64,000 bases of DNA from Chloranthus sessilifolius (taxonomy: Eukaryota > Streptophyta > Magnoliopsida > Chloranthales > Chloranthaceae). A program made the translations under genes and the position numbers. The stretch is taken from NCBI GenBank assembly GCA_021018995.1, contig CM037587.1:86921251-86985250 (forward strand), written 5' to 3'. The notes under the pieces are model-generated. The model saw only the letters and a list, made by a program, of their open reading frames with translations, ran no database searches and was not told where the DNA came from. Positions 1 to 64,000 of this stretch are shown in pieces (position 1 is the first letter of the stretch; each line of letters starts with the position of its first letter).

Positions 1-775
1 CAAGCAAATGAAATTGACACTCCTGAAGAGGTCATACCCATAGAACATGCAACAGAAATTAGATCCATCCAAACTTTCTATATAATATTCTCCTGAAAAA
101 GAATCCCTTGAAGAGGAATCTCCTGAAGAGTTATCTCATGAAGAGGAACAGGTACTTAAAAATAATAAGATCTCAATAAATTATACAAGCACAGAAGCAA
201 TATTAGAAAGAAATAAAATTATTGTCGACGACGTTTTTTCATTTAAAGTTGCTCTTAACATTACCAGAAGTAATGATGAAATTGAATCAAGAACCGTCAA
301 AGAATGTCGACGTAGAAATGATTAGCAAATGTGGAAAGAGGCAATTCAAACAGAATTGAACTCCTTAGCAAAACGTGAAGTATTTGGACCCGTAATTCAA
401 ACACCTGAAGGTGTAATGCCTGTTGGATACAAATGGGTATTTATACGAAAACGTAATAAGAAAAATAAAATTATGAGATATAAAGCACGACTCGTTACAC
501 AAGATTTCTCGTAGAAACCTGGTATTGATTATGATGAAACTTATTCCCCAGTAATGGATGCAACTACATTTAGATTTTTTATTGGCTTGGTAGTTACAGA
601 AAGTTTAGATATGCGTTTGATGGACGTAGTTACCGCATATTTATATGGATCGCTAGATAATGATATATATAAGAAAATTTTCGAAAGATACAAAATGCCT
701 GAAGCATATAATTCAAAATCCTGAAGTATTTATTCTATCAAGCTTCAAAGATCTTTATAAGGGTTAAAGCAATCC
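1..775 (+). pseudogene. Copia pol pseudogene, N-terminal RT part
   Basis: The + strand reads as the start of the copia reverse transcriptase domain. Recognisable pieces are the ECR..D-WKEAI stretch near 300-350, the block EVFGPVIQTPEG.MPVGYKW (about 375-440) and the YKARLV segment near 480. Stops occur inside the domain, including one at 514 and one near 723. The text stops in the middle of the conserved GLKQS motif at 775, exactly where the solo LTR begins, and resumes after 3210. The first ~300 bases are the poorly conserved linker between integrase and RT, with several in-frame stops. Confidence 0.9.
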
Positions 776-1649
776 TGTGACAGCCCGAATTTCGGCACCT
801 CGAAACCTGCGCCGTCAATATAACCCTTTAGGTCGTATCCTAACTTCACATAGAACACTTGGTACATCCACTCCAATGCGAGAAAGCAAAACGCATCTAA
901 CTAATCAAATAGATCCACATAAAACAATTGATATTCATTTATATTCAAGGTGATTCTACCCACAAAAGACGATTCACTCCTCATGCCAATTGCACGAACA
1001 AAAGAACCGAACCGAACCGAACCATCAGTGACACGTCAAAAGTCACCTAGGGATGATTCGCCAAAAAGAATACGTATCATTGAATTAACATACTACAAAA
1101 TATAATTTGGCCGGACATACCAAGCCTTATAATGCTTTTCTCAAAACTATCAAGGTGCCACAGTGCATGTCTACTAAAAGAAATCCTCTGGAGGGGGCTC
1201 CGACTCCTCCAAAGGCACGTAGTCCGAGTCTTCCAAATCTTGGTCCTCAGTGTCCTCGGCTATATCTGAACTTGTGACGTATAGTCGAAGGGTGAGCTAC
1301 ATCATAGCTCAGTAAGGAAAACAAATAGCATGTATATTATCTGATATCACACATATATTTTATGACACATTTTTAAGCATAGGGATAGAGTCTAAAACAT
1401 TTGTTATGGCCAAAGAGACTATCTGATGCATGGTTTCAAAACACATTTCTACAAGTTAAACGGAACACACCCTTATATGTGCACACACTTAAAAAAAAAC
1501 ATTTAAATAATTGCTCGAGCAATATAGCATCGAGCCCCAGATGAAAGTACCCACCATCGTCGTTCATATGAACCATTACACAATGCCCAAGTCCCTTTGC
1601 AAGGGATGACTTGTGCCGAACGAAGTATTTTCACTGTTGAAAATCAAAG

Positions 1650-1757
1650 AACGGATATCCCACCAAACCGGTACATAATTTGTACGGATATTTCGCCGTA
1701 CCGGTCACTGATATCCCGCCGTGTCGGTCACGGATATCCCGCTATGTCGGTTGGGTA
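1650..1757 (+). repeat. Minisatellite in solo LTR L1 (ACGGATATCCCGCCGTGTCGG units)
   Basis: About four imperfect copies of a 22-30 base unit built around GGATATCCCGCCG and a CCGGT/TCGGT end. L2 has the same block near 30240-30320. L5 has a different 40-base array at a similar distance from its LTR start (59908-60050). Confidence 0.8.
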
Positions 1758-2289
1758 TTCACAAGTAAACTTTAAATCCAATGTGCAAGGTTAAATATAG
1801 TTTATCACCGTGAGTTCATGCTAATTATAGTAAATCAAGGTTGTCATATATCTACACATACTTCATTTCATCACTATTGATGTCACACACACACATCTTT
1901 CACATGCCCCACAATTGAAGATTTAGAATTCACACACATGGTACACGCACACACACACAATTTCTTCTTAGTGATCACATTGTTCAATATGGCATGCTTA
2001 AACTACCTAATGGAATTCATGCTATTTGAAGATAAATGTCGGAAAGCACATGCATTTCTATCACATCACTACGCACATGGTAGTTGAAAGTACACATAGT
2101 ACGGAGTTTTCCCTACCTCGAATAGAGTCACATGGGGATTAAACCAAATAGCATCAAGAGCGCACTCACACGACTCCTCACGTTGTTCCTACAATCAAAG
2201 GTATTCATAAACACCCTATAAGAATGCCTAATAGAACAAAGGACATATACTACTGCAGAATTCAAATGGAAAGAACAAGGTGAAGTACC

Positions 2290-2540
2290 CTGTTCTTTGC
2301 GTAAGCGAGCCCCGAGGCTCGGGCGTGCAAGCAAAATTTGGTTAAAACCTCGCGCGATCGAATTAACATTCAGTTGTCTGATGGGTGTCATGCGAGGCCT
2401 CGCTCGAGCGAAACCTTTTTACCTTCATGTCCTCGCACGAGCAAGACAACATTCTCACAGCTCTTCTTAAATTCTCGGGAGGATGTTCAAGTCATTTCTC
2501 TGAGGCTCACGCGAGCGAGCCTTTAAGCTCGTGCGTGCGA
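2290..2540. repeat. GC-rich palindromic cassette in solo LTR L1
   Basis: A cluster of variations on a short palindrome: GAGCCCCGAGGCTCG (2309-2323), CTCGCGCGATCG (2349-2360), GCCTCGCTCGAGCGA (2396-2410), CTCGCACGAGC (2432-2442) and GCGAGCGAGC (2510-2519). The surrounding LTR is AT-rich. L2, L3, L5 and L6 hold comparable clusters with different words. Confidence 0.7.
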
Positions 2541-2914
2541 GGAGCAGAGACATTTCAGATATGAGTTTTCTCCAAACTCGATCCTCACTAAATCTTAACT
2601 ATTTTAAACCTTATTTCTTAAGGGACATTAAATGTTATATTTACAACTTCAATAGCATTAACTTCTTACCTTTAATGCCTTGAATGCTCTTTGGATTGGG
2701 TCTTTCTTCCTTGAACAAATCAAGGAAGGTCTCAATGACCTAGATCCTCTTCACGACTTCCCCTTTAAGCTCATGAATCCACACGAGATCATCTGTATTG
2801 TATAGTTCGAATCCCTATGCACAATCATGCCACTTCACTTAACTTCTATTAGATCTACTCACCTAGATCTCACAATCTTTTTATCTTTCTCTACAAACCC
2901 CTTCTTTCTTTCTC

Positions 2915-2919
<5 letters not shown>

Positions 2920-2949
<30 letters not shown>
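2920..2949. repeat. (CT)n microsatellite
   Basis: A CT dinucleotide run of about 28 bases inside solo LTR L1, in a pyrimidine-rich stretch. Confidence 0.9.
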
Positions 2950-2952
<3 letters not shown>

Positions 2953-3210
2953 CAACAACTCAATGACCTCAAAATGAAGCCCACATGTGAGACTCCTCTC
3001 CTTTATCTCCACTAGTTGAGTTTGTCAACTTGTAAAACACCAACACCCCAAATAGGTGTTAGATGTCTCTAACACTCTAATATGTTAGACACATATATCT
3101 AAGGTGTGAAATTTGTGCATGGGTTCCCTTGTGGACCACATACACCTATACACATTCGCACGCACACTTGACCTACACGGTTAACGAAAATTGGAGGTTA
3201 TTACAAATCC

Positions 3211-4335
3211 GATCGCATGTGATAAAATCATCTCAGTGAATATTTATTGAAAAAATGATTTGAGAATGATTCAATTTGTCCATGCATTTTCATTAAAAAG
3301 TCTGAATCCGGATTTGTTATTGTTGCAGTATATGTTAATGATTTAAATCTTATTGGTACTCCAGAAGAACTTTAAAAAACTGTTACTTATTTAAATAATG
3401 AATTTTAAATGAAAGATCTTAGGGAAACTAAATTTTTCTTGGATTTACAAATTGAATATTTTTCAAATGAAATTTTTGTTCATCAATCAACATATATAGA
3501 AAAGGTCCTGAAGCACTTTTATATGGATAAAGCTCATCCATTGAGCACTCCAATGGTTGTACGTTCACTTGATGTGAAAAATGATCATTTTCGCCCTCAA
3601 GAGAACGATGAAGAAATTCTTAGTCCTGAAGCACCATATTTTAGTGCAATCGGTGTTTTAATGTATCTTGCAAATTACACCCAACCTGATATAGCCTTTT
3701 CAGTCAACTTACTAGGAAGATATAGTTCTGCACCAACTCGAAGGCATTGGAATGAGGTTAAACATGTTCTACGCTATCTTCGCGGAACAACTGATATGAG
3801 ATTATTTTATCAAAGTGGATCAAATTCACAATTAGTTGGATATGCAGACGCAGATTATCTCTATGATCCAGATAAAGGTAGATCACAAACGGGATATATA
3901 TTTACATGTGGTGATATAATTATCTCATAAAAATCTGTCAAACAAACAGTAGCTGTTACTTCTTCAAATCATTCAGAGATCATTGCAATCCATGAAGCAA
4001 GTCGGAAATATATTTGGCTACGATCGGTCATTCAACACATTCGAGAAAAATGTGATTTATCTGCAATAAAAAATAGTCCGACAATATTATATGAAGATAG
4101 TAATGCTTGTATCACACAAATTAGAGAAAGTTATATTAAATGTGACAAAATCAAGCACATTTCATCAAAATTCTTTTATACACATGAGCTCAAGAAGAGT
4201 GGGGATATTGATGTTAAGGAAATGCAATCATGTGATAATTTGACGGATTTGTTCACTATAGCATTACCAACTACAACATTCAAGAAAATGGTGTACAACA
4301 TTGGAATGCGTCGACTTAAAGATTGTTGTTCATAA
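3211..4335 (+). pseudogene. Copia pol pseudogene, C-terminal RT and RNase H part
   Basis: This continues the copia pol interrupted at 775. The RT active-site motif near 3329-3345 reads Y-V-N-D instead of YVDD, so a catalytic aspartate is replaced by asparagine. The longest open stretch is 3409-3930, with the conserved blocks TPMVVRSLD, YLAN.TQPDIAF and RYLRGT. RNase H follows (VGYADADY near 3835; EDSNAC; KHISSKFF; LTDLFT). In-frame stops lie at 3226 (TGA), 3375 and 3406 (TAA) and 3928 (TAA), and coding similarity ends with a stop at 4333-4335. This is typical of a long-dead copy. Confidence 0.93.
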
Positions 4336-4570
4336 ATATTGAATATTTGTGCTCTTTCAGGGAGAGTAAATGATTAAGCGGGTTGTACTCTTTTTCCTTT
4401 GCTAAATTTTTTTTTTACAAGGTTTTTCTTTGCAAGATTTTAATGAGACAATCTTAAAGATTTTCTATGACACAAGAATAATGTACTCTTTTTCTTTCGC
4501 CACAATTTTTTTTTCCCACTGAATTTTTCTTGGCAAGGTTTTAACGATACATGTATTCTTTGTGTATGAT

Positions 4571-4584
4571 CATCCAAGGGGGAG
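4571..4584 (+). other. Polypurine tract of the copia element
   Basis: CATCCAAGGGGGAG abuts the TG start of the 3' LTR, the expected position of the plus-strand priming tract of an LTR retrotransposon. Confidence 0.85.
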
Positions 4585-4924
4585 TGTTATAAATATATTC
4601 TTTATAAGGGATGATCATTTAGTTTCTAACTTAATGACCTTTTAGTTTTCAACTTTTGAGATTCTTAACTATATTTATGTTGTCCCTTGAAATTCTTATT
4701 CATTATTATGTAACTCTTCTAGAATTATAATAATGTGTAAGTATCTTCCTAATCTTTCATCTTTCTCTAACCTTTCACATTCTCATATTGTGATTCTATA
4801 TAAAAGAGTCTTGTGGAAGTATAAAATAACTTAAGATAAATTAATGATATATAGCTCTTAAAGAACTAATTTTATATTTTATAATCTCTTTATTTTCTTT
4901 TTATTTTCTTTTAATTTAATAACA
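4585..4924 (+). repeat. 3' LTR of the copia element (340 bp)
   Basis: It starts TGTTATAAAT and ends TTTAATAACA, giving a perfect 6-base terminal inverted repeat (TGTTAT/ATAACA). It follows the polypurine tract directly. A TATA-like TATATAAAA lies at 4797-4805, placing the likely R start shortly after. The partner 5' LTR is outside the window; the base 5' of that copy should be preceded by AACGT if this LTR's right flank (4925-4929) is the target duplication. Confidence 0.88.
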
Positions 4925-4929
4925 AACGT

Positions 4930-5351
4930 AAGTAGACCTAATGTATTTGCCTAGACTAACCCGATTGGTAAGTCGGGCGTATATGAAATGATTCCGTACA
5001 CATGTAATAGCTGCACCCATTACCTACTCCCACACATTGACCGGGAGCATACTAACTAGAGGCTAATGCCTAATTATGCCTCTCTCCTTCTTATGACTCA
5101 TTTAAGATCAAGCGATCAACCCAACCCTGGCCGTACCTGACCAATTATGACATATTCACATAGAAAAAGTTGGGCTTGCCAGACCTAGTCCGTCGTGAGC
5201 CAGCTCAATTAATAATTCGAGTTGAGCATAAGGAAATTTCAAAATTCCAAATCTGAATCAGCCCATTTAAAGCCTTAGTCCAATCCATTGAGATCCCAAA
5301 CGGGCTATAAACATACATGTTTAGAGAGAGAGAGAGAGAGAGGCCTATCAA
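4930..5351. other. Intergenic, no gene seen
   Basis: No coding potential recognised. A perfect (GA)n run of 20 bases lies at 5323-5342. Confidence 0.6.
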
Positions 5352-5660
5352 TGGCTGTCAACGGGTTGGGTCGACTAGATACCTAACCTGACTTGACCCG
5401 ACTAGATATTTTACTGGGTCGAGCACGGAAACTTGACTCTTTCGGTCTGGTCGGGCATGAGAAATTTGACCCAACCTTCTGGTCGAATCAGGTCAGGTCG
5501 AGCTCGACCTGATATTTTATATGGAATAAGTGTAAAATGTAGTTGTGTTTTTACGGGGTTAGATAAGGTATCAGGCCACGTCATATATTAGGGTCAGGTC
5601 GGGCATTAAGCAATTTTTTTATTGGGCAGCCAAAATTTTGACCTGACCCGTTCACGGCCC
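5352..5660. mobile_element. MITE-like element with GGGT(C/T)GGGTC inverted ends
   Basis: The left end GGCTGTCAACGGGTTGGGTC (5353-5372) pairs imperfectly with the right end GACCTGACCCGTTCACGGCCC (5640-5660). Inside are many GGTCGGGT/ACCCGACC words on both strands, giving a fold-back structure. Similar low-complexity text occurs at 14800-14890 and 18410-18606. No target duplication could be fixed. Confidence 0.55.
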
Positions 5661-6643
5661 TATGCCTATGCCATGCACCACGTGGCCTGAGTACGGATTT
5701 CTACGTTTCCCTACCCAAGGCCCAAGGGAAAAAAAATAGAAAACATAGGTAAACTGGAATCTTTTTCTTTTTTGAGAATCACACATCGAAATACTTGAAT
5801 CTATCACCGTTGGATTTTATGATCTGGAACGGACAGAGATGGATCCAGCATACGTTAAATATGTGTGTGCCACACTATCTGGCCTGTTAATTCTAAATTC
5901 GGAAGTTATAATTGATGGGTAGGGTAAAACTAAAAGAATTGTAGGCAGCTGCGAAGCCATTAGATTTGGGAGGAGTGGTAGGAAATGTGAGGTGTCTAGG
6001 GGGTGGGCCCCCACCGTACTGCCAGATTATAAAGCGCCACTATCTTATCACAGGTCGCTTATTGACGTATGCCATATTGCTATATAAATTGAATGTTCCC
6101 CAGATAGGAGAAAGTAGGCAGAAAGTGAAAACCATTGCACCTGATTTCTTTATGTGCATTACGATTTCGTATTTTAGCCTAACCACCAAAGATGGTGTTG
6201 GGGTCATCTTATTGCTCAAACAACACTAACCACTTGATCTGAAAATCCTTTTTGCACATTAAATATTGGTTGTTCAATCATCATTATCATCACCATCCAC
6301 TTTGTTCCAACTATTTCTACGGTTGAAAATTTATTAAGTAAGCAGTGTGATCCCAATTTTACATAGTTCCCAGGTCACTTTTTAAGACATGTGCCACTTA
6401 GTTATGATCTAAAATTTTAGAACGTAAAAGATTATGATGAAAAAAGGTATGCATTTGATTCAAAATAGTCAAAAAAAAAATCCATATCATCTAATTTAAA
6501 TTAGTTAACACATTTTAAAATTAATAGTGTCAGAGATTTAAACGGTACCCATTAATTTTGAAAGTCATTAATTGCTTTAATTCATATAGTGATTGTTTTA
6601 ATTCATATAGTGATTCTATCATGCCTCTTAGGTGATTCAAAGC
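5661..6643. other. Intergenic, no gene seen
   Basis: Short open frames here have no recognisable similarity, no family motif and no plausible context, so I treat them as chance. Confidence 0.55.
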
Positions 6644-6980
6644 ATAGTGACAAATTTCGTTTTCTGCAACATTTCGGTAGGGATTCATTTTGGTTTATTT
6701 CGGATAAATTTCAAGAAAAATTTGAAAAGTTTTGGAAAAATTTTGGGAAATACAAAAAATATTAAATATAAATATATTTAAACTTCATAAATTTTTTATT
6801 TATTATTTCAAAAATGATAAAAATTAGAAAAGATTTATTAATTTCGGTGAAATTTCGTTAATTTCACCAAAACTAATAAAATTTTAGCGATTTTGGAGAA
6901 ATCATCGAAATTTCGCCGAAAGTTTCTCCTAATCCCTGTTTCGGTAAATTTCAAAGAATTTCAGAGAAATTTGTCACTAT
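6644..6980. mobile_element. MULE-like MITE (337 bp, 9-10 bp TSD)
   Basis: The ends form a perfect 15-base inverted repeat, ATAGTGACAAATTTC at 6644-6658 and its complement at 6966-6980, and similarity continues inward in degraded form. The flanks repeat GATTCAAAGC (6634-6643) and GATTCAAAGT (6981-6990), a 9-base exact duplication. A TSD of 9-10 bases points to the Mutator superfamily. The inside is AT-rich, with repeated CGAAATTTCG words and no ORF. Confidence 0.82.
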
Positions 6981-7267
6981 GATTCAAAGTAGTGAATGCC
7001 TTTTAAAATTAATTAATAGTGTGAGAGATATACATGATTGCCATTAGTTTTAAAAGATATTTAGTACCTTTGATTTACGCAATGGAGTTATTTTTCTCCT
7101 CTCAATTTGGATGTTAATGGGCTAGGCTTTTGTATTTTCTTAGCCCCAGTCCTAGGCGGGCCTTAATATTGTCTGCCCTAGTGCTTGCTAGCCTAACTGG
7201 CTTTAAGATGGTTGACTCTAGTCTTAGCCATAGTAGGCTTAGGGTTTTCCAACATTACCATTTTTAT

Positions 7268-7471
7268 AACCTCAAGGGGTTAGGTGAGCTGGCCAGGTAC
7301 TTGCTTCCAAAAGCAGGAGACCTGAGTTCGAATCCTCTCCCCCCTTGAAGCCACTATAGGGATTTATATCCTATGCTGACCCAACATGTACTAAATTTGG
7401 GGTGCGCATATGCCCCTGGGATTAGGCAGGTGCTCTAAGAGACCTGAATACCCAGGTTATAAAAAAAAAAT
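7268..7471 (+). mobile_element. tRNA-related SINE (204 bp) with 14-bp TSD
   Basis: The head is tRNA-like: a box A-like TAGGTGAGCTGG (7281-7292) and a near-consensus box B GAGTTCGAATCC (7324-7335). These are the internal RNA polymerase III promoter elements. A non-tRNA body follows, and it ends in a poly(A) tail at 7461-7470. It is flanked by a 14-base direct repeat with one mismatch (7254-7267 and 7472-7485), the length expected of LINE-mediated insertion. It codes for nothing. Confidence 0.88.
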
Positions 7472-7489
7472 ATTACCATATTTATTTAT

Positions 7490-7702
7490 TTTTTTTATAT
7501 ATAAATTATACTTAATTTTATAAAAATCTTATTTATTATTTTAAAATGACTGAGGCTAAAAAATGAAGTTCATTAAAATTTCAATAAAATTTCGATAATT
7601 TTGAAATTAATGAAATTTCAATGATTTCGGAGATATTACTAAAATTTCACCGAAAGTTTCATTCAGCCCCTGTTTTAGTGAAATTCTGAGATATTTATCA
7701 TT
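7490..7702 (+). repeat. Degenerate second copy of the 6644-6980 MITE (right half)
   Basis: The string CCGAAAGTTTC...CCCTGTTT..GTGAAATTC, followed by a decayed right end, matches 6860-6980 in the same orientation. The left half is missing or lost at the adjacent SINE insertion. Confidence 0.6.
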
Positions 7703-8416
7703 ATAATTGTGATCATAGCAGTGTTTAGAAATTGGAACGGAGAGATGAGTTTAGCCAGAAGCGAGGAGTTAGAGAGAGTGTGGTTCCTATAAGAAGTGGA
7801 ATTTTCAATTTTTTCTTGATGAATCGGTGAACCCATTATTGTCACTAAACCATGGCATTAAACCACCGCCGGATTTGTCCATCCAATTAACCTTTTTTTT
7901 TTATTTTTTATTTTTGTTATAGAATGTCCAACCAATTATAATGTGCTTGTTGACATTAAGATGCGTTATTGTTTTAATAGATATCTTTAGAATGTATATT
8001 AGAATGTTAGTATATAATTATATAAGTCACATAAGTTTATTATTAACTTTTAAAAAAAAAAAAAAAGAAGAAAACAAGTCGGATCATTGGATGAAAACTT
8101 GGAACTTTGCTATCATACGCAGATGTATGCATACGCTAGAGAATCGGAGCAGTGGTGCGGTAAATGATGGCCATGCTGACCAATCACGTTAGCCGAGTTC
8201 TGAGGTTCGATAACGATGTGGGGTCTACGTCACTTTACCAAGCTCACGGGGACCTCAGTAAAAGCGCCCTTACTCTCTCTCGTGAGTCGCGTAACTTCTC
8301 TCTCCACCTTCCTTATAATACCCTATTATCTCATCTAATTACCCACCGGCCACCACACCTGCTCTGCAATATTCTCATGCAAAACTTTTAGACGGTTCCG
8401 ATTGATCAATGTTATA

Positions 8417-8422
8417 CACGTG
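8417..8422. promoter_or_regulatory. G-box (CACGTG) upstream of TRM-like gene
   Basis: A perfect CACGTG palindrome about 430 bases upstream of the start codon. G-boxes bind plant bZIP and bHLH factors; use here is inferred from position only. Confidence 0.4.
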
Positions 8423-8582
8423 TCAGGTGAAAATCGTACTGCTTATGGAGCTTCGTGGTCGGGCTATGTATGCTATATTTTTTAATTAACTAGTCACCAT
8501 TTGTGTCCAACGATAAGGGTAGTTTCGTCATAAAAGTTTCATACGGTCAAAGTTTCGTAACTCGCAAGGAGGTGGGTCTCTG

Positions 8583-8590
8583 ACACGTGG
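8583..8590. promoter_or_regulatory. ACACGTGG, ABRE/G-box-like site
   Basis: ACACGTGG lies about 260 bases upstream of the TRM-like start and matches the ABRE core (ACGTGG) recognised by ABA-responsive bZIP factors. It is the second G-box in this promoter. Confidence 0.45.
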
Positions 8591-8802
8591 GTCATCACTA
8601 CGGAAGTTTTCTGCTAACTGTGTGAAAAAGCCCACGGACCTGTCCGTCATTTTCAGAAATAATTTGGACATATCTGCCATTTGCCACTTCTATTTCCTCC
8701 AGCTGCCTTCCCCACAACTCATCCCCCGCTTTAAAAGACCCAACGCGGGAGTCGTGGAGTAGGCCACATACTAAATACTGCATATCAGAGACAGAGGAGG
8801 AG

Positions 8803-8806
<4 letters not shown>

Positions 8807-8837
<31 letters not shown>
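8807..8837. repeat. (GA)n microsatellite in the 5' leader of the TRM-like gene
   Basis: A 30-base GA run, preceded by GGAGGAGGA, ends 12 bases before the start codon. GA/CT runs in 5' leaders are common in plant genes. Confidence 0.9.
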
Positions 8838-8839
<2 letters not shown>

Positions 8840-8848
8840 CACCGGAAA

Positions 8849-11799
8849 ATGACTCCAGGTTTACTCCACGGAATTCCAGACGACCAAAATCTGGAAAAGC
8901 AGATTGAGAAGCAAATGGGATGCATGGCGGGATTCCTTCAACTATTCGATCGCCATCAGATTTTGGTCGGAAAAAGACTCTACACAACCAAACGTCTTCC
9001 CTCTACACCGGTTGGATTTATCGTCATGTTGTAATCAGTTATTTGATTATTTTTTTTCCTTAAAAATGATTTCTTTGATTAATTTTGTTTCTTGGTATCG
9101 AATTCCAGGCTGTCGATTCAGAGAAATCCATCGCTTCTCCGGCATTCTCCAGAGACCTCCTGGATCAGCAACCGCAACTTCGATCACCTTCGCCGGGAAC
9201 ACATTCTCCGGCACCTGTAACACCAAAGCAGCCGGAGATTCCGGCGAGATCGCCGTCGCCCCTTCCGCTTCCGGTTTTCGAAGTGAAGGACGGTTTGAGA
9301 TCTTCGTGGAAGTTGAGAGAAGCTCCGAGGCTTTCGCTCGATAGCAGAGCGACGGTTGATGGAAAGGGAAGCCTATATCCGAGAGAGATCAGAACGAACT
9401 CGGCGATTTTCTCTCCCAATCGATGCGAAAACTCGGCGGATGAGAACGGAGATAAGGATCGCCGGTCCCCTAGCGTCGTTGCGAGGCTGATGGGACTTGA
9501 AGCGTTGCCAGAAGTCGTCGAGGGTGATTCGTTCAAGAAATCCGAGCTCCGGAGATCCGCTTCGGAATCTAGAGTTTCTAGAGATTTACTTCAATACAGA
9601 TTCATCGACGGGAATAATTTCCAGATCAAGCAACTGCATCAGCAGCAGCCGAATTCTAAGCACAATGCGAAGTCAAAACAAAATGCCATTATCGAAGATA
9701 GATCCAAGGTTCGAAAGCCGCAGGATTCGGCGCATTTTTGCGGTAGAAAGCCGGCCACATTTGAACCATCGAAAGGTCCGAACGGAGGTTTTGCAAATTC
9801 ACAGAGGAAGAGTTTCTTTGATTCGGAAGATTTCTTTCCTGAGCCTAAGCGGGCGGGATCTCTTTACGGAGAGATTGAAAAACGGCTCAAGATGAGAGGA
9901 ATCGATGAGCCGAGTAAGGATCTGGAGACTCTGAAGCAGATCCTCGAAGCTCTGCAACTCAAAGGGCTTTTACATTGTAATAAACCAGAGGAGAAGATAG
10001 GCCACCGGAATTTCGTCTGCGATCGGAGTTTCTTCTCTTACGAAGACGCTCCGATCGTCGTCATGAAGCCGGTGAAATCGCCTGCTTCGATCAATCGGGC
10101 GGGGAGGGCAGGGAACGAATCTCCACCGTCGAATTCAAGATCCAAAGTAGGTGTCCGTCGGAATATCGTTGAGGAGGTGTTACCGCTGGCGAGGCCGAGA
10201 CGAGACCTCACGATCGTTAATCGTAGCAGTCCGAAGAGTCCATGTTCTTTGGAGAGGAGAAGATCGTTGACCAGTGAGACTCAGAAGAAGACAAAGGATT
10301 CGTGCGATCGAAAAAGCCCGAAAATTGGAGGCAAGAAAACGGTATCGGATCTGGCGACGAGTAGATCTCCGAGAAGCCGAAAACCATTGGGTTCTGAAAC
10401 TTGTCCAAAGACGAGGATTTCATCTCCAACGGAAGACGAATCCTCTACTATTTCTGAGAGGAGCATAAGTGCTTCTTCTCAAATCGATTCCGAGGTATTT
10501 AAAAAATAAAAATTGTTTGGATAAAAGAAATTAATATTTATTTTCTTTTTATGTAATGGATTCTGATATAATGCAGTTGCAGAGAGGGAAAGGAGAGGAT
10601 TACAGAGAAGGAAGAAGCCTGTTGGAGAGATGTGATAAGTTGCTCAACAGCATAGCGGAGTTTACAGCGACGGAGCAGCAGCCGAGTCCAGTTTCAGTTC
10701 TCGACTCGTCTTTCTACAAAGACGACGCTTCTCCTTCCCCTGTTTTGAACCGTTGCATCAACTTCAAAGGTAACCAACCACCACTTTTTTATTTTTATTA
10801 TGGCTCATTTTAGTGCCGAATATTTTAAAATGCGCTGCCGCTAGTCCTCTGCCAGACGAACACTGCTTTCGTTTAGTGTTGGTTAGGAAAAATGATCACC
10901 GGATACCATTCATTATTTGCACCTGGTAAAACTGTAATCTCACCCACCATTCACTGCTTTGAAACGATGGATCCTCAGATCATGGGTGTGTACCATCTGA
11001 CGTTACAATTGACACACATCTAAAACGACTGAGTGCAAATAATGGTACCAAACAACCAAAGCTCGCTCATTTTTGTTAAATTAGTAACTGAAATGACCAC
11101 AATGCCATCAGTTTCCCTCTCGTTTTAGGGTCGTTTTTCGCCTTAATATCCCACTAATCATTCTCCTTTCATGATGCATCATCGCTAGATCAATTCGCCG
11201 AACAAGAAGACGATCAATGGAGTCCGCTTATCTCGCCCATTCGATCCAAATCTGATGACACTGAATTTGTCTACGTCTCTGAAATCCTCAGATTTTCCTA
11301 TACATTTGAGACCCATGAAAGGAGTCACAAAAGAACACCATCTGGAGACTCGGACGTCTTCTCATTACTCGAAAAACAACAATGCACAACGAAGTCCTCT
11401 TCCACTAAATCCTCAAAACTCCAGAGAAAGCTCCTCTTCGACACCGTGACTGAAATCCTCGACCGAAAGAGGCACGTGTCGCAGTGGAAAGCATTTTCTG
11501 GGGTAAATTCCGGTACCCGAAAACAGTCATTGTTGGGACAGGTATTGTCGGAGTTGCAGAGAATCCGGGAGAGACCTCCTGCCGAAGGCATACTTGAGAT
11601 CGTATGCGGGCTGCTCGAGAAGGACATGGCCGGCGATGCGGTGGACGGATGGGGAGGTCACTCGGTGGAGATGTCGGAAGCGGTGTTGGACATCGAAAGG
11701 TCAATTTTCAAAGATCTGGTCGCTGATACAATCAGAGATCTTGCAGCTTTTGGTCGCAAATTTGAAGCTCAGGCATCCAGAAGGAAACTTGTTTTTTGA
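8849..11799 (+). CDS. LONGIFOLIA / TON1-recruiting-motif (TRM) family protein, TRM3/TRM4-like, 783 aa
   Basis: I read four exons: 8849-9010, 9109-10494, 10577-10769 and 11189-11799. All introns are GT-AG, phases match, and the total is 2352 bases (783 codons plus stop). Exon 1 has the N-terminal family signature MGCMAGFLQLFDRHQI (from about residue 23). Exon 2 has the DUF3741-type motif SPSVVARLMGLEALP (residues 174-188) in a Ser/Arg/Pro-rich, disordered region. Exons 3-4 make the DUF4378 region: RSLLERCDKLL, WSPLISPIRSKSDDTEFVYV, MSEAVLDIERSIFKDL and the terminal RRKLVF. Known family members bind microtubules, recruit TON1 and promote longitudinal cell expansion. The length is somewhat below the roughly 900-1000 residues I recall for related Arabidopsis members. 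The first ATG fits the conserved N terminus. No stop or frameshift was found, so this is the one gene here that looks functional. Paralogue assignment (TRM3/4 versus LNG1/2) is tentative. Confidence 0.92.
10880..11060. mobile_element. MITE remnant in intron 3 of the TRM-like gene
   Basis: The ends ATACCATTCATTATTTGCAC (10899-10918) and GTGCAAATAATGGTACC (11034-11050) are inverted copies. The middle (CTGTAATCTCACCC...GATCCTCAGATCATGGGTGTG) matches a repeat family seen again near 12350-12530 and, more loosely, the fold-back element at 40045-40455. It lies wholly within the intron. Confidence 0.6.
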
Positions 11800-12349
11800 A
11801 TTGAATGAGGGAGGGAGGAAAGTATTTTCCCAGGCTGAGATTTTGTGATTAAATATCATCTCAATCTCATACCTATGTATGGTTTAAGATTCAAATATAA
11901 AAATTGGGGGGGGGGTGGACTGGGGTATTGGTAGAGCCCACCAACAATGAAAAGTGAGTCTCCACCGTCTGATCATGCTTGTAAACCAATGCATGAGTAT
12001 CTGATGAAGAGGTGTGGAGCACGCTGCACAGAGTGATTAGAACATTGAGCTATTAAATTGGAAAAACATATGATGGGCTATGTTCAGGTGTAATCAGTTT
12101 TAACACTATTTAGGGGTTGGGTTCGCGGCTTCCACAACTTCATATAGGCTAACAGTCACCTTCGAAATGCTTTGTGCGTCGAAATGCTTGTATCCTGTTC
12201 TGGTATTAATACATGTGAACTGTTAAAAAATATAGCTGATGAATGGAATCCAGAGAGATGAGTTCTTCATGTCCAACTGATTAGAGCTATATTTAGGTCG
12301 GGGGGTTTAAAAACCAATACTACATATTGGCATGTCTGCTAGGGTCATA
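11800..12349. other. 3' flank of the TRM-like gene
   Basis: This presumably holds the 3' UTR, but no polyadenylation site can be fixed by eye. No other gene was seen. Confidence 0.5.
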
Positions 12350-12538
12350 TCAGATGGGTACCATTATTTTACACCCTGTAAAGCTGTGACCTCACCCAAT
12401 CTACCCCAGCCGCCCCCTGAGCACTTTGAATCAGAGGATGGTGATTGTTTTTCATTCAAATCTACTACACATTGGATCTTGATTCTTGAGGTCATAGGCG
12501 TACAATCAGACGATGAGTTTTTTACTACTTAGATATAA
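12350..12538 (+). repeat. Partial copy of the TRM-intron MITE family
   Basis: The text GGGTACCATTATTTTACACC..GTAAAGCTGTGACCTCACCC parallels 10897-10950. The right end is degraded. An open frame across it (12332-12532) is a by-product of the repeat. Confidence 0.5.
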
Positions 12539-12828
12539 GAGCATCTCCAGCACGAGAGCTAAAAGAGAGGTAGCAGCTATTAGAGCTCTTCAAACTTTCA
12601 AAAGTATCCCAGTTAGCTATTACTGTAGCAAGAGAGGTAAAATAATAAAAAATAATTTTTAGGTATAAAACACTTTCTCTCTCCTCTGTTTCTCTCTCTT
12701 TAAAATAATATTCTAAAGAAAGAATTAGTTAAAATAGAGTGTCTGTTGGAGTATTTTTTATTGTAGTAATAGCTCAATTGGTGTTTAGCTATCCAAATTT
12801 AGCTCTCCTTGTTAGAGGTGCGAGTAGT
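12539..12828. mobile_element. MITE with GAGCATCTCC...GAGAGCTAA inverted ends
   Basis: The left end GAGCATCTCCAGCA..GAGAGCTAA and the complement of the right end (GC.CCTCTAACAAGGAGAGCTAA) pair imperfectly. The inside is AT/CT-rich with repeated AGCTATTA and TAGCTC words. The end sequence resembles widespread plant hAT-type MITEs, but the superfamily is not proven because no clear target duplication was found. Confidence 0.55.
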
Positions 12829-13639
12829 GGCCAAATTCTCCGATTTGACAAAGTCAACCATGTGATCTTTTGAAAAAATGAATAAAATTATAATTATTCA
12901 CAATTTTTTCAGAAGATAGAATCCTAAAATTTGAGTAATTATTTGCTAATTTCTTGAAGTTTTCCAACATTTTTCTCAATTTTTTTATTAATATATTTTT
13001 ATAATTTTTTATATTATACCCAATTTTGGATCCTTTTCTCTTGAATTTGGCAAATTTTGCGGGATTTTCCTAAATTTTTTTACAAGCCGATTTATTCTCC
13101 AACCCCTCGATTTGGTCATTATACCATGCAGCATGTCTTTTGAGGTGAGATTGCTGAGTGGCAGGGAATATAAAAAAGAGTCATCTAAATATTCCAATGC
13201 TGTAAAATTTCAGTTTTCAATCTAATGTCCGATGCGGCAAAATATTCGTTTTTGTCCATCCAGTGCCTAATACGGCCAAGTTCAAAGTGTCTTCTTGTGG
13301 TTGGTACTGGTTTTTGGTGTCATCCATGAAAATGGCCCGCGTTTAGGATCACCATCCCTGTAAAAAGAGTTAAAATGACATTAATAGGATTTGTTCGATA
13401 GATTTTGCAATTAGAGGACCCTTTAAAGGAATGGTTGAGCTAATTAAAATAGATAAATAGGCGTAATCGCTCAATCATAGGTAGACCTTTGAGTGTCCCA
13501 CTTTTCACACTTATGTGACTACGTGACGACTTCCAATGCATGGAAGTCCCTCCGTACAGTCACAAAGACATATGAACTGTTTCAAGGCCAAGAATGAGTG
13601 GCAACCATTTTAGACTAACTCTGTGAGCAATTCCAAGTA
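12829..13639. other. Intergenic, no gene seen
   Basis: AT-rich sequence without a recognisable gene or repeat boundary. Confidence 0.5.
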
Positions 13640-14560
13640 GGGTTTTTTTGCATATACTCTCTGCCGTCTTAATTAGTTGTAAGTTTTAAGTTTTTAAACG
13701 GAAAGTCTATTTTACTTTTAATGAAACTAATATTTTAAAAATATTATAATTTTAAAAGGCCTTTTATTCATCTATATTTACAAGTCATGTCATTAAAGTT
13801 TATCACCATTCTAAAAGACCCTTTATTCACCTTTATTTATAAGTTATGTCATTATAAGTTACCACTATTTTAAAAGGAGTACTTTTAAATCTACTGACAA
13901 AATTTTTTAGTTCACTCACACTGAAACACATCGACTGCATTGAATCAAAAAATGGGGATTGTTTATCGTCCCAATCTTTCATGAGATCGATCTTTAGATT
14001 ATGGGTGTACCATCAGACGGTCGATTTTTTATTTCATGTGGTACACCCATAAAAGTCACCTTAATATCAATTTTAAGCATGCACGCGCTGTTAAGGTCAT
14101 TTTTCTGAGATGTGTGCCACGTGAAATAAAACACTGACTGTCTAATGGTACGATCATGATCTCAAGATCCATTGTGTGAAAGATTGGGAGGATAAATGAT
14201 CTCCATCGTTCGATTCGATTCAATTCAATCAACGTGTTTTAGCGTGGGTGAGCTTAAAGATTCAGTGGGTGGATTTAAAGGTACTCTTCTAAAAGGCTGT
14301 TCATTCACCCATCAGATTCAAGATTCATCAGATGGGTGATTTCCCATTAAAGTATGCCAACGTTTGGACGAATACTCAACTAATGGAGGATTTGTGGCAA
14401 ACGGTGTAATTATTCTTTAAAAGAAAACCTTGAATCTACATAGTCCACTTAAAATACCCTTCCCTCAAATTTCCTATATGATTCAAGACCCATCAAATGA
14501 AAGACCAATTGGTATTGACGATACTTATCGATACAATTTTTTTTCTCGGTATTGGCCGAT
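13640..14560 (-). mobile_element. Deletion derivative of the window's MULE (copy A)
   Basis: It starts with GGTTTTTTTGCATATAC, the same terminus as the 7.4 kb MULE at 33386-40770. It then follows, in reverse complement, the MULE's right-hand 1 kb (about 39765-40770), including the GAATGGTGGTAAAC duplicated block and the nested fold-back element (13878-14285 here, 40045-40455 there). It stops near the CGGTATTGGCCGAT text. No second terminus was found, so it is either truncated or non-autonomous with a lost end. Confidence 0.72.
13878..14285. repeat. Fold-back element nested in MULE copy A
   Basis: The two arms are long imperfect inverted repeats: TTAGTTCACTCACACTGAAACAC on the left against GTGTTTTAGCGTGGGTGAGCTTAAAGATTC.GTGGGTGGATTTAAAGGTAC on the right. 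The same arms bound 40045-40455, and related text makes up 15171-15874. Confidence 0.7.
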
Positions 14561-15170
14561 CCTTAGAACCTGGGTTGCCAAATAAGGCCGATTTTATCGG
14601 TTTATCCTCCAGCTTTGTTGTATCCAAGTGGAGTTTACTAAAAGTTACGTCATAACTCATAATGCAGATTGAGTATTTTCATTATTGGGTCATCTTCGGC
14701 ATTATCGACATCAAGAGAATATCAAGCTTATAAAGAGTCTATTGTGTCGAAAACTTGCTCCTTCAACTATGAAGACCCTAAAAATCAGTGATGACTAGGT
14801 TGTCAATGGGTTGGGGCAGACCAAAATTTTGACAGCCGATCGGACTCGAGCCCCTACTTCATTTGACCCGATTCGGTTCAAAGCCCCCTTATTTTCTAGA
14901 TTGTATATAAAATATTGTGTCCATCCAACCTTTTAATCTACCCCACAAAACCCGAGCTTTGAGGTGTAATTATGGATTAGAAAATTTTCAAATTTGATTG
15001 ATTGCTACCATTTGATGAATCACTGATTATATAATTGATCGAATTCACTACTATATTATCGTTAGTATAATGATAATCATTATATAATAATGGTGTAGTG
15101 CTTCATATTATCATTATGTACAAAAAAATTATCTTTTCATTTTATTTTAGGAATTGAATTGCCTAACCGT
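14561..15170. other. Intergenic with GACCCGATTCGG-rich repeat trace
   Basis: 14800-14890 carries GGGTTGGGGCAGACC...TTTGACCCGATTCGG text like the MITE at 5352-5660. Otherwise AT-rich with no gene. Confidence 0.4.
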
Positions 15171-15700
15171 CTTTGAGTTCACCCATGCTAAAACACATTG
15201 AATCAGACGATGGAGATCGTTTAGGCATACCATTAGACGATCAGTATTTTATTTCATGGCACACATCTCAAAAAAGTGACCTTAACATCACGTACACGGT
15301 TAAAATTAATTTTAAGGTCATTTTTTTTGGGTATGTACCACATGAAATAAAAAGCCAACCGTCTAATGGTGCCACCATGATCTCAAAATCCATCGTGTGA
15401 AAGGTTGGGACGATAAACAATCTCCATAGTCCGATTCAATGCAGTCAACCGTCTGATGATGCCACCATGATCTCAAGATCCATCGTGTGAAAGGTTGGGA
15501 CGATAAACGACCTCCATCGTCCAATTCAATGCAGTCAACTGTCTGATGGTGCCACCATAATCTCAAGATACATCGTGTGAAAGGTTGGGACGATAAATGA
15601 TCTCCATTGTTCGATTCAATGCAGTCAACCGTCTAATGGTGCCTCCGTGATCTCAAGATCCATCGTGTGAAAGGTCGTGACAATAAAAGATCTCCATAAA
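15171..15700. repeat. Fold-back family copy expanded into a 90-bp tandem array (~3.8 units)
   Basis: The word GCCACCATGA recurs at 15371 and 15461, then GCCACCATAA at 15551 and GCCTCCGTGA at 15641, a spacing of exactly 90. Each unit contains ATCTCAAGATCCATCGTGTG, AAAGGTTGGGACGATAAAC and TTCAATGCAGTCAAC, which is part of the fold-back family arm. Because 90 is a multiple of three, the array leaves an artificial open frame on the minus strand with repeated WWHHQTVDCIE; it is not a gene. Confidence 0.88.
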
Positions 15701-15874
15701 AAAAGAGTAGTTTTAAATCCACCCACCAAATCTTTGAGTTCACTCACACTCAAAAACATTGACTGCATTGAATTGGACGATAGAGGTCGTTTATCGTCCC
15801 AACCTTTCACATGATGGATCTTGAGATCATGGTGGCTCAAAGATTTGGTGGGTGGATTTAAAACTACTCTTTTT
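15700..15874. mobile_element. 175-bp MITE with a perfect 39-bp terminal inverted repeat
   Basis: The left arm at 15700-15738 begins AAAAAGAGTAGTTTTAAATC; the right arm at 15836-15874 is its exact reverse complement over 39 bases. The centre (TTGGACGATAGAGGTCGTTT...CATGATGGATCTTGAGATCATGG) belongs to the same family as the adjacent array. Perfect arms suggest a recent element or gene conversion. Confidence 0.78.
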
Positions 15875-16635
15875 TGTAAGTGGAGGGCCGCCAACTCTAA
15901 TCACGTGTAGAGGATGACAATTTAGTAATTTAATTTAAAAAAGTATTTAGGCTATTCTTTAACTGCTGATTAATCATTTAAAGTTGCATCGTGTTTTATA
16001 AACACCAAAATACTAATTAGTGATTTTAGAGTAAATAGCTGTAATATCAGCATAACTCAGGGGTATTTACAAAAAACTATTCCAACTATAAAATAGTAGT
16101 TCATATATTGAATTGAAATGAACTTAAAAATGGCTCATTAGAGATATCAGCCATCCAATCTATGATCTCTAATCTGGACAGTCTACTTTATTTAGTTTTT
16201 AAGATTGTTGTTTAGTAAAATGCACTAATTAGATGGCTTTAATCTATCTTTAAATGGCTCCATTTTTCGGCCATGTGAATCATGCTTTCGAGCAATCCAT
16301 TTCAAACCTCAACTAATATATTAAATTAAAGTGAGCTGAAAAATATAATGATTGAAATTTCCACCGTCCAATCTCTGCTGCACTTTAGTGTTACATAAGG
16401 ACATAATCATATGATTTGAGCAATACAAGCTATCAAAGCTGGTGGTCATTTATTTAATGGAAGTGCTCAAAATCGTCACTTATGAATACTTTAAGGGAGC
16501 AATTATTTGCACTAGGAAGTAGGCCCTTCCACCGAATATAAAGAAATAATTGGTGTGATTTGAAGTTCATGATATATAGCTCTTCAATGCATAAGAAAGA
16601 AGTAAAAAACAATATTTATCATATAATCTATTGTA
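15875..16635. other. Intergenic, no gene seen
   Basis: AT-rich sequence; nothing recognised. Confidence 0.5.
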
Positions 16636-16728
16636 ATCAAGCATTGACTAAGATAATAGCCTTCGACTATATTTAATTATAGTCAAGTATTGACTAAGAT
16701 AATAGCCTTTGACTATATTTAATTATAT
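16636..16728 (+). repeat. 46-bp tandem duplication (2 copies)
   Basis: The unit ATTGACTAAGATAATAGCCT and its continuation occur at 16641 and again at 16687 with few differences. Confidence 0.9.
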
Positions 16729-16884
16729 AATAATAATTATATTTCAGTCTAATCTTTTGCCCTTAATATCTTTAAATCATAGCCTCCAAATCAAACGATA
16801 TAAATGGTGTTTTAACATAACAATGATGGCTCCCATATTTGAAATGTTCAACGTACGTATACGATTGCACATATTTTGAAATGA

Positions 16885-17182
16885 TTGATATTCAAGTACA
16901 CTTATTATCGACAACTCTAAATCTTCTTGTAGGTGCATTGTTGAGTTAGTCTACAATGGATATCCACTCATGATGAGTGGACATTGCAATCCATATGTCC
17001 ATTTGAATGAGTGACTTGCACCTACTTTCAATGCATGGAAATCCATGCAAGTCAACCAATCAAATGATATGTGGATTGCAAAATCCACTTATGTTGAGTG
17101 GACGCCCATTGTAGACCAACTCTATTTTTAAATAGTTGACATTCAACTACACTTATCATCGGACAACTCTAATCTTCTCATA
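16885..17182. mobile_element. MITE (16943-17122) between ~48-bp direct repeats
   Basis: The inner element has long inverted arms: GAGTTAGTCTACAATGG...TGAGTGGACATTGCAATCC at the left and the complement GGATTGCAAAATCCAC...CCATTGTAGACCAACTC at the right. Outside it, TTGATATTCAAGTACACTTA at 16885 and TTGACATTCAACTACACTTA at 17136 start matching flanks of about 48 bases. That is far longer than a transposition target duplication, so the element lies between copies of a segmental duplication. Confidence 0.7.
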
Positions 17183-18329
17183 CACAACATTATTTTAATG
17201 ATGCATGTATAACAGATTTTTACGTGGCAAACTATAAATTACTGCCCTAACCTGTATTATTGGCTTCACTGTGCTTGCATCGCACTACATCAGCAATAAG
17301 TTGAATGATCCGTCATTTCCCATTTATCATATGACATTGTCCTTAAGCAAATATGTATGCTAGGTGGCTTAAATATGGCCAATTTGTGCAAACAATGGCC
17401 CAAGTCACTCTCAATAAAATATCCCCAATCGGGGATATTAAAAGAAAATTATAAACATAGGATTTGTTGAGGGCAAAGTAAATTGAGCTCCACTTAGTTG
17501 CAGTCAATTATATCTCGCAAGATCAGTAGCTTGCTTTTGTTGCATATAAAACTTGTCCTCCATAATCCATATATCACTATAACACTATTCGAAAGTGTAT
17601 CATTGGTTTAACTTGGTGGTTGGTAGTTGGTACATGGGATTGCTCGGTGTTGGCATGTCCTTTTTGCATTAATTTTCTCATAGTCTATCTTCGTCTTAAT
17701 TTTGCAAAGAAAAGAACTTTGAGATGATTGGCACATATCACATAGTAGATGTTGAATTCCATGTTGCACACATTCGCGATCAATGATGTCTATATCATGA
17801 CCTTAAGATGTAATGTGTGAAATTTTAGGATCATATGATTCAAGGCATTCAAGTGGAATCCTTAGTTGTGGAGCAAGAATATTTGGTTGCAAAAATTCTA
17901 CTCTATTATAGAGCCAGTAATGCAATTTTGTCCCATCGATGGTGGGCCCCCCAAACTCCAATTGTCTTCTTGATGGGGGCATGTCTAGGTAGCACCTTTG
18001 GTTTCTTGCATCCTTCTTTTAATCATCAAACCCTTTGTTATCCATTTGGTTGCACAAATTTTAATAAAGCTTTGGAATTATGGGTTCCCGCCCAAAATGC
18101 TAGGCCCCATGTCATCCTTCTAGGGAGCAGGAGCATACGCTTGTCCTCTCTTTAATTTCTCACTCAATACCAGCTGTCTTTTGCCATCGACGTCGACTGT
18201 TTACGGCCATCCTATGAAAATCTGTCGCATGTTAAGATGAACGGTAGCGATAGGTCAAGGACAATGTCATATTGAGGACATCATTCAATGACTGCTGCTG
18301 ATGCGGCACAATGAGCATTCAAGGAAATA
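17183..18329. other. Intergenic, no gene seen
   Basis: A 106-codon open frame at 17835-18155 lacks any recognisable domain or splice context; I treat it as chance. Confidence 0.45.
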
Positions 18330-18612
18330 TGTTCGAGCCCAATGAAACCCGATTCCTAAACCTATATGACCCAATTCAAAACTCCCATGCCCTAATTTTC
18401 TTTGAATTGATATATAATATCAGGTTGGGTTGGGTTGATCCGATCTGGCTCTTTTTTTAGGTCTTGATCCCACTTTTTAGTCAACCCGATGCTTACCTCA
18501 TGCTTGACCCAATCCGGCGTGTCAAGTTTCTGTACCCAACTCGGTAAAAAAATTGAGTTGGACGAATTAGGGTACATGTCTGACCCGACCTGTCGACAAC
18601 CCACCCGCATTC
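18330..18612. repeat. GACCCGA/TCGGGT-rich MITE-like repeat
   Basis: Dense GGGTTGGGTTGATCCGATC and ACCCGACCTGTCGACAACCC text resembles the inverted-end element at 5352-5660. Ends are not sharply defined. Confidence 0.4.
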
Positions 18613-19068
18613 GTCCAAATGTACATTTATATTAGACGATCAAATGTAACAATATTTAATAATTTACCGTCAAAATTTATATTATACCCATGCTCAATTC
18701 AAATTTTATATTATAAAATTATTAAATAATAAAATTAATTCTACCCATAGCGAACCCGGTTTGCATGATAATAGTAAATTGCGAACCCAAAATTCAAATT
18801 GAGCGAAAAATCGGACCTTTGGCTGATAACTAACTTACCTTGAGCCCAACTTTGTAAGTAGGAGAGTATAGACGTCACCTTATTCTAAGGCAATTAGGCA
18901 AAACTCAAATTTGGTTTCTAAGTGGAATAGTCTGATGTTTGATACATATAACTATTACTCCAATTTGGAACTTTAGTTTTTTGTAGACCAACCAGACACT
19001 ATAATTTTAATAAATGTTATGGAAACATATGATTTTAATAAATTAAAAACTTTCGAAAAAGCTAAAAG
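18613..19068. other. Intergenic, no gene seen
   Basis: AT-rich sequence without features. Confidence 0.45.
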
Positions 19069-19314
19069 GTACCTGTATTTACAGCCGAAGATTCTATATC
19101 TACAACCGTGAGTATCTATAGTTAAAACAGTTGACTACCTTGAATCACACAATTGAGATTGTTTTTACTCCCAATCTCTGGCCCAAATAGATCTTAAGAT
19201 CATGATCAACCTATATGCCACTCAGATATTGATTTGACCCCAAAAATGACCTGAGAACACTTTTTTAGAGACCTTGACTACATAGACCAAATCTTCGGCT
19301 GCAAATACAGGTAC
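19069..19314. mobile_element. 246-bp MITE with GTACCTGTATTT inverted ends
   Basis: The left end GTACCTGTATTTACAGCCGA (19069-19088) continues into AGATT. It is mirrored at the right by AATCTTCGGCTGCAAATACA and GGTAC (19290-19314), about 25 bases of inverted repeat with one mismatch. The centre contains the CACACAATTGAGATTG..CCCAATCTCTGGCCC text of the local fold-back family. No target duplication was recognised. Confidence 0.65.
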
Positions 19315-20589
19315 TCAAAATCAAAATTGCGAATCACAAATTGATGTAAATAACATTAAAAGCGGCCTAAAAAATTCAATGAATATTATATAAACTGTTA
19401 CTTTCTACTAGGGCATGGTACATGGTACACTTCTCTCTGGGTACCTATACACTGTAGGCCTCTGTGCATTAAGGGTTGTGGTCCCTGTAGAGGCAGGTGA
19501 GGTGCCTACACCTCTAGTGTGTACCACCTAGGCAAGGTTGGAAAATGGAATAGCTCTGCACCTTCAGATAGATATGGGCAATACATGGTGCACCATATGG
19601 CCAACAGTAGCATTGGCAGTGGCAGCAGATGTACTATCTTATGCATCTAATGGCATATGTTACTCTAAATGTCCTCTGTTTTCGTGTACCATCAAAGGGG
19701 ACCACTCTTTATTTATTTATATATATATTTTTCCAAAGTTTAATGAGGGATCACCAATCACCATTCCTCAACAGATAGCATCCTTACATTCCTCATATTT
19801 TAGGCCATGGCAGACTTCTAGGAATTTTACCTAACCTTTATTTATTAACCTCTTATTTTACCTAACCTTTTAATGAGTTTTCCATAGTTATTCTTAATAA
19901 TTATTTATTTTTAGGCCATGGCAGATGATTAATGTATCATTTAATGAATTTTACTATATTTTAAGAGCCTTAAAATGGGTGTTATAAGTTGTCTATGATT
20001 TGATGCATGAACTTTTAGAATAGTTGATATGAAAAATTATAATTGTAGGACAGATTTGTTGAGGACAAAGTGCACACGGGCTGATGATGTGACCGATTTG
20101 TATTAATTGGGCCCCACAGCACTTGCAGCCAATTGCCGCATCACATCAATCACCTGTACTTTGGCTTCATAAAATATGCCCTCAATATAACATTGTCCTA
20201 ATTGATAGTATGTAACTAAGGTGCACGAGTGCCAGGTAACGGGGTACTCATGGACTTTTTGGAATGAGGATACACCATATGTTCCAATTGGTACAATGAT
20301 ATTAAGGTTTTTGGTGATAAAGTTTGACATAAAACATGATCTCTATTATTTGATTCAACGCAATCAAAGGCATAAAAATTAATGGTATGTAAATCCAAGT
20401 ATCCAACATATATATATATATTCTACTTGAAATGTAATTTTAAAGAAAAAGAAACAACTAGTTGAAAAATGTAAAATGAGTAAAGGCCTGTTATGGGGTT
20501 TTATGCATCCTTGCTCTCCCACCTCGTGAGGGTTTTTCCTTGTGTTTTCTCTTCTTTTCTTCATTCAATATTTTTGTTGTCTTCTAGTG
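19315..20589. other. Intergenic, no gene seen
   Basis: A short direct repeat TTTTAGGCCATGGCAGA occurs at about 19799 and 19911. The open frames at 19538 and on the minus strand near 20100-20560 lack recognisable similarity. Confidence 0.4.
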
Positions 20590-20825
20590 TTGCAAGGTAT
20601 GGATGTGATCGTTGATGAATGGTCGAATAAACTTGTTCAACTGCCTGCTGGCTTAATTGGATGATCTTAGGATCAAAGATCTGATGAGAACGTTTTCCTA
20701 TTTTTGTTCACGAGAGAAGTGCCTAAAAGGAGGCCCGTCAAGCTTTCATAACTATCTGATGGTCCTCTCTCAGTTCATTCCAAATGTTCCAAACTTCTTA
20801 TATAAGTTTTTACAAAGCTCCCTTC

Positions 20826-22752
20826 GGCTGCATTTGGGAACAAGCATTTGCATTTGAGAATTTTAAATCCAAGCATTTTAAATCTAAGCATTTCAAATAT
20901 TTGAATTTGCAAATCTCTTATTTGGATATTTTAGTATTGCATTAGGATTTGGCCCAAGGATTTATAGGGCTAATTTTTTTTATATAAATAATTTATATTT
21001 CATTGGTTTCCTTCATTCTATGTAGGGGTGAAAGTTCGGTGAGCCGAACCAAAATCGAAACTGAAAATTTTGGTTTGATTATTAGGTTCACCAAAATCAA
21101 ACCGAATTGAAATGTTTGAGTTGATTAACGAACTCCCCACCCTGAACAAAACAGGGATCATTTTGGGGTTTTTCGAATATTTTTTTTATTTTTATTTTTT
21201 TCAGTTTTTCAGCTTAGGGTCACTTTTCTTTTTATTGGAAATTGATTTCTCGTTTGATAACATGAAAGTGTAATTACATAGGTGGAATAAAAATTGTGTT
21301 ATAAAGTCTAAGTTTTACCAAATATCAAACTTTGATCACAGATAAAAATTTACAATACCAAAATACAAATAACACATTAATAAGCATTATGTACTCTCAA
21401 GATACACTTCTCAAATTTTGACTTAAGTGAAAATTTGAATAGAAGTCATATTTTGACTATAAGTCAAACTTTGACCAATAAAAATGAGGCAATGTATTTT
21501 AAAGTTATAAATTAAATAATGATAGATATTTTTAATTATAGTATTCTACTAATTACAATTTATAGCTTTTTATAGAAAATCGAACTTTGATACAAGTCAA
21601 ACTTTGACCAAGGAAAAATTGTACTAATACGATATAAATTTATGTAGTAGCAGACTCTATCTATAAGCATATTTCGAGTTTGACTACAAATAAATTTTGC
21701 ACAAAAGTCAAAGTTTGAACACTAAAAATGAGGCAATGTATTTTAAAGTTACAAATTAAACAACGATAGATATTTTTAATTATAGTAATCCATTAATTAA
21801 AATTTATAACTTTTTATAAAAAATCGAACTTTGAGAAGAAGTCAAGCTTTGACCAAGGAAAAATTGCACTGATACAATATAAATTTATGTAGTAGACTCT
21901 TTTTATAAGCATGTTTTGAGTTTTATTAAAAATAAATTTTATGTAAAAGTCAAAGTTTGACTAAAGGTCAAACTATTGACTAATAAAATTGAGGCAATGT
22001 ATTTTAAAGTTACAAATTAAACAATGATAGATATTTTTAATGATAGTAATCCACTAATTAAAATTTATAACTTTCTATAAAAAATCGAACTTTGACAAAA
22101 AGTCAAAATTTGACCAAGGAAAAATTACACTGATGCGGTATAAATTTATGTAGTAGACTCTTTTTATAAGCATGTTTTGAGTTTGACTAAAAATAATTTT
22201 TTTGAAAAAGTCAATGTTTGACCAAAAGTTAAAGTTTGACTAAAGGTCAAACTATTGACTAATAAAATTGAGATTCTAGTATCATATTATAGATCAACAT
22301 GGACATATCATTTTTTCGCTATCAAATTATAAAAGTCAGTTTAATAAAAAGTAAAATTTTAATTAAAAATTAAAGTTTGACCTTAAAGTCAACCTTTGAC
22401 CCTTGGTTGGGATGCCTCATGCTCAATCCAACAAGATCGGTCAAGGTTAAAAATACTCGGCTTAGGCGAATCGAGTATCAGGTCGAACCATACCGATGAT
22501 GTACTGGATAACAACTTTTTATTCACAAATTATAGCCAATTATATGATGGTGTAAGATTTGGATTTTCAAATGACGCCTAGGAGGTGTTATTTACAAATC
22601 CATTTTTTTACATACAGACATGGATTTCTAAATTCCAGTGGATTTACCAAATTCATATCCTAACCCAAAAATGTGGAACCAAACGGTGGATTTAAATTTA
22701 GGAGATCCAAATCCAAATCCCGAAATTCAAATCCGCGTTCCCAAACGCAGCT
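20826..22752. mobile_element. Tourist/PIF-Harbinger-like element (1927 bp) carrying a ~250-bp tandem array
   Basis: The left end GGCTGCATTTGGGAACAAGC and the complement of the right end (AGCTGCGTTTGGGAACGCGG) form inverted ends, with continued pairing around GATTTGAATTT. The flanks are TTC (20823-20825) and TTA (22753-22755), compatible with a decayed 3-bp TTA duplication. Removing the element restores continuity of the LINE reading around it. No transposase ORF is present. A related 226-bp element with clean TAA duplications sits at 54316-54541. Confidence 0.68.
21400..22270. repeat. ~250-bp tandem repeat (about 3.3 copies) rich in GTCAAACTTTGACC
   Basis: The word GAGGCAATGTATTTTAAAGT starts at 21486, 21730 and 21991, spacings of 244 and 261. 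Each unit also holds ATAAATTTATGTAGTAG, AAAATCGAACTTTGA and a near-palindromic GTCAAA..TTTGAC block. These blocks contain TTGAC cores on both strands, similar to WRKY W-box cores, though no regulatory role is shown. Confidence 0.85.
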
Positions 22753-23174
22753 TTATGGATTTGTGTGATTGGTCTTCCCCTTACGATGATGAGTAGAGGC
22801 ATGGGAACGAAGATTGCAAACCACATCAGACGAGTTAAAACAGTTGAAGTAGATAAAGATGGGCTTGGTTGGGGTCGGTTTCTGCAGATCAGAGTTGAAA
22901 TTGACATCACCAAACCACTGCGAAGCAATATGGACCTTGGCTTAGACCCCTACAATCCCAAATTCTGGTGCCAAGGATGGAGGCACATGCCCAAAATAGA
23001 ATGCAGGGGCATACGGGATCTGGTTCCAAATTGGGTGGCAAGAGTGATTCGCTGAGCGTGGAGGATCAAATTCTGACGAATAATCAAGTGGATTGGAGGA
23101 GTTCACGGATTTCTGAGGCTCCTCTACCGGTCACTAAAGAGGCGGCTAAAATTGCATCGAAGAAGATGAGGCAG

Positions 23175-23343
23175 CACTACAAAAAACAAGACTATTAGCG
23201 ACAGCCAAAAACTGTCGCTATTAACAAAAAAGCTGCCACTAATATCCTTGCTGCTAATAGTCTTAATAGTTTTTAATAGTTTTTTTTGTTAATAGCGGCT
23301 TTACTCTAAAAAACTGCTCCTAATAGTCTTATTTTTTATAGCG
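23175..23343. mobile_element. CACTA MITE 1 (169 bp, TSD CAG)
   Basis: It starts CACTACAAAAAACAAGACTA and ends with the decayed complement TAGTCTTATTTTTTATAGCG. It is flanked by CAG on both sides (23172-23174 and 23344-23346), the 3-bp duplication of the CACTA superfamily. The inside repeats ACTGTCGCTA/AGCGGC-like words. Same family as the elements at 42910 and 58050. Confidence 0.9.
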
Positions 23344-23482
23344 CAGGTGGAGAGTCCCACGATACCTCCCAACAACACCCCGAAAATTCAGGATCTAACT
23401 CTCCTTATGGAGATCGTGGATGAGGTGGGCATTACAATTGGGGAAAAGACAATAACGGAAGGAGTACACATCGACAACATGG

Positions 23483-24845
23483 TATGCTCTTAAAAGTGTA
23501 CCCAGTCTTAACCTATTGCAAGCACACAATGGAAATTGTAGCACTAGTATAAGGTCGATCCCACAGGAAAGGTCGAAAATTTGAATACTTTTATTTGCTT
23601 TTAAGGAATAAAGAATGGTTGTTTTAATTAAACTACGGTGCAGAAAATAAATCTAAATCCTCAAACTTCTGGATCCTGGTCATCAATCAGTTTTCTTCGG
23701 TTCTTAGATATCTATGAAAATTAAAATGCCGTTACACTATATCTCAGTCCTCTAGAATTTGGTCGTCAATCAAAAACTAAAATTCTTCAATATAAATTGA
23801 TACTAATCTACAATTCTCCAGAATTTAAGCATCAATCAAATACTGAGAAAATTGAAGATGGAAAAGAAAATACCATTACATTAATCTTTCAAACTCAAGA
23901 TTTTAGGCGTCAATTAAAATCAAGAATTATCAAATGTTTACAAAGCAGTAAAAGAAAACAATAAATCTAAACTATAAAGTAATAAAAAGATCTTTCATCT
24001 CTCAGTCACAGGCATCAATTGCTCCTGAGAAACTACAGATACTCTACTATAATCTTCTAGCTTCCTGTCACAGTCGTCAATTGCTCTCGAGAAACCTTGG
24101 ATATCTAAACTAAATTACACTAAAGTGATCTTCAGGATTCCCAACCTCAGTCATCAATTGATGCTGAAAATTTCGTCAATAAGTTTTTCTTTATACCGAA
24201 CCTTCGTATTTATAGATTATAAAGGGTTGGTTACATTATTCGAATTCTAAACGAAATAAACTACTAAAAACAAAAGATTCCTAAAACAACTAAAGCTTCT
24301 AATATGAATCTTCCTTACTTTAGAGAGTAGATGCGCGCAGGATTCTTCTCCTTGATTTCAGCAGCAAAGATCTTCAGGATTTCTTTTACCAATCTTCTCA
24401 GATCCGTAGATTAGTAGACTTCTAATTTAAGAGATCTTCTAGTTCTGTGCATGGTGGTGCATCTTCACGTGATCAGCAACAACAACTTTAATATACAATC
24501 ATAAATACGATTGCATCTTTCATTCAGTACGATTCTTCAGTTTCGAATGATTTTATCCTTGCTTCATGCTAAACCAGCCTTTGAGCGTCTTTTATAAGAT
24601 CGTAGTTATGGTTCCTTCTTTCTTCTTCTAACTTTGCTCGTTCGTGATTATGATTTGATAGTAAGCTTTTTCTTTTGGCTTATAAACTGGCGTCAAACAC
24701 GATTGGGATCATAAGTATGTGCGATCGTGATTTTTACTATTTTTTGAGTTTATTTTGTCAAAGATTAACACTGTGGTGCTTTTCTACTATCTGTCCTTGG
24801 TGGTTTTCTACTGTTTGTTCTAAATATCTACACATTAGCATCTCA
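23483..24845. other. Unclassified insertion in the LINE, with seven spaced TCAAT motifs
   Basis: LINE-like coding text stops near 23482 and resumes near 24890. Between them is AT-rich non-coding sequence beginning TATGCTCTTAAAAGTGTACC. It includes AAGGTCGATCCCACAGG at 23550, a phrase I associate with plant retroelements without being able to name the family. The motif (G)TC(A/G)TCAAT(C/T) or GCATCAAT recurs near 23681, 23766, 23830, 23908, 24009, 24077 and 24149, often after CTGAGAA-like text. ATGGTA is present at both outer edges, but ends and class remain unresolved. Confidence 0.5.
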
Positions 24846-24889
24846 TTAATAGCAAATTAAGGTCTAGTATCACTAAGTTAAAGGTGATA

Positions 24890-26915
24890 AAATGGTAAAT
24901 TATGTGACTGATCACAACACCCCTATTCTTCATGTTGAACGTGAGAAGGGCAAAGAATTGTTGCCCAATTTGAAGGTCAATCACGTGCATGATTGTGGGG
25001 AGGATCCCGATAGTAACAGACAAAATCAAGGTGAGCAATCAATTACTGCTGGTTACGTTGGGTTAGCGAAAGGTCAACCACGATTAAAGCAAGTTGTGGG
25101 CAATCTTCATCTTGGGGGCGGTCAAAAGTCAGCACCAATGATACAATCTATGGTCCCACGACAAGGGCAAATCAAGAACTCCAAAAAGTGTAATATGATG
25201 GACATCTTTTCGCATACAACTCTTACGAAGAGGCCATACCAAAGAAGATAAAGAGAAATGATGCATAAATCACAAAAGAAGGGGGTGTGATATGAAAAAC
25301 TGGCGAAAGTTGCAAATTCAGAGTCACCGTCTTTTCCTAATACATCAGCGGGCGTTGCTGAGCAACCCTGCCGAAGAAAATGAATTGCCTAAGTTGGAAC
25401 TGCTGAGGCATAGGGAATCCTAGGGCAGTTCGTTCTCTTCATCAGCTGGTAAGGAGTAAGGACCCTATGATCATTTTTCTCATTGAAACAAAGCTTATCA
25501 GTAGAAAGATGGAGTACACAAAGTGGAAACTGGGTTACAATGGGATAATCTGTGGATTGTGCTGGGTGATCCGGAGGACTCGCTATGCTTTGGAAATCCG
25601 ATCTCAATCTCCAACTCCGAAGTTTCTCTCAACGACAAATTGACATGATGGCGTGTGATAATATGAGCAACAACTTATGGCGCTTTACTGGATTTTATAG
25701 GGACCCTATGACTCATAACTGTCCTCTTTTGTGGCATCTATTGGAACATTTACAAGAACTAAGCTCTTGTCCTTGGAATTGCTTGGGAGATTTCAATGAA
25801 ATCCTCTCAAACAACGAGAAGGTGGGAATGAGAATCAGAGATCCCAATCAAATCAGGGATTTCCAAAATGCTATTGATGCTTGTGAATTGTGGGACATTG
25901 GGTGCCAAGGACCAAAGTTCATCTGAGACAATGGTCAGGAGGATACAGAACACATCTCAAAGAGACTTGATAGGGAGTTCGTGAATCATAAATGGCAGTG
26001 CACCTACCACATACCACAGACATCGGTTACAGATTTCATGGCGACATCTTCTGATCATCTACCAAATTTTATTTCTAGTGATGGTGATTATTCAAGCCCT
26101 TGCTTCAGAACGTGGCCTTTTCCATTTGAATCCATGTGGCTCTGGTCTGATGAATGCAAGCCACTAGTTGAGAAAAAATGGAATGATGATCTGACATTGA
26201 ATATCAATGAAAAAATCGCAAATATCGCCCGATGCCTTAACAAATGGAACGCGGACAACTTTGGTGATCTTGACAAGAAAATAAAGAATAACAAGCTGAA
26301 CTTCAGGCTTGTTTAACTGACAAAATCCAAAACACGACAAAGAAAAAGGCGATACAAAAAGAATGGAATGAACTCCTTGAGTGACAGGAATTGATGTGGA
26401 AGCAGCGATCACGGGAGCTTTGGCTAAAAAATGGTGACTGGAACAAAACTTACTTTCACTCTAAGACCACTAGAAGGAAGAAGAAAAATAAAATTGAGAG
26501 ACTAAAAGACAGGTTTGGGGTGTGGAAGGGCAAAGTTGATGAGATCCATGGAATCATCCAACCTCACTACGAGAATATTTTCGCTACTGCTCATCTTACC
26601 CGAATTGAAGAAGCTCTTACACATGTTGAATCCAAAGTAACCACACAATCGAACGAAGAGGTGAGCAAACCATACACAACCATGGAGATTTAGGAGGCCA
26701 TCAAACATATGCCTTATTTTACCAATCTTTTTGGTCCTCTATTGGAAATATTGTTATCTCTTATGCTCTTTCTTATCTTATCGAGACCCTAAATTTGGAG
26801 GACGTTAATTGCACTTATATTGTTATTATAACTAAAGTTAAACAACCTTCGGAGATCTTTGAATACCGTCCTATTAGCTTATGTAATATACTTTACGAAG
26901 TTATTGCTAAAGTAC
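24890..26915 (+). pseudogene. LINE ORF2 pseudogene: AP-endonuclease and start of RT
   Basis: Endonuclease motifs are visible: the WRFTGFYRDPM block (25680-25715), CLGDFNEIL (about 25782-25808, with the catalytic GDFNE) and SSDHLP (about 26050). A TGA interrupts the domain at 25924. The linker contains ELWLKNGDWNKTYFHSKTT (26415-26470), a near-invariant plant LINE segment (usually GD.NTKFFH). RT begins with PSEIFEYRPISLCNILYEVI (26848-26906) and is cut at 26915 by the Tat element LTR. Several stops and shifts show it is inactive. Confidence 0.86.
26911..26915. other. Target duplication (left copy) of the Tat element
   Basis: AGTAC precedes the TGTAGACAC start of the LTR. The right copy should follow the missing 3' LTR; none is recognised in the window. 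Confidence 0.6.
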
Positions 26916-28362
26916 TGTAGACACTTAAAATTGGCCCAAAGCTCGATTGACCCATACTTCAAGAATGATGTACTTCCGAGCTTCCGAAAGCACCTCCCAA
27001 GCCCTTAAAAATTAACCCAAACCTTTAAAACCCCTCCTGAACCCATAGAACTTAACCCAAACCCTTATAACCCTTCCTGAACTCTTAGAAACCCCAACCA
27101 GACCCATAAAACCCATACTGGACCTAACTCGGGCTTACAAGTCAGCCCACAGAGGTTTGAGACCCCAAAAGATTGCATTTCACAGATTCATGATGTTGTG
27201 CGGCCCTCGAACTTTCGATGGCCATATCTTTTGTTAGAAAACTCCGATTGACTATTATAATATATCGTTTTGGGGTAACAGGAGCCAATGCATCCATTGG
27301 GCATGAGTAAAAAAAAAATAATTTTTTTACACAGAACCAGGCTCTAACGCGAGCCCTAACTTCTCAAGTTGAAAAAACCCATTTTTTTAAAAAATGGTTG
27401 ATTTGAAAATTGAGGGTTTGACTTGTGGACCTTCCCAGAGTTTGGGGTTTGTTTCTTCAAGACCCATATGCCCCTTTAGACCCTAGAATTCATCCTTTTG
27501 TTATTTAAGTCATCACCCCATCATCCACCATTAAAGTCCAACTCCCTCTTCTCAAATCCCTTAAAAACCCAAAAACCCTTAGATCCCAACATTACGTAAT
27601 CCTTAACTTCCAATAGGGCCTTAATAGCTTCCCTAATCCCCTCCAACCCTATAAATAGAGACCCCACCCCTCACATTTTCTAGACTTGAAAAATCCTTAA
27701 GAGAAAACTCTAACATTTTATTCCCTCACCTTGGTCATTCCTAATCTTTTAGGTTAAACCCTTATCTCCCATCCATCCCATACTATTACACCCTTATCTC
27801 CATCATTCCTAAGCCTTGAAACCTTGGCCAACCCTCTCATACCATCATTTCCAATCCTTTACTTTCAAATCATAGCAAGTTAGGAACCATCCCTACCCTT
27901 CTGTGTCAATCGGAAGCTCACCGAAGCTTGCATCTATGCGAAGGCCCAACAACGGTACTATGAGGGCCTGAGAGCAACGACTCTCCCCTCTTTTCCTTTA
28001 CATTCATTTTTCCTCTATCCTAAGATTTAGGCCGTTACGTAGCTGAAATTTCGGTGTTTGCGGAGAGCCCAATAAGATTTGAGTGCCTTCGGGCAAGAAG
28101 TGCTGCTAATTTTCTTTCTCTTATATATATACACTTGGCCATAGTAGAGACCACTTCGGGTGTCTAGCACCTTTCTGATTGATAATCGAAGTCCTTACCC
28201 TAGAGGCTTTGGCATTGACTGGTGATTCAGAGTCATTTCTTGCACTTCGGTGCTCACGGTATTGATTTTGGGTATCTCGGGACACCAAAAGCTCCGGGTG
28301 GCGACTCCATTTTTGTTGTTAGCGCATCATCGCGATGGACCCGCAAAGTCCACGGTTGCACA
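26916..28362 (+). repeat. 5' LTR of the Tat element (1447 bp)
   Basis: It starts TGTAGACACTTAAAATTGG and ends GGTTGCACA just before the primer-binding site. A TATA box, TATAAATAG, lies at 27650-27658 and is followed by the pyrimidine-rich, Pro/Leu-like leader typical of these LTRs. The LTR defines the promoter and R region of the element. Confidence 0.86.
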
Positions 28363-28364
28363 GA

Positions 28365-28380
28365 TGGCGACTCTGCTGCG
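28365..28380 (+). other. Primer-binding site of the Tat element
   Basis: TGGCGACTCTGCTGCG lies two bases after the LTR end. TGG is the complement of a tRNA CCA end, and TGGCGACTC is the usual start in Tat/Ogre elements, where an arginine tRNA is the reported primer. I infer the same primer here. Confidence 0.8.
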
Positions 28381-29386
28381 ATATTTGTTTATAGTTTCTA
28401 CTTGAAGTTTTTGGCCCCATTACATGTGTTTTCCTCTTTTTTGCTTACTTTTGTTTTTTTGACCTAGTTAGTTAACTGACAAATTATTTTCTTTCTTGCT
28501 ACTTACCTCTACGATTTCGCATTTTTTTACATACCCCTATGATTTCTCATTTTTTTACTTACACCTACGATTCCGTCATTTACCGCCTAAGCCGTTCGGC
28601 GGGCCTACTTGATAATTTAGATTTAAATTTTCGTCGTTTACCGCCTAAGCCGTTTAGCGAGCTTACTTGATAATTATATTTAATTTTCCGTTATTTATAT
28701 TTCAGCACTTTACATTTTCGCCTAATCACTTGATTGACCCCGTCTTTTTTCTTATTACTTGCCCTATTTCACCATTAGACACCGACCAGTAGTGGCGGCA
28801 CAGGACTCCCATAGCCCGATTTTGTGGACGGTGGCAAAGACCCCATTTTTGGACTCAAGCAAATTTTCCCTTTAAATGAATGATAAAAATAACTAAGAAG
28901 GGACTTAATAATTTTGCTTTGCGCGGGTAGCATTTATAAAAGGGAGGGAAAATAGGCTACGATACACCCAACCCGGTTCCAAGTAGAGCGACAACCCTAG
29001 TGGTGATGATCTCGAAAAGATCCACCCCATCCAGTATTTGAGAAGGCGCTTGCGCTGGAGATATATCGAGTGGGTGATCGAACTTGTTGTGAAAACCTAA
29101 AACCTTGGGGAGAACGTTAGCGCATCAAATCGGCCTTGTATCCCTTAGGCGTGGTAAGGAGGGACTCGATAAAGTAAAAAGAAAAGTTCCAAGGGGCATT
29201 GCGCTGTACCACCCATACGTTGAATTTAAGATTCTCAATACTTCCTACACCCTTAATACCAAAATGCTCTCACCGATCAAGAGAGGTCAACCTCTTATTG
29301 ACTCTTTAGAAAGATCGGTATCATGAAAATCAATGCTCTTAAAGATCAAAAGATTTTTGATTCTTAAGAGGGCATCTGAGTCCTAC
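28381..29386 (+). other. Untranslated leader of the Tat element, with a 58-bp duplication
   Basis: No convincing ORF. TACCGCCTAAGCCGTT occurs at 28581 and 28639 (period 58), and ATTTTTTTAC repeats lie just upstream. Downstream text (CTACGATACACCCAACCCGG, 28955-28980) reads as leader before the gag N terminus. The leader continues at 32097 after solo LTR L2. Confidence 0.6.
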
Positions 29387-32096
29387 TGTGACAACCCGAT
29401 TTTCTCCTATTCCACAATTTTTGTACAATATTTTTTTTTTCTTCCGTACATCCTAAACTCAGGAAAAATCGGACTGTCGGATCATACTTTATAATCCGAA
29501 TATAAAAATACTTGATATATCTACAAAAGTAGAGTCGAAGCAAAAATATATATATGGCAAAAACAAAAGTTTCCACTTTACATAATAATAAAACCAAAAA
29601 AGGCTCACAAGAAAATCACCGGTGATGGCCGACCATCACCTAAACAGTGGCTTCCAAAACATACTTACAAAATAAACCTTACAATATATTTCACCCTCGG
29701 ACATGCCAAGTCCTAAATCCAAGAGATCCCAAAAATCTATCATACAAACCCAAAAAATAATCAGCCCAAATCCTCACCTAAGGTAGAATTTCCCAAACGG
29801 GAGATCCTAAGCCTTTCTCCAAAGTCTGCTCCTGATCCACTCTTGTATCGGTGACGTATAGTCAAGGGATGAGCTATATCTAAGCTCAATAGAGAAACAT
29901 CAATAGCTTGCATATTATCACATCACGCATATATCTTATGACAAAATCTCATATATTTTCCAAATAAAGATGCACAACTTAAAGGATATTTGACTTGAAG
30001 TAAAACTAATATCAAATACTAATTTTCAAAGTTTAACATATGATTTAAAAAACTTATTCTCATAATAAAGGAAGAACTTAAATTGATCACTTAAATAGTT
30101 TCTCGATCATATATAGCATCGAGCCCCCGATGGGAATACCCACCATCATCGTTCACATGAACCATTTGTATGATGCTCAAGTCCCTTCGAATTAGGTGAC
30201 TTGTGCCGAAGGAAGTATTTTCACTGATTGAAAATCAAAGAACGGATATCTCGCCGTACCGGAGCACAATTGTACGGATATCCCGCCGTGTCGGTCATGG
30301 ATATCCCGTCGTGTGGATTGGGTATCCACAAAACTTTAAATCAAAGTGTAAAAATTAACTTATAGTTTATCACCGTGAAATATGGTATCATATAATTAGG
30401 TTCGAAGTTTCACATCTCATATACACATTTATTTACATATTTCTGATGTCACGCACGCACATAGTTAATTTCACGCACATATATACAAATCTGAATGAAC
30501 ATACTCACACACACTTTTGATATTTTAAAATAATGAATGATATTCATGCTAAATAACTGATAATTTTTACAAATCACACAAATTTTTATCACATCACAAA
30601 ATTCATGCTAAATGTAATCAAATGCACATGTTACGGAGTTTTCCCTACCTTAGTTTCTATGTCGCATAAAAGAGAAATGTAAAGGTCTCTATGTATGAAT
30701 TTGATTCTTAATCCGCATCATGTATACAATGATGTATTAATGATTGATCTTAATTACTAATAATTAAGTGTGTTTTCTCAAAATCGGTCATAAATGGGCA
30801 AGTTTGTGCTAGCTTAGAACTTGACCTAACTTTCCGCTAAATTTTGACCTTTATAATTTTATATTCATAAGTTAGTTAACTTATAAAAGTTGTAGATCTC
30901 ATTATTCTCTTTCCAACGCCATAAAAATTGCATCAATCAGAGTTCGAAATAGAAAGTTACGACCAAAATACTGAGACTACATTAGTCGCACGCGCGAATT
31001 GCGCGAGCGACTGTGCACAATTTTGCACGTTTTGGGCTTTTAAAAACCCATTTTTAACATCAAAATTCAATGTTTTTCAACCTAATCTTTTTCACACATT
31101 TAAGCAACTTATTTTTAATTTAATACATGGAAGAATTGCACTATTTACCTCTTTAAATCGGGCACGAAATGTTCTCGATGATCGGATTTAAAAATCGGCT
31201 TCCAAGCTTAGAAATCATCTAATTGTTTGAAATCCTTTGCTTTCTTTCGATCGTAGTGGAGAATATCAAACTTCCTCAACCTCCTTGATGTATCCAACCA
31301 CTCAACGGCTCACTCGTAGATCGGATTGTCAACTTTCTTGCAAGCAAATAGGTTTCAAAACCCCATTCGGCCACAATCCATGCCCTTCAACTCATCAATG
31401 TCGAAATCGGCGGCAAATCTCTCCCTTACATAAGCTTGCTAATTTTTTCACGAAGGCCTAAGGCTTTAGAGTACTCCAATCCGGCGAAGTTCTTCTCCTT
31501 ACAACCCTTCTCACTCTTTCTCTCAAAATAACCTAACTCAATAAACCACAATTTGTCCTGCACGTGAGTTACCCCTCACTTATCCACAAGTACTTTGCTT
31601 CCTTGTAAAACACCAACACTAAAATTGTGTGTTACACTTATCCACTTAATTTTCTCAGTGTGAAACACATACACACCACTTGGGTGTTCTAGTTCTTTTC
31701 CAACAAGCTTTGGCTTCGGTGTAAAGCTTATACACTAAAATCAAGTATTAATCATCACTCACCACACTTGCTTCGGAGTGAAACACATAGACACACGCGT
31801 TTGTCCTTATACATGAGAGGTTCCGGTTAGGCATGTAGTCCACACACCAAATTTGGTAATTGTTATATATCTAAGGGTCCTAACTAAGGCCCAAGGTTGG
31901 TCCAAACAGTCGGCCCAACCAGTCAGCTTAATATAATCAGCCCAAATAGTCAGCCCAATTAGCCCAATAAGCTTTAATCACTAACAAACATCCATTTTCC
32001 AAAATTTTACCTCGAGGTTTCACACGAGCATAGTGTGTCGTCCTTGGCACGCACACTTAATCAGTGCGTGCGGGTTCGAAATTTAGGGTTGCTATA
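29387..32096 (+). mobile_element. Solo LTR L2 (2710 bp)
   Basis: It starts TGTGACAACCCGATTTTC and ends GGGTTGCTATA, a decayed form of the GGGTTATTACA end seen in L1 and L4. Flanks are CCTAC (29382-29386) and CCTGT (32097-32101), a 3/5 match, so the target duplication has drifted. It shares with L1 the GTGACGTATAGTCAAGGGATGAGCTA block (29851), the ATAGCATCGAGCCCC block (30114) and the CGGATATCCCGCCG repeats. It has the conserved box TTCTCTTTCCAACGCCAT (30909-30926) followed by the palindrome-rich CGCGCGAATTGCGCGAGCG (30992-31010). Confidence 0.85.
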
Positions 32097-33385
32097 CCTG
32101 TCGTAGGAAGCTTGGGGTGTTAAACTCATCTGAAAAGGGAGTTCCAAGGACCCAAAAAGCACCACAAAAGAGAAAGAAAGAGAAGGAAATTCTAAACAAA
32201 ATTTGGTAAAAAAGAAATTAAAAAAGAAAGAGAAAGATCATTCCAAATAAAAAAATCATCATCAAAACTCCAAAAAATATATATATCCAAAAAATCAATA
32301 AAGAGCTTGTGGTGCCATAACCACGACATCACCGAACTGCCATCATTCCGTAGGGCAAGAAGAAGGAAATTTGTTTGTCTTCACCCTAGAAATCCATACC
32401 ACACCCGCTCCCTAAATATGTCTTGGGCAGTCGATCTGACCTACGTCGACCCAGATTCATCCCCACCACAATCCTCACCACAAGCCCACATGGAGGAAAT
32501 CCCCATCTCTAATACCTCAACTCAATCACAATTTAACGTCACTGGACCATTTGGTGCACCCATTTTCCCCTCCACATCAACCCAACATACACCCAATTTT
32601 CCACCTAACTTCTCCCCTACACCAATCCAACATACACCCAATTTTCCGCTCGGCTTTCCCTCCGCATCCACCCTAGCCATACCCAATTTGTCCACCACAT
32701 CCACCCAAGCATTACCACCACCACCTGATACATCCCTCGCATCAGATGAACCATCCATATCCGCCCCCATGACCGATCCTATGGCCATAATGGAGGAGAT
32801 GATGAGGGCATACATTGCGTGGAAGGCCTCCCAAAGCCTTCCCAACCCACCTCAAATGCTGTCAAACCCCTAACAAACTCTCTAAAATCTCCACACCACC
32901 TTTACTCAAAACACCAACCCCAATCAACCATCCATATTCCACACCACCCAAGGTTCCCATCATCAACCATGGAACCACTCAAGTGGGCCTCAAAGGCCCT
33001 CTATCCCAACCCAAGCCCATTCAGGCCTGAACCTAAGGGCCACAATCTCAAATCAGTTATCATTCCCTCAATTTCCTACATACACCCATACCCAATAAGT
33101 ATACCCCATTTCCCTTCAAATAGTGACCCGTTTGGTCATCCAACCCGAGCCCTATTCGCCCACACCCATCATACCCAACCACCCATGGATACCCATCTAA
33201 ACAATTAACACACCCTTTCCCCACCCAACCAAATAAGCAAAATTCCTATCAACCCCAATGCTCCCCCCAACAAAAAAAATCCCTAATGGGGGAGCAGCCC
33301 CAACATTACCATCTAGGGAGTCCGAACTGTTAGAGAGCATATGGATAAGATTTAAAGGCAAATGAAGATGGGTGGAGCCGAAATA
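32097..33385 (+). pseudogene. Tat gag N-terminal, proline/serine-rich pseudogene part
   Basis: The open stretch is 32307-32873, probably starting at the ATG at 32418. It encodes a Pro/Ser/Thr-rich sequence with repeated STQHTPNFP and PNFP words (32570-32700), consistent with the low-complexity N terminus of Tat/Ogre gag. After a stop at 32871 similar composition continues in another frame to about 33210. A coil-like segment with GGAEI runs up to the MULE insertion at 33385. It is not a host gene. Confidence 0.68.
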
Positions 33386-33499
33386 AGTTTTTTGCATATA
33401 CCCTCCTGAGATATGTCGATATTACACCAAACCCCCTGAATTATGGGTACTTATATTCTACAACCCTTACTTTTGTTTTTCTGTTTCATGTACCCCTGC

Positions 33500-35900
33500 C
33501 GTTAGTTGCCGTAAGCTGTCGTAACCCAATCTATTCATTAGTATTTACGGAAAACTGAAAATGCCCCTATGAAAGAAACCATTGTTCCCAATGGTACTCT
33601 CCAACGCCTAAACGAAACCCATCTTTCCCAATGTTTATCTCCAAAGCCTTAAAAAAACAAATTGTTCCCCTTTGAAGCTCCATCGCCGACATTCTTTGAA
33701 GCTCCATCTCCAATGCCCTAAAAACCCATCATTCCCCTTTGAAGCTCCATCTCCAGCGCCCTAAAAACCCATCGTTCCCCTTTTTGTTCATCATTCCCAG
33801 CAGCCACCTCTGAAGCACTATCTCTAGCGGCCATTGTCGTCTGAAAATCACAAGCAGATCCCTTTGGAAGATCCATCATTATGATTAGGTATTGTTAAAT
33901 AATTTTGAATGGCTGGAATAACATAAATGACAAATTAATTGGGCATTAACTAAATTTTTGGAAATCAATTGTCTTTATTGAGCATCCAAAATAGGAGCTA
34001 TAACAAGCCTAAGTTTGGGGGCGCTAAAGGACATTATAGAGATGAAACTAGAAGCTGTGAAAGTTATTTGTAATTTCATGGTATTTAGTATATTCAGTAA
34101 AACTTGAGGAGGTTTTGTTTTGTAGATTTTCCTATGGAAAATCTGGAATTCACTGTCTGGTTTCAGAGAATAGATCGACCTCTACTCAATAAAAAATATA
34201 TGAGGATTGGGACTGAGAAAAATATATACCTTTCCAATCATATAGGCCCTGTAGGGATCATAACCCAAAATCTCTGAGTTTTAGGGTGTGCAACAACTTA
34301 GTTTGGACCCTTATGAAGTGCACATAATTGGACCCAAAACCACCACATGAACTTAAACTACTGAACAAAAACAGATGACCCCACTTGGAGTTACAAGAAA
34401 ACAAAAATCCAATAGGCTAATCTTCTAACAGCTCATATCCACTTGTAAATTGCCAAAATTTGAGTTATAACATAATGCTTGCTCTGTAAAATATGATTTG
34501 ATTTGGTTTTAGTCATCACAGAGCGGGAAAAAAAAAATTTGTGCATAAGATTATTTGATGCTTCACAACTAGATATTCAATATACAAAAAGGTCATGTGT
34601 AAAATATAGGAATTGGTGAAATCAAATCATCAAAGAAATTTTGAGTAACCGAAAATGAAAGGACAAAGAGAACTGTAGAGACCAGACCCCTTATGAACAG
34701 ATATAAAATAAGCAAATATTAAATTCTTGTATCGATCTATGCACCGATATCGAGACATATCTTCTCGGGTACTGGCGATTCAATATACTATAAAGAATAT
34801 GTATAAGGTGATACCCAAAAATGATACCTTTGTCTCTAGTGGCTCCGAGATCGAGACATATCTCCCGATATATCTCTGTATTATATGAGATGTTGGTCTA
34901 TGCGCTTAGGCAACTCACTTTAAAGTAGAAAAGCATCACCTTTTTTCATAACAATGGACAAATAAATTTCCATGAACCCAAATCTAAAACATCAAATATC
35001 TGAAGGATCTAAATAAACTGCAATAGAACTTAACACAAGAATATATGAGAAATCATGTAAAATTACCATTTGAGAGAAACCACTAAAGGGCCAAGTAAAA
35101 TTAAACATTTAAAACAAATGAACATGATTCAAATTAGAATCTACAACCCTCTTTATGAGAATCAACCTTGGGCCACAGTGAGAGGCTAGAGCACAAAAAA
35201 ATCGACCCCAAAGCAAGACCAGCCTACAAAGCAAAAACCTACACTACAAGAGATAAAAACAACACACACAAAAAGCTAAAAAACAAGCCTAGGGAAAATC
35301 AAAGAAAACTCCGAGTAACCCAAACTAAGCACAAAAAGTCAAGAAAAACCAAACCATCAGCTCTCCACCAAAGCAACGTAGCGTTAGTAGGTATCAATCT
35401 ACGATATCTGCAGAGAAGAACACCAATCATTCAATCAAATAGCAGCATCTAAGAGCTTGTAAACAAACATTTGTACCGCATATGAGCACCAGGCCATAGC
35501 TACTATGAAAAAGTGCATTGATCAAATGGTTAAGATTGCTGGATGGATGCAGGTTTGGGATGGATCTGTTGAAATCTAGATCAATGTACATTATTGCAGG
35601 TGCAATGCTTACTCTACAAAATTCCATCATATGAGCTTTCCCATGACATATAAATTGCTTTTAATTATTTTTATATGCATGTTTGACATAGAAAAATGTT
35701 TCACATGACATATATATCATTGCATGGTGGGAAGTGCATACTTTTGGGCCTTGACATAGAAATTTTTGGGCAAGTTTCTAGGTATTGATTCACATGAAAT
35801 TTCTAGAATAGAATTGAAAATACATGTCATATATATCATTGCATTCTACTCTTTCAATGTTGCTAATGGCGTATTTTTTATTGTTCAGTAGGTTAGAAAA
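33500..35900 (+). other. MULE 5' region, no gene
   Basis: 33650-33790 holds about three copies of a ~50-base unit (CCCCTTTGAAGCTCCATC and GCCCTAAAAACCCATC). 34730-34880 carries repeated CGATAT / GAGACATATCT text. A Lys/Thr-rich open frame at 35168-35452 has no recognised similarity and no transposase motif, so I do not call it a gene. Confidence 0.55.
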
Positions 35901-37826
35901 ATGTCAGCCAATTTTGATGAGTACGTGGGGATTAAAGTACATTAGGGTGATAAATTCATCAGTCGAAAAGGCCATAGTTGATATATTGGTGGGAAGTGCG
36001 AGGAGGTCGCATAGGATCTTGAGCGCATATCATACTTGGTCATGTTGACCGATGTGATACAAATATGCAGTTGCCGTAAGGAGTATATTTTGACTATTCA
36101 GTACATTCACAGGGGTACAACCCCCGGTGAGGAGTTGGTGACTGTTCTGACGAATAAGGACCTGATGTATATGTTTGAGAGACATAATATGAAGGAAACC
36201 ATCAACATCTATATCGACTATGAAGAACTTCCAGATCCACTTAACACATATCAGGCAGACATGGATATATCTGATGCAAACTATGAAGACGGAGAGTGTG
36301 GGGATAGTTTAGGCGATAATGCTACATCTATGGATGGAGGAACTAAAAGAAATTCAAAGCGAGCCGACAGGTGGTCTGATTATGAGGATCCTGAGGGTTA
36401 TGTCTCGTTCTTTAGTTCCGAAAGTGAGGATGAGATAAACGATGATGACAAAGATGTCGGTCTCGAGAGGGCTATTGTTAACGAGGAGAAGGCAAAACTG
36501 ATTTTACGAATCAGTATGATGTATGATTCAGTTTACGCATTTCGAGATGCATTGACCCATTTTGCGATGGTGCATGGGTTTCAGTTAGAGTACATAAAGA
36601 ATGAAAAGAGTAGAGTGACAACCAGAAGTGCGGATACAAATTGTCTTTGGAGGATCCACGCATCTATATATGATGATAATATGACATTCTGAGTCAAGAC
36701 ATATAAGGAAGAACATACATGTGAGAGATGCAATCGTAATGGGAACCAAATGGCAAGTGTGAGATGGATACCCCAACGAATTGAGGAACAAGTTCGTGAT
36801 GATCGGGAGGTGAAGATAAAGATGATAGCAAGACGTTTGTTCAGGGTTTATGGAGTATATATCCCATATCATCGCATATAGCATGGCAAGGAAATGGCCT
36901 TAGGATGAGTATATGGGTCTTTTGAAGATTCGTATAAAGTGCTCCCGTCCTTCTGCAATACAATACTCCAAACCAATCCGGGAAGTATTGTGAAACATAA
37001 ATTAGAAGAAGATGGGGCCTTTCAGAGGGTCTTTATTTGTCTCAATGTTTATCGCGTTGGACTCTTAAGTGATTGCCAACCCTTCATAGAATTGGATGGA
37101 TGCCATTTAAAGGATAAGTACAAGTGTTGCCTTCTAGCCGCAACATGTTTTGACGGGAATTGCAGATTATTTCCTTAGCGTATGCGATGGTTGAGATAGG
37201 AAATGAAGAGTGTTGGGGATGGTTTTTTGAGCATTTACAGTTGGCGATTGAATTTCCCAACAATCTCATTTTTATGTCAAATAGGCAGAAGGGCCTAATA
37301 AATATTGTAGCGAAGATATACCCTTATGCTGAACATAGGTGAGATGATTAACATTCAATATTATTCATTTTTGTCATGGTTTATTCATTGTTGACATTCA
37401 TTACGACATGCTAAAGAAAGTGTCATATTTTTCATTATCGGGAGATTTTTCATTCCTTGCTGGATAATTTTTTTTGGCCTCGATTGGATATTATCTGTAA
37501 ACCACCACAAGCGCGTCAGCCACCTGGCCGACTAAAGAAAAATAGAGGAGAGGGGAAGACGAGCAACCATCTACTCAGACCAAAGTACAGTCTTTGAAGA
37601 AATCTCTAATTGCAACAAGGGTAGGCACAATCGAACGAAATGCAAGGATCCTCCAGTTAGACGCTACCAAGAAAATGATGAGGGACCCTCAAGCATCTCT
37701 AGACGTGGCCTCGGTTCAAGCGGCCATGGACGTGAACGTGAACGTGGCTCGGCTTCAAGCAATTCTGAACGTGGCTCAACTTGAAGCAGCACTAGTCGTG
37801 GACCTGTTTGGGGTTGAAAGTTAGCT
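35901..37826 (+). pseudogene. MuDR-type MULE transposase pseudogene
   Basis: The reading begins at ATG 35901, with stops at 35943, 35979 and 36015, then an open stretch 36036-36692. It has an acidic linker and a DNA-binding-domain-like end (FRDALTHFAMVHGFQLEYIK). Further on, ASVRWIPQRIEEQ and the catalytic core DCQPFIELDGCHLKDKY (about 37074-37125) appear, then LAYAMVEIGNEECWGWFFEHL. The second catalytic aspartate normally found in SDRQ.GL is asparagine here (SNRQKGL, 37276-37296). The third catalytic region is missing after 37341. A degenerate zinc knuckle (CNK..RHNRTKC, about 37605-37640) and an RGRGRG-like tail end near 37824 in another frame. Stops and missing residues make it inactive. 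Confidence 0.9.
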
Positions 37827-39334
37827 GCATTCCTTATATCACCCTATTTCATTTTTTTATAATTTTGAAAGATAATTTCTGAACATGGTAGTAATTTTGA
37901 AAGATAATCATCCTGTTACTTTTGCTATTGCTGCAAGTGAAACTTCGAATGTCAACGTGATTGTTCTACTATGTTTTGGGTTGACTGAAGAAAGTTGCAT
38001 TACAACTAAGGATATGTGGGGGAAAATGGTTGAGGTATTGGTTATTAATCCTTTATGCTCTAGTGCTTTAATTTCCAGCACTTTTAAAATGCAACACTTC
38101 AATTTACTCTTTGCATCTCTAGTTTAGAACTATGTGTCAAATATTTCCAAAATGTTTCCTATGGAGTCATATTCCCTTTTCTTTTAGAGATTTACAGTTC
38201 CTAACACTTAGTTGTGTGTGATCATAGAGTATGAATCTAAATAAATGAAATGCAACTTGGATTAATAGTAGTTGGCACTATAATTATCAATTAAGGTTGT
38301 ACAAATTATTATATAACATTAAATACCCTAACAAAATAGAAATTGGGTCTGTATCTTTTAGAATATTTAGAATTTTTTTTGGCAATATTTTTGTAGATTT
38401 CCCATTAACCAACAGGTTGACTTAGTAGTTCCTCTTATCTTCGTGTGCATGTAGGTAGTTGGGTGGAAACTATGCTTCTCAATGGCAACAACATCTATTT
38501 TATTGAATGTATAACTTCCTTATTTTTAAGTCCCAACTAGTTAGCAGTAACAAAGTCTCTATTAAATATTTATGCAAGATAAATTAAAGCATGGAGCAGC
38601 CATAAACGTATTTTTCTTAATTGTCCAATGGATACCTTAAGCATTTCAAATTTGTTTCTCAAACTCCCTATTTCCAATCGATACTTCCATTCAGTTATTA
38701 AGCATAATTCTTACTATTATGCATAAGTTAGCATTGTTTCTTAGACTCGAAGAATTTAGTAGTTCAAATTAGTAATAGCCAATACTTTTTGCAAGATCCA
38801 TATGATACTTGAATTATGTGGTTTGAGCATAATGGTATTATTTCCATTAATTACCCAAATAATCAATGTTGATCAGGACATGTTTCCTTTATATGAGGGA
38901 ATTTTATACTCTAACTATCTATTTGAATAAATATAATTTAATGTTTTACTGTATAAGTACATAGAAAAGCTTAAATAACCATCAAATTTTCATGCCACGC
39001 TATTGAAATCAGAGACTTGGAAGCACAATCTAGTTTTAGCCTACTTTAACCAAAGATCGTCTCTGAAAATATAAAGAAAGAGATGAAAATTTCAAATTCT
39101 ACACATCGTGTGTGTGTGTGTGTGTTTAATCAATACTACACACTGTGTTTTTGACATGGGATATTATTTTAGTGAATCTATAAAATGTCTCATTACCAAA
39201 CTGACCATAATCTTTAACAAGAGGAAAGATATATGCATGAGCATTTGCGATATGTTATTGTGTTTCCATCATCATAGAAAAGACCAGCTTACTAACGTTT
39301 TGAAATTACTTGATTGGGGACAAGTTCTATAGGC

Positions 39335-39340
<6 letters not shown>
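37827..39340 (+). other. MULE interior 3' of the transposase, no gene
   Basis: AT-rich sequence without recognisable domains. A (GT)n run of about 18 bases lies near 39107-39124. Confidence 0.5.

Positions 39341-39391
<51 letters not shown>
39341..39391. repeat. (AT)n microsatellite, ~50 bp
   Basis: A perfect alternating TA/AT run inside the MULE. Confidence 0.95.
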
Positions 39392-39392
<1 letters not shown>

Positions 39393-39764
39393 GAATGCTA
39401 AACTCACCCTCTTGGGTCTCCAACCTATGTCGGCGTAGTTATTAGCCGACGACATTATCGCCGACGGCTGCTAGTCGTGTATGGTTCTCAACAAATGGGC
39501 CTACTATACACCAACTACTGGGAACCCTACAACATGGTCGACAATGTATCGACGATCTTGTTTTTGTAGTGAATCTTGTCCGCAATGCAAGCCCAAATAC
39601 AAGAAGCATTAAGGTTTTGGCTAATCCGACCTACACTAAGGGTATTAGTATCGGTATCAGGTACTGGTCCATCCTGCACTGATACATATCGACTGATATG
39701 GATATAGTACCACCAACACCAAATTGGTCTTTTTTTAAAAACATGTAGAAAAAAAATTATATCG
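39392..39764. repeat. CACTA right-end trace and CGGTAT repeat text in the MULE
   Basis: GCCGACGACATTATCGCCGACGG palindromic text is followed by TTGTTTTTGTAGTG at 39548-39561, the complement of a CACTACAAAAAC terminus; no matching left end was found. 39640-39790 is rich in TATCGGTA/CGATAT words, as at 34730-34880 and 14500-14560. Confidence 0.4.
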
Positions 39765-40044
39765 GTAAGTATCGGCCAATACCGAGAAAAAAATTGTTTC
39801 TGTACGTATCAGCCAAATCCAATCTGTCTTTCATCTGATGGGTCTTGAATCATATAGAAAATTGGAGGGTCGAGTATTTTGAGTGGAACATGTAGATTGA
39901 AGGTTTTCTTTACAAGAATAATTGCATCATTCCCCACAAATCCTCCGTTGGTTGAGTATTCGTCCAAACGTTGGCATGCTTTAATTGGGGAATCATCCAT
40001 ATGATAGGTTTGAATCTGATGGGTGAATGAAGGGCCTTTTAGAA

Positions 40045-40455
40045 CAGTACCTTTAAATCCACCCACCAAATCTTTGAGTTCACCCACGCTGAAACACGTT
40101 GATTAAATTGAATCGAACAATAGAGATCATTTATCCTCCCAATATTTCACACGATGGATTGTGAGATTATCGGCGTACAATCAGAGGGTTAGTGTTTTAT
40201 TTCACGCGGAACACATCTCAACAAAGTGACCCTAACATCACGTGCACGCTTAAAATTGATTTTAAGGTCACTTTTATGGGTGTGTACCACATGAAATAAA
40301 AAACTGACCATCTGATGGCACACCCATGATCTAAAGATCTATCTCATGAAAGATTGGGACAATAAACAATCTCCATCATCTGATTCAATGCAGTCGATGT
40401 GTTTCAGCATGGGTGAACTCAAAGAGTTTGTGGGTGGATTTAATGGTACTCCTTT
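40045..40455. repeat. Fold-back element nested near the MULE right end (copy B)
   Basis: The left arm AGTACCTTTAAATCCACCCA with TTTGAGTTCACCCACGCTGA pairs with the right arm TCAGCATGGGTGAACTCAAA and GTGGGTGGATTTAATGGTAC. It matches 13878-14285, where the same surrounding MULE sequence occurs inverted, so it inserted before the two MULE copies separated. 40456-40570 contains a ~65-base duplicated GAATGGTGGTAAACT block. Confidence 0.72.
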
Positions 40456-40779
40456 TAGAATGGTGGTAAACTATAATGGCATGACTTGTAAATAAAGGTG
40501 ATTGAAGGGCCTTTTAGAATGGTGGTAAACTTTAATGGCATGACTTGTAAATATAAATGAATGAAGGGCCTTCTAGAATGGTGGTATTTTTAGAATATTG
40601 GTTTCATTAAGGGAAAAATAGTCCTTCTGTCCATAATCTCACGACTAATTAATTGGAGGGGGGTATATGAAACATAAATACAAAAGTAAGGGTTGCAAAA
40701 AAAATACCCATAACTCAGGGAGTTTGGTGTAATATCGACATATCTCAGGGGGGTATATGCAAAAAACCCAGCTGAAATC

Positions 40780-42272
40780 CATGCTATAGATTTCTCAGAT
40801 CTTTGTTTGTTTGCTGAGGTGCCATTACCTCATAACTTCAAAGTGCCCACCTTTGACAAATACAATGGCACCGGCAACCCAATCGCTCACCTCAAGTCTT
40901 ACTGTGGGGATATGTGTCAATACGGGGGAGATGAACAACTCCTCATCAAAGTGTTTCAGGAAAGTCTCACCGTCCTAACATTGAGATGGTTCACATCCAT
41001 TGAACCATCTATATTGAAAACATGGAAAGACCTCACCTACTTGTTTCAAGAACAATATGTCTACAACATCGACATCGAGCCGTACATATCTTATTTGGCC
41101 GGATTGAAACAGAAATCCGATGAGACTTTTAATGAGTATCTCGGAAGATGGAGGGCCTTAGCAGCCTAGGTGAGGAATCGTATACCGGATGAAGAACAAT
41201 TTCGATGATCCCAATGACGACACTACCAGTTATATCAGATTTCCTTGTGTACCAACAGCAGGACAGCTTTGCTGATTTGGTAAGAAATGCGAACAGATGT
41301 GAAAATCCAGTCAGAGATGATCTATTTGACCGAGTATTCACTCCCTTGGGACAATCCTTAAATGTTCTGTTGCCATTGTTAATAGAGAAGGGCTTAGTTA
41401 CCCCGTTTCAGCCGCGACCTCCGTCGAATCCAATCCCGAGAAATTATGATCCCAACACACACTGTAATTTCCACCAGGGTCCATGACATTCGATTGATCA
41501 TTGCTTTCCCTTGAAGCACGCGATATAAGACCTAATTGAAGTAGGAAAAATCATCCCTCTAGTGCCTCCTCAAGAAAATTTGCATACCAATATCCTTCAG
41601 GCACCATTATTGCCACACCCCCAAGGGGGGATTGCCCAAGGCCTAACATTAGCATAGTAGAGGAAAATGTGGAAGAATTCGATCCCTTCGAGTTCTTCGC
41701 CACAGGAGAAAGCTTCGTGGAACTAGGGCAGTGGAGTCAGAAGAAAGAGATCGTTGGAGTGGTTGAAGCCCTCAATCTAGTTGATCGCTTCCCAAACCTA
41801 CACCCCAAGCAACACCTCTAGATTTGAGGCTTTATTTTTCGGCACGATCCCCCATCAACCATGTGCAGCCCAGTTTCACCTCACCCCCGATATACCAACC
41901 ATTTTTGGCATCAACAACTAACCACTATATGTCACCTGATCCTTCTCCAGCACCAATCCATTGCAAGTGGCCCAGTTTTGCCACACCCCCACCAGTCTAC
42001 CCATCTCCAGCACCACTCAACCATATTTGGCTAGCTTCGCCACACCACCAACCTAGTCATCTCCAATACCCTCATCCACCCCCATTCCAAATCCCCAAGT
42101 CATCTTACGATCCTCACTAAGTCCCTCTCAACTACAATAAAACTGATGATAATGCAGGTAGTAGGAATGTAGGTACAATTGAATTTATCACACGGTCAGG
42201 GAGAATTTTCAACAACCATAAGCACCAACACTGGTCCAACCTGAGGAAAGAAGGGAACCTGTAGCGGTGCAC
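40780..42272 (+). pseudogene. Tat gag core pseudogene
   Basis: The region reads LPHNFKVPTFDKYNGTGNPI (40825-40884), then HLKSYCGDMCQYGGDEQLL, KVFQESLTVLTLRWF, WKDLTYLFQEQY and ETFNEYLGRWRALAA. This is the retrotransposon gag domain as seen in Tat/Ogre elements, where it usually reads FKMPDF.KYNGT. A stop ends the open frame at 41167. Text resumes with SFADLVRNANRCEN and a knuckle-like block around CNFHQGP.HSIDHCFPLKH (41460-41520), then a Pro-rich spacer. Interrupted at 42277 by a Tat-type solo LTR. Confidence 0.85.
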
Positions 42273-42469
42273 CCCATTGTAGACAAACCTGTTCGGTCGA
42301 CCTTTGACCTTGCCCATGACTTTCGGAAAGAGACTCACTCTTTCTGAAAGCTTTAAAATCCTAAACACGAGGACTATATACTGAAATAATAGTATATGGT
42401 CAAAGTACAGGCTGAAACAATAGCTCTGTGGTTCAGACCCAACTTAGCTCGGGGAAGATCTCGAATTCC

Positions 42470-43210
42470 ATGCCCTCACAGACGTGCGCAATTCGATTGC
42501 ACGCATGAATACATGCGCGTAATTAGTCCCACTTGGTCGAGACCCGCTCTTCCCGCAGACTTCCATAAGACTTGACTCTGTGCCCTGTACAACGCACACA
42601 ATTAGATTGCATGCCCCATCATCGACGCGTAATTGGTCCCACTTGGACCAGTCTTCTACCTTTCGTAGACCGCCTTGAGACTTGATTGCGCGCCCTCACC
42701 AGCGAGCGCAATCAATTGCGCGCCCCACCACCAGCACGCAATTGGTTCCCAATTAGACCCGGTCTCTAATTCTCATGAGCGCCCAAATTCCCCTATTAAG
42801 CACATGTAAGCATGTGCTTAATTGGATTGCATGCACTAAACAAGGCAGGCAATTAGTTCCAAGCGAACTGGAACTAGGACACCCGACTGAGCCATTCAGT
42901 CGGTCACTCCACTATAAAAAATAAGACTATTAGCGACAACCAAAAACTGCAGCTAATAACAAAAAACTACCGCTAATACTCTTGCTGCTAATAGTCATTG
43001 TAGCTTTTTTGTGAATAGCGGTAGTTTTTTATAGCAAAAAACTGCCACTAATAGTCTTATTTTTTGTAGTGCTCACTGAGTCGGTCACCGACTCAAAGTG
43101 TATTAAGCACATGAGACAAGGCGCGTAATTCAATTACACGCTCTCGACAGTGCATGTAATTGGATCTAACCGGCTAATTACGCACCTCCTACAAGGCGCG
43201 TAATTACCCG
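42470..43210. repeat. GCGCAATT/GCGTAATT motif cluster in the Tat-type LTR U3
   Basis: Variants include GTGCGCAATTCGATTGCACGC (42484-42504), GCGCGTAATTAGTCCCAC, CGCACACAATTAGATTGCATG, GCGCAATCAATTGCGCGCC and AAGGCGCGTAATT. At least ten copies are spaced irregularly, each a variation on a self-complementary word. The nested MITE is excluded. Confidence 0.75.
42910..43071. mobile_element. CACTA MITE 2 (162 bp, TSD CTC)
   Basis: It starts CACTATAAAAAATAAGACTA and ends TAGTCTTATTTTTTGTAGTG. It is flanked by CTC at 42907-42909 and 43072-43074. The inner text repeats AAAAACTGC.GCTAATA on both strands. Confidence 0.93.
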
Positions 43211-44537
43211 TATACCTATAAATAGACCCTCCGTACCTCGACCAAAAGCACCAATTCAATATTCAAGTTTCGAGTTTCTCGCCTCCAAGTTTAGGATTTT
43301 GAGATTCCTCCTCTGCGGCGCTCAACTTTAGGTAATATTTCCTTCTAGATCGTAGTTCTTATTTTTCTAGTTCTTAAGTTCTGGCTTTTAGTTCTTAATT
43401 TCTAGTCTTAGATCTTAGGTTTTAATTCTTAGTATAAATTCTTAGATCTTAATCTCTAAATTCTAGATCTTAGTACTTGTTTCTAGGTCCTAGTTCTTAG
43501 TTCTAATTCTTAATTTCTGGTTCTAGTTCTTAATTCCTAGAACTAGCTCTTAATTTTAGTTCTAGTTCTTAGTCCCTAGTTTTAGATCTTAAATTCTAAC
43601 TCTTAATTCCCAATTTCTAGTTTTCAACATTCTAGTTCTAAACTTTAAGTTCTAGTTCTAGAATTTTAGTTCTAATGCTTAGTTTTAATTCACAATTCTT
43701 AAAACTCTCAATCTTCGATTCATAAATCCTTATTCTCTTAATTTAAATTTAGTTTTCAATGCATTTACAAAATAATCCTTAGCCACCCGATTTTCCCAAG
43801 GGAGCTTATGGAGGGTACCCGGGAACGGAGTCAATCCTCCTTAGCATAATGGGCCATGACCCTTTTTTAAAAATTAGAATTATAGTAGAATTAAGATACT
43901 TAAATTAATTAGACTTTTAATAGAATCAAGATATTTAAATTAATTAGATTTCAAGTAGGATTAGGAGACTAATACCAATTAGACTTCTAATAGGATTAGG
44001 ATACTTAAATTAATGAGACTCTTAATAGAATTAGCATATTTAGATTAATTAGACTCCCAGTTGAATTAGGAGACCAATTAATCAGATTCCTATTAGCACT
44101 AGAAAACTAAGTCAATTAGAAGTATAATAGTATTAGGGAGATAAATCAAATTTAGAATACAATTAGGAAACCAGATTAATCAGACCCCCGGTAGGACTAG
44201 AAAAACCAAATCAATTAGACTTAGAGCAAGATTAGGAAAACTAGATTAACTAAACTCCTAGGCGACCTAGAACTGCTGATGTTGGCCGGCCGCGATTCAG
44301 TAAAGAGAACAACCCATATCTCCACCTGCGTGATCAATGACGTGTTGTAGTGTCGATAAACATCTGCAGCTGGCCATCGCATCGAGCCAAGTATTTTCCT
44401 CTTAGAATTAACCTTTTATTTTTGTAATTTAATATTTCTTAATTTACCCTTCACCGCTTTTGCCAGAGTCTACTTGAACCGAATTGGGCCACTTCTTCCG
44501 AGGACCGAAAGGAACCTAGAAAAAGTGTGTACCAACA

Positions 44538-45074
44538 CCCATGGAAAAAATGAACCGAGAATATGCATTAGAAACGCAGCTAAGGAGAATGCCGACTAAA
44601 ATCACCATCTGGGTCTTACTAATGACGTCTCCACCGCACTTCAAAGCTTTGATAGTGGCCCAAAAAGACGCTCATGTCTCTGATAAAGTTTCCCCAGATG
44701 AAGTGGGGCAAATGATTGGGCAAGTGTTGACTCCTAAGGTCATTTCATTTTCGGACGTTGATCTTTCGATTGAAGTAGATAATCATTCCAGGTCCCTCAA
44801 CATTATAGCAGAAGCCAGGAGCCTGGTGATACCGCTGGTACTGATAGACAATGGGTCGGAATTAAATGTGTGCCCACTAAGAACTGCGACCAAAATAGGG
44901 GTCGATCCATTCATGATCTAACCATCCAAGACAGGAGCCAGAGGGTTTGATAATACAAGGAGAGAAGTGATAGAAGTTATTCTTGAGCTCACCATTGGGC
45001 CAATGACCTTCTCCATTCCATTCCATTTCATGGATATCAAATCCACATTCAATTTACTGCTTGGACGCCCATGG
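44538..45074 (+). pseudogene. Tat protease-region pseudogene, cut at GRPW
   Basis: The open stretch 44541-44921 ends in VLIDNGSELNVCPL (about 44838-44880), with the D-N-G-S active-site variant usual in Tat elements. Before it is VISFSDVDLSIEVDNHSRSL, the FTD.DLP.EG.DHN.AL block of the family. A TAA at 44919 interrupts; the text continues as GARGFDNTRREVIEVILEL and NLLLGRPW (to 45073) and then stops at L3. RT, RNase H and integrase are absent from the window. Confidence 0.86.
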
Positions 45075-47136
45075 TGTAACAACTGAGACAATTCGACCCT
45101 CATTATTGTCACTCTGGATATTTACATGTGTCCAATGGCCGAGTGTAATCGACGCTTTGGGTTGAAACCGATCGCGGTAATTGAAATGCAAAATGTTCCA
45201 TTATAATAGAGTATATATAATAAATCATGTAGGTAATGACGCAGGCTCCTTGAGAGCACCACTAGTAAGGAGTTGAACTGGCAAACATAAGGTCATGGGA
45301 TCAAGACCAGCCATGAACATTGAACCCTTAGTTTTAGCATTTGTTTATAGGCCAGTACACCGCGTTTGATGTACCGATTGCACACCGAATCAAGACTCGT
45401 GGATATTGAAATTTCTCCCACGCATAAGCCATGCACAAATTTGGAGAAGCCAGTTCGTGGAAAAATATAACCGTGAAAAGACTTCCCTTCTCCTTTGGAA
45501 ACCCCAACTTTTGAAATCACAGCCACTCGATCTTTTCGAATCCTCGTCCATCACAAACTCAGACCAATAGAGCTTCGACCTCGACTTCATTATGATCAAA
45601 GTGAAGGAAGTTTGAACGATCAAACGATAGATTGCTTGTGCGTCAAGAATCTCTGCACCTATGATCGTAGAGCTTTGCATGCGCGAAAACTAGGAAGGTA
45701 ATCCTCATAATGCGACCACATGAATCTAGATTTCCAAAAGTAGGACTCGATCATCGAAGAAACTGAGTCATATGCAAAGGTTTTGGAGATTGGACGCGTG
45801 AGAGTCGCGAAATGCCGACATACCCTACGATCGATCACCGAAGTCCTTACATGTGAGCAAATATAAGGTAAGATGATGAATTAAATCAAATAAGATAGAT
45901 TTAGCATAGATTATAAGTAAATGAATACACTAAATTGTTGCCTTTCGAAATTAAGAAGGAAGAATTAAGTCTGAAAACTCAGAGTTCTGATGAACTCGCT
46001 CGAGCAACTTTGGAAGTTAGCTTGAGCGAGTAGTCCAGCAAACTTAAAACGAGCTGAGTTATAAGTAACTCGCTTGAGCGAGATTGGACCTCATGTGGCG
46101 AATCCCACACAAAGCACTTTCGCTCGGCGAGTGCAGATTAATTACAGGCTAAAGGCGATGGGGTAAAACATCGGCGAGTTTGAATTACATGAACTAGCTC
46201 GAGCGAGTTTGAAAGTAGCTCGAGTGAGTTCCCCTCTTCCAAAGGGGAGTGGAGTTTTCAAGAGAGGGATGAAGTCCTCAGTGTTTTCAAACCTTGTGTC
46301 TGCTATGGACTGCTCTATTCCTGCTATGGGATACTTTGAACTGATGTTTTTGTGTGATGATATGTTTCATTCTCCGATATATCTGTGCTCTGATTTATTT
46401 TGCTCTATGATATGTTCTGTACTCTGACATGCTCTCTGTTTTCTGATATATCCTTGCTCTGCCACACAATTGTCTCCGCATGTTTCTTGCATCATTACAT
46501 GACATTTTTTCTGATTCATATTTCTGAATCTAGTGTATGATTTTCTTTTATAAATGTGAGAGGTTTTTCATCAAATCTATTAAATAGAATGATAAATGTG
46601 ATTTTGCATTGACTTTTCCCTACTGAGCTTGGACTGTAGCTTATCCCTTGACTATACGTCCCACCTGCAGGTGTAGATCCAGGTGTGGATCTAGAGTTGG
46701 TTCCGGAGTTGTTAGAGGATCCTGATTTATTTCGAAGGAAGAAGAGGATCTACCACCTGACAAGTTCTATCCTCGACCTGCACTCATAGATCCGACATAG
46801 AGTGTTTTTAGCTTTTGATACTCGGTACATTATTAACACTAGACTTATGGAATTATGTACAACTGCACCACTATTTAGGTGACGGTCGGCCATCACTGGT
46901 GCTTTGTGTAGTTTTAGTTATACTTTGGACTGATGGAAAATCCTTTTTTGTTATGATGCCATTTGTTTTTTACCGCTTTGCTTCCGCAAAAAATGGAGAG
47001 ATTATAAATATGATCTAAAAGCAAAGTATTATACCGGTTGCCCAACTGACAAGGATCGATACGACTTCGCCCTGAGGATCTGTCATCGGAAGAGTGGCAA
47101 ATTCTTATAAATTTTTGGGGAATCTGAGGAGGGACA
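45075..47136 (-). mobile_element. LTR L3 (2062 bp) with mismatched flanks
   Basis: On the + strand it starts TGTAACAACTGAGACAATTCG and ends GGAATCTGAGGAGGGACA. In its own (minus) orientation it begins TGTCCCTCCTCAGATTCCCC, like L4's TGTCACGACACAGAATCC. The shared block GAGCTTGGACTGTAGCTTATCCCTTGACTATACGTC (46626-46661, given here as key words only) is the complement of the L1/L2 block. A palindromic CGCTCGAGCGAG cluster lies at 45998-46230. Left flank CATGG and right flank GGTAT differ. The left neighbour is the Tat protease and the right neighbour the En/Spm exons. Confidence 0.72.
45998..46230. repeat. CTCGAGCGAG palindromic cassette in L3
   Basis: Variants are AACTCGCTCGAGCAAC, TAGCTTGAGCGAGTAG, AACTCGCTTGAGCGAG, TTCGCTCGGCGAG, TAGCTCGAGCGAG and TAGCTCGAGTGAG, all within about 230 bases. 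Confidence 0.8.
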
Positions 47137-47229
47137 GGTATATATATTTTTATATTGAATCTTTATAATTTATTTATTTTGTATAATAAACTTGTAATCA
47201 TCAATCAATTCGTGCACTCCAAAAAAGAA

Positions 47230-48057
47230 CTGAAAGAAACAAGCGAAATCGGTCTTGTCAAAAATTGCACCATACAGCCGGTACCAAAAGCTTTGCGAGA
47301 GTACGACATGAAGAGGTAGGCTTTTAAGTTTTTGTTCAATTTATTTATTATATACCCCATTTTTTTTCAATCTTTGCCATTTACTAACTAAAGATTCATG
47401 GTTGACAGCAACTTAAGAGAGATAGTTCTACTCCGCCTGGTCGTGCAGAGGTATTTGTGATCACACACTATCACAAACATGGAACACCTATGAATGATTT
47501 GGCTGCAGAGAAGATCGTAAGTTCATGATATTTAGACTTTAATTATATATTGACCTTGTACAACTAGCATAACAAATAAAATATTAATGATTGTAGCAAG
47601 AGATTAAAGCTCGTTTACCAAAAGACGGTTCGGTGGACTCCACTGGTCCCAATGATGTGCACTCCAAAGTGTTTGGAGCGAAAGAAAAACTCTTGCGCGC
47701 TCGAGGTGTAGGATTGGTCCCTACTCCCACCAGTTTGTGGGGTCCTTCTACTGAAAGTGCATCATCTTCTACTGAATTTGTTGCAATGAAAGATAAAGTT
47801 CACATGTTAGAGGAGCAATTAAGGCAAAATTATGAACAACAGAAACAAAAGGATGCTGAAGTTGCAGAGAAATTGAAGCATAATGAAGCCAATATGGCAA
47901 AACTTATGAGCATAGTTGAGGCCATGTCGGGACAGGTATGTATAACGTTTTTGTCTTTCATTGCTGAAATGTTCTCTAAGTTTGTTCAAGGATATCTAAG
48001 TGACAAGTGTTCTTTCATATTGTGTAGCTTGGCGGCAATACTAATCCTGCTCCATAA
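47230..48057 (+). pseudogene. Ptta/En/Spm plant transposase-like gene, 3' exons
   Basis: I read four exons: about 47230-47315, 47409-47516, 47597-47935 and 48028-48057, with GT-AG introns and matching phases. The first has the Ptta signature NRSCQKLHHTAGTKSFARVR. The second encodes GRAEVFVITHYHKHGTPMND. The third gives VHSKVFGAKEKLLRARGVGL and then a coiled coil (HMLEEQLRQNYEQQKQKDAE...). The last codes LGGNTNPAP and a stop. Proteins with this domain are encoded by plant CACTA (En/Spm) transposons. The visible exons are fully open, unlike other TE genes here, but 5' exons are missing because LTR L3 lies immediately upstream. It could be a truncated transposon gene or a domesticated relic. Confidence 0.8.
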
Positions 48058-48382
48058 TCTTGAATGTAACTAGTAGTGGTCGAATTTTCTTTTTTACAAA
48101 TTGAATTAGACAAATGTTTGATCTCTTTTGGGATTGTTTAATTATGATTTCCGTTTTGAGAATGTTTTTGGGACTCAACTTCACTTGCTTTTATGGGATA
48201 TTATATCTCAGTTATATGTCTTGTCTTATCTCTGTGTATGAGCAATAACTATTTTAGAGTTTGAATATGAATGGTGTGCCTTTATCATATGATATCAAAT
48301 ACAAGGTAACTCATCTTCCTCCAAGTTGATTACTCATTTGTGCTCCAAGTTGGTGATTCAAAGAGCTCATTTTATCTTGCAG

Positions 48383-48797
48383 CTATTCGTTCTGCTAGCA
48401 GATTTAAAAACCCATGGTGAAGATGACGAGGCATTGAATGCAACAAAATATGAGAACGCTGTTGGGAGGAGGTAAGCGTATTTGTAGCCACTTTTCTAGA
48501 ATTTGGGAAATATAAAGGGGCAAATGAGTAAATGACACATATTAAAATATGGGATTTCATTCTTCTATTTGGGTGTGTATTGAATGTGCCCAAGCCATCT
48601 TTAACATTTCTTATATTTTCTCTTGCAATGTTTGTTTGATTGGGTTTAGGTTGTTGGATTCACGTAGACTAGAGATTCTAGCAGCAAGATATGTCAATAA
48701 GAAATTTTACCCTTTTGATGTCACTGTTATAATGAGTCTAGGCCAGATATTGACTCATGGATCTAAGTTAATGATGGGGTTTAGCTGTGTAAATTGG
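48383..48797 (+). pseudogene. Unrecognised host-like exon pair
   Basis: Exon 48383-48471 follows a TTTTATCTTGCAG acceptor and ends at a GTAAGC donor. The next exon starts at 48650 after GGGTTTAG. The join completes a codon exactly (phase 2 to 2), giving the residues LFVLLADLKTHGEDDEALNA, TKYENAVGRR and then LLDSRRLEILAARYV. The reading runs on to a stop at 48798. The sequence looks like a conserved folded protein, but I do not recognise it. No further exons were found on either side. Confidence 0.5.
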
Positions 48798-49435
48798 TGA
48801 AAAAGTAGCTTTACTTATGTAGTTTCATCCTACCAAAGCTTAGAGTATACTTTAGCTCTATGGGTTTTGGTACTTAAAATACTAAGGCAGCTTTCTATGT
48901 GTTGTTTTGAGTGACCTAAAACCCGAATTTTACCAAAATTGAGACCAAGAAAAACAGAGGTTAGAAATGGGATTTTAAATTGAAAATTAGTCAAATTTCG
49001 CCCTACATGTGAGGATTGACTCCACCAAATTCATAGCTAAAACCTGAAACTGATTTTATTTCTCTCATTTTCAGGAATACGTGTATAATCGGTTGCAATT
49101 CAGGTTCTTACTGCTTCTTTGCAACCCAAATTTTTGCTTTTCTAATTTTGTTTTACTAATACAATATTTTGATGAATTTGGTAAAATTATCTTTCCAGCT
49201 ATGGTTGGTACTTTACCTTTGTACAGAGCTTTGTCTATCTGTTTCTCATTTATGCTCAAGGTTTCACTAGAAAGCAGATGGTTAATCCATCAACCCACAT
49301 ATGTGAAGCTTTCTGCGGTTCTTATGGGATCTAACGGACTAACCAAAAGGTCATTAGCTTTTCTCAATTACCCTGCCCAGCTCATGTTCAAATCCACCAA
49401 GGTACATGCATTTATCATCTAAATTTGATTGAAAT

Positions 49436-52408
49436 TGTAATAACCCAGATTTTTGAATTTTATTTAATGGTATTAGATGATGTACCACACAGTGCGTGGT
49501 GCTAACGCTCCACACCGGAATATACCCACTTTAGAAATAGTCTGATTTTTTTTTTATATATCAATATTAGACTCATTGCGGAGTACTCGTCGATACGATT
49601 TCAACGATATATAATTTGTCGATTTTTGATAAGAATATAAAAAGTTATGCCCGTTTGAAGAGTGAAGCGGGTTAAAGGGCACAACTGTAAATTCGGGAGA
49701 GAATCACCATTTACCTTGGTAATTACACAAAGTGCTGGAGCAAAACCTCTTCTCAAGCTTTTCAAGTCACGTATGAATTCTACTTGCATGTAAAAACTAC
49801 TATTTTATTAAATCTTATACGGAAAGTCTTAATTAGAGTTAACCTATACAGGGAATTAGATATATATTTACTTCTTCTCTCAGTTGTCTCTCTTTATTCC
49901 CTCTTCTCTGTAAAAGCTCTAACAGTGCCATCTTTTATAATTCCTCGTCGGATCTCCATCGATTTTCGATCTTATCAGAGAATCTTACACCATCAAAGTT
50001 TCTCATCGCCGCGACCAATTTATCGTAAGAAAGGAATTCTCGCGAAAAGACTCGGGCATATCGTCTCTCGAATCCGATCTCCATCAACCCAAATCATCGT
50101 AGGATTCGAATCACACTTCAACAGGTGGGTGCCTCTAAATCCATCTTAAATTATTCAGTTATTTCTTAAAAAAGAAAACCCTAATTTTTCCTTAAATTTT
50201 GATAAATTCGGGTCTTAAAAATATAGAAATTAGGCCCAAAATCGATAGGATCGTTTTTCCCAGATTTTTGTGAAATTCGGCCAAACTCTTCAACAGACAC
50301 AGCCTCGGTATTTTGGCCATAATGTTTTATCTCGAACTCTGATTTACGTGATTCTTGTGGCACTGGAAAGAAGACAACGAGATCTACAACTTTGTCTGAA
50401 ATAGTAATTTCACAAATCTAATGTTTTTAAGGTCAAATTTAGGCTGCAAGTCGGAATACGTTTTAGATGATCCAAGGTACACGAGTTTGACATTATTTTT
50501 TTAAACTCTTGGGCTACTTTACGCTAAACTTATCTCTAGACTTATAAATCGCTAAAATTAAATAAAATATATTAAATAGCTAGCATCGAATAACAATCTA
50601 TAAGTTTAAGGGGTCAAATATTAACATTTTTAATACTTATCATTCTATTACCTCCTTTAAGCCTCATACAATCCTTGATTTGACACATGTGCTCCTTTAG
50701 AATTTTAAAATAGGTCGGATCGCTATATCAGTCAATCACCAAATTTCATGGATACAATTAACCCTAATGAAGTATAGTTTCAACTCTATTATAAATAAAT
50801 GTAGTTAAATATTTCTTATTTTCTGTTTTACTTTAATATTTCGTATGCTATGTTCTTTATTAATTTTCTTCATAAATATGAAATCTTTAAGGTTTATGCT
50901 ATAGTTCATTCTTATATATGTTCACCATTATCATATGACATTCATCATATAGAAAATCACGATAGGGCATACGTATATAAGTTAAGAATAAGATATGACA
51001 CATGACTTAAGCCTTCGTCACGGTGGGGTTTCTTTCACGGTCACGTGGAACTTGAAATGTACGCATCCATGTACGGATGCAACCCCTCTATGGTAGCATG
51101 AGATACCACACAAAGTACATTTAGGTTACTACGGAATCCGTCCCTTGGAAAACGTGGTTTAGTGAAGCCTATCGCACAGTGGCCCATTTTAACTAAGTTT
51201 TAAAAAAAATGAGAAAAAAATATGTTAAGACACATGTATGTTAAGAAAGTGGGGACTTAAGCCCATGCAAATATTAAATCGGGGCGGGGACCTAAGCCCA
51301 TATCCGAAAAATGATATGATATGTAAGACACGCTATGAAGGCCAGCTAAATATGAATTAAGTTTCTACACGTGTCATACCTTACGAGCCACCATAAGGGC
51401 CTAACGTCTGTAGCCAAGACGGGTCTTAAGGATATTATAGCCTTGTCTCGAACTAAGGGGACATCGTGGTTACTATACTGGCAACCTCATCTGGCTGGAT
51501 GACGGTTTATGTTATGATATGGAGGTTAGGTGGTTATCTACACGTGGACCTCGCGTGGTAGGCTCGAGCAGCGATCCTGGCACAGATCGTTTAAATAAGA
51601 TAAGATGTGAAGTACGTTGTGTAGGTGTATGGAGTAATTAATAAGACTTACGATATGTCACGTATGCTAAGTTGATGAGACAAATAGGAAAAGAGATAAG
51701 AAAATAGAAGCATCATGCACTCTTCATATTATATTAGTATATTTTTCAGTCTTGATTATGATAGTCTGAATTATGGATAAGTTTATTTCATTTATTTAAG
51801 ATGTTGGTTATATTTTAAAAATACATCGCAATTCAAGCGATTGCACACACGCCCACCTGAGTAAGTTATGGTGGATCGATTGTGCAACCCGCTGAGTTTA
51901 CGCGATTGAGTAAACTCACCCCCCTCCCAAAATCTAAGCCGGTGAAGATCGCTTATCCCGTCCTTGATGATTTGAAAGCTGCTGATCCGGAGATGGCTCA
52001 TATAAACAAGGATGTCGGCTATCACCTTGATGAGAGCGTAGATCCAGCAGATTTTTACCAGCATTGAGAACCCTTTTACTCTAGTTTTCATTATTTCTTG
52101 AGAGACTTGTTTTAGCCTTGATATATTGTGTGAGTTTGCATTTAAGACCGTTTTACCCTATCTGAAACTGATTTGGATTTGATATCCTAGATGCATGGTT
52201 AGGATTAAGTACTTCATTATTATTGTCTACGTTTTTCGTTATCAATTTATGAGTAAATTATTTTTAATGCTATCTTAAATGCCTCAATCCATATGCTAAG
52301 TTAATTTATAGATTATGTGTATGTCCGCTTATCACCTTAACCAGCGTGCGGTGTCATAACACAGAATTCTAGGCCCTCGATATCGGGTAAGGATTCTGTG
52401 TCGTGACA
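49436..52408 (-). mobile_element. Solo LTR L4 (2973 bp, TSD GAAAT) inside the UTR2-like intron
   Basis: The + strand starts TGTAATAACCCAGATTTTTG and ends GATTCTGTGTCGTGACA, flanked by GAAAT at 49431-49435 and 52409-52413. Comparison with L1 and L2 ends (GGTTATTACA) shows it lies on the minus strand, starting at 52408. It contains the conserved box CACTGGAAAGAAGACAACGA (50358-50377) and ATCTACAACTTT. No internal region is present. Confidence 0.93.
52353..52408. repeat. Terminal hairpin of L4
   Basis: TGTCATAACACAGAATTCTA (52353-52372) pairs imperfectly with AAGGATTCTGTGTCGTGACA (52389-52408) around a CCCTCGATATCGGG core, making a 56-base near-palindrome at the LTR start. Confidence 0.8.
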
Positions 52409-53059
52409 GAAATACTAGAGCTAATTGCCTGCTTTGCTGTAATTCGAACTTCTTTTATTGATTTATGTTTTAGTTAGAGTTATTTGTAATATATAAAGAA
52501 TTGAGTGTAAAAATTCAAAGAGAAGTCAAATTGGAGAAGGACTGCTTAATTCTCCCCCATTATAATTGAGCATGTTGTATTTTTCTTCAACAATTAGATG
52601 GTTGTTTTGAATTACTTAATTTTGCATAATTAAGTTGTTAGATTGGACTAATTCAGAAATTTTTTGGAGAGAATTCAGGTATTGCCAGTTATGATAATGG
52701 GGCCCTTCATTCTTGGACTTAGGCAAAAATACCCACTTCATGAATACATATTGGTAATACTTCTGGTAGTGGGTCTGATCCTATTCACATTGGCGGATGC
52801 CTAGAGTTCCCCAAATTTCAGTGTCATAGGGGTCGAGATAGTCTCTGGTGCTCTGGTCATGGATGCTTTCCTGGGTAATTTCCAAGAAGCCATCCTCACC
52901 ATGAATCCCGAAACCACACAGGTAATTTGCGTTGTTTGCTTTTGGTCCTTTTTTTTCCTCATGTTTTAGGTAATTGGCAATATGTAAGCAACAAATATGT
53001 GAAATAAATGTTACAGGTAGAGATGCTGTTCTGCTCAACTGTAGTTGGGCTACCATTCG

Positions 53060-53797
53060 GTAGAGTTTGCAGCCTAGAGAATTTAGAGATTGGTTCCCAT
53101 TTGTAGAACTAGGATCTGACTTTGAAGATTGGCATTTAATTTGATGGATATTAATATTTTATTTAAACTTTAGCAGCAAACGATGGTACTTAGCAACTGT
53201 CTTGTTACAATTGACTCAGCTATTGTCCTTTCGATTTTCTTGTTAGTTGACTTAGTTCACTTGTTGGTACTTGCTAGTGAAGTATCATTATTTAATTAAT
53301 AGCTACTTAATTATCTTGTATAATAATTTATTATAATTTTCAAAGTTTCCCCCTCACCACCTCAAGGCTACCCTCGCCTCATTAGGCGTAATGATTTTAA
53401 TAGAATTAAGTTTACTAGTTATGGTAGAATCCATCATTACTGATTACCAAGTTGATGAATTACCGATTTTGTTTTTACTAAAATTTATTTATTGATTCTT
53501 TTGAACAGGTATTAAGATTAATAACCTGATTATGTTAGACGTAAGAGGATAAGTTAAATCACCCAACTAAACGAAGCAAGCAAAAAAGAGCTCGGCAATT
53601 GACCGGAGATGGTGCAAATCGCACCTCTTGAAGAAAGCCTCTTTGGCGGATCAGTCTTAGCGGATGACGAATATTATATTTTTCAACTTTTATTTTTTAT
53701 TTTTTATTTTTTTATCCTTCACATATGTAATTGATACTTGAAGATTAAATTTTATATCCTTCACATGTAATTAATGTTTGATGATATAAATTTTTAA
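53060..53797. other. Flank of UTR2-like fragment, no exon found
   Basis: AT-rich. The expected continuation of the transporter (LTGE..RAW block) was not found. Confidence 0.45.
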
Positions 53798-53906
53798 GGT
53801 AAAAATGGTAGCTCTATTCGCACTTACAAAATTACTAAGTTTGCTTACCAGAATATTACCCTCAGTAAATTGGTGGGTGCAAATAGAGCTACCTAAAATT
53901 TTTTCC
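53798..53906. mobile_element. Short MITE with GGTAGCTCTATT.GCAC inverted ends
   Basis: GGTAGCTCTATTCGCAC (53808-53824) pairs with GTGCAAATAGAGCTACC (about 53877-53893) with one mismatch. The total is about 100 bases with an AT-rich centre. Confidence 0.6.
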
Positions 53907-53912
53907 CATTTT

Positions 53913-54233
53913 CACTACTGCCAGTTATAAACCGCCGCAAACTACTAACCCATCGGCGGTTCTTCACTGTCGTAAGCATCAATGCTTGCAAGGCATATTA
54001 GTAACATACCGGCCGTTCTAAACCGCCACAAAACCACCGGAAGTCTGATCATCGGCGGTTCGAAACCGCCGCCAGTTGTAATGCCTGGAGTTATACACCC
54101 TCATAAAACCGCTGGAATGACTTCCACCGGCAGTTTTAAACTGCCGCGAGAAGCTATCCTAGCTGCGCCGGCGGTTTTGTGCAGTTACAGCGGCAGTTGT
54201 CGGCCGCCGGGAAAACCTTTATTTTTTGTAGTG
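53913..54233. mobile_element. CACTA-like element 4, GC-rich (321 bp)
   Basis: It begins CACTACTGCCAGTTATAAAC and ends CCTTTATTTTTTGTAGTG. The inside carries many GCGGTTT/AAACCGCCG inverted words. Flanks TTT and AAG do not match, so a left-end rearrangement or false start is possible. Confidence 0.55.
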
Positions 54234-54315
54234 AAGCCACTAACACCAAACCTCGTGGTGTTAGTGAATCACATTGGGTGGACTATGGCTCATTTGAAAT
54301 TAAAGGGAACTCTAA

Positions 54316-54541
54316 GGCTGCATTTGGGTTAGCTCTTGTGGGGCAAAGAGCATGGCTCCCGCAGAAAACTACTTTTACATTTGGTAACACAACTCCTTGC
54401 CTCATTTGCTCTGCCAGGGAGCTATTTTAAGTGGATAAACTATTCTATGCCTGCTTTATCTCAGAGCATATTTTATCTGCTCCGACAGAGAGTAGACAAA
54501 GAGCTGCTTCTGCTCTTATAAGAGCTAACCCAAACACAGCG
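54316..54541. mobile_element. Tourist-like MITE (226 bp, TSD TAA)
   Basis: The left end GGCTGCATTTGGGTTAGCTC continues TT; the right end is its complement with two changes near the tip (AAGAGCTAACCCAAACACAGCG). It is flanked by TAA at 54313-54315 and 54542-54544. TWA duplications are typical of PIF/Harbinger MITEs. Confidence 0.85.
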
Positions 54542-54946
54542 TAAGGGCTCTTCCAATTAATTTATTTAAATTTATAAATTAAGAAAAAAAATTAAATAGA
54601 ATCTAGAAAATCTAGATCATTGATTATTAAGACCAAGGTTTGACCCATCTACCCTTGATTTGGGAGACTTGGAGGATCCCATGATTCTCCATGTTGACGC
54701 ACATTGATTAGGGTAGGAAATTTTTGGGCCATTGAATCCTTTTGACCCATTGTCTAGTGCATCTAGAACCATCCATTTGGTCCAAGCCAAGCAATGGTGA
54801 GAGATGCATTCGAACACATGCAACCACAAGATGGAGTGGAATCTTGACTTTCACTTGGAGATGGGGCATCAAAAGACCCAAAGTCCACAAGTGGACTGAA
54901 TTGACAGCTGAGATGGGTGGTCTGGGCGCCTCCCAAGATTCCCTCT

Positions 54947-54971
54947 CTCTCTCTCTCTCTCTTTCTCTCTC
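54947..54971. repeat. (CT)n microsatellite
   Basis: A CT run of about 24 bases with one interruption, upstream of a CACTA-like end. Confidence 0.9.
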
Positions 54972-54987
54972 TTCCACAATCAGATCA

Positions 54988-55250
54988 CACTACAAAAATA
55001 CCTTTTATTGGAGGCGGATATTGGAGACGGCTTTTAAAAACCGTCTCCAATAACCTTTTATTAGAGATGGCCTTTTCAAAAGCCGTCTCTAATAATTACA
55101 TTCGACCGTCTTTCTATATAAAATGTCACATGGAGACAACTTTAACCGTCTCCATAAGTTTCAGATGGGTGGAACCTTTATAGATGACTTGAAAGACCGC
55201 CTCTAAAAATCTCACTGAGATCAATAGAGACTACTGAAGCCGTCTCTCAA
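54988..55250. mobile_element. CACTA-like MITE 5, right end missing
   Basis: It starts CACTACAAAAATACCTTTTA, followed by inverted pairs such as GGAGACGGCTTTTAAAAACC/CGTCTCCAATAA and GAGATGGCC..AAAAGCCGTCTCTAA. No GTAGTG terminus was found before the next element at 55270. Confidence 0.6.
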
Positions 55251-55269
55251 ATGCACACCAAAATACCAT

Positions 55270-55707
55270 ATGGGTAGTGTTATATGCATCTATTTTCTTA
55301 TGGAGTACACATCTCTTCTCACCATAAATAATTATTGACTCTCTTGAATCAGAAGATGGAGACTATATTTCATCCCAATCTTCTACACAATAGATCTTGA
55401 GATCGTGTTGCCCCTATCAAACGGTCAAATTTTGATTTAACTTCCGCACATCCCCAAAAAAGTGACTTGATACCGTTTTCTCATGGTACGCATTAATCAC
55501 GATCACTTCTGGGAATGTGTGCCACATGAATTATAGACCCAACATGTGACTGTATGATAGGTGTGTCATGATCACAAGATCTATTGAGTGAGAGATTGGG
55601 ACGAAAAATGATCCATATCGTTGATTCAAATCACTCAACTAATTTTATGGTGGGAAAGCATGTGTTCTGCACAAAACAAATGGGTGCATATAACGCCACC
55701 CCTTTTT
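55270..55707. mobile_element. Fold-back MITE (~438 bp) with GGGT.GTGTTATATGCA ends
   Basis: The left end GGGTAGTGTTATATGCATCT and the complement of the right end (GGGTGGCGTTATATGCACCC) pair over about 40 bases. The internal arms resemble the 40045 family (GAATCAGAAGATGGAGAC..CATCCCAATC and complement). Target duplication not resolved. Confidence 0.65.
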
Positions 55708-55793
55708 TTAATTCTCACTCGACGGCAGCCTCTTGATGAGCGCTATCTATCTCTCTCTAAAAATAGCATCTCAGCCCCTCGATGAACCATGAT

Positions 55794-56546
55794 CTCTCTC
55801 TCTCTCTCTCTCTTCCTATATAAATACTAGATCAGAAAAAAAATCAGCCATTTCGTCGAGAGAAACTCAAAGCCATTTTGTCTTCTCGGCAAGTCTCTCC
55901 TTTCTCTTCTCCAGAAACTGAATAAACTCAAAAATCCTTAGATTTTGTTTCTATTCTCAACTCAGATCAGAGCATTTTTACTTCGATCCGTGCTTCGATA
56001 CAGAGATTTCAACAATTTCACCTCAATCCATGCTCCGACAAAGATTTCAGCCTTTACGATACATTTTGTTAGGGTTTTGTAAATTTTTGGAGCTTTTTTG
56101 GTGTGGAGGATTCAAGGAGAGGTCAGATTTCGGGAATGCGGTATAGAATTTGTGCAGAGTATTGAAAATGGAGCTTCATAGTGATTGAATCAACCCTAGA
56201 TTTGGTCAAACAATGAGGAATCGTATATTTTTTGACAATTGGAGAAATTAGGGGATTTTGAATCCGAGATTTGAGGAGAATCGACAAATTCATTTGATGT
56301 ACCGAGCTTCGAAAATGATTGTTGTTAAACGATAGGTGAGATCTGATTTTTATTGATTTGCTAAGTGAACGATTCATGCATTCTCGATTATTTAGGGTTT
56401 TAATTTTGTAATGACACAATTCACATGTTTTGAATTATTTAGGATTTCCGATTTATAGAGTTTTAATTGTTGTCAATGCAGGAACTTCATCATCGATGGG
56501 GCGATCTTCATCTTCCTTCTTCATCGTCTTTGCTATTCAATCAAAG
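55794..56546 (+). pseudogene. Promoter, 5' leader and short coding exon of an unidentified gene
   Basis: A CT microsatellite (55794-55812) precedes a TATA box TATATAAATA (55817-55826). A leader with TTCGTCGAGAGAAACTC..TTCTCTTCTCC text follows, and a GTGAGAT donor sits at about 56335. A second exon, 56482-56546, follows a TTGTCAATGCAG acceptor, contains ATGGGGCG at 56495 and reads MGRSSSSFFIVFAIQSK to a GTAGTG donor. The architecture is that of a plant gene start, but I do not recognise the product and no continuing exon was found before LTR L5. It may be a captured or truncated gene 5' end. Confidence 0.45.
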
Positions 56547-57168
56547 GTAGTGTTCTATCATTTGAGAAGCTTATTTTATACAGTCATGGATTATTTTTTT
56601 ATTTTTTCGAAAAAGATTCAAGGTAAAATTAGTTAACCTAACTGAAAATGCACATGATTCTGTATATTGGCATCGTTTTCGTGGAGATGGATACAATGGA
56701 CTTCGGAGGATGCCTATTGTTTTATGCAATGGATCTCCGTTTAGATACTCTTCATTGTCCCCAATTTTGAGCAAAATATTGAAAATGGAGCTTCGTAGTA
56801 ATGAATCGACCTTAGATTTGGTCAAAATATGAAGGTTGCTTAAAGTTGAGGACCGATAAGCCAAGAGAATCCACTAGTTGAGTTTTGATATGAGTAGGCT
56901 CAACATAGGGAATACTTGGGAGCAAGCGCTGGCACTAATATGGAGTTTTTAAAACCTTAATAGTGGGTGCTTTGGCAAGGAGAGGGGTAACGTAAACTGC
57001 AGCCCATGATTATTAATGAGATAAGAATCCCGTTAATTTTGTCATTGACCTATCAGTGACTCAAAATTCTGTGTTAGATCTTAAAGGTCAGCAGCGATAA
57101 TAACCCCTGCTTCTCTAAATTCTGAGTGAAGATTACTGCTCACTGGTTATATTTTCTAGTAAAATTTG
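56547..57168 (+). other. Intron-like, with a ~70-bp duplicate of the leader region
   Basis: 56763-56833 (TATTGAAAATGGAGCTTCGT...ATTTGGTCAAA) repeats 56148-56217 with about 85-90% identity by eye. No exon was found. Confidence 0.55.
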
Positions 57169-58049
57169 TGTAACGATCCCCAGATTTATACACTACAGTG
57201 GTAAGTGTTCGGTCAGGTCATGTGTGAGGACCTCACTAGGATAGCCCTTAAAATCTTAGAAGTTTGACTTCAAACTAGATACATACAAATGTATTAAGAT
57301 AAAAGATTAAACCATCTTATAAAGAATTAAATTCCAATATACCAGAAGTAGTATATGCACTTGATACTAAAGTTAAGCCATTTGGCATTAACTCTACCCG
57401 GTAGTAATATAACCAAGGAAAGCTGGATGGACTATTTGTAAATTATATAAAAGAACTTTTCTGTTTTGTTTTATATGGAATACTCTTATCTAGGTATACT
57501 AGATATATAGGAAGTTTATCTTAAGTAGCTTATAAGCTACTTGCATGGCTTATCGCGTACATGACTCCAATGAGTCATGTTCCGTTTACATGCATGCAAA
57601 ATGCAGGAAATCGTTATAAAACCCACAAACCAGACCATCATCTTCCTCCTTTGCTTAACCTTGAAAGGAAAACCTGCACATATGTCTATGAATCCAAGGA
57701 CACTATGGTCACCATATACCAATCCTAGCACAGCTTTGACAATTTCTGATACAAGTTAAGATCAGAGTATGTTCCATGATCCCACAATTTCAAGATTTAC
57801 AGTAGCATTTCGTTGTAACGATCTCATCATTCTCAACTCGGCAAAAACAGCATCGATGGTCGAGTGCTAACGATTCCCCAAAAGGTTAGTTAATTATTTA
57901 TCTTTATACAAAAGACTTGATCATAAAGAATTTCAGCTCAGAAATTAGCCTCAGCATGCAGTTGAATGCAGATCGTTGCACTCCAGATCTTCATTTAAGA
58001 TCTGTAAATAAGAAAAAAATAGATATATATATATATATATATGAAGATA

Positions 58050-58201
58050 CACTACAAAAAATAAGACTATTAGTGGCAGTTTTTTATAATAAAAAACTGC
58101 CGCTACAAAAATACTAGCGGCAGTTTTTTATAGCGACAAGACTAATAGCGGCAGTTTTTTATTAAAAAAAATTGCCGCTAATAGTCTTATTTTTTGTAGT
58201 G
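58050..58201. mobile_element. CACTA MITE 3 (152 bp, TSD ATA)
   Basis: It starts CACTACAAAAAATAAGACTA and ends TAGTCTTATTTTTTGTAGTG, a perfect inverted end. It is flanked by ATA at 58047-58049 and 58202-58204. The inner text alternates GCGGCAGTTTTTTAT and AAAAAACTGCCGC, so the whole element folds back. Confidence 0.95.
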
Positions 58202-58289
58202 ATAAATGTATAATAAACTATATATATATATATATATATATATGCAAAAAAAAGGAAGAAACAGCAGATAAAAAGGGCAAGAAAGAACT

Positions 58290-58400
58290 CAGTTGAAGCC
58301 CGGCAAGCCAGGCTTGCCGTGGCAACCTCAAGAGGTTGCTGCGGCAAGACACTCTGTTGAGTGGCTTGCCGCGGCAAGCCTTATGTGTTGCCGCGGCAAC
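58290..58400. repeat. TTGCCGCGGCAA palindromic cassette in L5
   Basis: It contains CGGCAAGCCAGGCTTGCCG (58301-58319), GTTGCTGCGGCAAG, CTTGCCGCGGCAAG (58366-58379) and GTTGCCGCGGCAAC (58387-58400). The last two are perfect palindromes. Further copies lie near 58590-58600. Confidence 0.85.
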
Positions 58401-59907
58401 TCTATGCTCAGACCATTGTGTGGTATTTCAGTCATAACTTTTGACTCCGAACTTCAAATGACACGATTCTTGATGCGTTGGAAAGGGGACAATGAGACCT
58501 ACAACTTTTATGAAGCAACTAAGTTCTAAATCTAATGTATAAAGGGTCAAAAAGTTGTAACAAGTCACAAAAACATGCAACTGCAAAGCTTGCCTCGGCA
58601 ACAGTATACTCAGACCACTGTATGATATTTTAATCATATCTTCTGACCCCGAACTCCGATTGATACGATTCTTGATGTGTTGGAAAGGGGACAACGAGCC
58701 CTACAACTATCATGAAGGAACAAATTTTTGAAGCCAACATTTAAGGGGTTAAAAAGTAGTAACACGCGGCAACCCTGCATCTTACACACTTGGCGACACC
58801 TCTGTCAGGGGTTTATGCTGGGATGACTTGCTAAGTTTGATCATGAGACTTGGGACCATAAATGGTCCATATTTGGGGTCTATGTTGACCCAATAAACCA
58901 TTAAAAATACTAAACCTATGAACAACATTTCTAGGTGCCATTTGGTACACATGACGCGTTTGCTTGAAGACGAGTGTGTACGGGAAACTAGTTATACGTA
59001 AACCTGGTGTAAGGTAGGGAGTTTACATTATTAATTTATATTTTATTTTCAAATTCATTCCTGATTAGCAAATTATAATTATGCCTATGTTAATTTAATC
59101 CATATGCTAGTTGTGCTAGTTCTGCTGAGGAATACTAAGCTATGATGATAGTAAGATCAAAGCCATATATGTTTATACCATGAATTTTGATGCTCGAACC
59201 ATGCTAGTTCAGCTCGATATAGGATTATTCTATGAATATATGTCAGCATGATAATCTTTGAATATAAAGGCAATTTTAAATGATAATTAGAAATTTATAA
59301 GGATGCCAATTAATTTTGTTGATGACAAACGCATGTGATAATGTCAGTTTGCATAATGAACTCATGTCAGTTGGGATGGATATGATACTAATGAATTCAT
59401 TATTGATTTATGGTTAAGGGATGATGCTCAAATATATAGTGATAAATGGATAATACTCTCTCAGTTCAGAGGAATGGTTCTGATTAATAATGATCATGTA
59501 TTGCTCATGTATAATCGTGTATAATAATCATGGATAGAGATAGATGAATTTATGAATCATGATAAAATGAATATGCTAATTTCAGTTTAAATAAATACCT
59601 TTGCATGACTATGCTCGTGTTAAGTTTTGATGAATAAATATGCATGATAAGGATTCAAGCAGTGTACTGTAGGATTATTAGGCTAATTCAGTTAGATGTG
59701 TGATTATAAATGATGATACGATAAGTTATGTACAAATGATGATAAGATCAGTTTCAACGCATGAATACGAATAGTTATGCAAACTCAGTGATACTAGTTC
59801 AGTTTTGCTATATCATATCTATTCATGATGTTCTTGCATATATATTAGCATGCATTGTTCATGTTCTGTTATCCTTGATATCATGTGCACGTCTTTAATT
59901 CATCTTG

Positions 59908-60053
59908 AAACAAGTGATCCCGCTAACTCGGGAGCTTGATATCCCGTCCAAGTGATCCCGCTAACTCGGGAGCTTGATATCCCGTCCAAGTGATCCCTTC
60001 TTTCGGAGTTTGACAAGTGATCCGCTTCTTTCGGGAGCTTGATTTTCTTGTTT
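59908..60053. repeat. 40-bp tandem array in L5 (~3.5 copies)
   Basis: AAGTGATCCCGCTAACTCGG followed by GAGCTTGATATCCCGTCC is repeated exactly twice, then twice in degraded form with TTCTTTCGG replacing CTAACTCGG. Confidence 0.92.
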
Positions 60054-60751
60054 TTTGTTCTTGTACATGTCTTGTTTCAGCATGATTCATTGATCTCGCC
60101 TGATTCCTTGTCAGCATGAATATGTCAGCATTGTCAGCATGATACAATAATTGTATGATTTAGTGCTTGTTCTGTTATATACTGCTAGGATATATGGATG
60201 CTAGAATAGACCTAATATAAGATGACATGTGTTTCGTTTTATTTTTCATCTAGACATGAATGGATAATCTAACATATAAATTAGCATTTTAATTTTTCCT
60301 GCTGAACTTTGATGATAGCTCATCCTACGACTTTATGTCTTAGCTGCAGATATTGCTCAAGACCCTGAGCACGAAGCTGATCCTACCTACCAGTCTGACG
60401 AGGAGGACGAGGACGAGGAGGAAGGTTCTACTGAGGACCTCTTTCCTTGAGAGGTTTGGGAGAGATAGAGATTTATTTTTAAACATTAAATATGTATGAA
60501 CAGCAGTGTAAGTTAAGATAGTTTACTACTTGAGGTATAGGTTTCTGTTTATATTTCCTGTTCAATTTACTGCTTTAGATAAAGGAATGAATATCAGTTG
60601 TTGCCATATATCTTTGTATCAGAGTTAATTAAATTCGCTTTCGCATATATAACACTTTGTACACGATGCCCTTGTATGACAGGATCATGTTAGGTGATCC
60701 GACGACGCGACCTTTCCCATTTACGAGAGGGGGAAAAGTCAGGTTGTCACA

Positions 60752-61683
60752 ATTTGTGATTAAAAAAGCTGCTAATTAGTGTGTTGATAGAAACACACCT
60801 AATGCCAGAGATGTTTATAGCAGTAGTAGAGGCCCAGCAGCAGATTAGTAGAGAATAGTAGCAGTAATAACACAAAGCAATCCATTTTTTAAAGGTTTGT
60901 TGATGTTAAATGTAATGGAATTTTCTATGGGTTTGTGTTTCATATATGTTTAGAGTTACGCAGATAAGATGTATGATATATTTCCTTAATGAAGAAAAAT
61001 GCAATAAAATTATAAATCATGCCTTAGATAACTGAAAGTATACATCATGGTGATCTAAAAATGATGTACTTTTATCTTTCAGCCTTGAAAATGAAAATGT
61101 GTTGGGTAAAGTTCTAGTGTTAATTACAAAAGCCTGCCACATTAAACAAGCTAAATTATTTATAAACTCGATTTTTTTGTGGATTTCTATCAGCTTTTGA
61201 AGCTTTGCATGATTTCTATTCAGAACTCATCTAGATTTAGTTTTTTGCATGAATTTTGTTCAGAACTGATCTAGATTTAGTATTTACTTATATAAAAATA
61301 TAGGATCCTTTTGTATAGGAGTTTAGGAGATCTTGCAGAGAACTTATCTTTTAGTAAATTTTCTACTTACATATGGTATAATAAAAGATAAACAATTGAG
61401 CATATGATCTGTTTTAGTTTCCATCTCTTATTGTGCTTATTTTTGCATGAATGATGCTTTTTTTGTTGCCATCATATTATTCTGATGACTTTATACTTGG
61501 AATTTGGAAGGAGGATGATCAATTTCTCGAGTATCAAAATGTGTTGTTTTCTCATCTAGTTTTTCATAGACACACACACACATCTCTCCATCTCTCTTTA
61601 AATATTCATCTTCGGTTCATCTGTTCTTTAAAGTTGAAAGAGGATATAACTCAATTTATATATTATATTTGTTGTTGTTGCAG
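60752..61683 (+). other. Intron-like sequence upstream of the ERD2 exon
   Basis: No exon recognised. A ~37-base duplication (TGCATG.ATTT..TTCAGAACT.ATCTAGATTTAG) lies at 61207-61280. A poly-pyrimidine/GTTGTTGTTGCAG acceptor ends the region. Confidence 0.5.
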
Positions 61684-61799
61684 ATCTTTTGGACATTTTC
61701 TATATACTTAGAAGCAATGGCTATTCTTCCTCAATTGGTTTTGCTACAAAGGAGTGGAAATGTGGACAATCTGGCTGGGCAATATGTTTTCTTTCTTGG
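61684..61799 (+). pseudogene. Single exon of an ER lumen (KDEL) retention receptor gene, ERD2-like
   Basis: The exon lies between a TTGCAG acceptor and a GGTATT donor. It encodes IFWTFSIYLEAMAILPQLVL then LQRSGNVDNLAGQYVFFLG, matching the conserved (E)VLWTFSLYLEAVAILPQLVLLQR..N.DNLTGQYVFLLG segment of plant ERD2. This seven-helix Golgi/ER receptor retrieves KDEL proteins. It is 116 bases with no stop. None of the other ERD2 exons (N-terminal helices, or the YRALYILNWIYRYF block that should follow) was seen. LTR L6 starts 421 bases downstream, so later exons could lie beyond the window, but the upstream exons are not present in the preceding kilobases outside L5. Confidence 0.8.
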
Positions 61800-62220
61800 G
61801 TATTATGGTTGATTTCTCATTATATGTTTCCTAATTCTGATCAATAGCTCCCCTTTTGGAATAATCATGATTATTAGTTGTTAATTTTACTACCTATTGT
61901 TCCTCTTCATTAAACAGAAATGGATTGTGAATAGTATTAGTGCCTTACTATTGAATATATTTATTGTAAATGATCTCGAGAATGTAATTTTATTACTGAG
62001 TTTAAGTCTTCATTTATTGACCACAAACTTGGTTCATAGATATCAACAATATGCATAGGTGGGTCTATGCCAGGGTTCACTGATTGTAGAGTAAACCAAA
62101 AAGGTAGTAGTAATGTTTATAAAGACTCATATTTTTGGACTTGAATCAGATTGACCCTGTGTACATATTCGGCTCGGCAACTGACATTGTCATTTGTTTG
62201 GATTTTTATCTAGATGTGAT
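61800..62220. other. Intron-like, no exon seen
   Basis: AT-rich; the sequence after the ERD2 exon donor up to LTR L6. Confidence 0.45.
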
Positions 62221-64000
62221 TGTACAGACAGATTCTGATTTTGAGCCGTTTGGACCCTTGTGCGAAAGTCGTGTACCGACCTCAGTGTGGCCGCTCAACA
62301 CCGGACCTAAGTTATTGGAATTAGAAGTTTAACACACTAAGGTGTGTGCGTGCTTAACATATTGAGCAACCCTTTTATAAGAGGAATGGTATTCTCGTAT
62401 GCTTTACGTTAAGGCCTTCAAAAATTTATTTGCTTAGAGAGAAAGAGGAGACGAGATCCATACGCCGGAAAACTTAGCTGCGTTTTGAGTTGTTTGATCA
62501 TTACAAAACTTTGCCTTTATCGTGCTACCGATTGTGAGATCTATTTTGTGAAACCTTTTCTCTAAATCCTTTTTTGTTTGAGATCCATAAACATATGGCA
62601 AGATTGAATCAACCCTTGGATGCTTTTTCGACGATTGGAAAAGGTTGAGATCATTGGGAATGAATAGAAGTGATTCTAGTGAATTCATAGGAGCGATCGA
62701 GGCGCGGATTGTCGAGGAAATCTGCCGATTTTGTTTTGAAACTCCGTTTGCGTGACTCATTTCAAAGAGTGGAATCCTTGATTAAAGGTATGATTTTTAT
62801 TGTGTTTAAGGTTTAGAATCAATAGATTAAACTTAGGTTTTATTTTGGGAATGTGTGGGATTCGATTCAGGTAAAAACGAGGCAAAAAATCGCATCGCTC
62901 GAGCGAGGACAGAACTTAATTTTTGTCCTCATTTTCGTTTTCTTTCCGATACTGTCTTTGTATTTTATCTATAACTTTTTACTCTGCACTCCGATTAACA
63001 TGATTCATTTTGCGTTGGAAAGAGAACAGCTAACTCTACAACTTTTGTATTTTGACCAATTCGTGAATTAATCGTTTTGAAGGTTAAAAAATTAGAGGAA
63101 GGTTACGTCAAATTCTATGTTGGCACAAACTTGTCTGTTTCGACTCGATTTTGAGGAAACACATAAATAGGTCTAAATTATTAGTGATTAGATTTAACCT
63201 TGACGCATCGTCGTATATTTGTGATATAGATTAAGGGTGAGAGGCCATCAATAGGATTTTGCTTGGCTCTGCGCAACTCCAAGTTTTGATAGGAGAATCT
63301 CATCTTTACAGTATTTTATTTTAACACCCATGGATATTTTGAATTAGAATCTTTGAACTTACATATGCCATTAAAATCACATCTATAAACTGAAATTTGG
63401 GATGAAAAACTAAAAATCCGAATCTACCTGAACCCTGAAACCTGAATCTGCTTAAGCTATGAAATGCTAAAAATCTAAAATCAAGAATTTGAACTATATA
63501 TAAGAAACTTGCGTCTGATTTATATTGATATCTGCATCTGTTTTATGATTGGCCTGAACGACCCCTCAAAAATTCCTGAACTACTTCCTGACACAAATTT
63601 CCCTCATGACGTAGGGGTTTGTTGCATCCTGAAAAATGGTTCATGAACGACACTGGTAGGTACTAATATGGGTTCCCATCGGCTATATTCTTGATCTTGA
63701 GATATAGTTTATTCGGGAGGTATTTTAAGTTGAAGATTAAGTTATGAATTACTGAACTTTACATATAGAAATTAGAGGCACTAAGACACTGAAATTCTGT
63801 ATTATTCTTGAATCTGTTTTCACATATTTAGAACTTTATCTTGCATATAATTTCTGCACTTAAATTCTGTTTTTACCTGCATTTATGGTTTTGACATATA
63901 AGATTTTGATACTTGTTTTGAAACCCATATTAGTTAAAATACAATGTCGTTGATGATATTTTTCTACTGAGCTTTGTTGGTTAGCTCACTCCGACTATCG
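62221..64000 (-). mobile_element. LTR L6, running off the window
   Basis: The + strand starts TGTACAGACAGATTCTGATT, comparable with the left ends of L3, L4 and L5 in the same orientation, and is preceded by GTGAT. It contains the GCATCGCTCGAGCGAGG palindrome (62893-62909) and the conserved box GCGTTGGAAAGAGAACAGC with CTCTACAACTTTT (63014-63050). The block CTACTGAGCTTTGTTGGTTA at 63964 is shared with L3 and L5. The right end is outside, so solo or complete status cannot be told. Confidence 0.72.

Follow-up and report, generated by a model that had tools for sequence, protein, structure and literature searches.

A run of host-gene fragments in Chloranthus sessilifolius best read as two adjoining non-autonomous CACTA elements

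The run of host-gene fragments at 47230-62220 of the window (the whole stretch of 64,000 nucleotides analyzed, contig CM037587.1 of Chloranthus sessilifolius) very probably represents, as the best explanation taken whole, a pair of non-autonomous CACTA elements, adjoining and in the same orientation, each with its own cargo. The original prediction placed gene fragments on the + strand inside CACTA transposons, which is borne out by domain matches and CACTA ends. Its proposal of one gene-capturing CACTA element stands as regards capture, supported by CACTA ends, a 3-bp duplication in a sibling, subterminal repeats, parent loci, and dispersed copies, and is not supported as regards a single enclosing element: the run is broken internally by a 3' end (54233) and a fresh 5' end (54988), the siblings listed for the two parts are at different loci in a by-eye comparison, and the ERD2-bearing element, as scanned in its C1 copy, lacks the transposase exons.

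Results

Element 1 extends from 46988 to 54233 (+ strand), with its 5' end lost in the window, and is composed of Transposase_24 exons, a UTR2/UAA segment, and a CACTA 3' end. The exons predicted as Ptta/En/Spm (46988-48060, + strand, 5' exons missing) match PF03004 with 34.7 bits (cut-off 28.7) in a hand-made exon splice with X placed at a stop, identifying an En/Spm-type transposase in the window copy; exon 47597-48073 alone has no Transposase_24 match in Pfam. An exon-like pair follows at ~48380-48700 (+ strand), also seen in two siblings (L032 and L034); searches of Pfam, PDB sequences, and NCBIfam bring up nothing persuasive for it (best E 0.2 or worse). The captured UTR2/UAA transporter segment (49076-53058, + strand) retains its introns, with exons placed by eye at ~49076-49104, 49200-49402, 52679-52921, and 53017-53058, and matches PF08449 with 29.7 and then 83 bits (cut-off 26.2), confirming the predicted middle part of a UTR2-like transporter. 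It carries a frameshift and a stop, and its breakpoint at 53058 falls within an exon. The stretch 52642-53058 is 91-92% identical to C6:33835592, C11:69091555, and C11:96923771, and these three loci together with five more distant rows all stop at 53057-53058; C6:33.83M or C11:69.09M is a candidate source locus. The 3' part of the element (53929-54233, + strand) consists of subterminal AAACCGCCG repeats and the CACTA 3' end, compared with the end of a sibling. All 10 AAACCGCCG sites (at most one mismatch) in 46988-54233 are confined to 53929-54169, with 0.49 expected from base shuffles for a motif picked by eye from the very region tested.

The sibling at C7:66.83M (L041) covers 46988-48585, 48579-49434, 52409-52572, 53186-53313, and 53388-53464 and opens with CAATACAAAATAATGGGC, a CACTA-like 5' end with one change in CACTAC. 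Its Transposase_24 pieces score 17.3 and 18.8 bits, short of the cut-off, and Pfam shows no transposase of another kind at E 0.01, with antisense frames covered over 3400-6417 only. The sibling at C7:33.29M (L047/L048) covers 48048-48557, 48967-49167, and 53461-53898 and terminates in ..TTATTTTGTAGTG; its 5' end was not reached, the last 151 bases of 3 kb being all that match C7:66.83M, and a six-frame Pfam scan of L047 gives nothing. The CACTA 3' end is thus present in the window (54233) and at C7:33.29M and the 5' end at C7:66.83M, with no single copy read with both. This would also fit a Helitron or other carrier, with the CACTA-like 3' end at 54233 belonging to a separate small neighbor, as would the mosaic composition of element 1, in which segment 48579-49081 recurs in another composite (L033, L036-L040), as in Helitrons; the six-frame Pfam scan of L036 gives only DUF7744, under the cut-off (18.0 of 27 bits). 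Such a carrier is nevertheless unlikely, given that C7:33.29M has the same order, with 53461-53898 followed by a like CCGCCG-rich 3' end, that the CACTA-like end opening C7:66.83M matches the 3' end, and that element 1 carries a CACTA-type transposase domain.

Next to element 1, read here as CACTA, lies element 2, a Pack-CACTA element of leader, segment X, and ERD2 fragment (54988-62118, + strand) that resumes past a retrotransposon insertion and reaches at least C4:86994485. Its 5' terminus at 54988 is an exact CACTA start, CACTACAAAAATACC. The 5' end and leader (54988-56828, + strand) contain the TIR, subterminal TTGGAGACGG repeats, a CT-rich tract, and TATATAAA at 55817, followed by leader exons with an intron at ~56336-56481 and an ATG at 56496 (positions by eye). 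The region at ~55800-56546, formerly taken for the 5' end of a gene with its own TATA box, is part of this leader: among the best 40 of 8715 first-look candidates, matches at no fewer than 28 other loci open at query bases 1-5, within 3 bases of 54988, and 10 leader rows among the matches listed stop exactly at 56828. Of four supposed host fragments, the one at 55.8-56.5 kb is transposon leader, and UTR2 and ERD2 are host-derived. The leader was compared in an alignment of six copies, window included; the four siblings reaching the 5' end also start at the equivalent of 54988, two of them with changes in the first six bases (CAATAC on C1 and GACTAC at C5:46.57M).

The sole complete copy read is a 4638-bp sibling on C11 with the 5' end CACTACAAAAAAACC and the 3' end ..TTTTTTGTAATA. 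Its inverted ends are equal at 23 of 30 ungapped positions, TATTAC (two changes) being found at the 3' end where CACTAC is expected, and CAA on both flanks forms a 3-bp target site duplication (the chance of a given 3-bp match is 1 in 64). Another candidate 3' end lies 171 bp beyond this one, with the sequence TAGTG and likewise CAA next to it; this earlier placement at 5010 was replaced by 4839 because the latter matches the 5' terminal 30 bp. In the 4809-bp C11 stretch TTGGAGACGG or its complement (at most one mismatch) occurs at 13 sites, six in the first 220 bp and seven from 4353 with none between, compared with 0.15 expected from shuffles for this by-eye choice of motif. The proposed check for CACTA termini with a 3-bp duplication thus gives both in the C11 sibling. 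No 3' end of the window copy is found within 30 kb downstream, and a 3' end pattern search of C1, C5:17.86M, and C5:46.57M finds no end, the one match at C5:46.57M lying within segment X. A six-frame Pfam scan of the C1 copy (4425 bp, 3' end not found) detects only ER_lumen_recept and no transposase. Element 2 is classed as Pack-CACTA on its CACTA TIRs, the duplication on C11, end-confined subterminal repeats, the lack of transposase in the C1 copy, and host fragments with parents.

The two elements are both on the + strand and separated by 754 bp, which together with the paired local same-orientation insertions reported for Pack-TYPE elements (PMC8903248, in the part of that report consulted) speaks for one large CACTA from transposase to ERD2, or for two elements moving jointly as a composite. 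Either arrangement is very improbable, as a CACTA 3' end and a 5' end lie between the halves, the subterminal motifs differ (AAACCGCCG in element 1 and TTGGAGACGG in element 2), and the sibling loci differ in a by-eye comparison among the matches listed. The transposase thought to head the whole run belongs to the adjoining element ending at 54233, and two separate elements are the preferred reading. Elsewhere in the window, a CACTACAAAAA pair at 23175(+) and 39561(-) was considered as a 16-kb element and dropped, since 23175 starts a small element of ~170 bp.

Segment X of element 2 (56829-61065, + strand) recurs at C9:41651787 and at further loci that lack ERD2. Eight rows lacking ERD2 end at query base 668-669, where the ERD2 parent begins (667). 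The captured segment of the ERD2 (KDEL-receptor) family (61066-62118, + strand) contains an intron and one coding exon (61684-61799; PF00810, 56 bits, cut-off 25.6), the lone ERD2 exon of the original prediction. Its parent is C8:111557068-111558257, with 92.1% identity over 1044 aligned bases (92-93% for the C8 source overall). Leader and ERD2 exon, listed before as separate fragments, are parts of one element split by a solo LTR (57169-60751) within segment X. Both large solo LTRs were correctly anticipated as later insertions: that in element 1 (49436-52408) is flanked by the 5-bp duplication GAAAT and its site is empty in sibling C7:66.83M, and that in element 2 is flanked by ATTTG and absent in all six sibling copies read there. 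A further later insertion, an LTR retrotransposon of ~10.7 kb, has its left part at 62119-64000 and ends near C4:86994028; window 62130-63998 matches L009 6107-8380 in pieces and in direct orientation. The ERD2 segment resumes at C4:86994029 with TAATG repeated.

After ERD2, beyond the retrotransposon and past the window end, lies a host fragment outside the reach of the original prediction (C4:86994064-86994485). It is exon 1 of a second gene of host origin and is present in one sub-family. Its source is at C6:88322040 (89% identity), where the next exon follows on our own reading. Pfam, PDB sequences, and NCBIfam give the gene no name (matches at E 0.2 or worse); it presumably resembles the chloroplast protein BFA3/CGLD11. 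The parent search thus yields sources for ERD2 and the second gene and candidates only for UTR2. Of the two junctions read, X/ERD2 has TAC (3 bp) and ERD2/second gene has ATTTT (5 bp) common to both sides. That the fragments are decayed remains of whole genes once at this site is hardly credible despite retained introns and exons in order, because they recur as dispersed copies with common outer limits, ERD2 and the second gene are joined at the identical place in several copies, and better preserved source loci exist elsewhere in the genome.

Eight ERD2-bearing copies of the Pack-CACTA element, window copy included, are found on several chromosomes. K2P distances are 0.020-0.064 among seven copies and 0.070-0.084 between each copy and the parent; the seven are closer to one another than to the parent, which argues for one ERD2 capture that spread afterwards. 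The sub-families have the 5' leader in common and different 3' cargo. On C8:108.9M ERD2 is followed by zf-UDP (106.8 bits) in a block common to the C2 copy at 97%, and on C13 Oxysterol_BP lies 2.9 kb behind the leader. WD40_Gbeta scores of 55.9 and 49.9 bits are below the model cut-off of 150, as expected of a fragment; the WD40 piece scores 30.0 bits alone and 23.8 bits in the scan (cut-off 27), and an LRR piece scores 29.2 bits alone (over the cut-off) and 16.4 bits in the whole-frame scan (under it). The identified host fragments are all sense to their element, namely UTR2 and ERD2 in the window, the second gene past its end, and, near siblings, Oxysterol_BP, zf-UDP, the G-beta piece, and the weaker LRR piece.

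Discussion

Element 2 joins a CACTA 5' end with a promoter-like leader to segment X and the C8 ERD2 piece, and in one sub-family also to the first exon from C6. Pieces could have been added while the element was repaired or replicated, by a switch to host DNA at short matches, and the finished element may then have been spread by transposase from an intact relative. The leader could start transcripts splicing into captured exons. Two proposals jointly have only a slim chance of being right: that recurrent template switching keeps the 5' leader and swaps the cargo, sense-only so far, and that the leader is a portable promoter supplying a start codon, its second exon closing in frame in the phase with which the ERD2 exon opens (M..K, then IFWTFSIYLEAMA..), making the family an exon-trap that would yield chimeric host-gene transcripts.

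Pack-CACTA elements of Arabidopsis and maize were reportedly treated by Catoni et al. in 2019. The element 2 family is a new Pack-CACTA family, nearest in kind to soybean Tgm-Express1, a CACTA element described in the portion of the report seen as holding fragments of five host genes in 5.7 kb with exons and introns kept (PMC1947982). Common to both are CACTA ends, pieces of several unrelated host genes that keep exons and introns within a single element, and splice sites that chimeric transcripts could use. As far as that account extends, the present case differs in being a multi-copy family with different cargo and with parents and joins mapped in one genome. The Arabidopsis and maize elements, from the text available, are likewise non-autonomous with CACTACAA ends and cargo from more than one locus (PMC8903248), whereas here the cargo is intron-bearing and kilobase-sized, a shared 5' leader precedes differing 3' cargo, and the plant is another. 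Chenopodium CACTA elements also combine Transposase_24 with captured gene fragments, which in the excerpt describing them are placed on the 5' side of the coding sequence; element 1 differs in having its fragment 3' of the Transposase_24 exons (PMC8978399). Short shared sequence at breakpoints is a feature of animal Pack-TIRs too, for which the sections consulted propose multicopy elements arising after template switching (PMC8277862); those are animal elements, and for the plant family template switching is a conjecture.

Pack-CACTA is a known kind of element, and the exon shuffling is of a known kind. This case presents source loci, two joins, a complete sibling, and cargo-swapped sub-families within one genome, so that capture and spread can be placed in order.

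Element 2: extent, ends and leader

Element 2, the Pack-CACTA element that begins at 54988 (+) and carries a leader, segment X (56829-61065) and an ERD2 segment (61066-62118), is interrupted in the window copy. By Blast comparison of the window with its sibling loci, 54988-57170 and 60751-62118 form a single sequence, split by a solo LTR (57169-60751) with ATTTG flanking each side. The LTR is absent and the sequence continuous in six of six copies (C1, C2, C5 (two), C8 and C11), four of which reach the 5′ end and start at the window position 54988, with base changes among the first six positions in two of these four (CAATAC and GACTAC). What the original prediction treated as two separate fragments, a "gene 5′ end" and a "lone ERD2 exon", is therefore one element. 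A later LTR retrotransposon breaks the ERD2 segment at 62118, and it resumes at C4:86994029.

The C11 sibling is complete at 4638 bp, with the 5′ end CACTACAAAAAAACCTTTTATTGGAGACGG, an inverted partner at the 3′ end (23 of 30 terminal repeat positions equal) and CAA flanking it on each side. With one mismatch permitted, the 4809-bp C11 stretch tested first holds 13 sites of the motif TTGGAGACGG or its complement, six in the first 220 bp, seven from 4353 on and zero between; base shuffles give 0.15 expected, a contrast somewhat overstated because the motif was picked by eye from the ends. An alternative candidate for the C11 3′ end lies 171 bp further on, also next to CAA, and pattern search located no 3′ end in three other copies (C1, C5:17.86M and C5:46.57M).

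The query 54985-57100 gave 107 matches (best 40 of 8715 first-look candidates scored), with the match starting at query bases 1-5 in at least 28 loci excluding the window itself, and stopping exactly at 56828 in at least 10 rows among the matches listed. These common starts and stops identify the stretch as a CACTA-family 5′ terminus; the region at 55.8-56.5 kb, initially read as the 5′ end of a host gene, is instead the leader of this family and not a captured host gene. A CT-rich tract and the two-exon leader are common to six aligned copies (window included), and the TATATAAA box is retained in four, with CATAAA in its place on C1 and at C5:17.86M. In the window copy, splicing of the leader ATG exon (56496-56546) to the ERD2 exon at 61684 would preserve the reading frame. 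Since the leader exon has a stop in one of the six copies, a 13-bp deletion in another and a 3-bp insertion at its end in a third, there is no sign of this frame being kept.

Approximately 2.9 kb behind the same leader on C13, a whole-frame scan reports a sense Oxysterol_BP gene piece (30.9 bits, cut-off 28.9), which would lie inside a leader-family element, this copy being read to a point short of its 3′ end. At C13:6225100-6229595 there are three tandem copies of the partial leader and the segment X start without ERD2, possibly a pre-capture stage.

Element 2: cargo and source loci

The window spans C4:86921251-86985250 of a 2.17-Gb assembly that is a plant's by gene content; the ERD2 family domain PF00810 is present there at 19 places, the window exon included. 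The ERD2 part matches its parent at C8:111557068-111558257, and a stop-free ERD2 exon lies at C8:111543101, ~14 kb before the parent match in the same orientation. Four copies (window, C1, C5:17.86M and C11) have an ERD2 part that stops no more than 3 bases from parent base 111558257. Exon 1 of a second host gene comes next, represented in the C11 copy by its first few dozen bases only. The parent locus of this exon is C6:88322040, where the next exon was read by eye; the encoded protein is a putative BFA3/CGLD11. Three copies (C5:46.57M, C8:108.9M and C2) have a longer ERD2 part, which reaches parent base 111558463-111558486 before other sequence begins. On C8:108.9M this other sequence contains a zf-UDP zinc finger (106.8 bits), a type known from cellulose synthase, in a block common with C2 at 97%; a G-beta piece lies beyond the C2-shared block and may lie outside the element. 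Segment X without ERD2 occurs at C9:41651787 and in seven other rows among the matches listed, with the same stop ±1 base.

At the join of segment X with ERD2, TAC is common to both sources, and at the join of ERD2 with the second gene ATTTT is common to both. K2P distances among seven ERD2 copies are 0.020-0.064, compared with 0.070-0.084 for each against the C8 parent, one more ERD2-bearing copy (C6:90392326) being left out of the comparison.

Cargo orientation was sampled in five sibling loci by six-frame scans at E 0.01, a small and non-random set in which every reported match is sense relative to the element and no antisense domain is reported. The matches comprise zf-UDP and Oxysterol_BP over cut-off, and WD40 models, zf-RING_4, LRR_8 and DUF7744 under cut-off. 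ERD2 is the sole reported domain, in sense, in the C1 copy; the scan of L047, an element 1 sibling, gave zero matches at E 0.01.

Element 1: transposase and UTR2 carrier

Element 1 (46988-54233, +) is a probable CACTA-type element with Transposase_24 exons and a UTR2/UAA transporter segment. Its missing 5′ part is absent elsewhere in the window, save for a short dispersed repeat at 65-80% identity. The query 48060-49440 gave 57 matches (best 40 of 100 candidates scored). The C7:66.83M sibling begins CAATACAAAATAATGGGC and matches 46988-49434 as two pieces, along with 52409-52572, 53186-53313 and 53388-53464; its site is empty of the solo LTR found at 49436-52408 with GAAAT flanking each side. 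The C7:33.29M sibling matches element 1 at 48048-48557 and at 48967-49167, has a different middle, matches again at 53461-53898 and ends ..GGCCGCCAGGATAAGCCTGTTATTTTGTAGTG, resembling the window end at 54233. The motif AAACCGCCG, picked by eye (one mismatch allowed), has 10 sites in 46988-54233, all within 53929-54169, with 0.49 expected.

The UTR2 segment ends mid-exon at 53058, and its reading frame, followed by eye, has one frameshift and one stop. The stretch 52642-53058 is matched at 91-92% by three loci on C6 and C11 and in part by five more distant loci, all eight stopping at 53057-53058.

A short inverted repeat GGTAGCTCTATTCGCAC..GTGCAAATAGAGCTACC within element 1 (53804-53897) is also present in the C7:33.29M sibling (L047/L048). 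The piece 48579-49081 recurs in another composite (L033, L036-L040), read to points short of its ends, whose copies agree at ~96-98% across as much as 3.5 kb in the widest pairs: a young element with the captured piece that element 1 also carries.

Other window features

A likely host gene at 9079-11799 (+), presumably TRM/LONGIFOLIA-like, has VARLMGL and DUF4378 motifs (Pfam 32.7 and 81 bits), and MuDR-type transposase remains lie at 36015-36692 (+) (DBD_Tnp_Mut, 43.3 bits). Small elements at 42910-43071, 58050-58201 and 23175 to ~23345 have CACTA-like ends that lead into TAAGACTATTAGCGG-like sequence or near variants of it, and probably form a miniature CACTA family; one sits within the second solo LTR.

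Discussion

Earlier work describes Pack-CACTA elements whose cargo stems from several loci (PMC8903248), and soybean Tgm-Express1 has five intron-bearing fragments with chimeric transcripts (PMC1947982). Microhomology at breakpoints and multicopy spread have been reported in animals (PMC8277862). Among the papers listed by a literature search on gene fragments captured by CACTA elements, none named a KDEL receptor, a statement confined to that listing. Element 2 is a new family of the already known Pack-CACTA kind. It is documented by its 5′ end, one complete sibling, the source loci, two joins and its copies. Host gene capture may have proceeded via template switching at short matches, spread would have relied on transposase supplied in trans, and the leader could possibly drive chimeric transcription.
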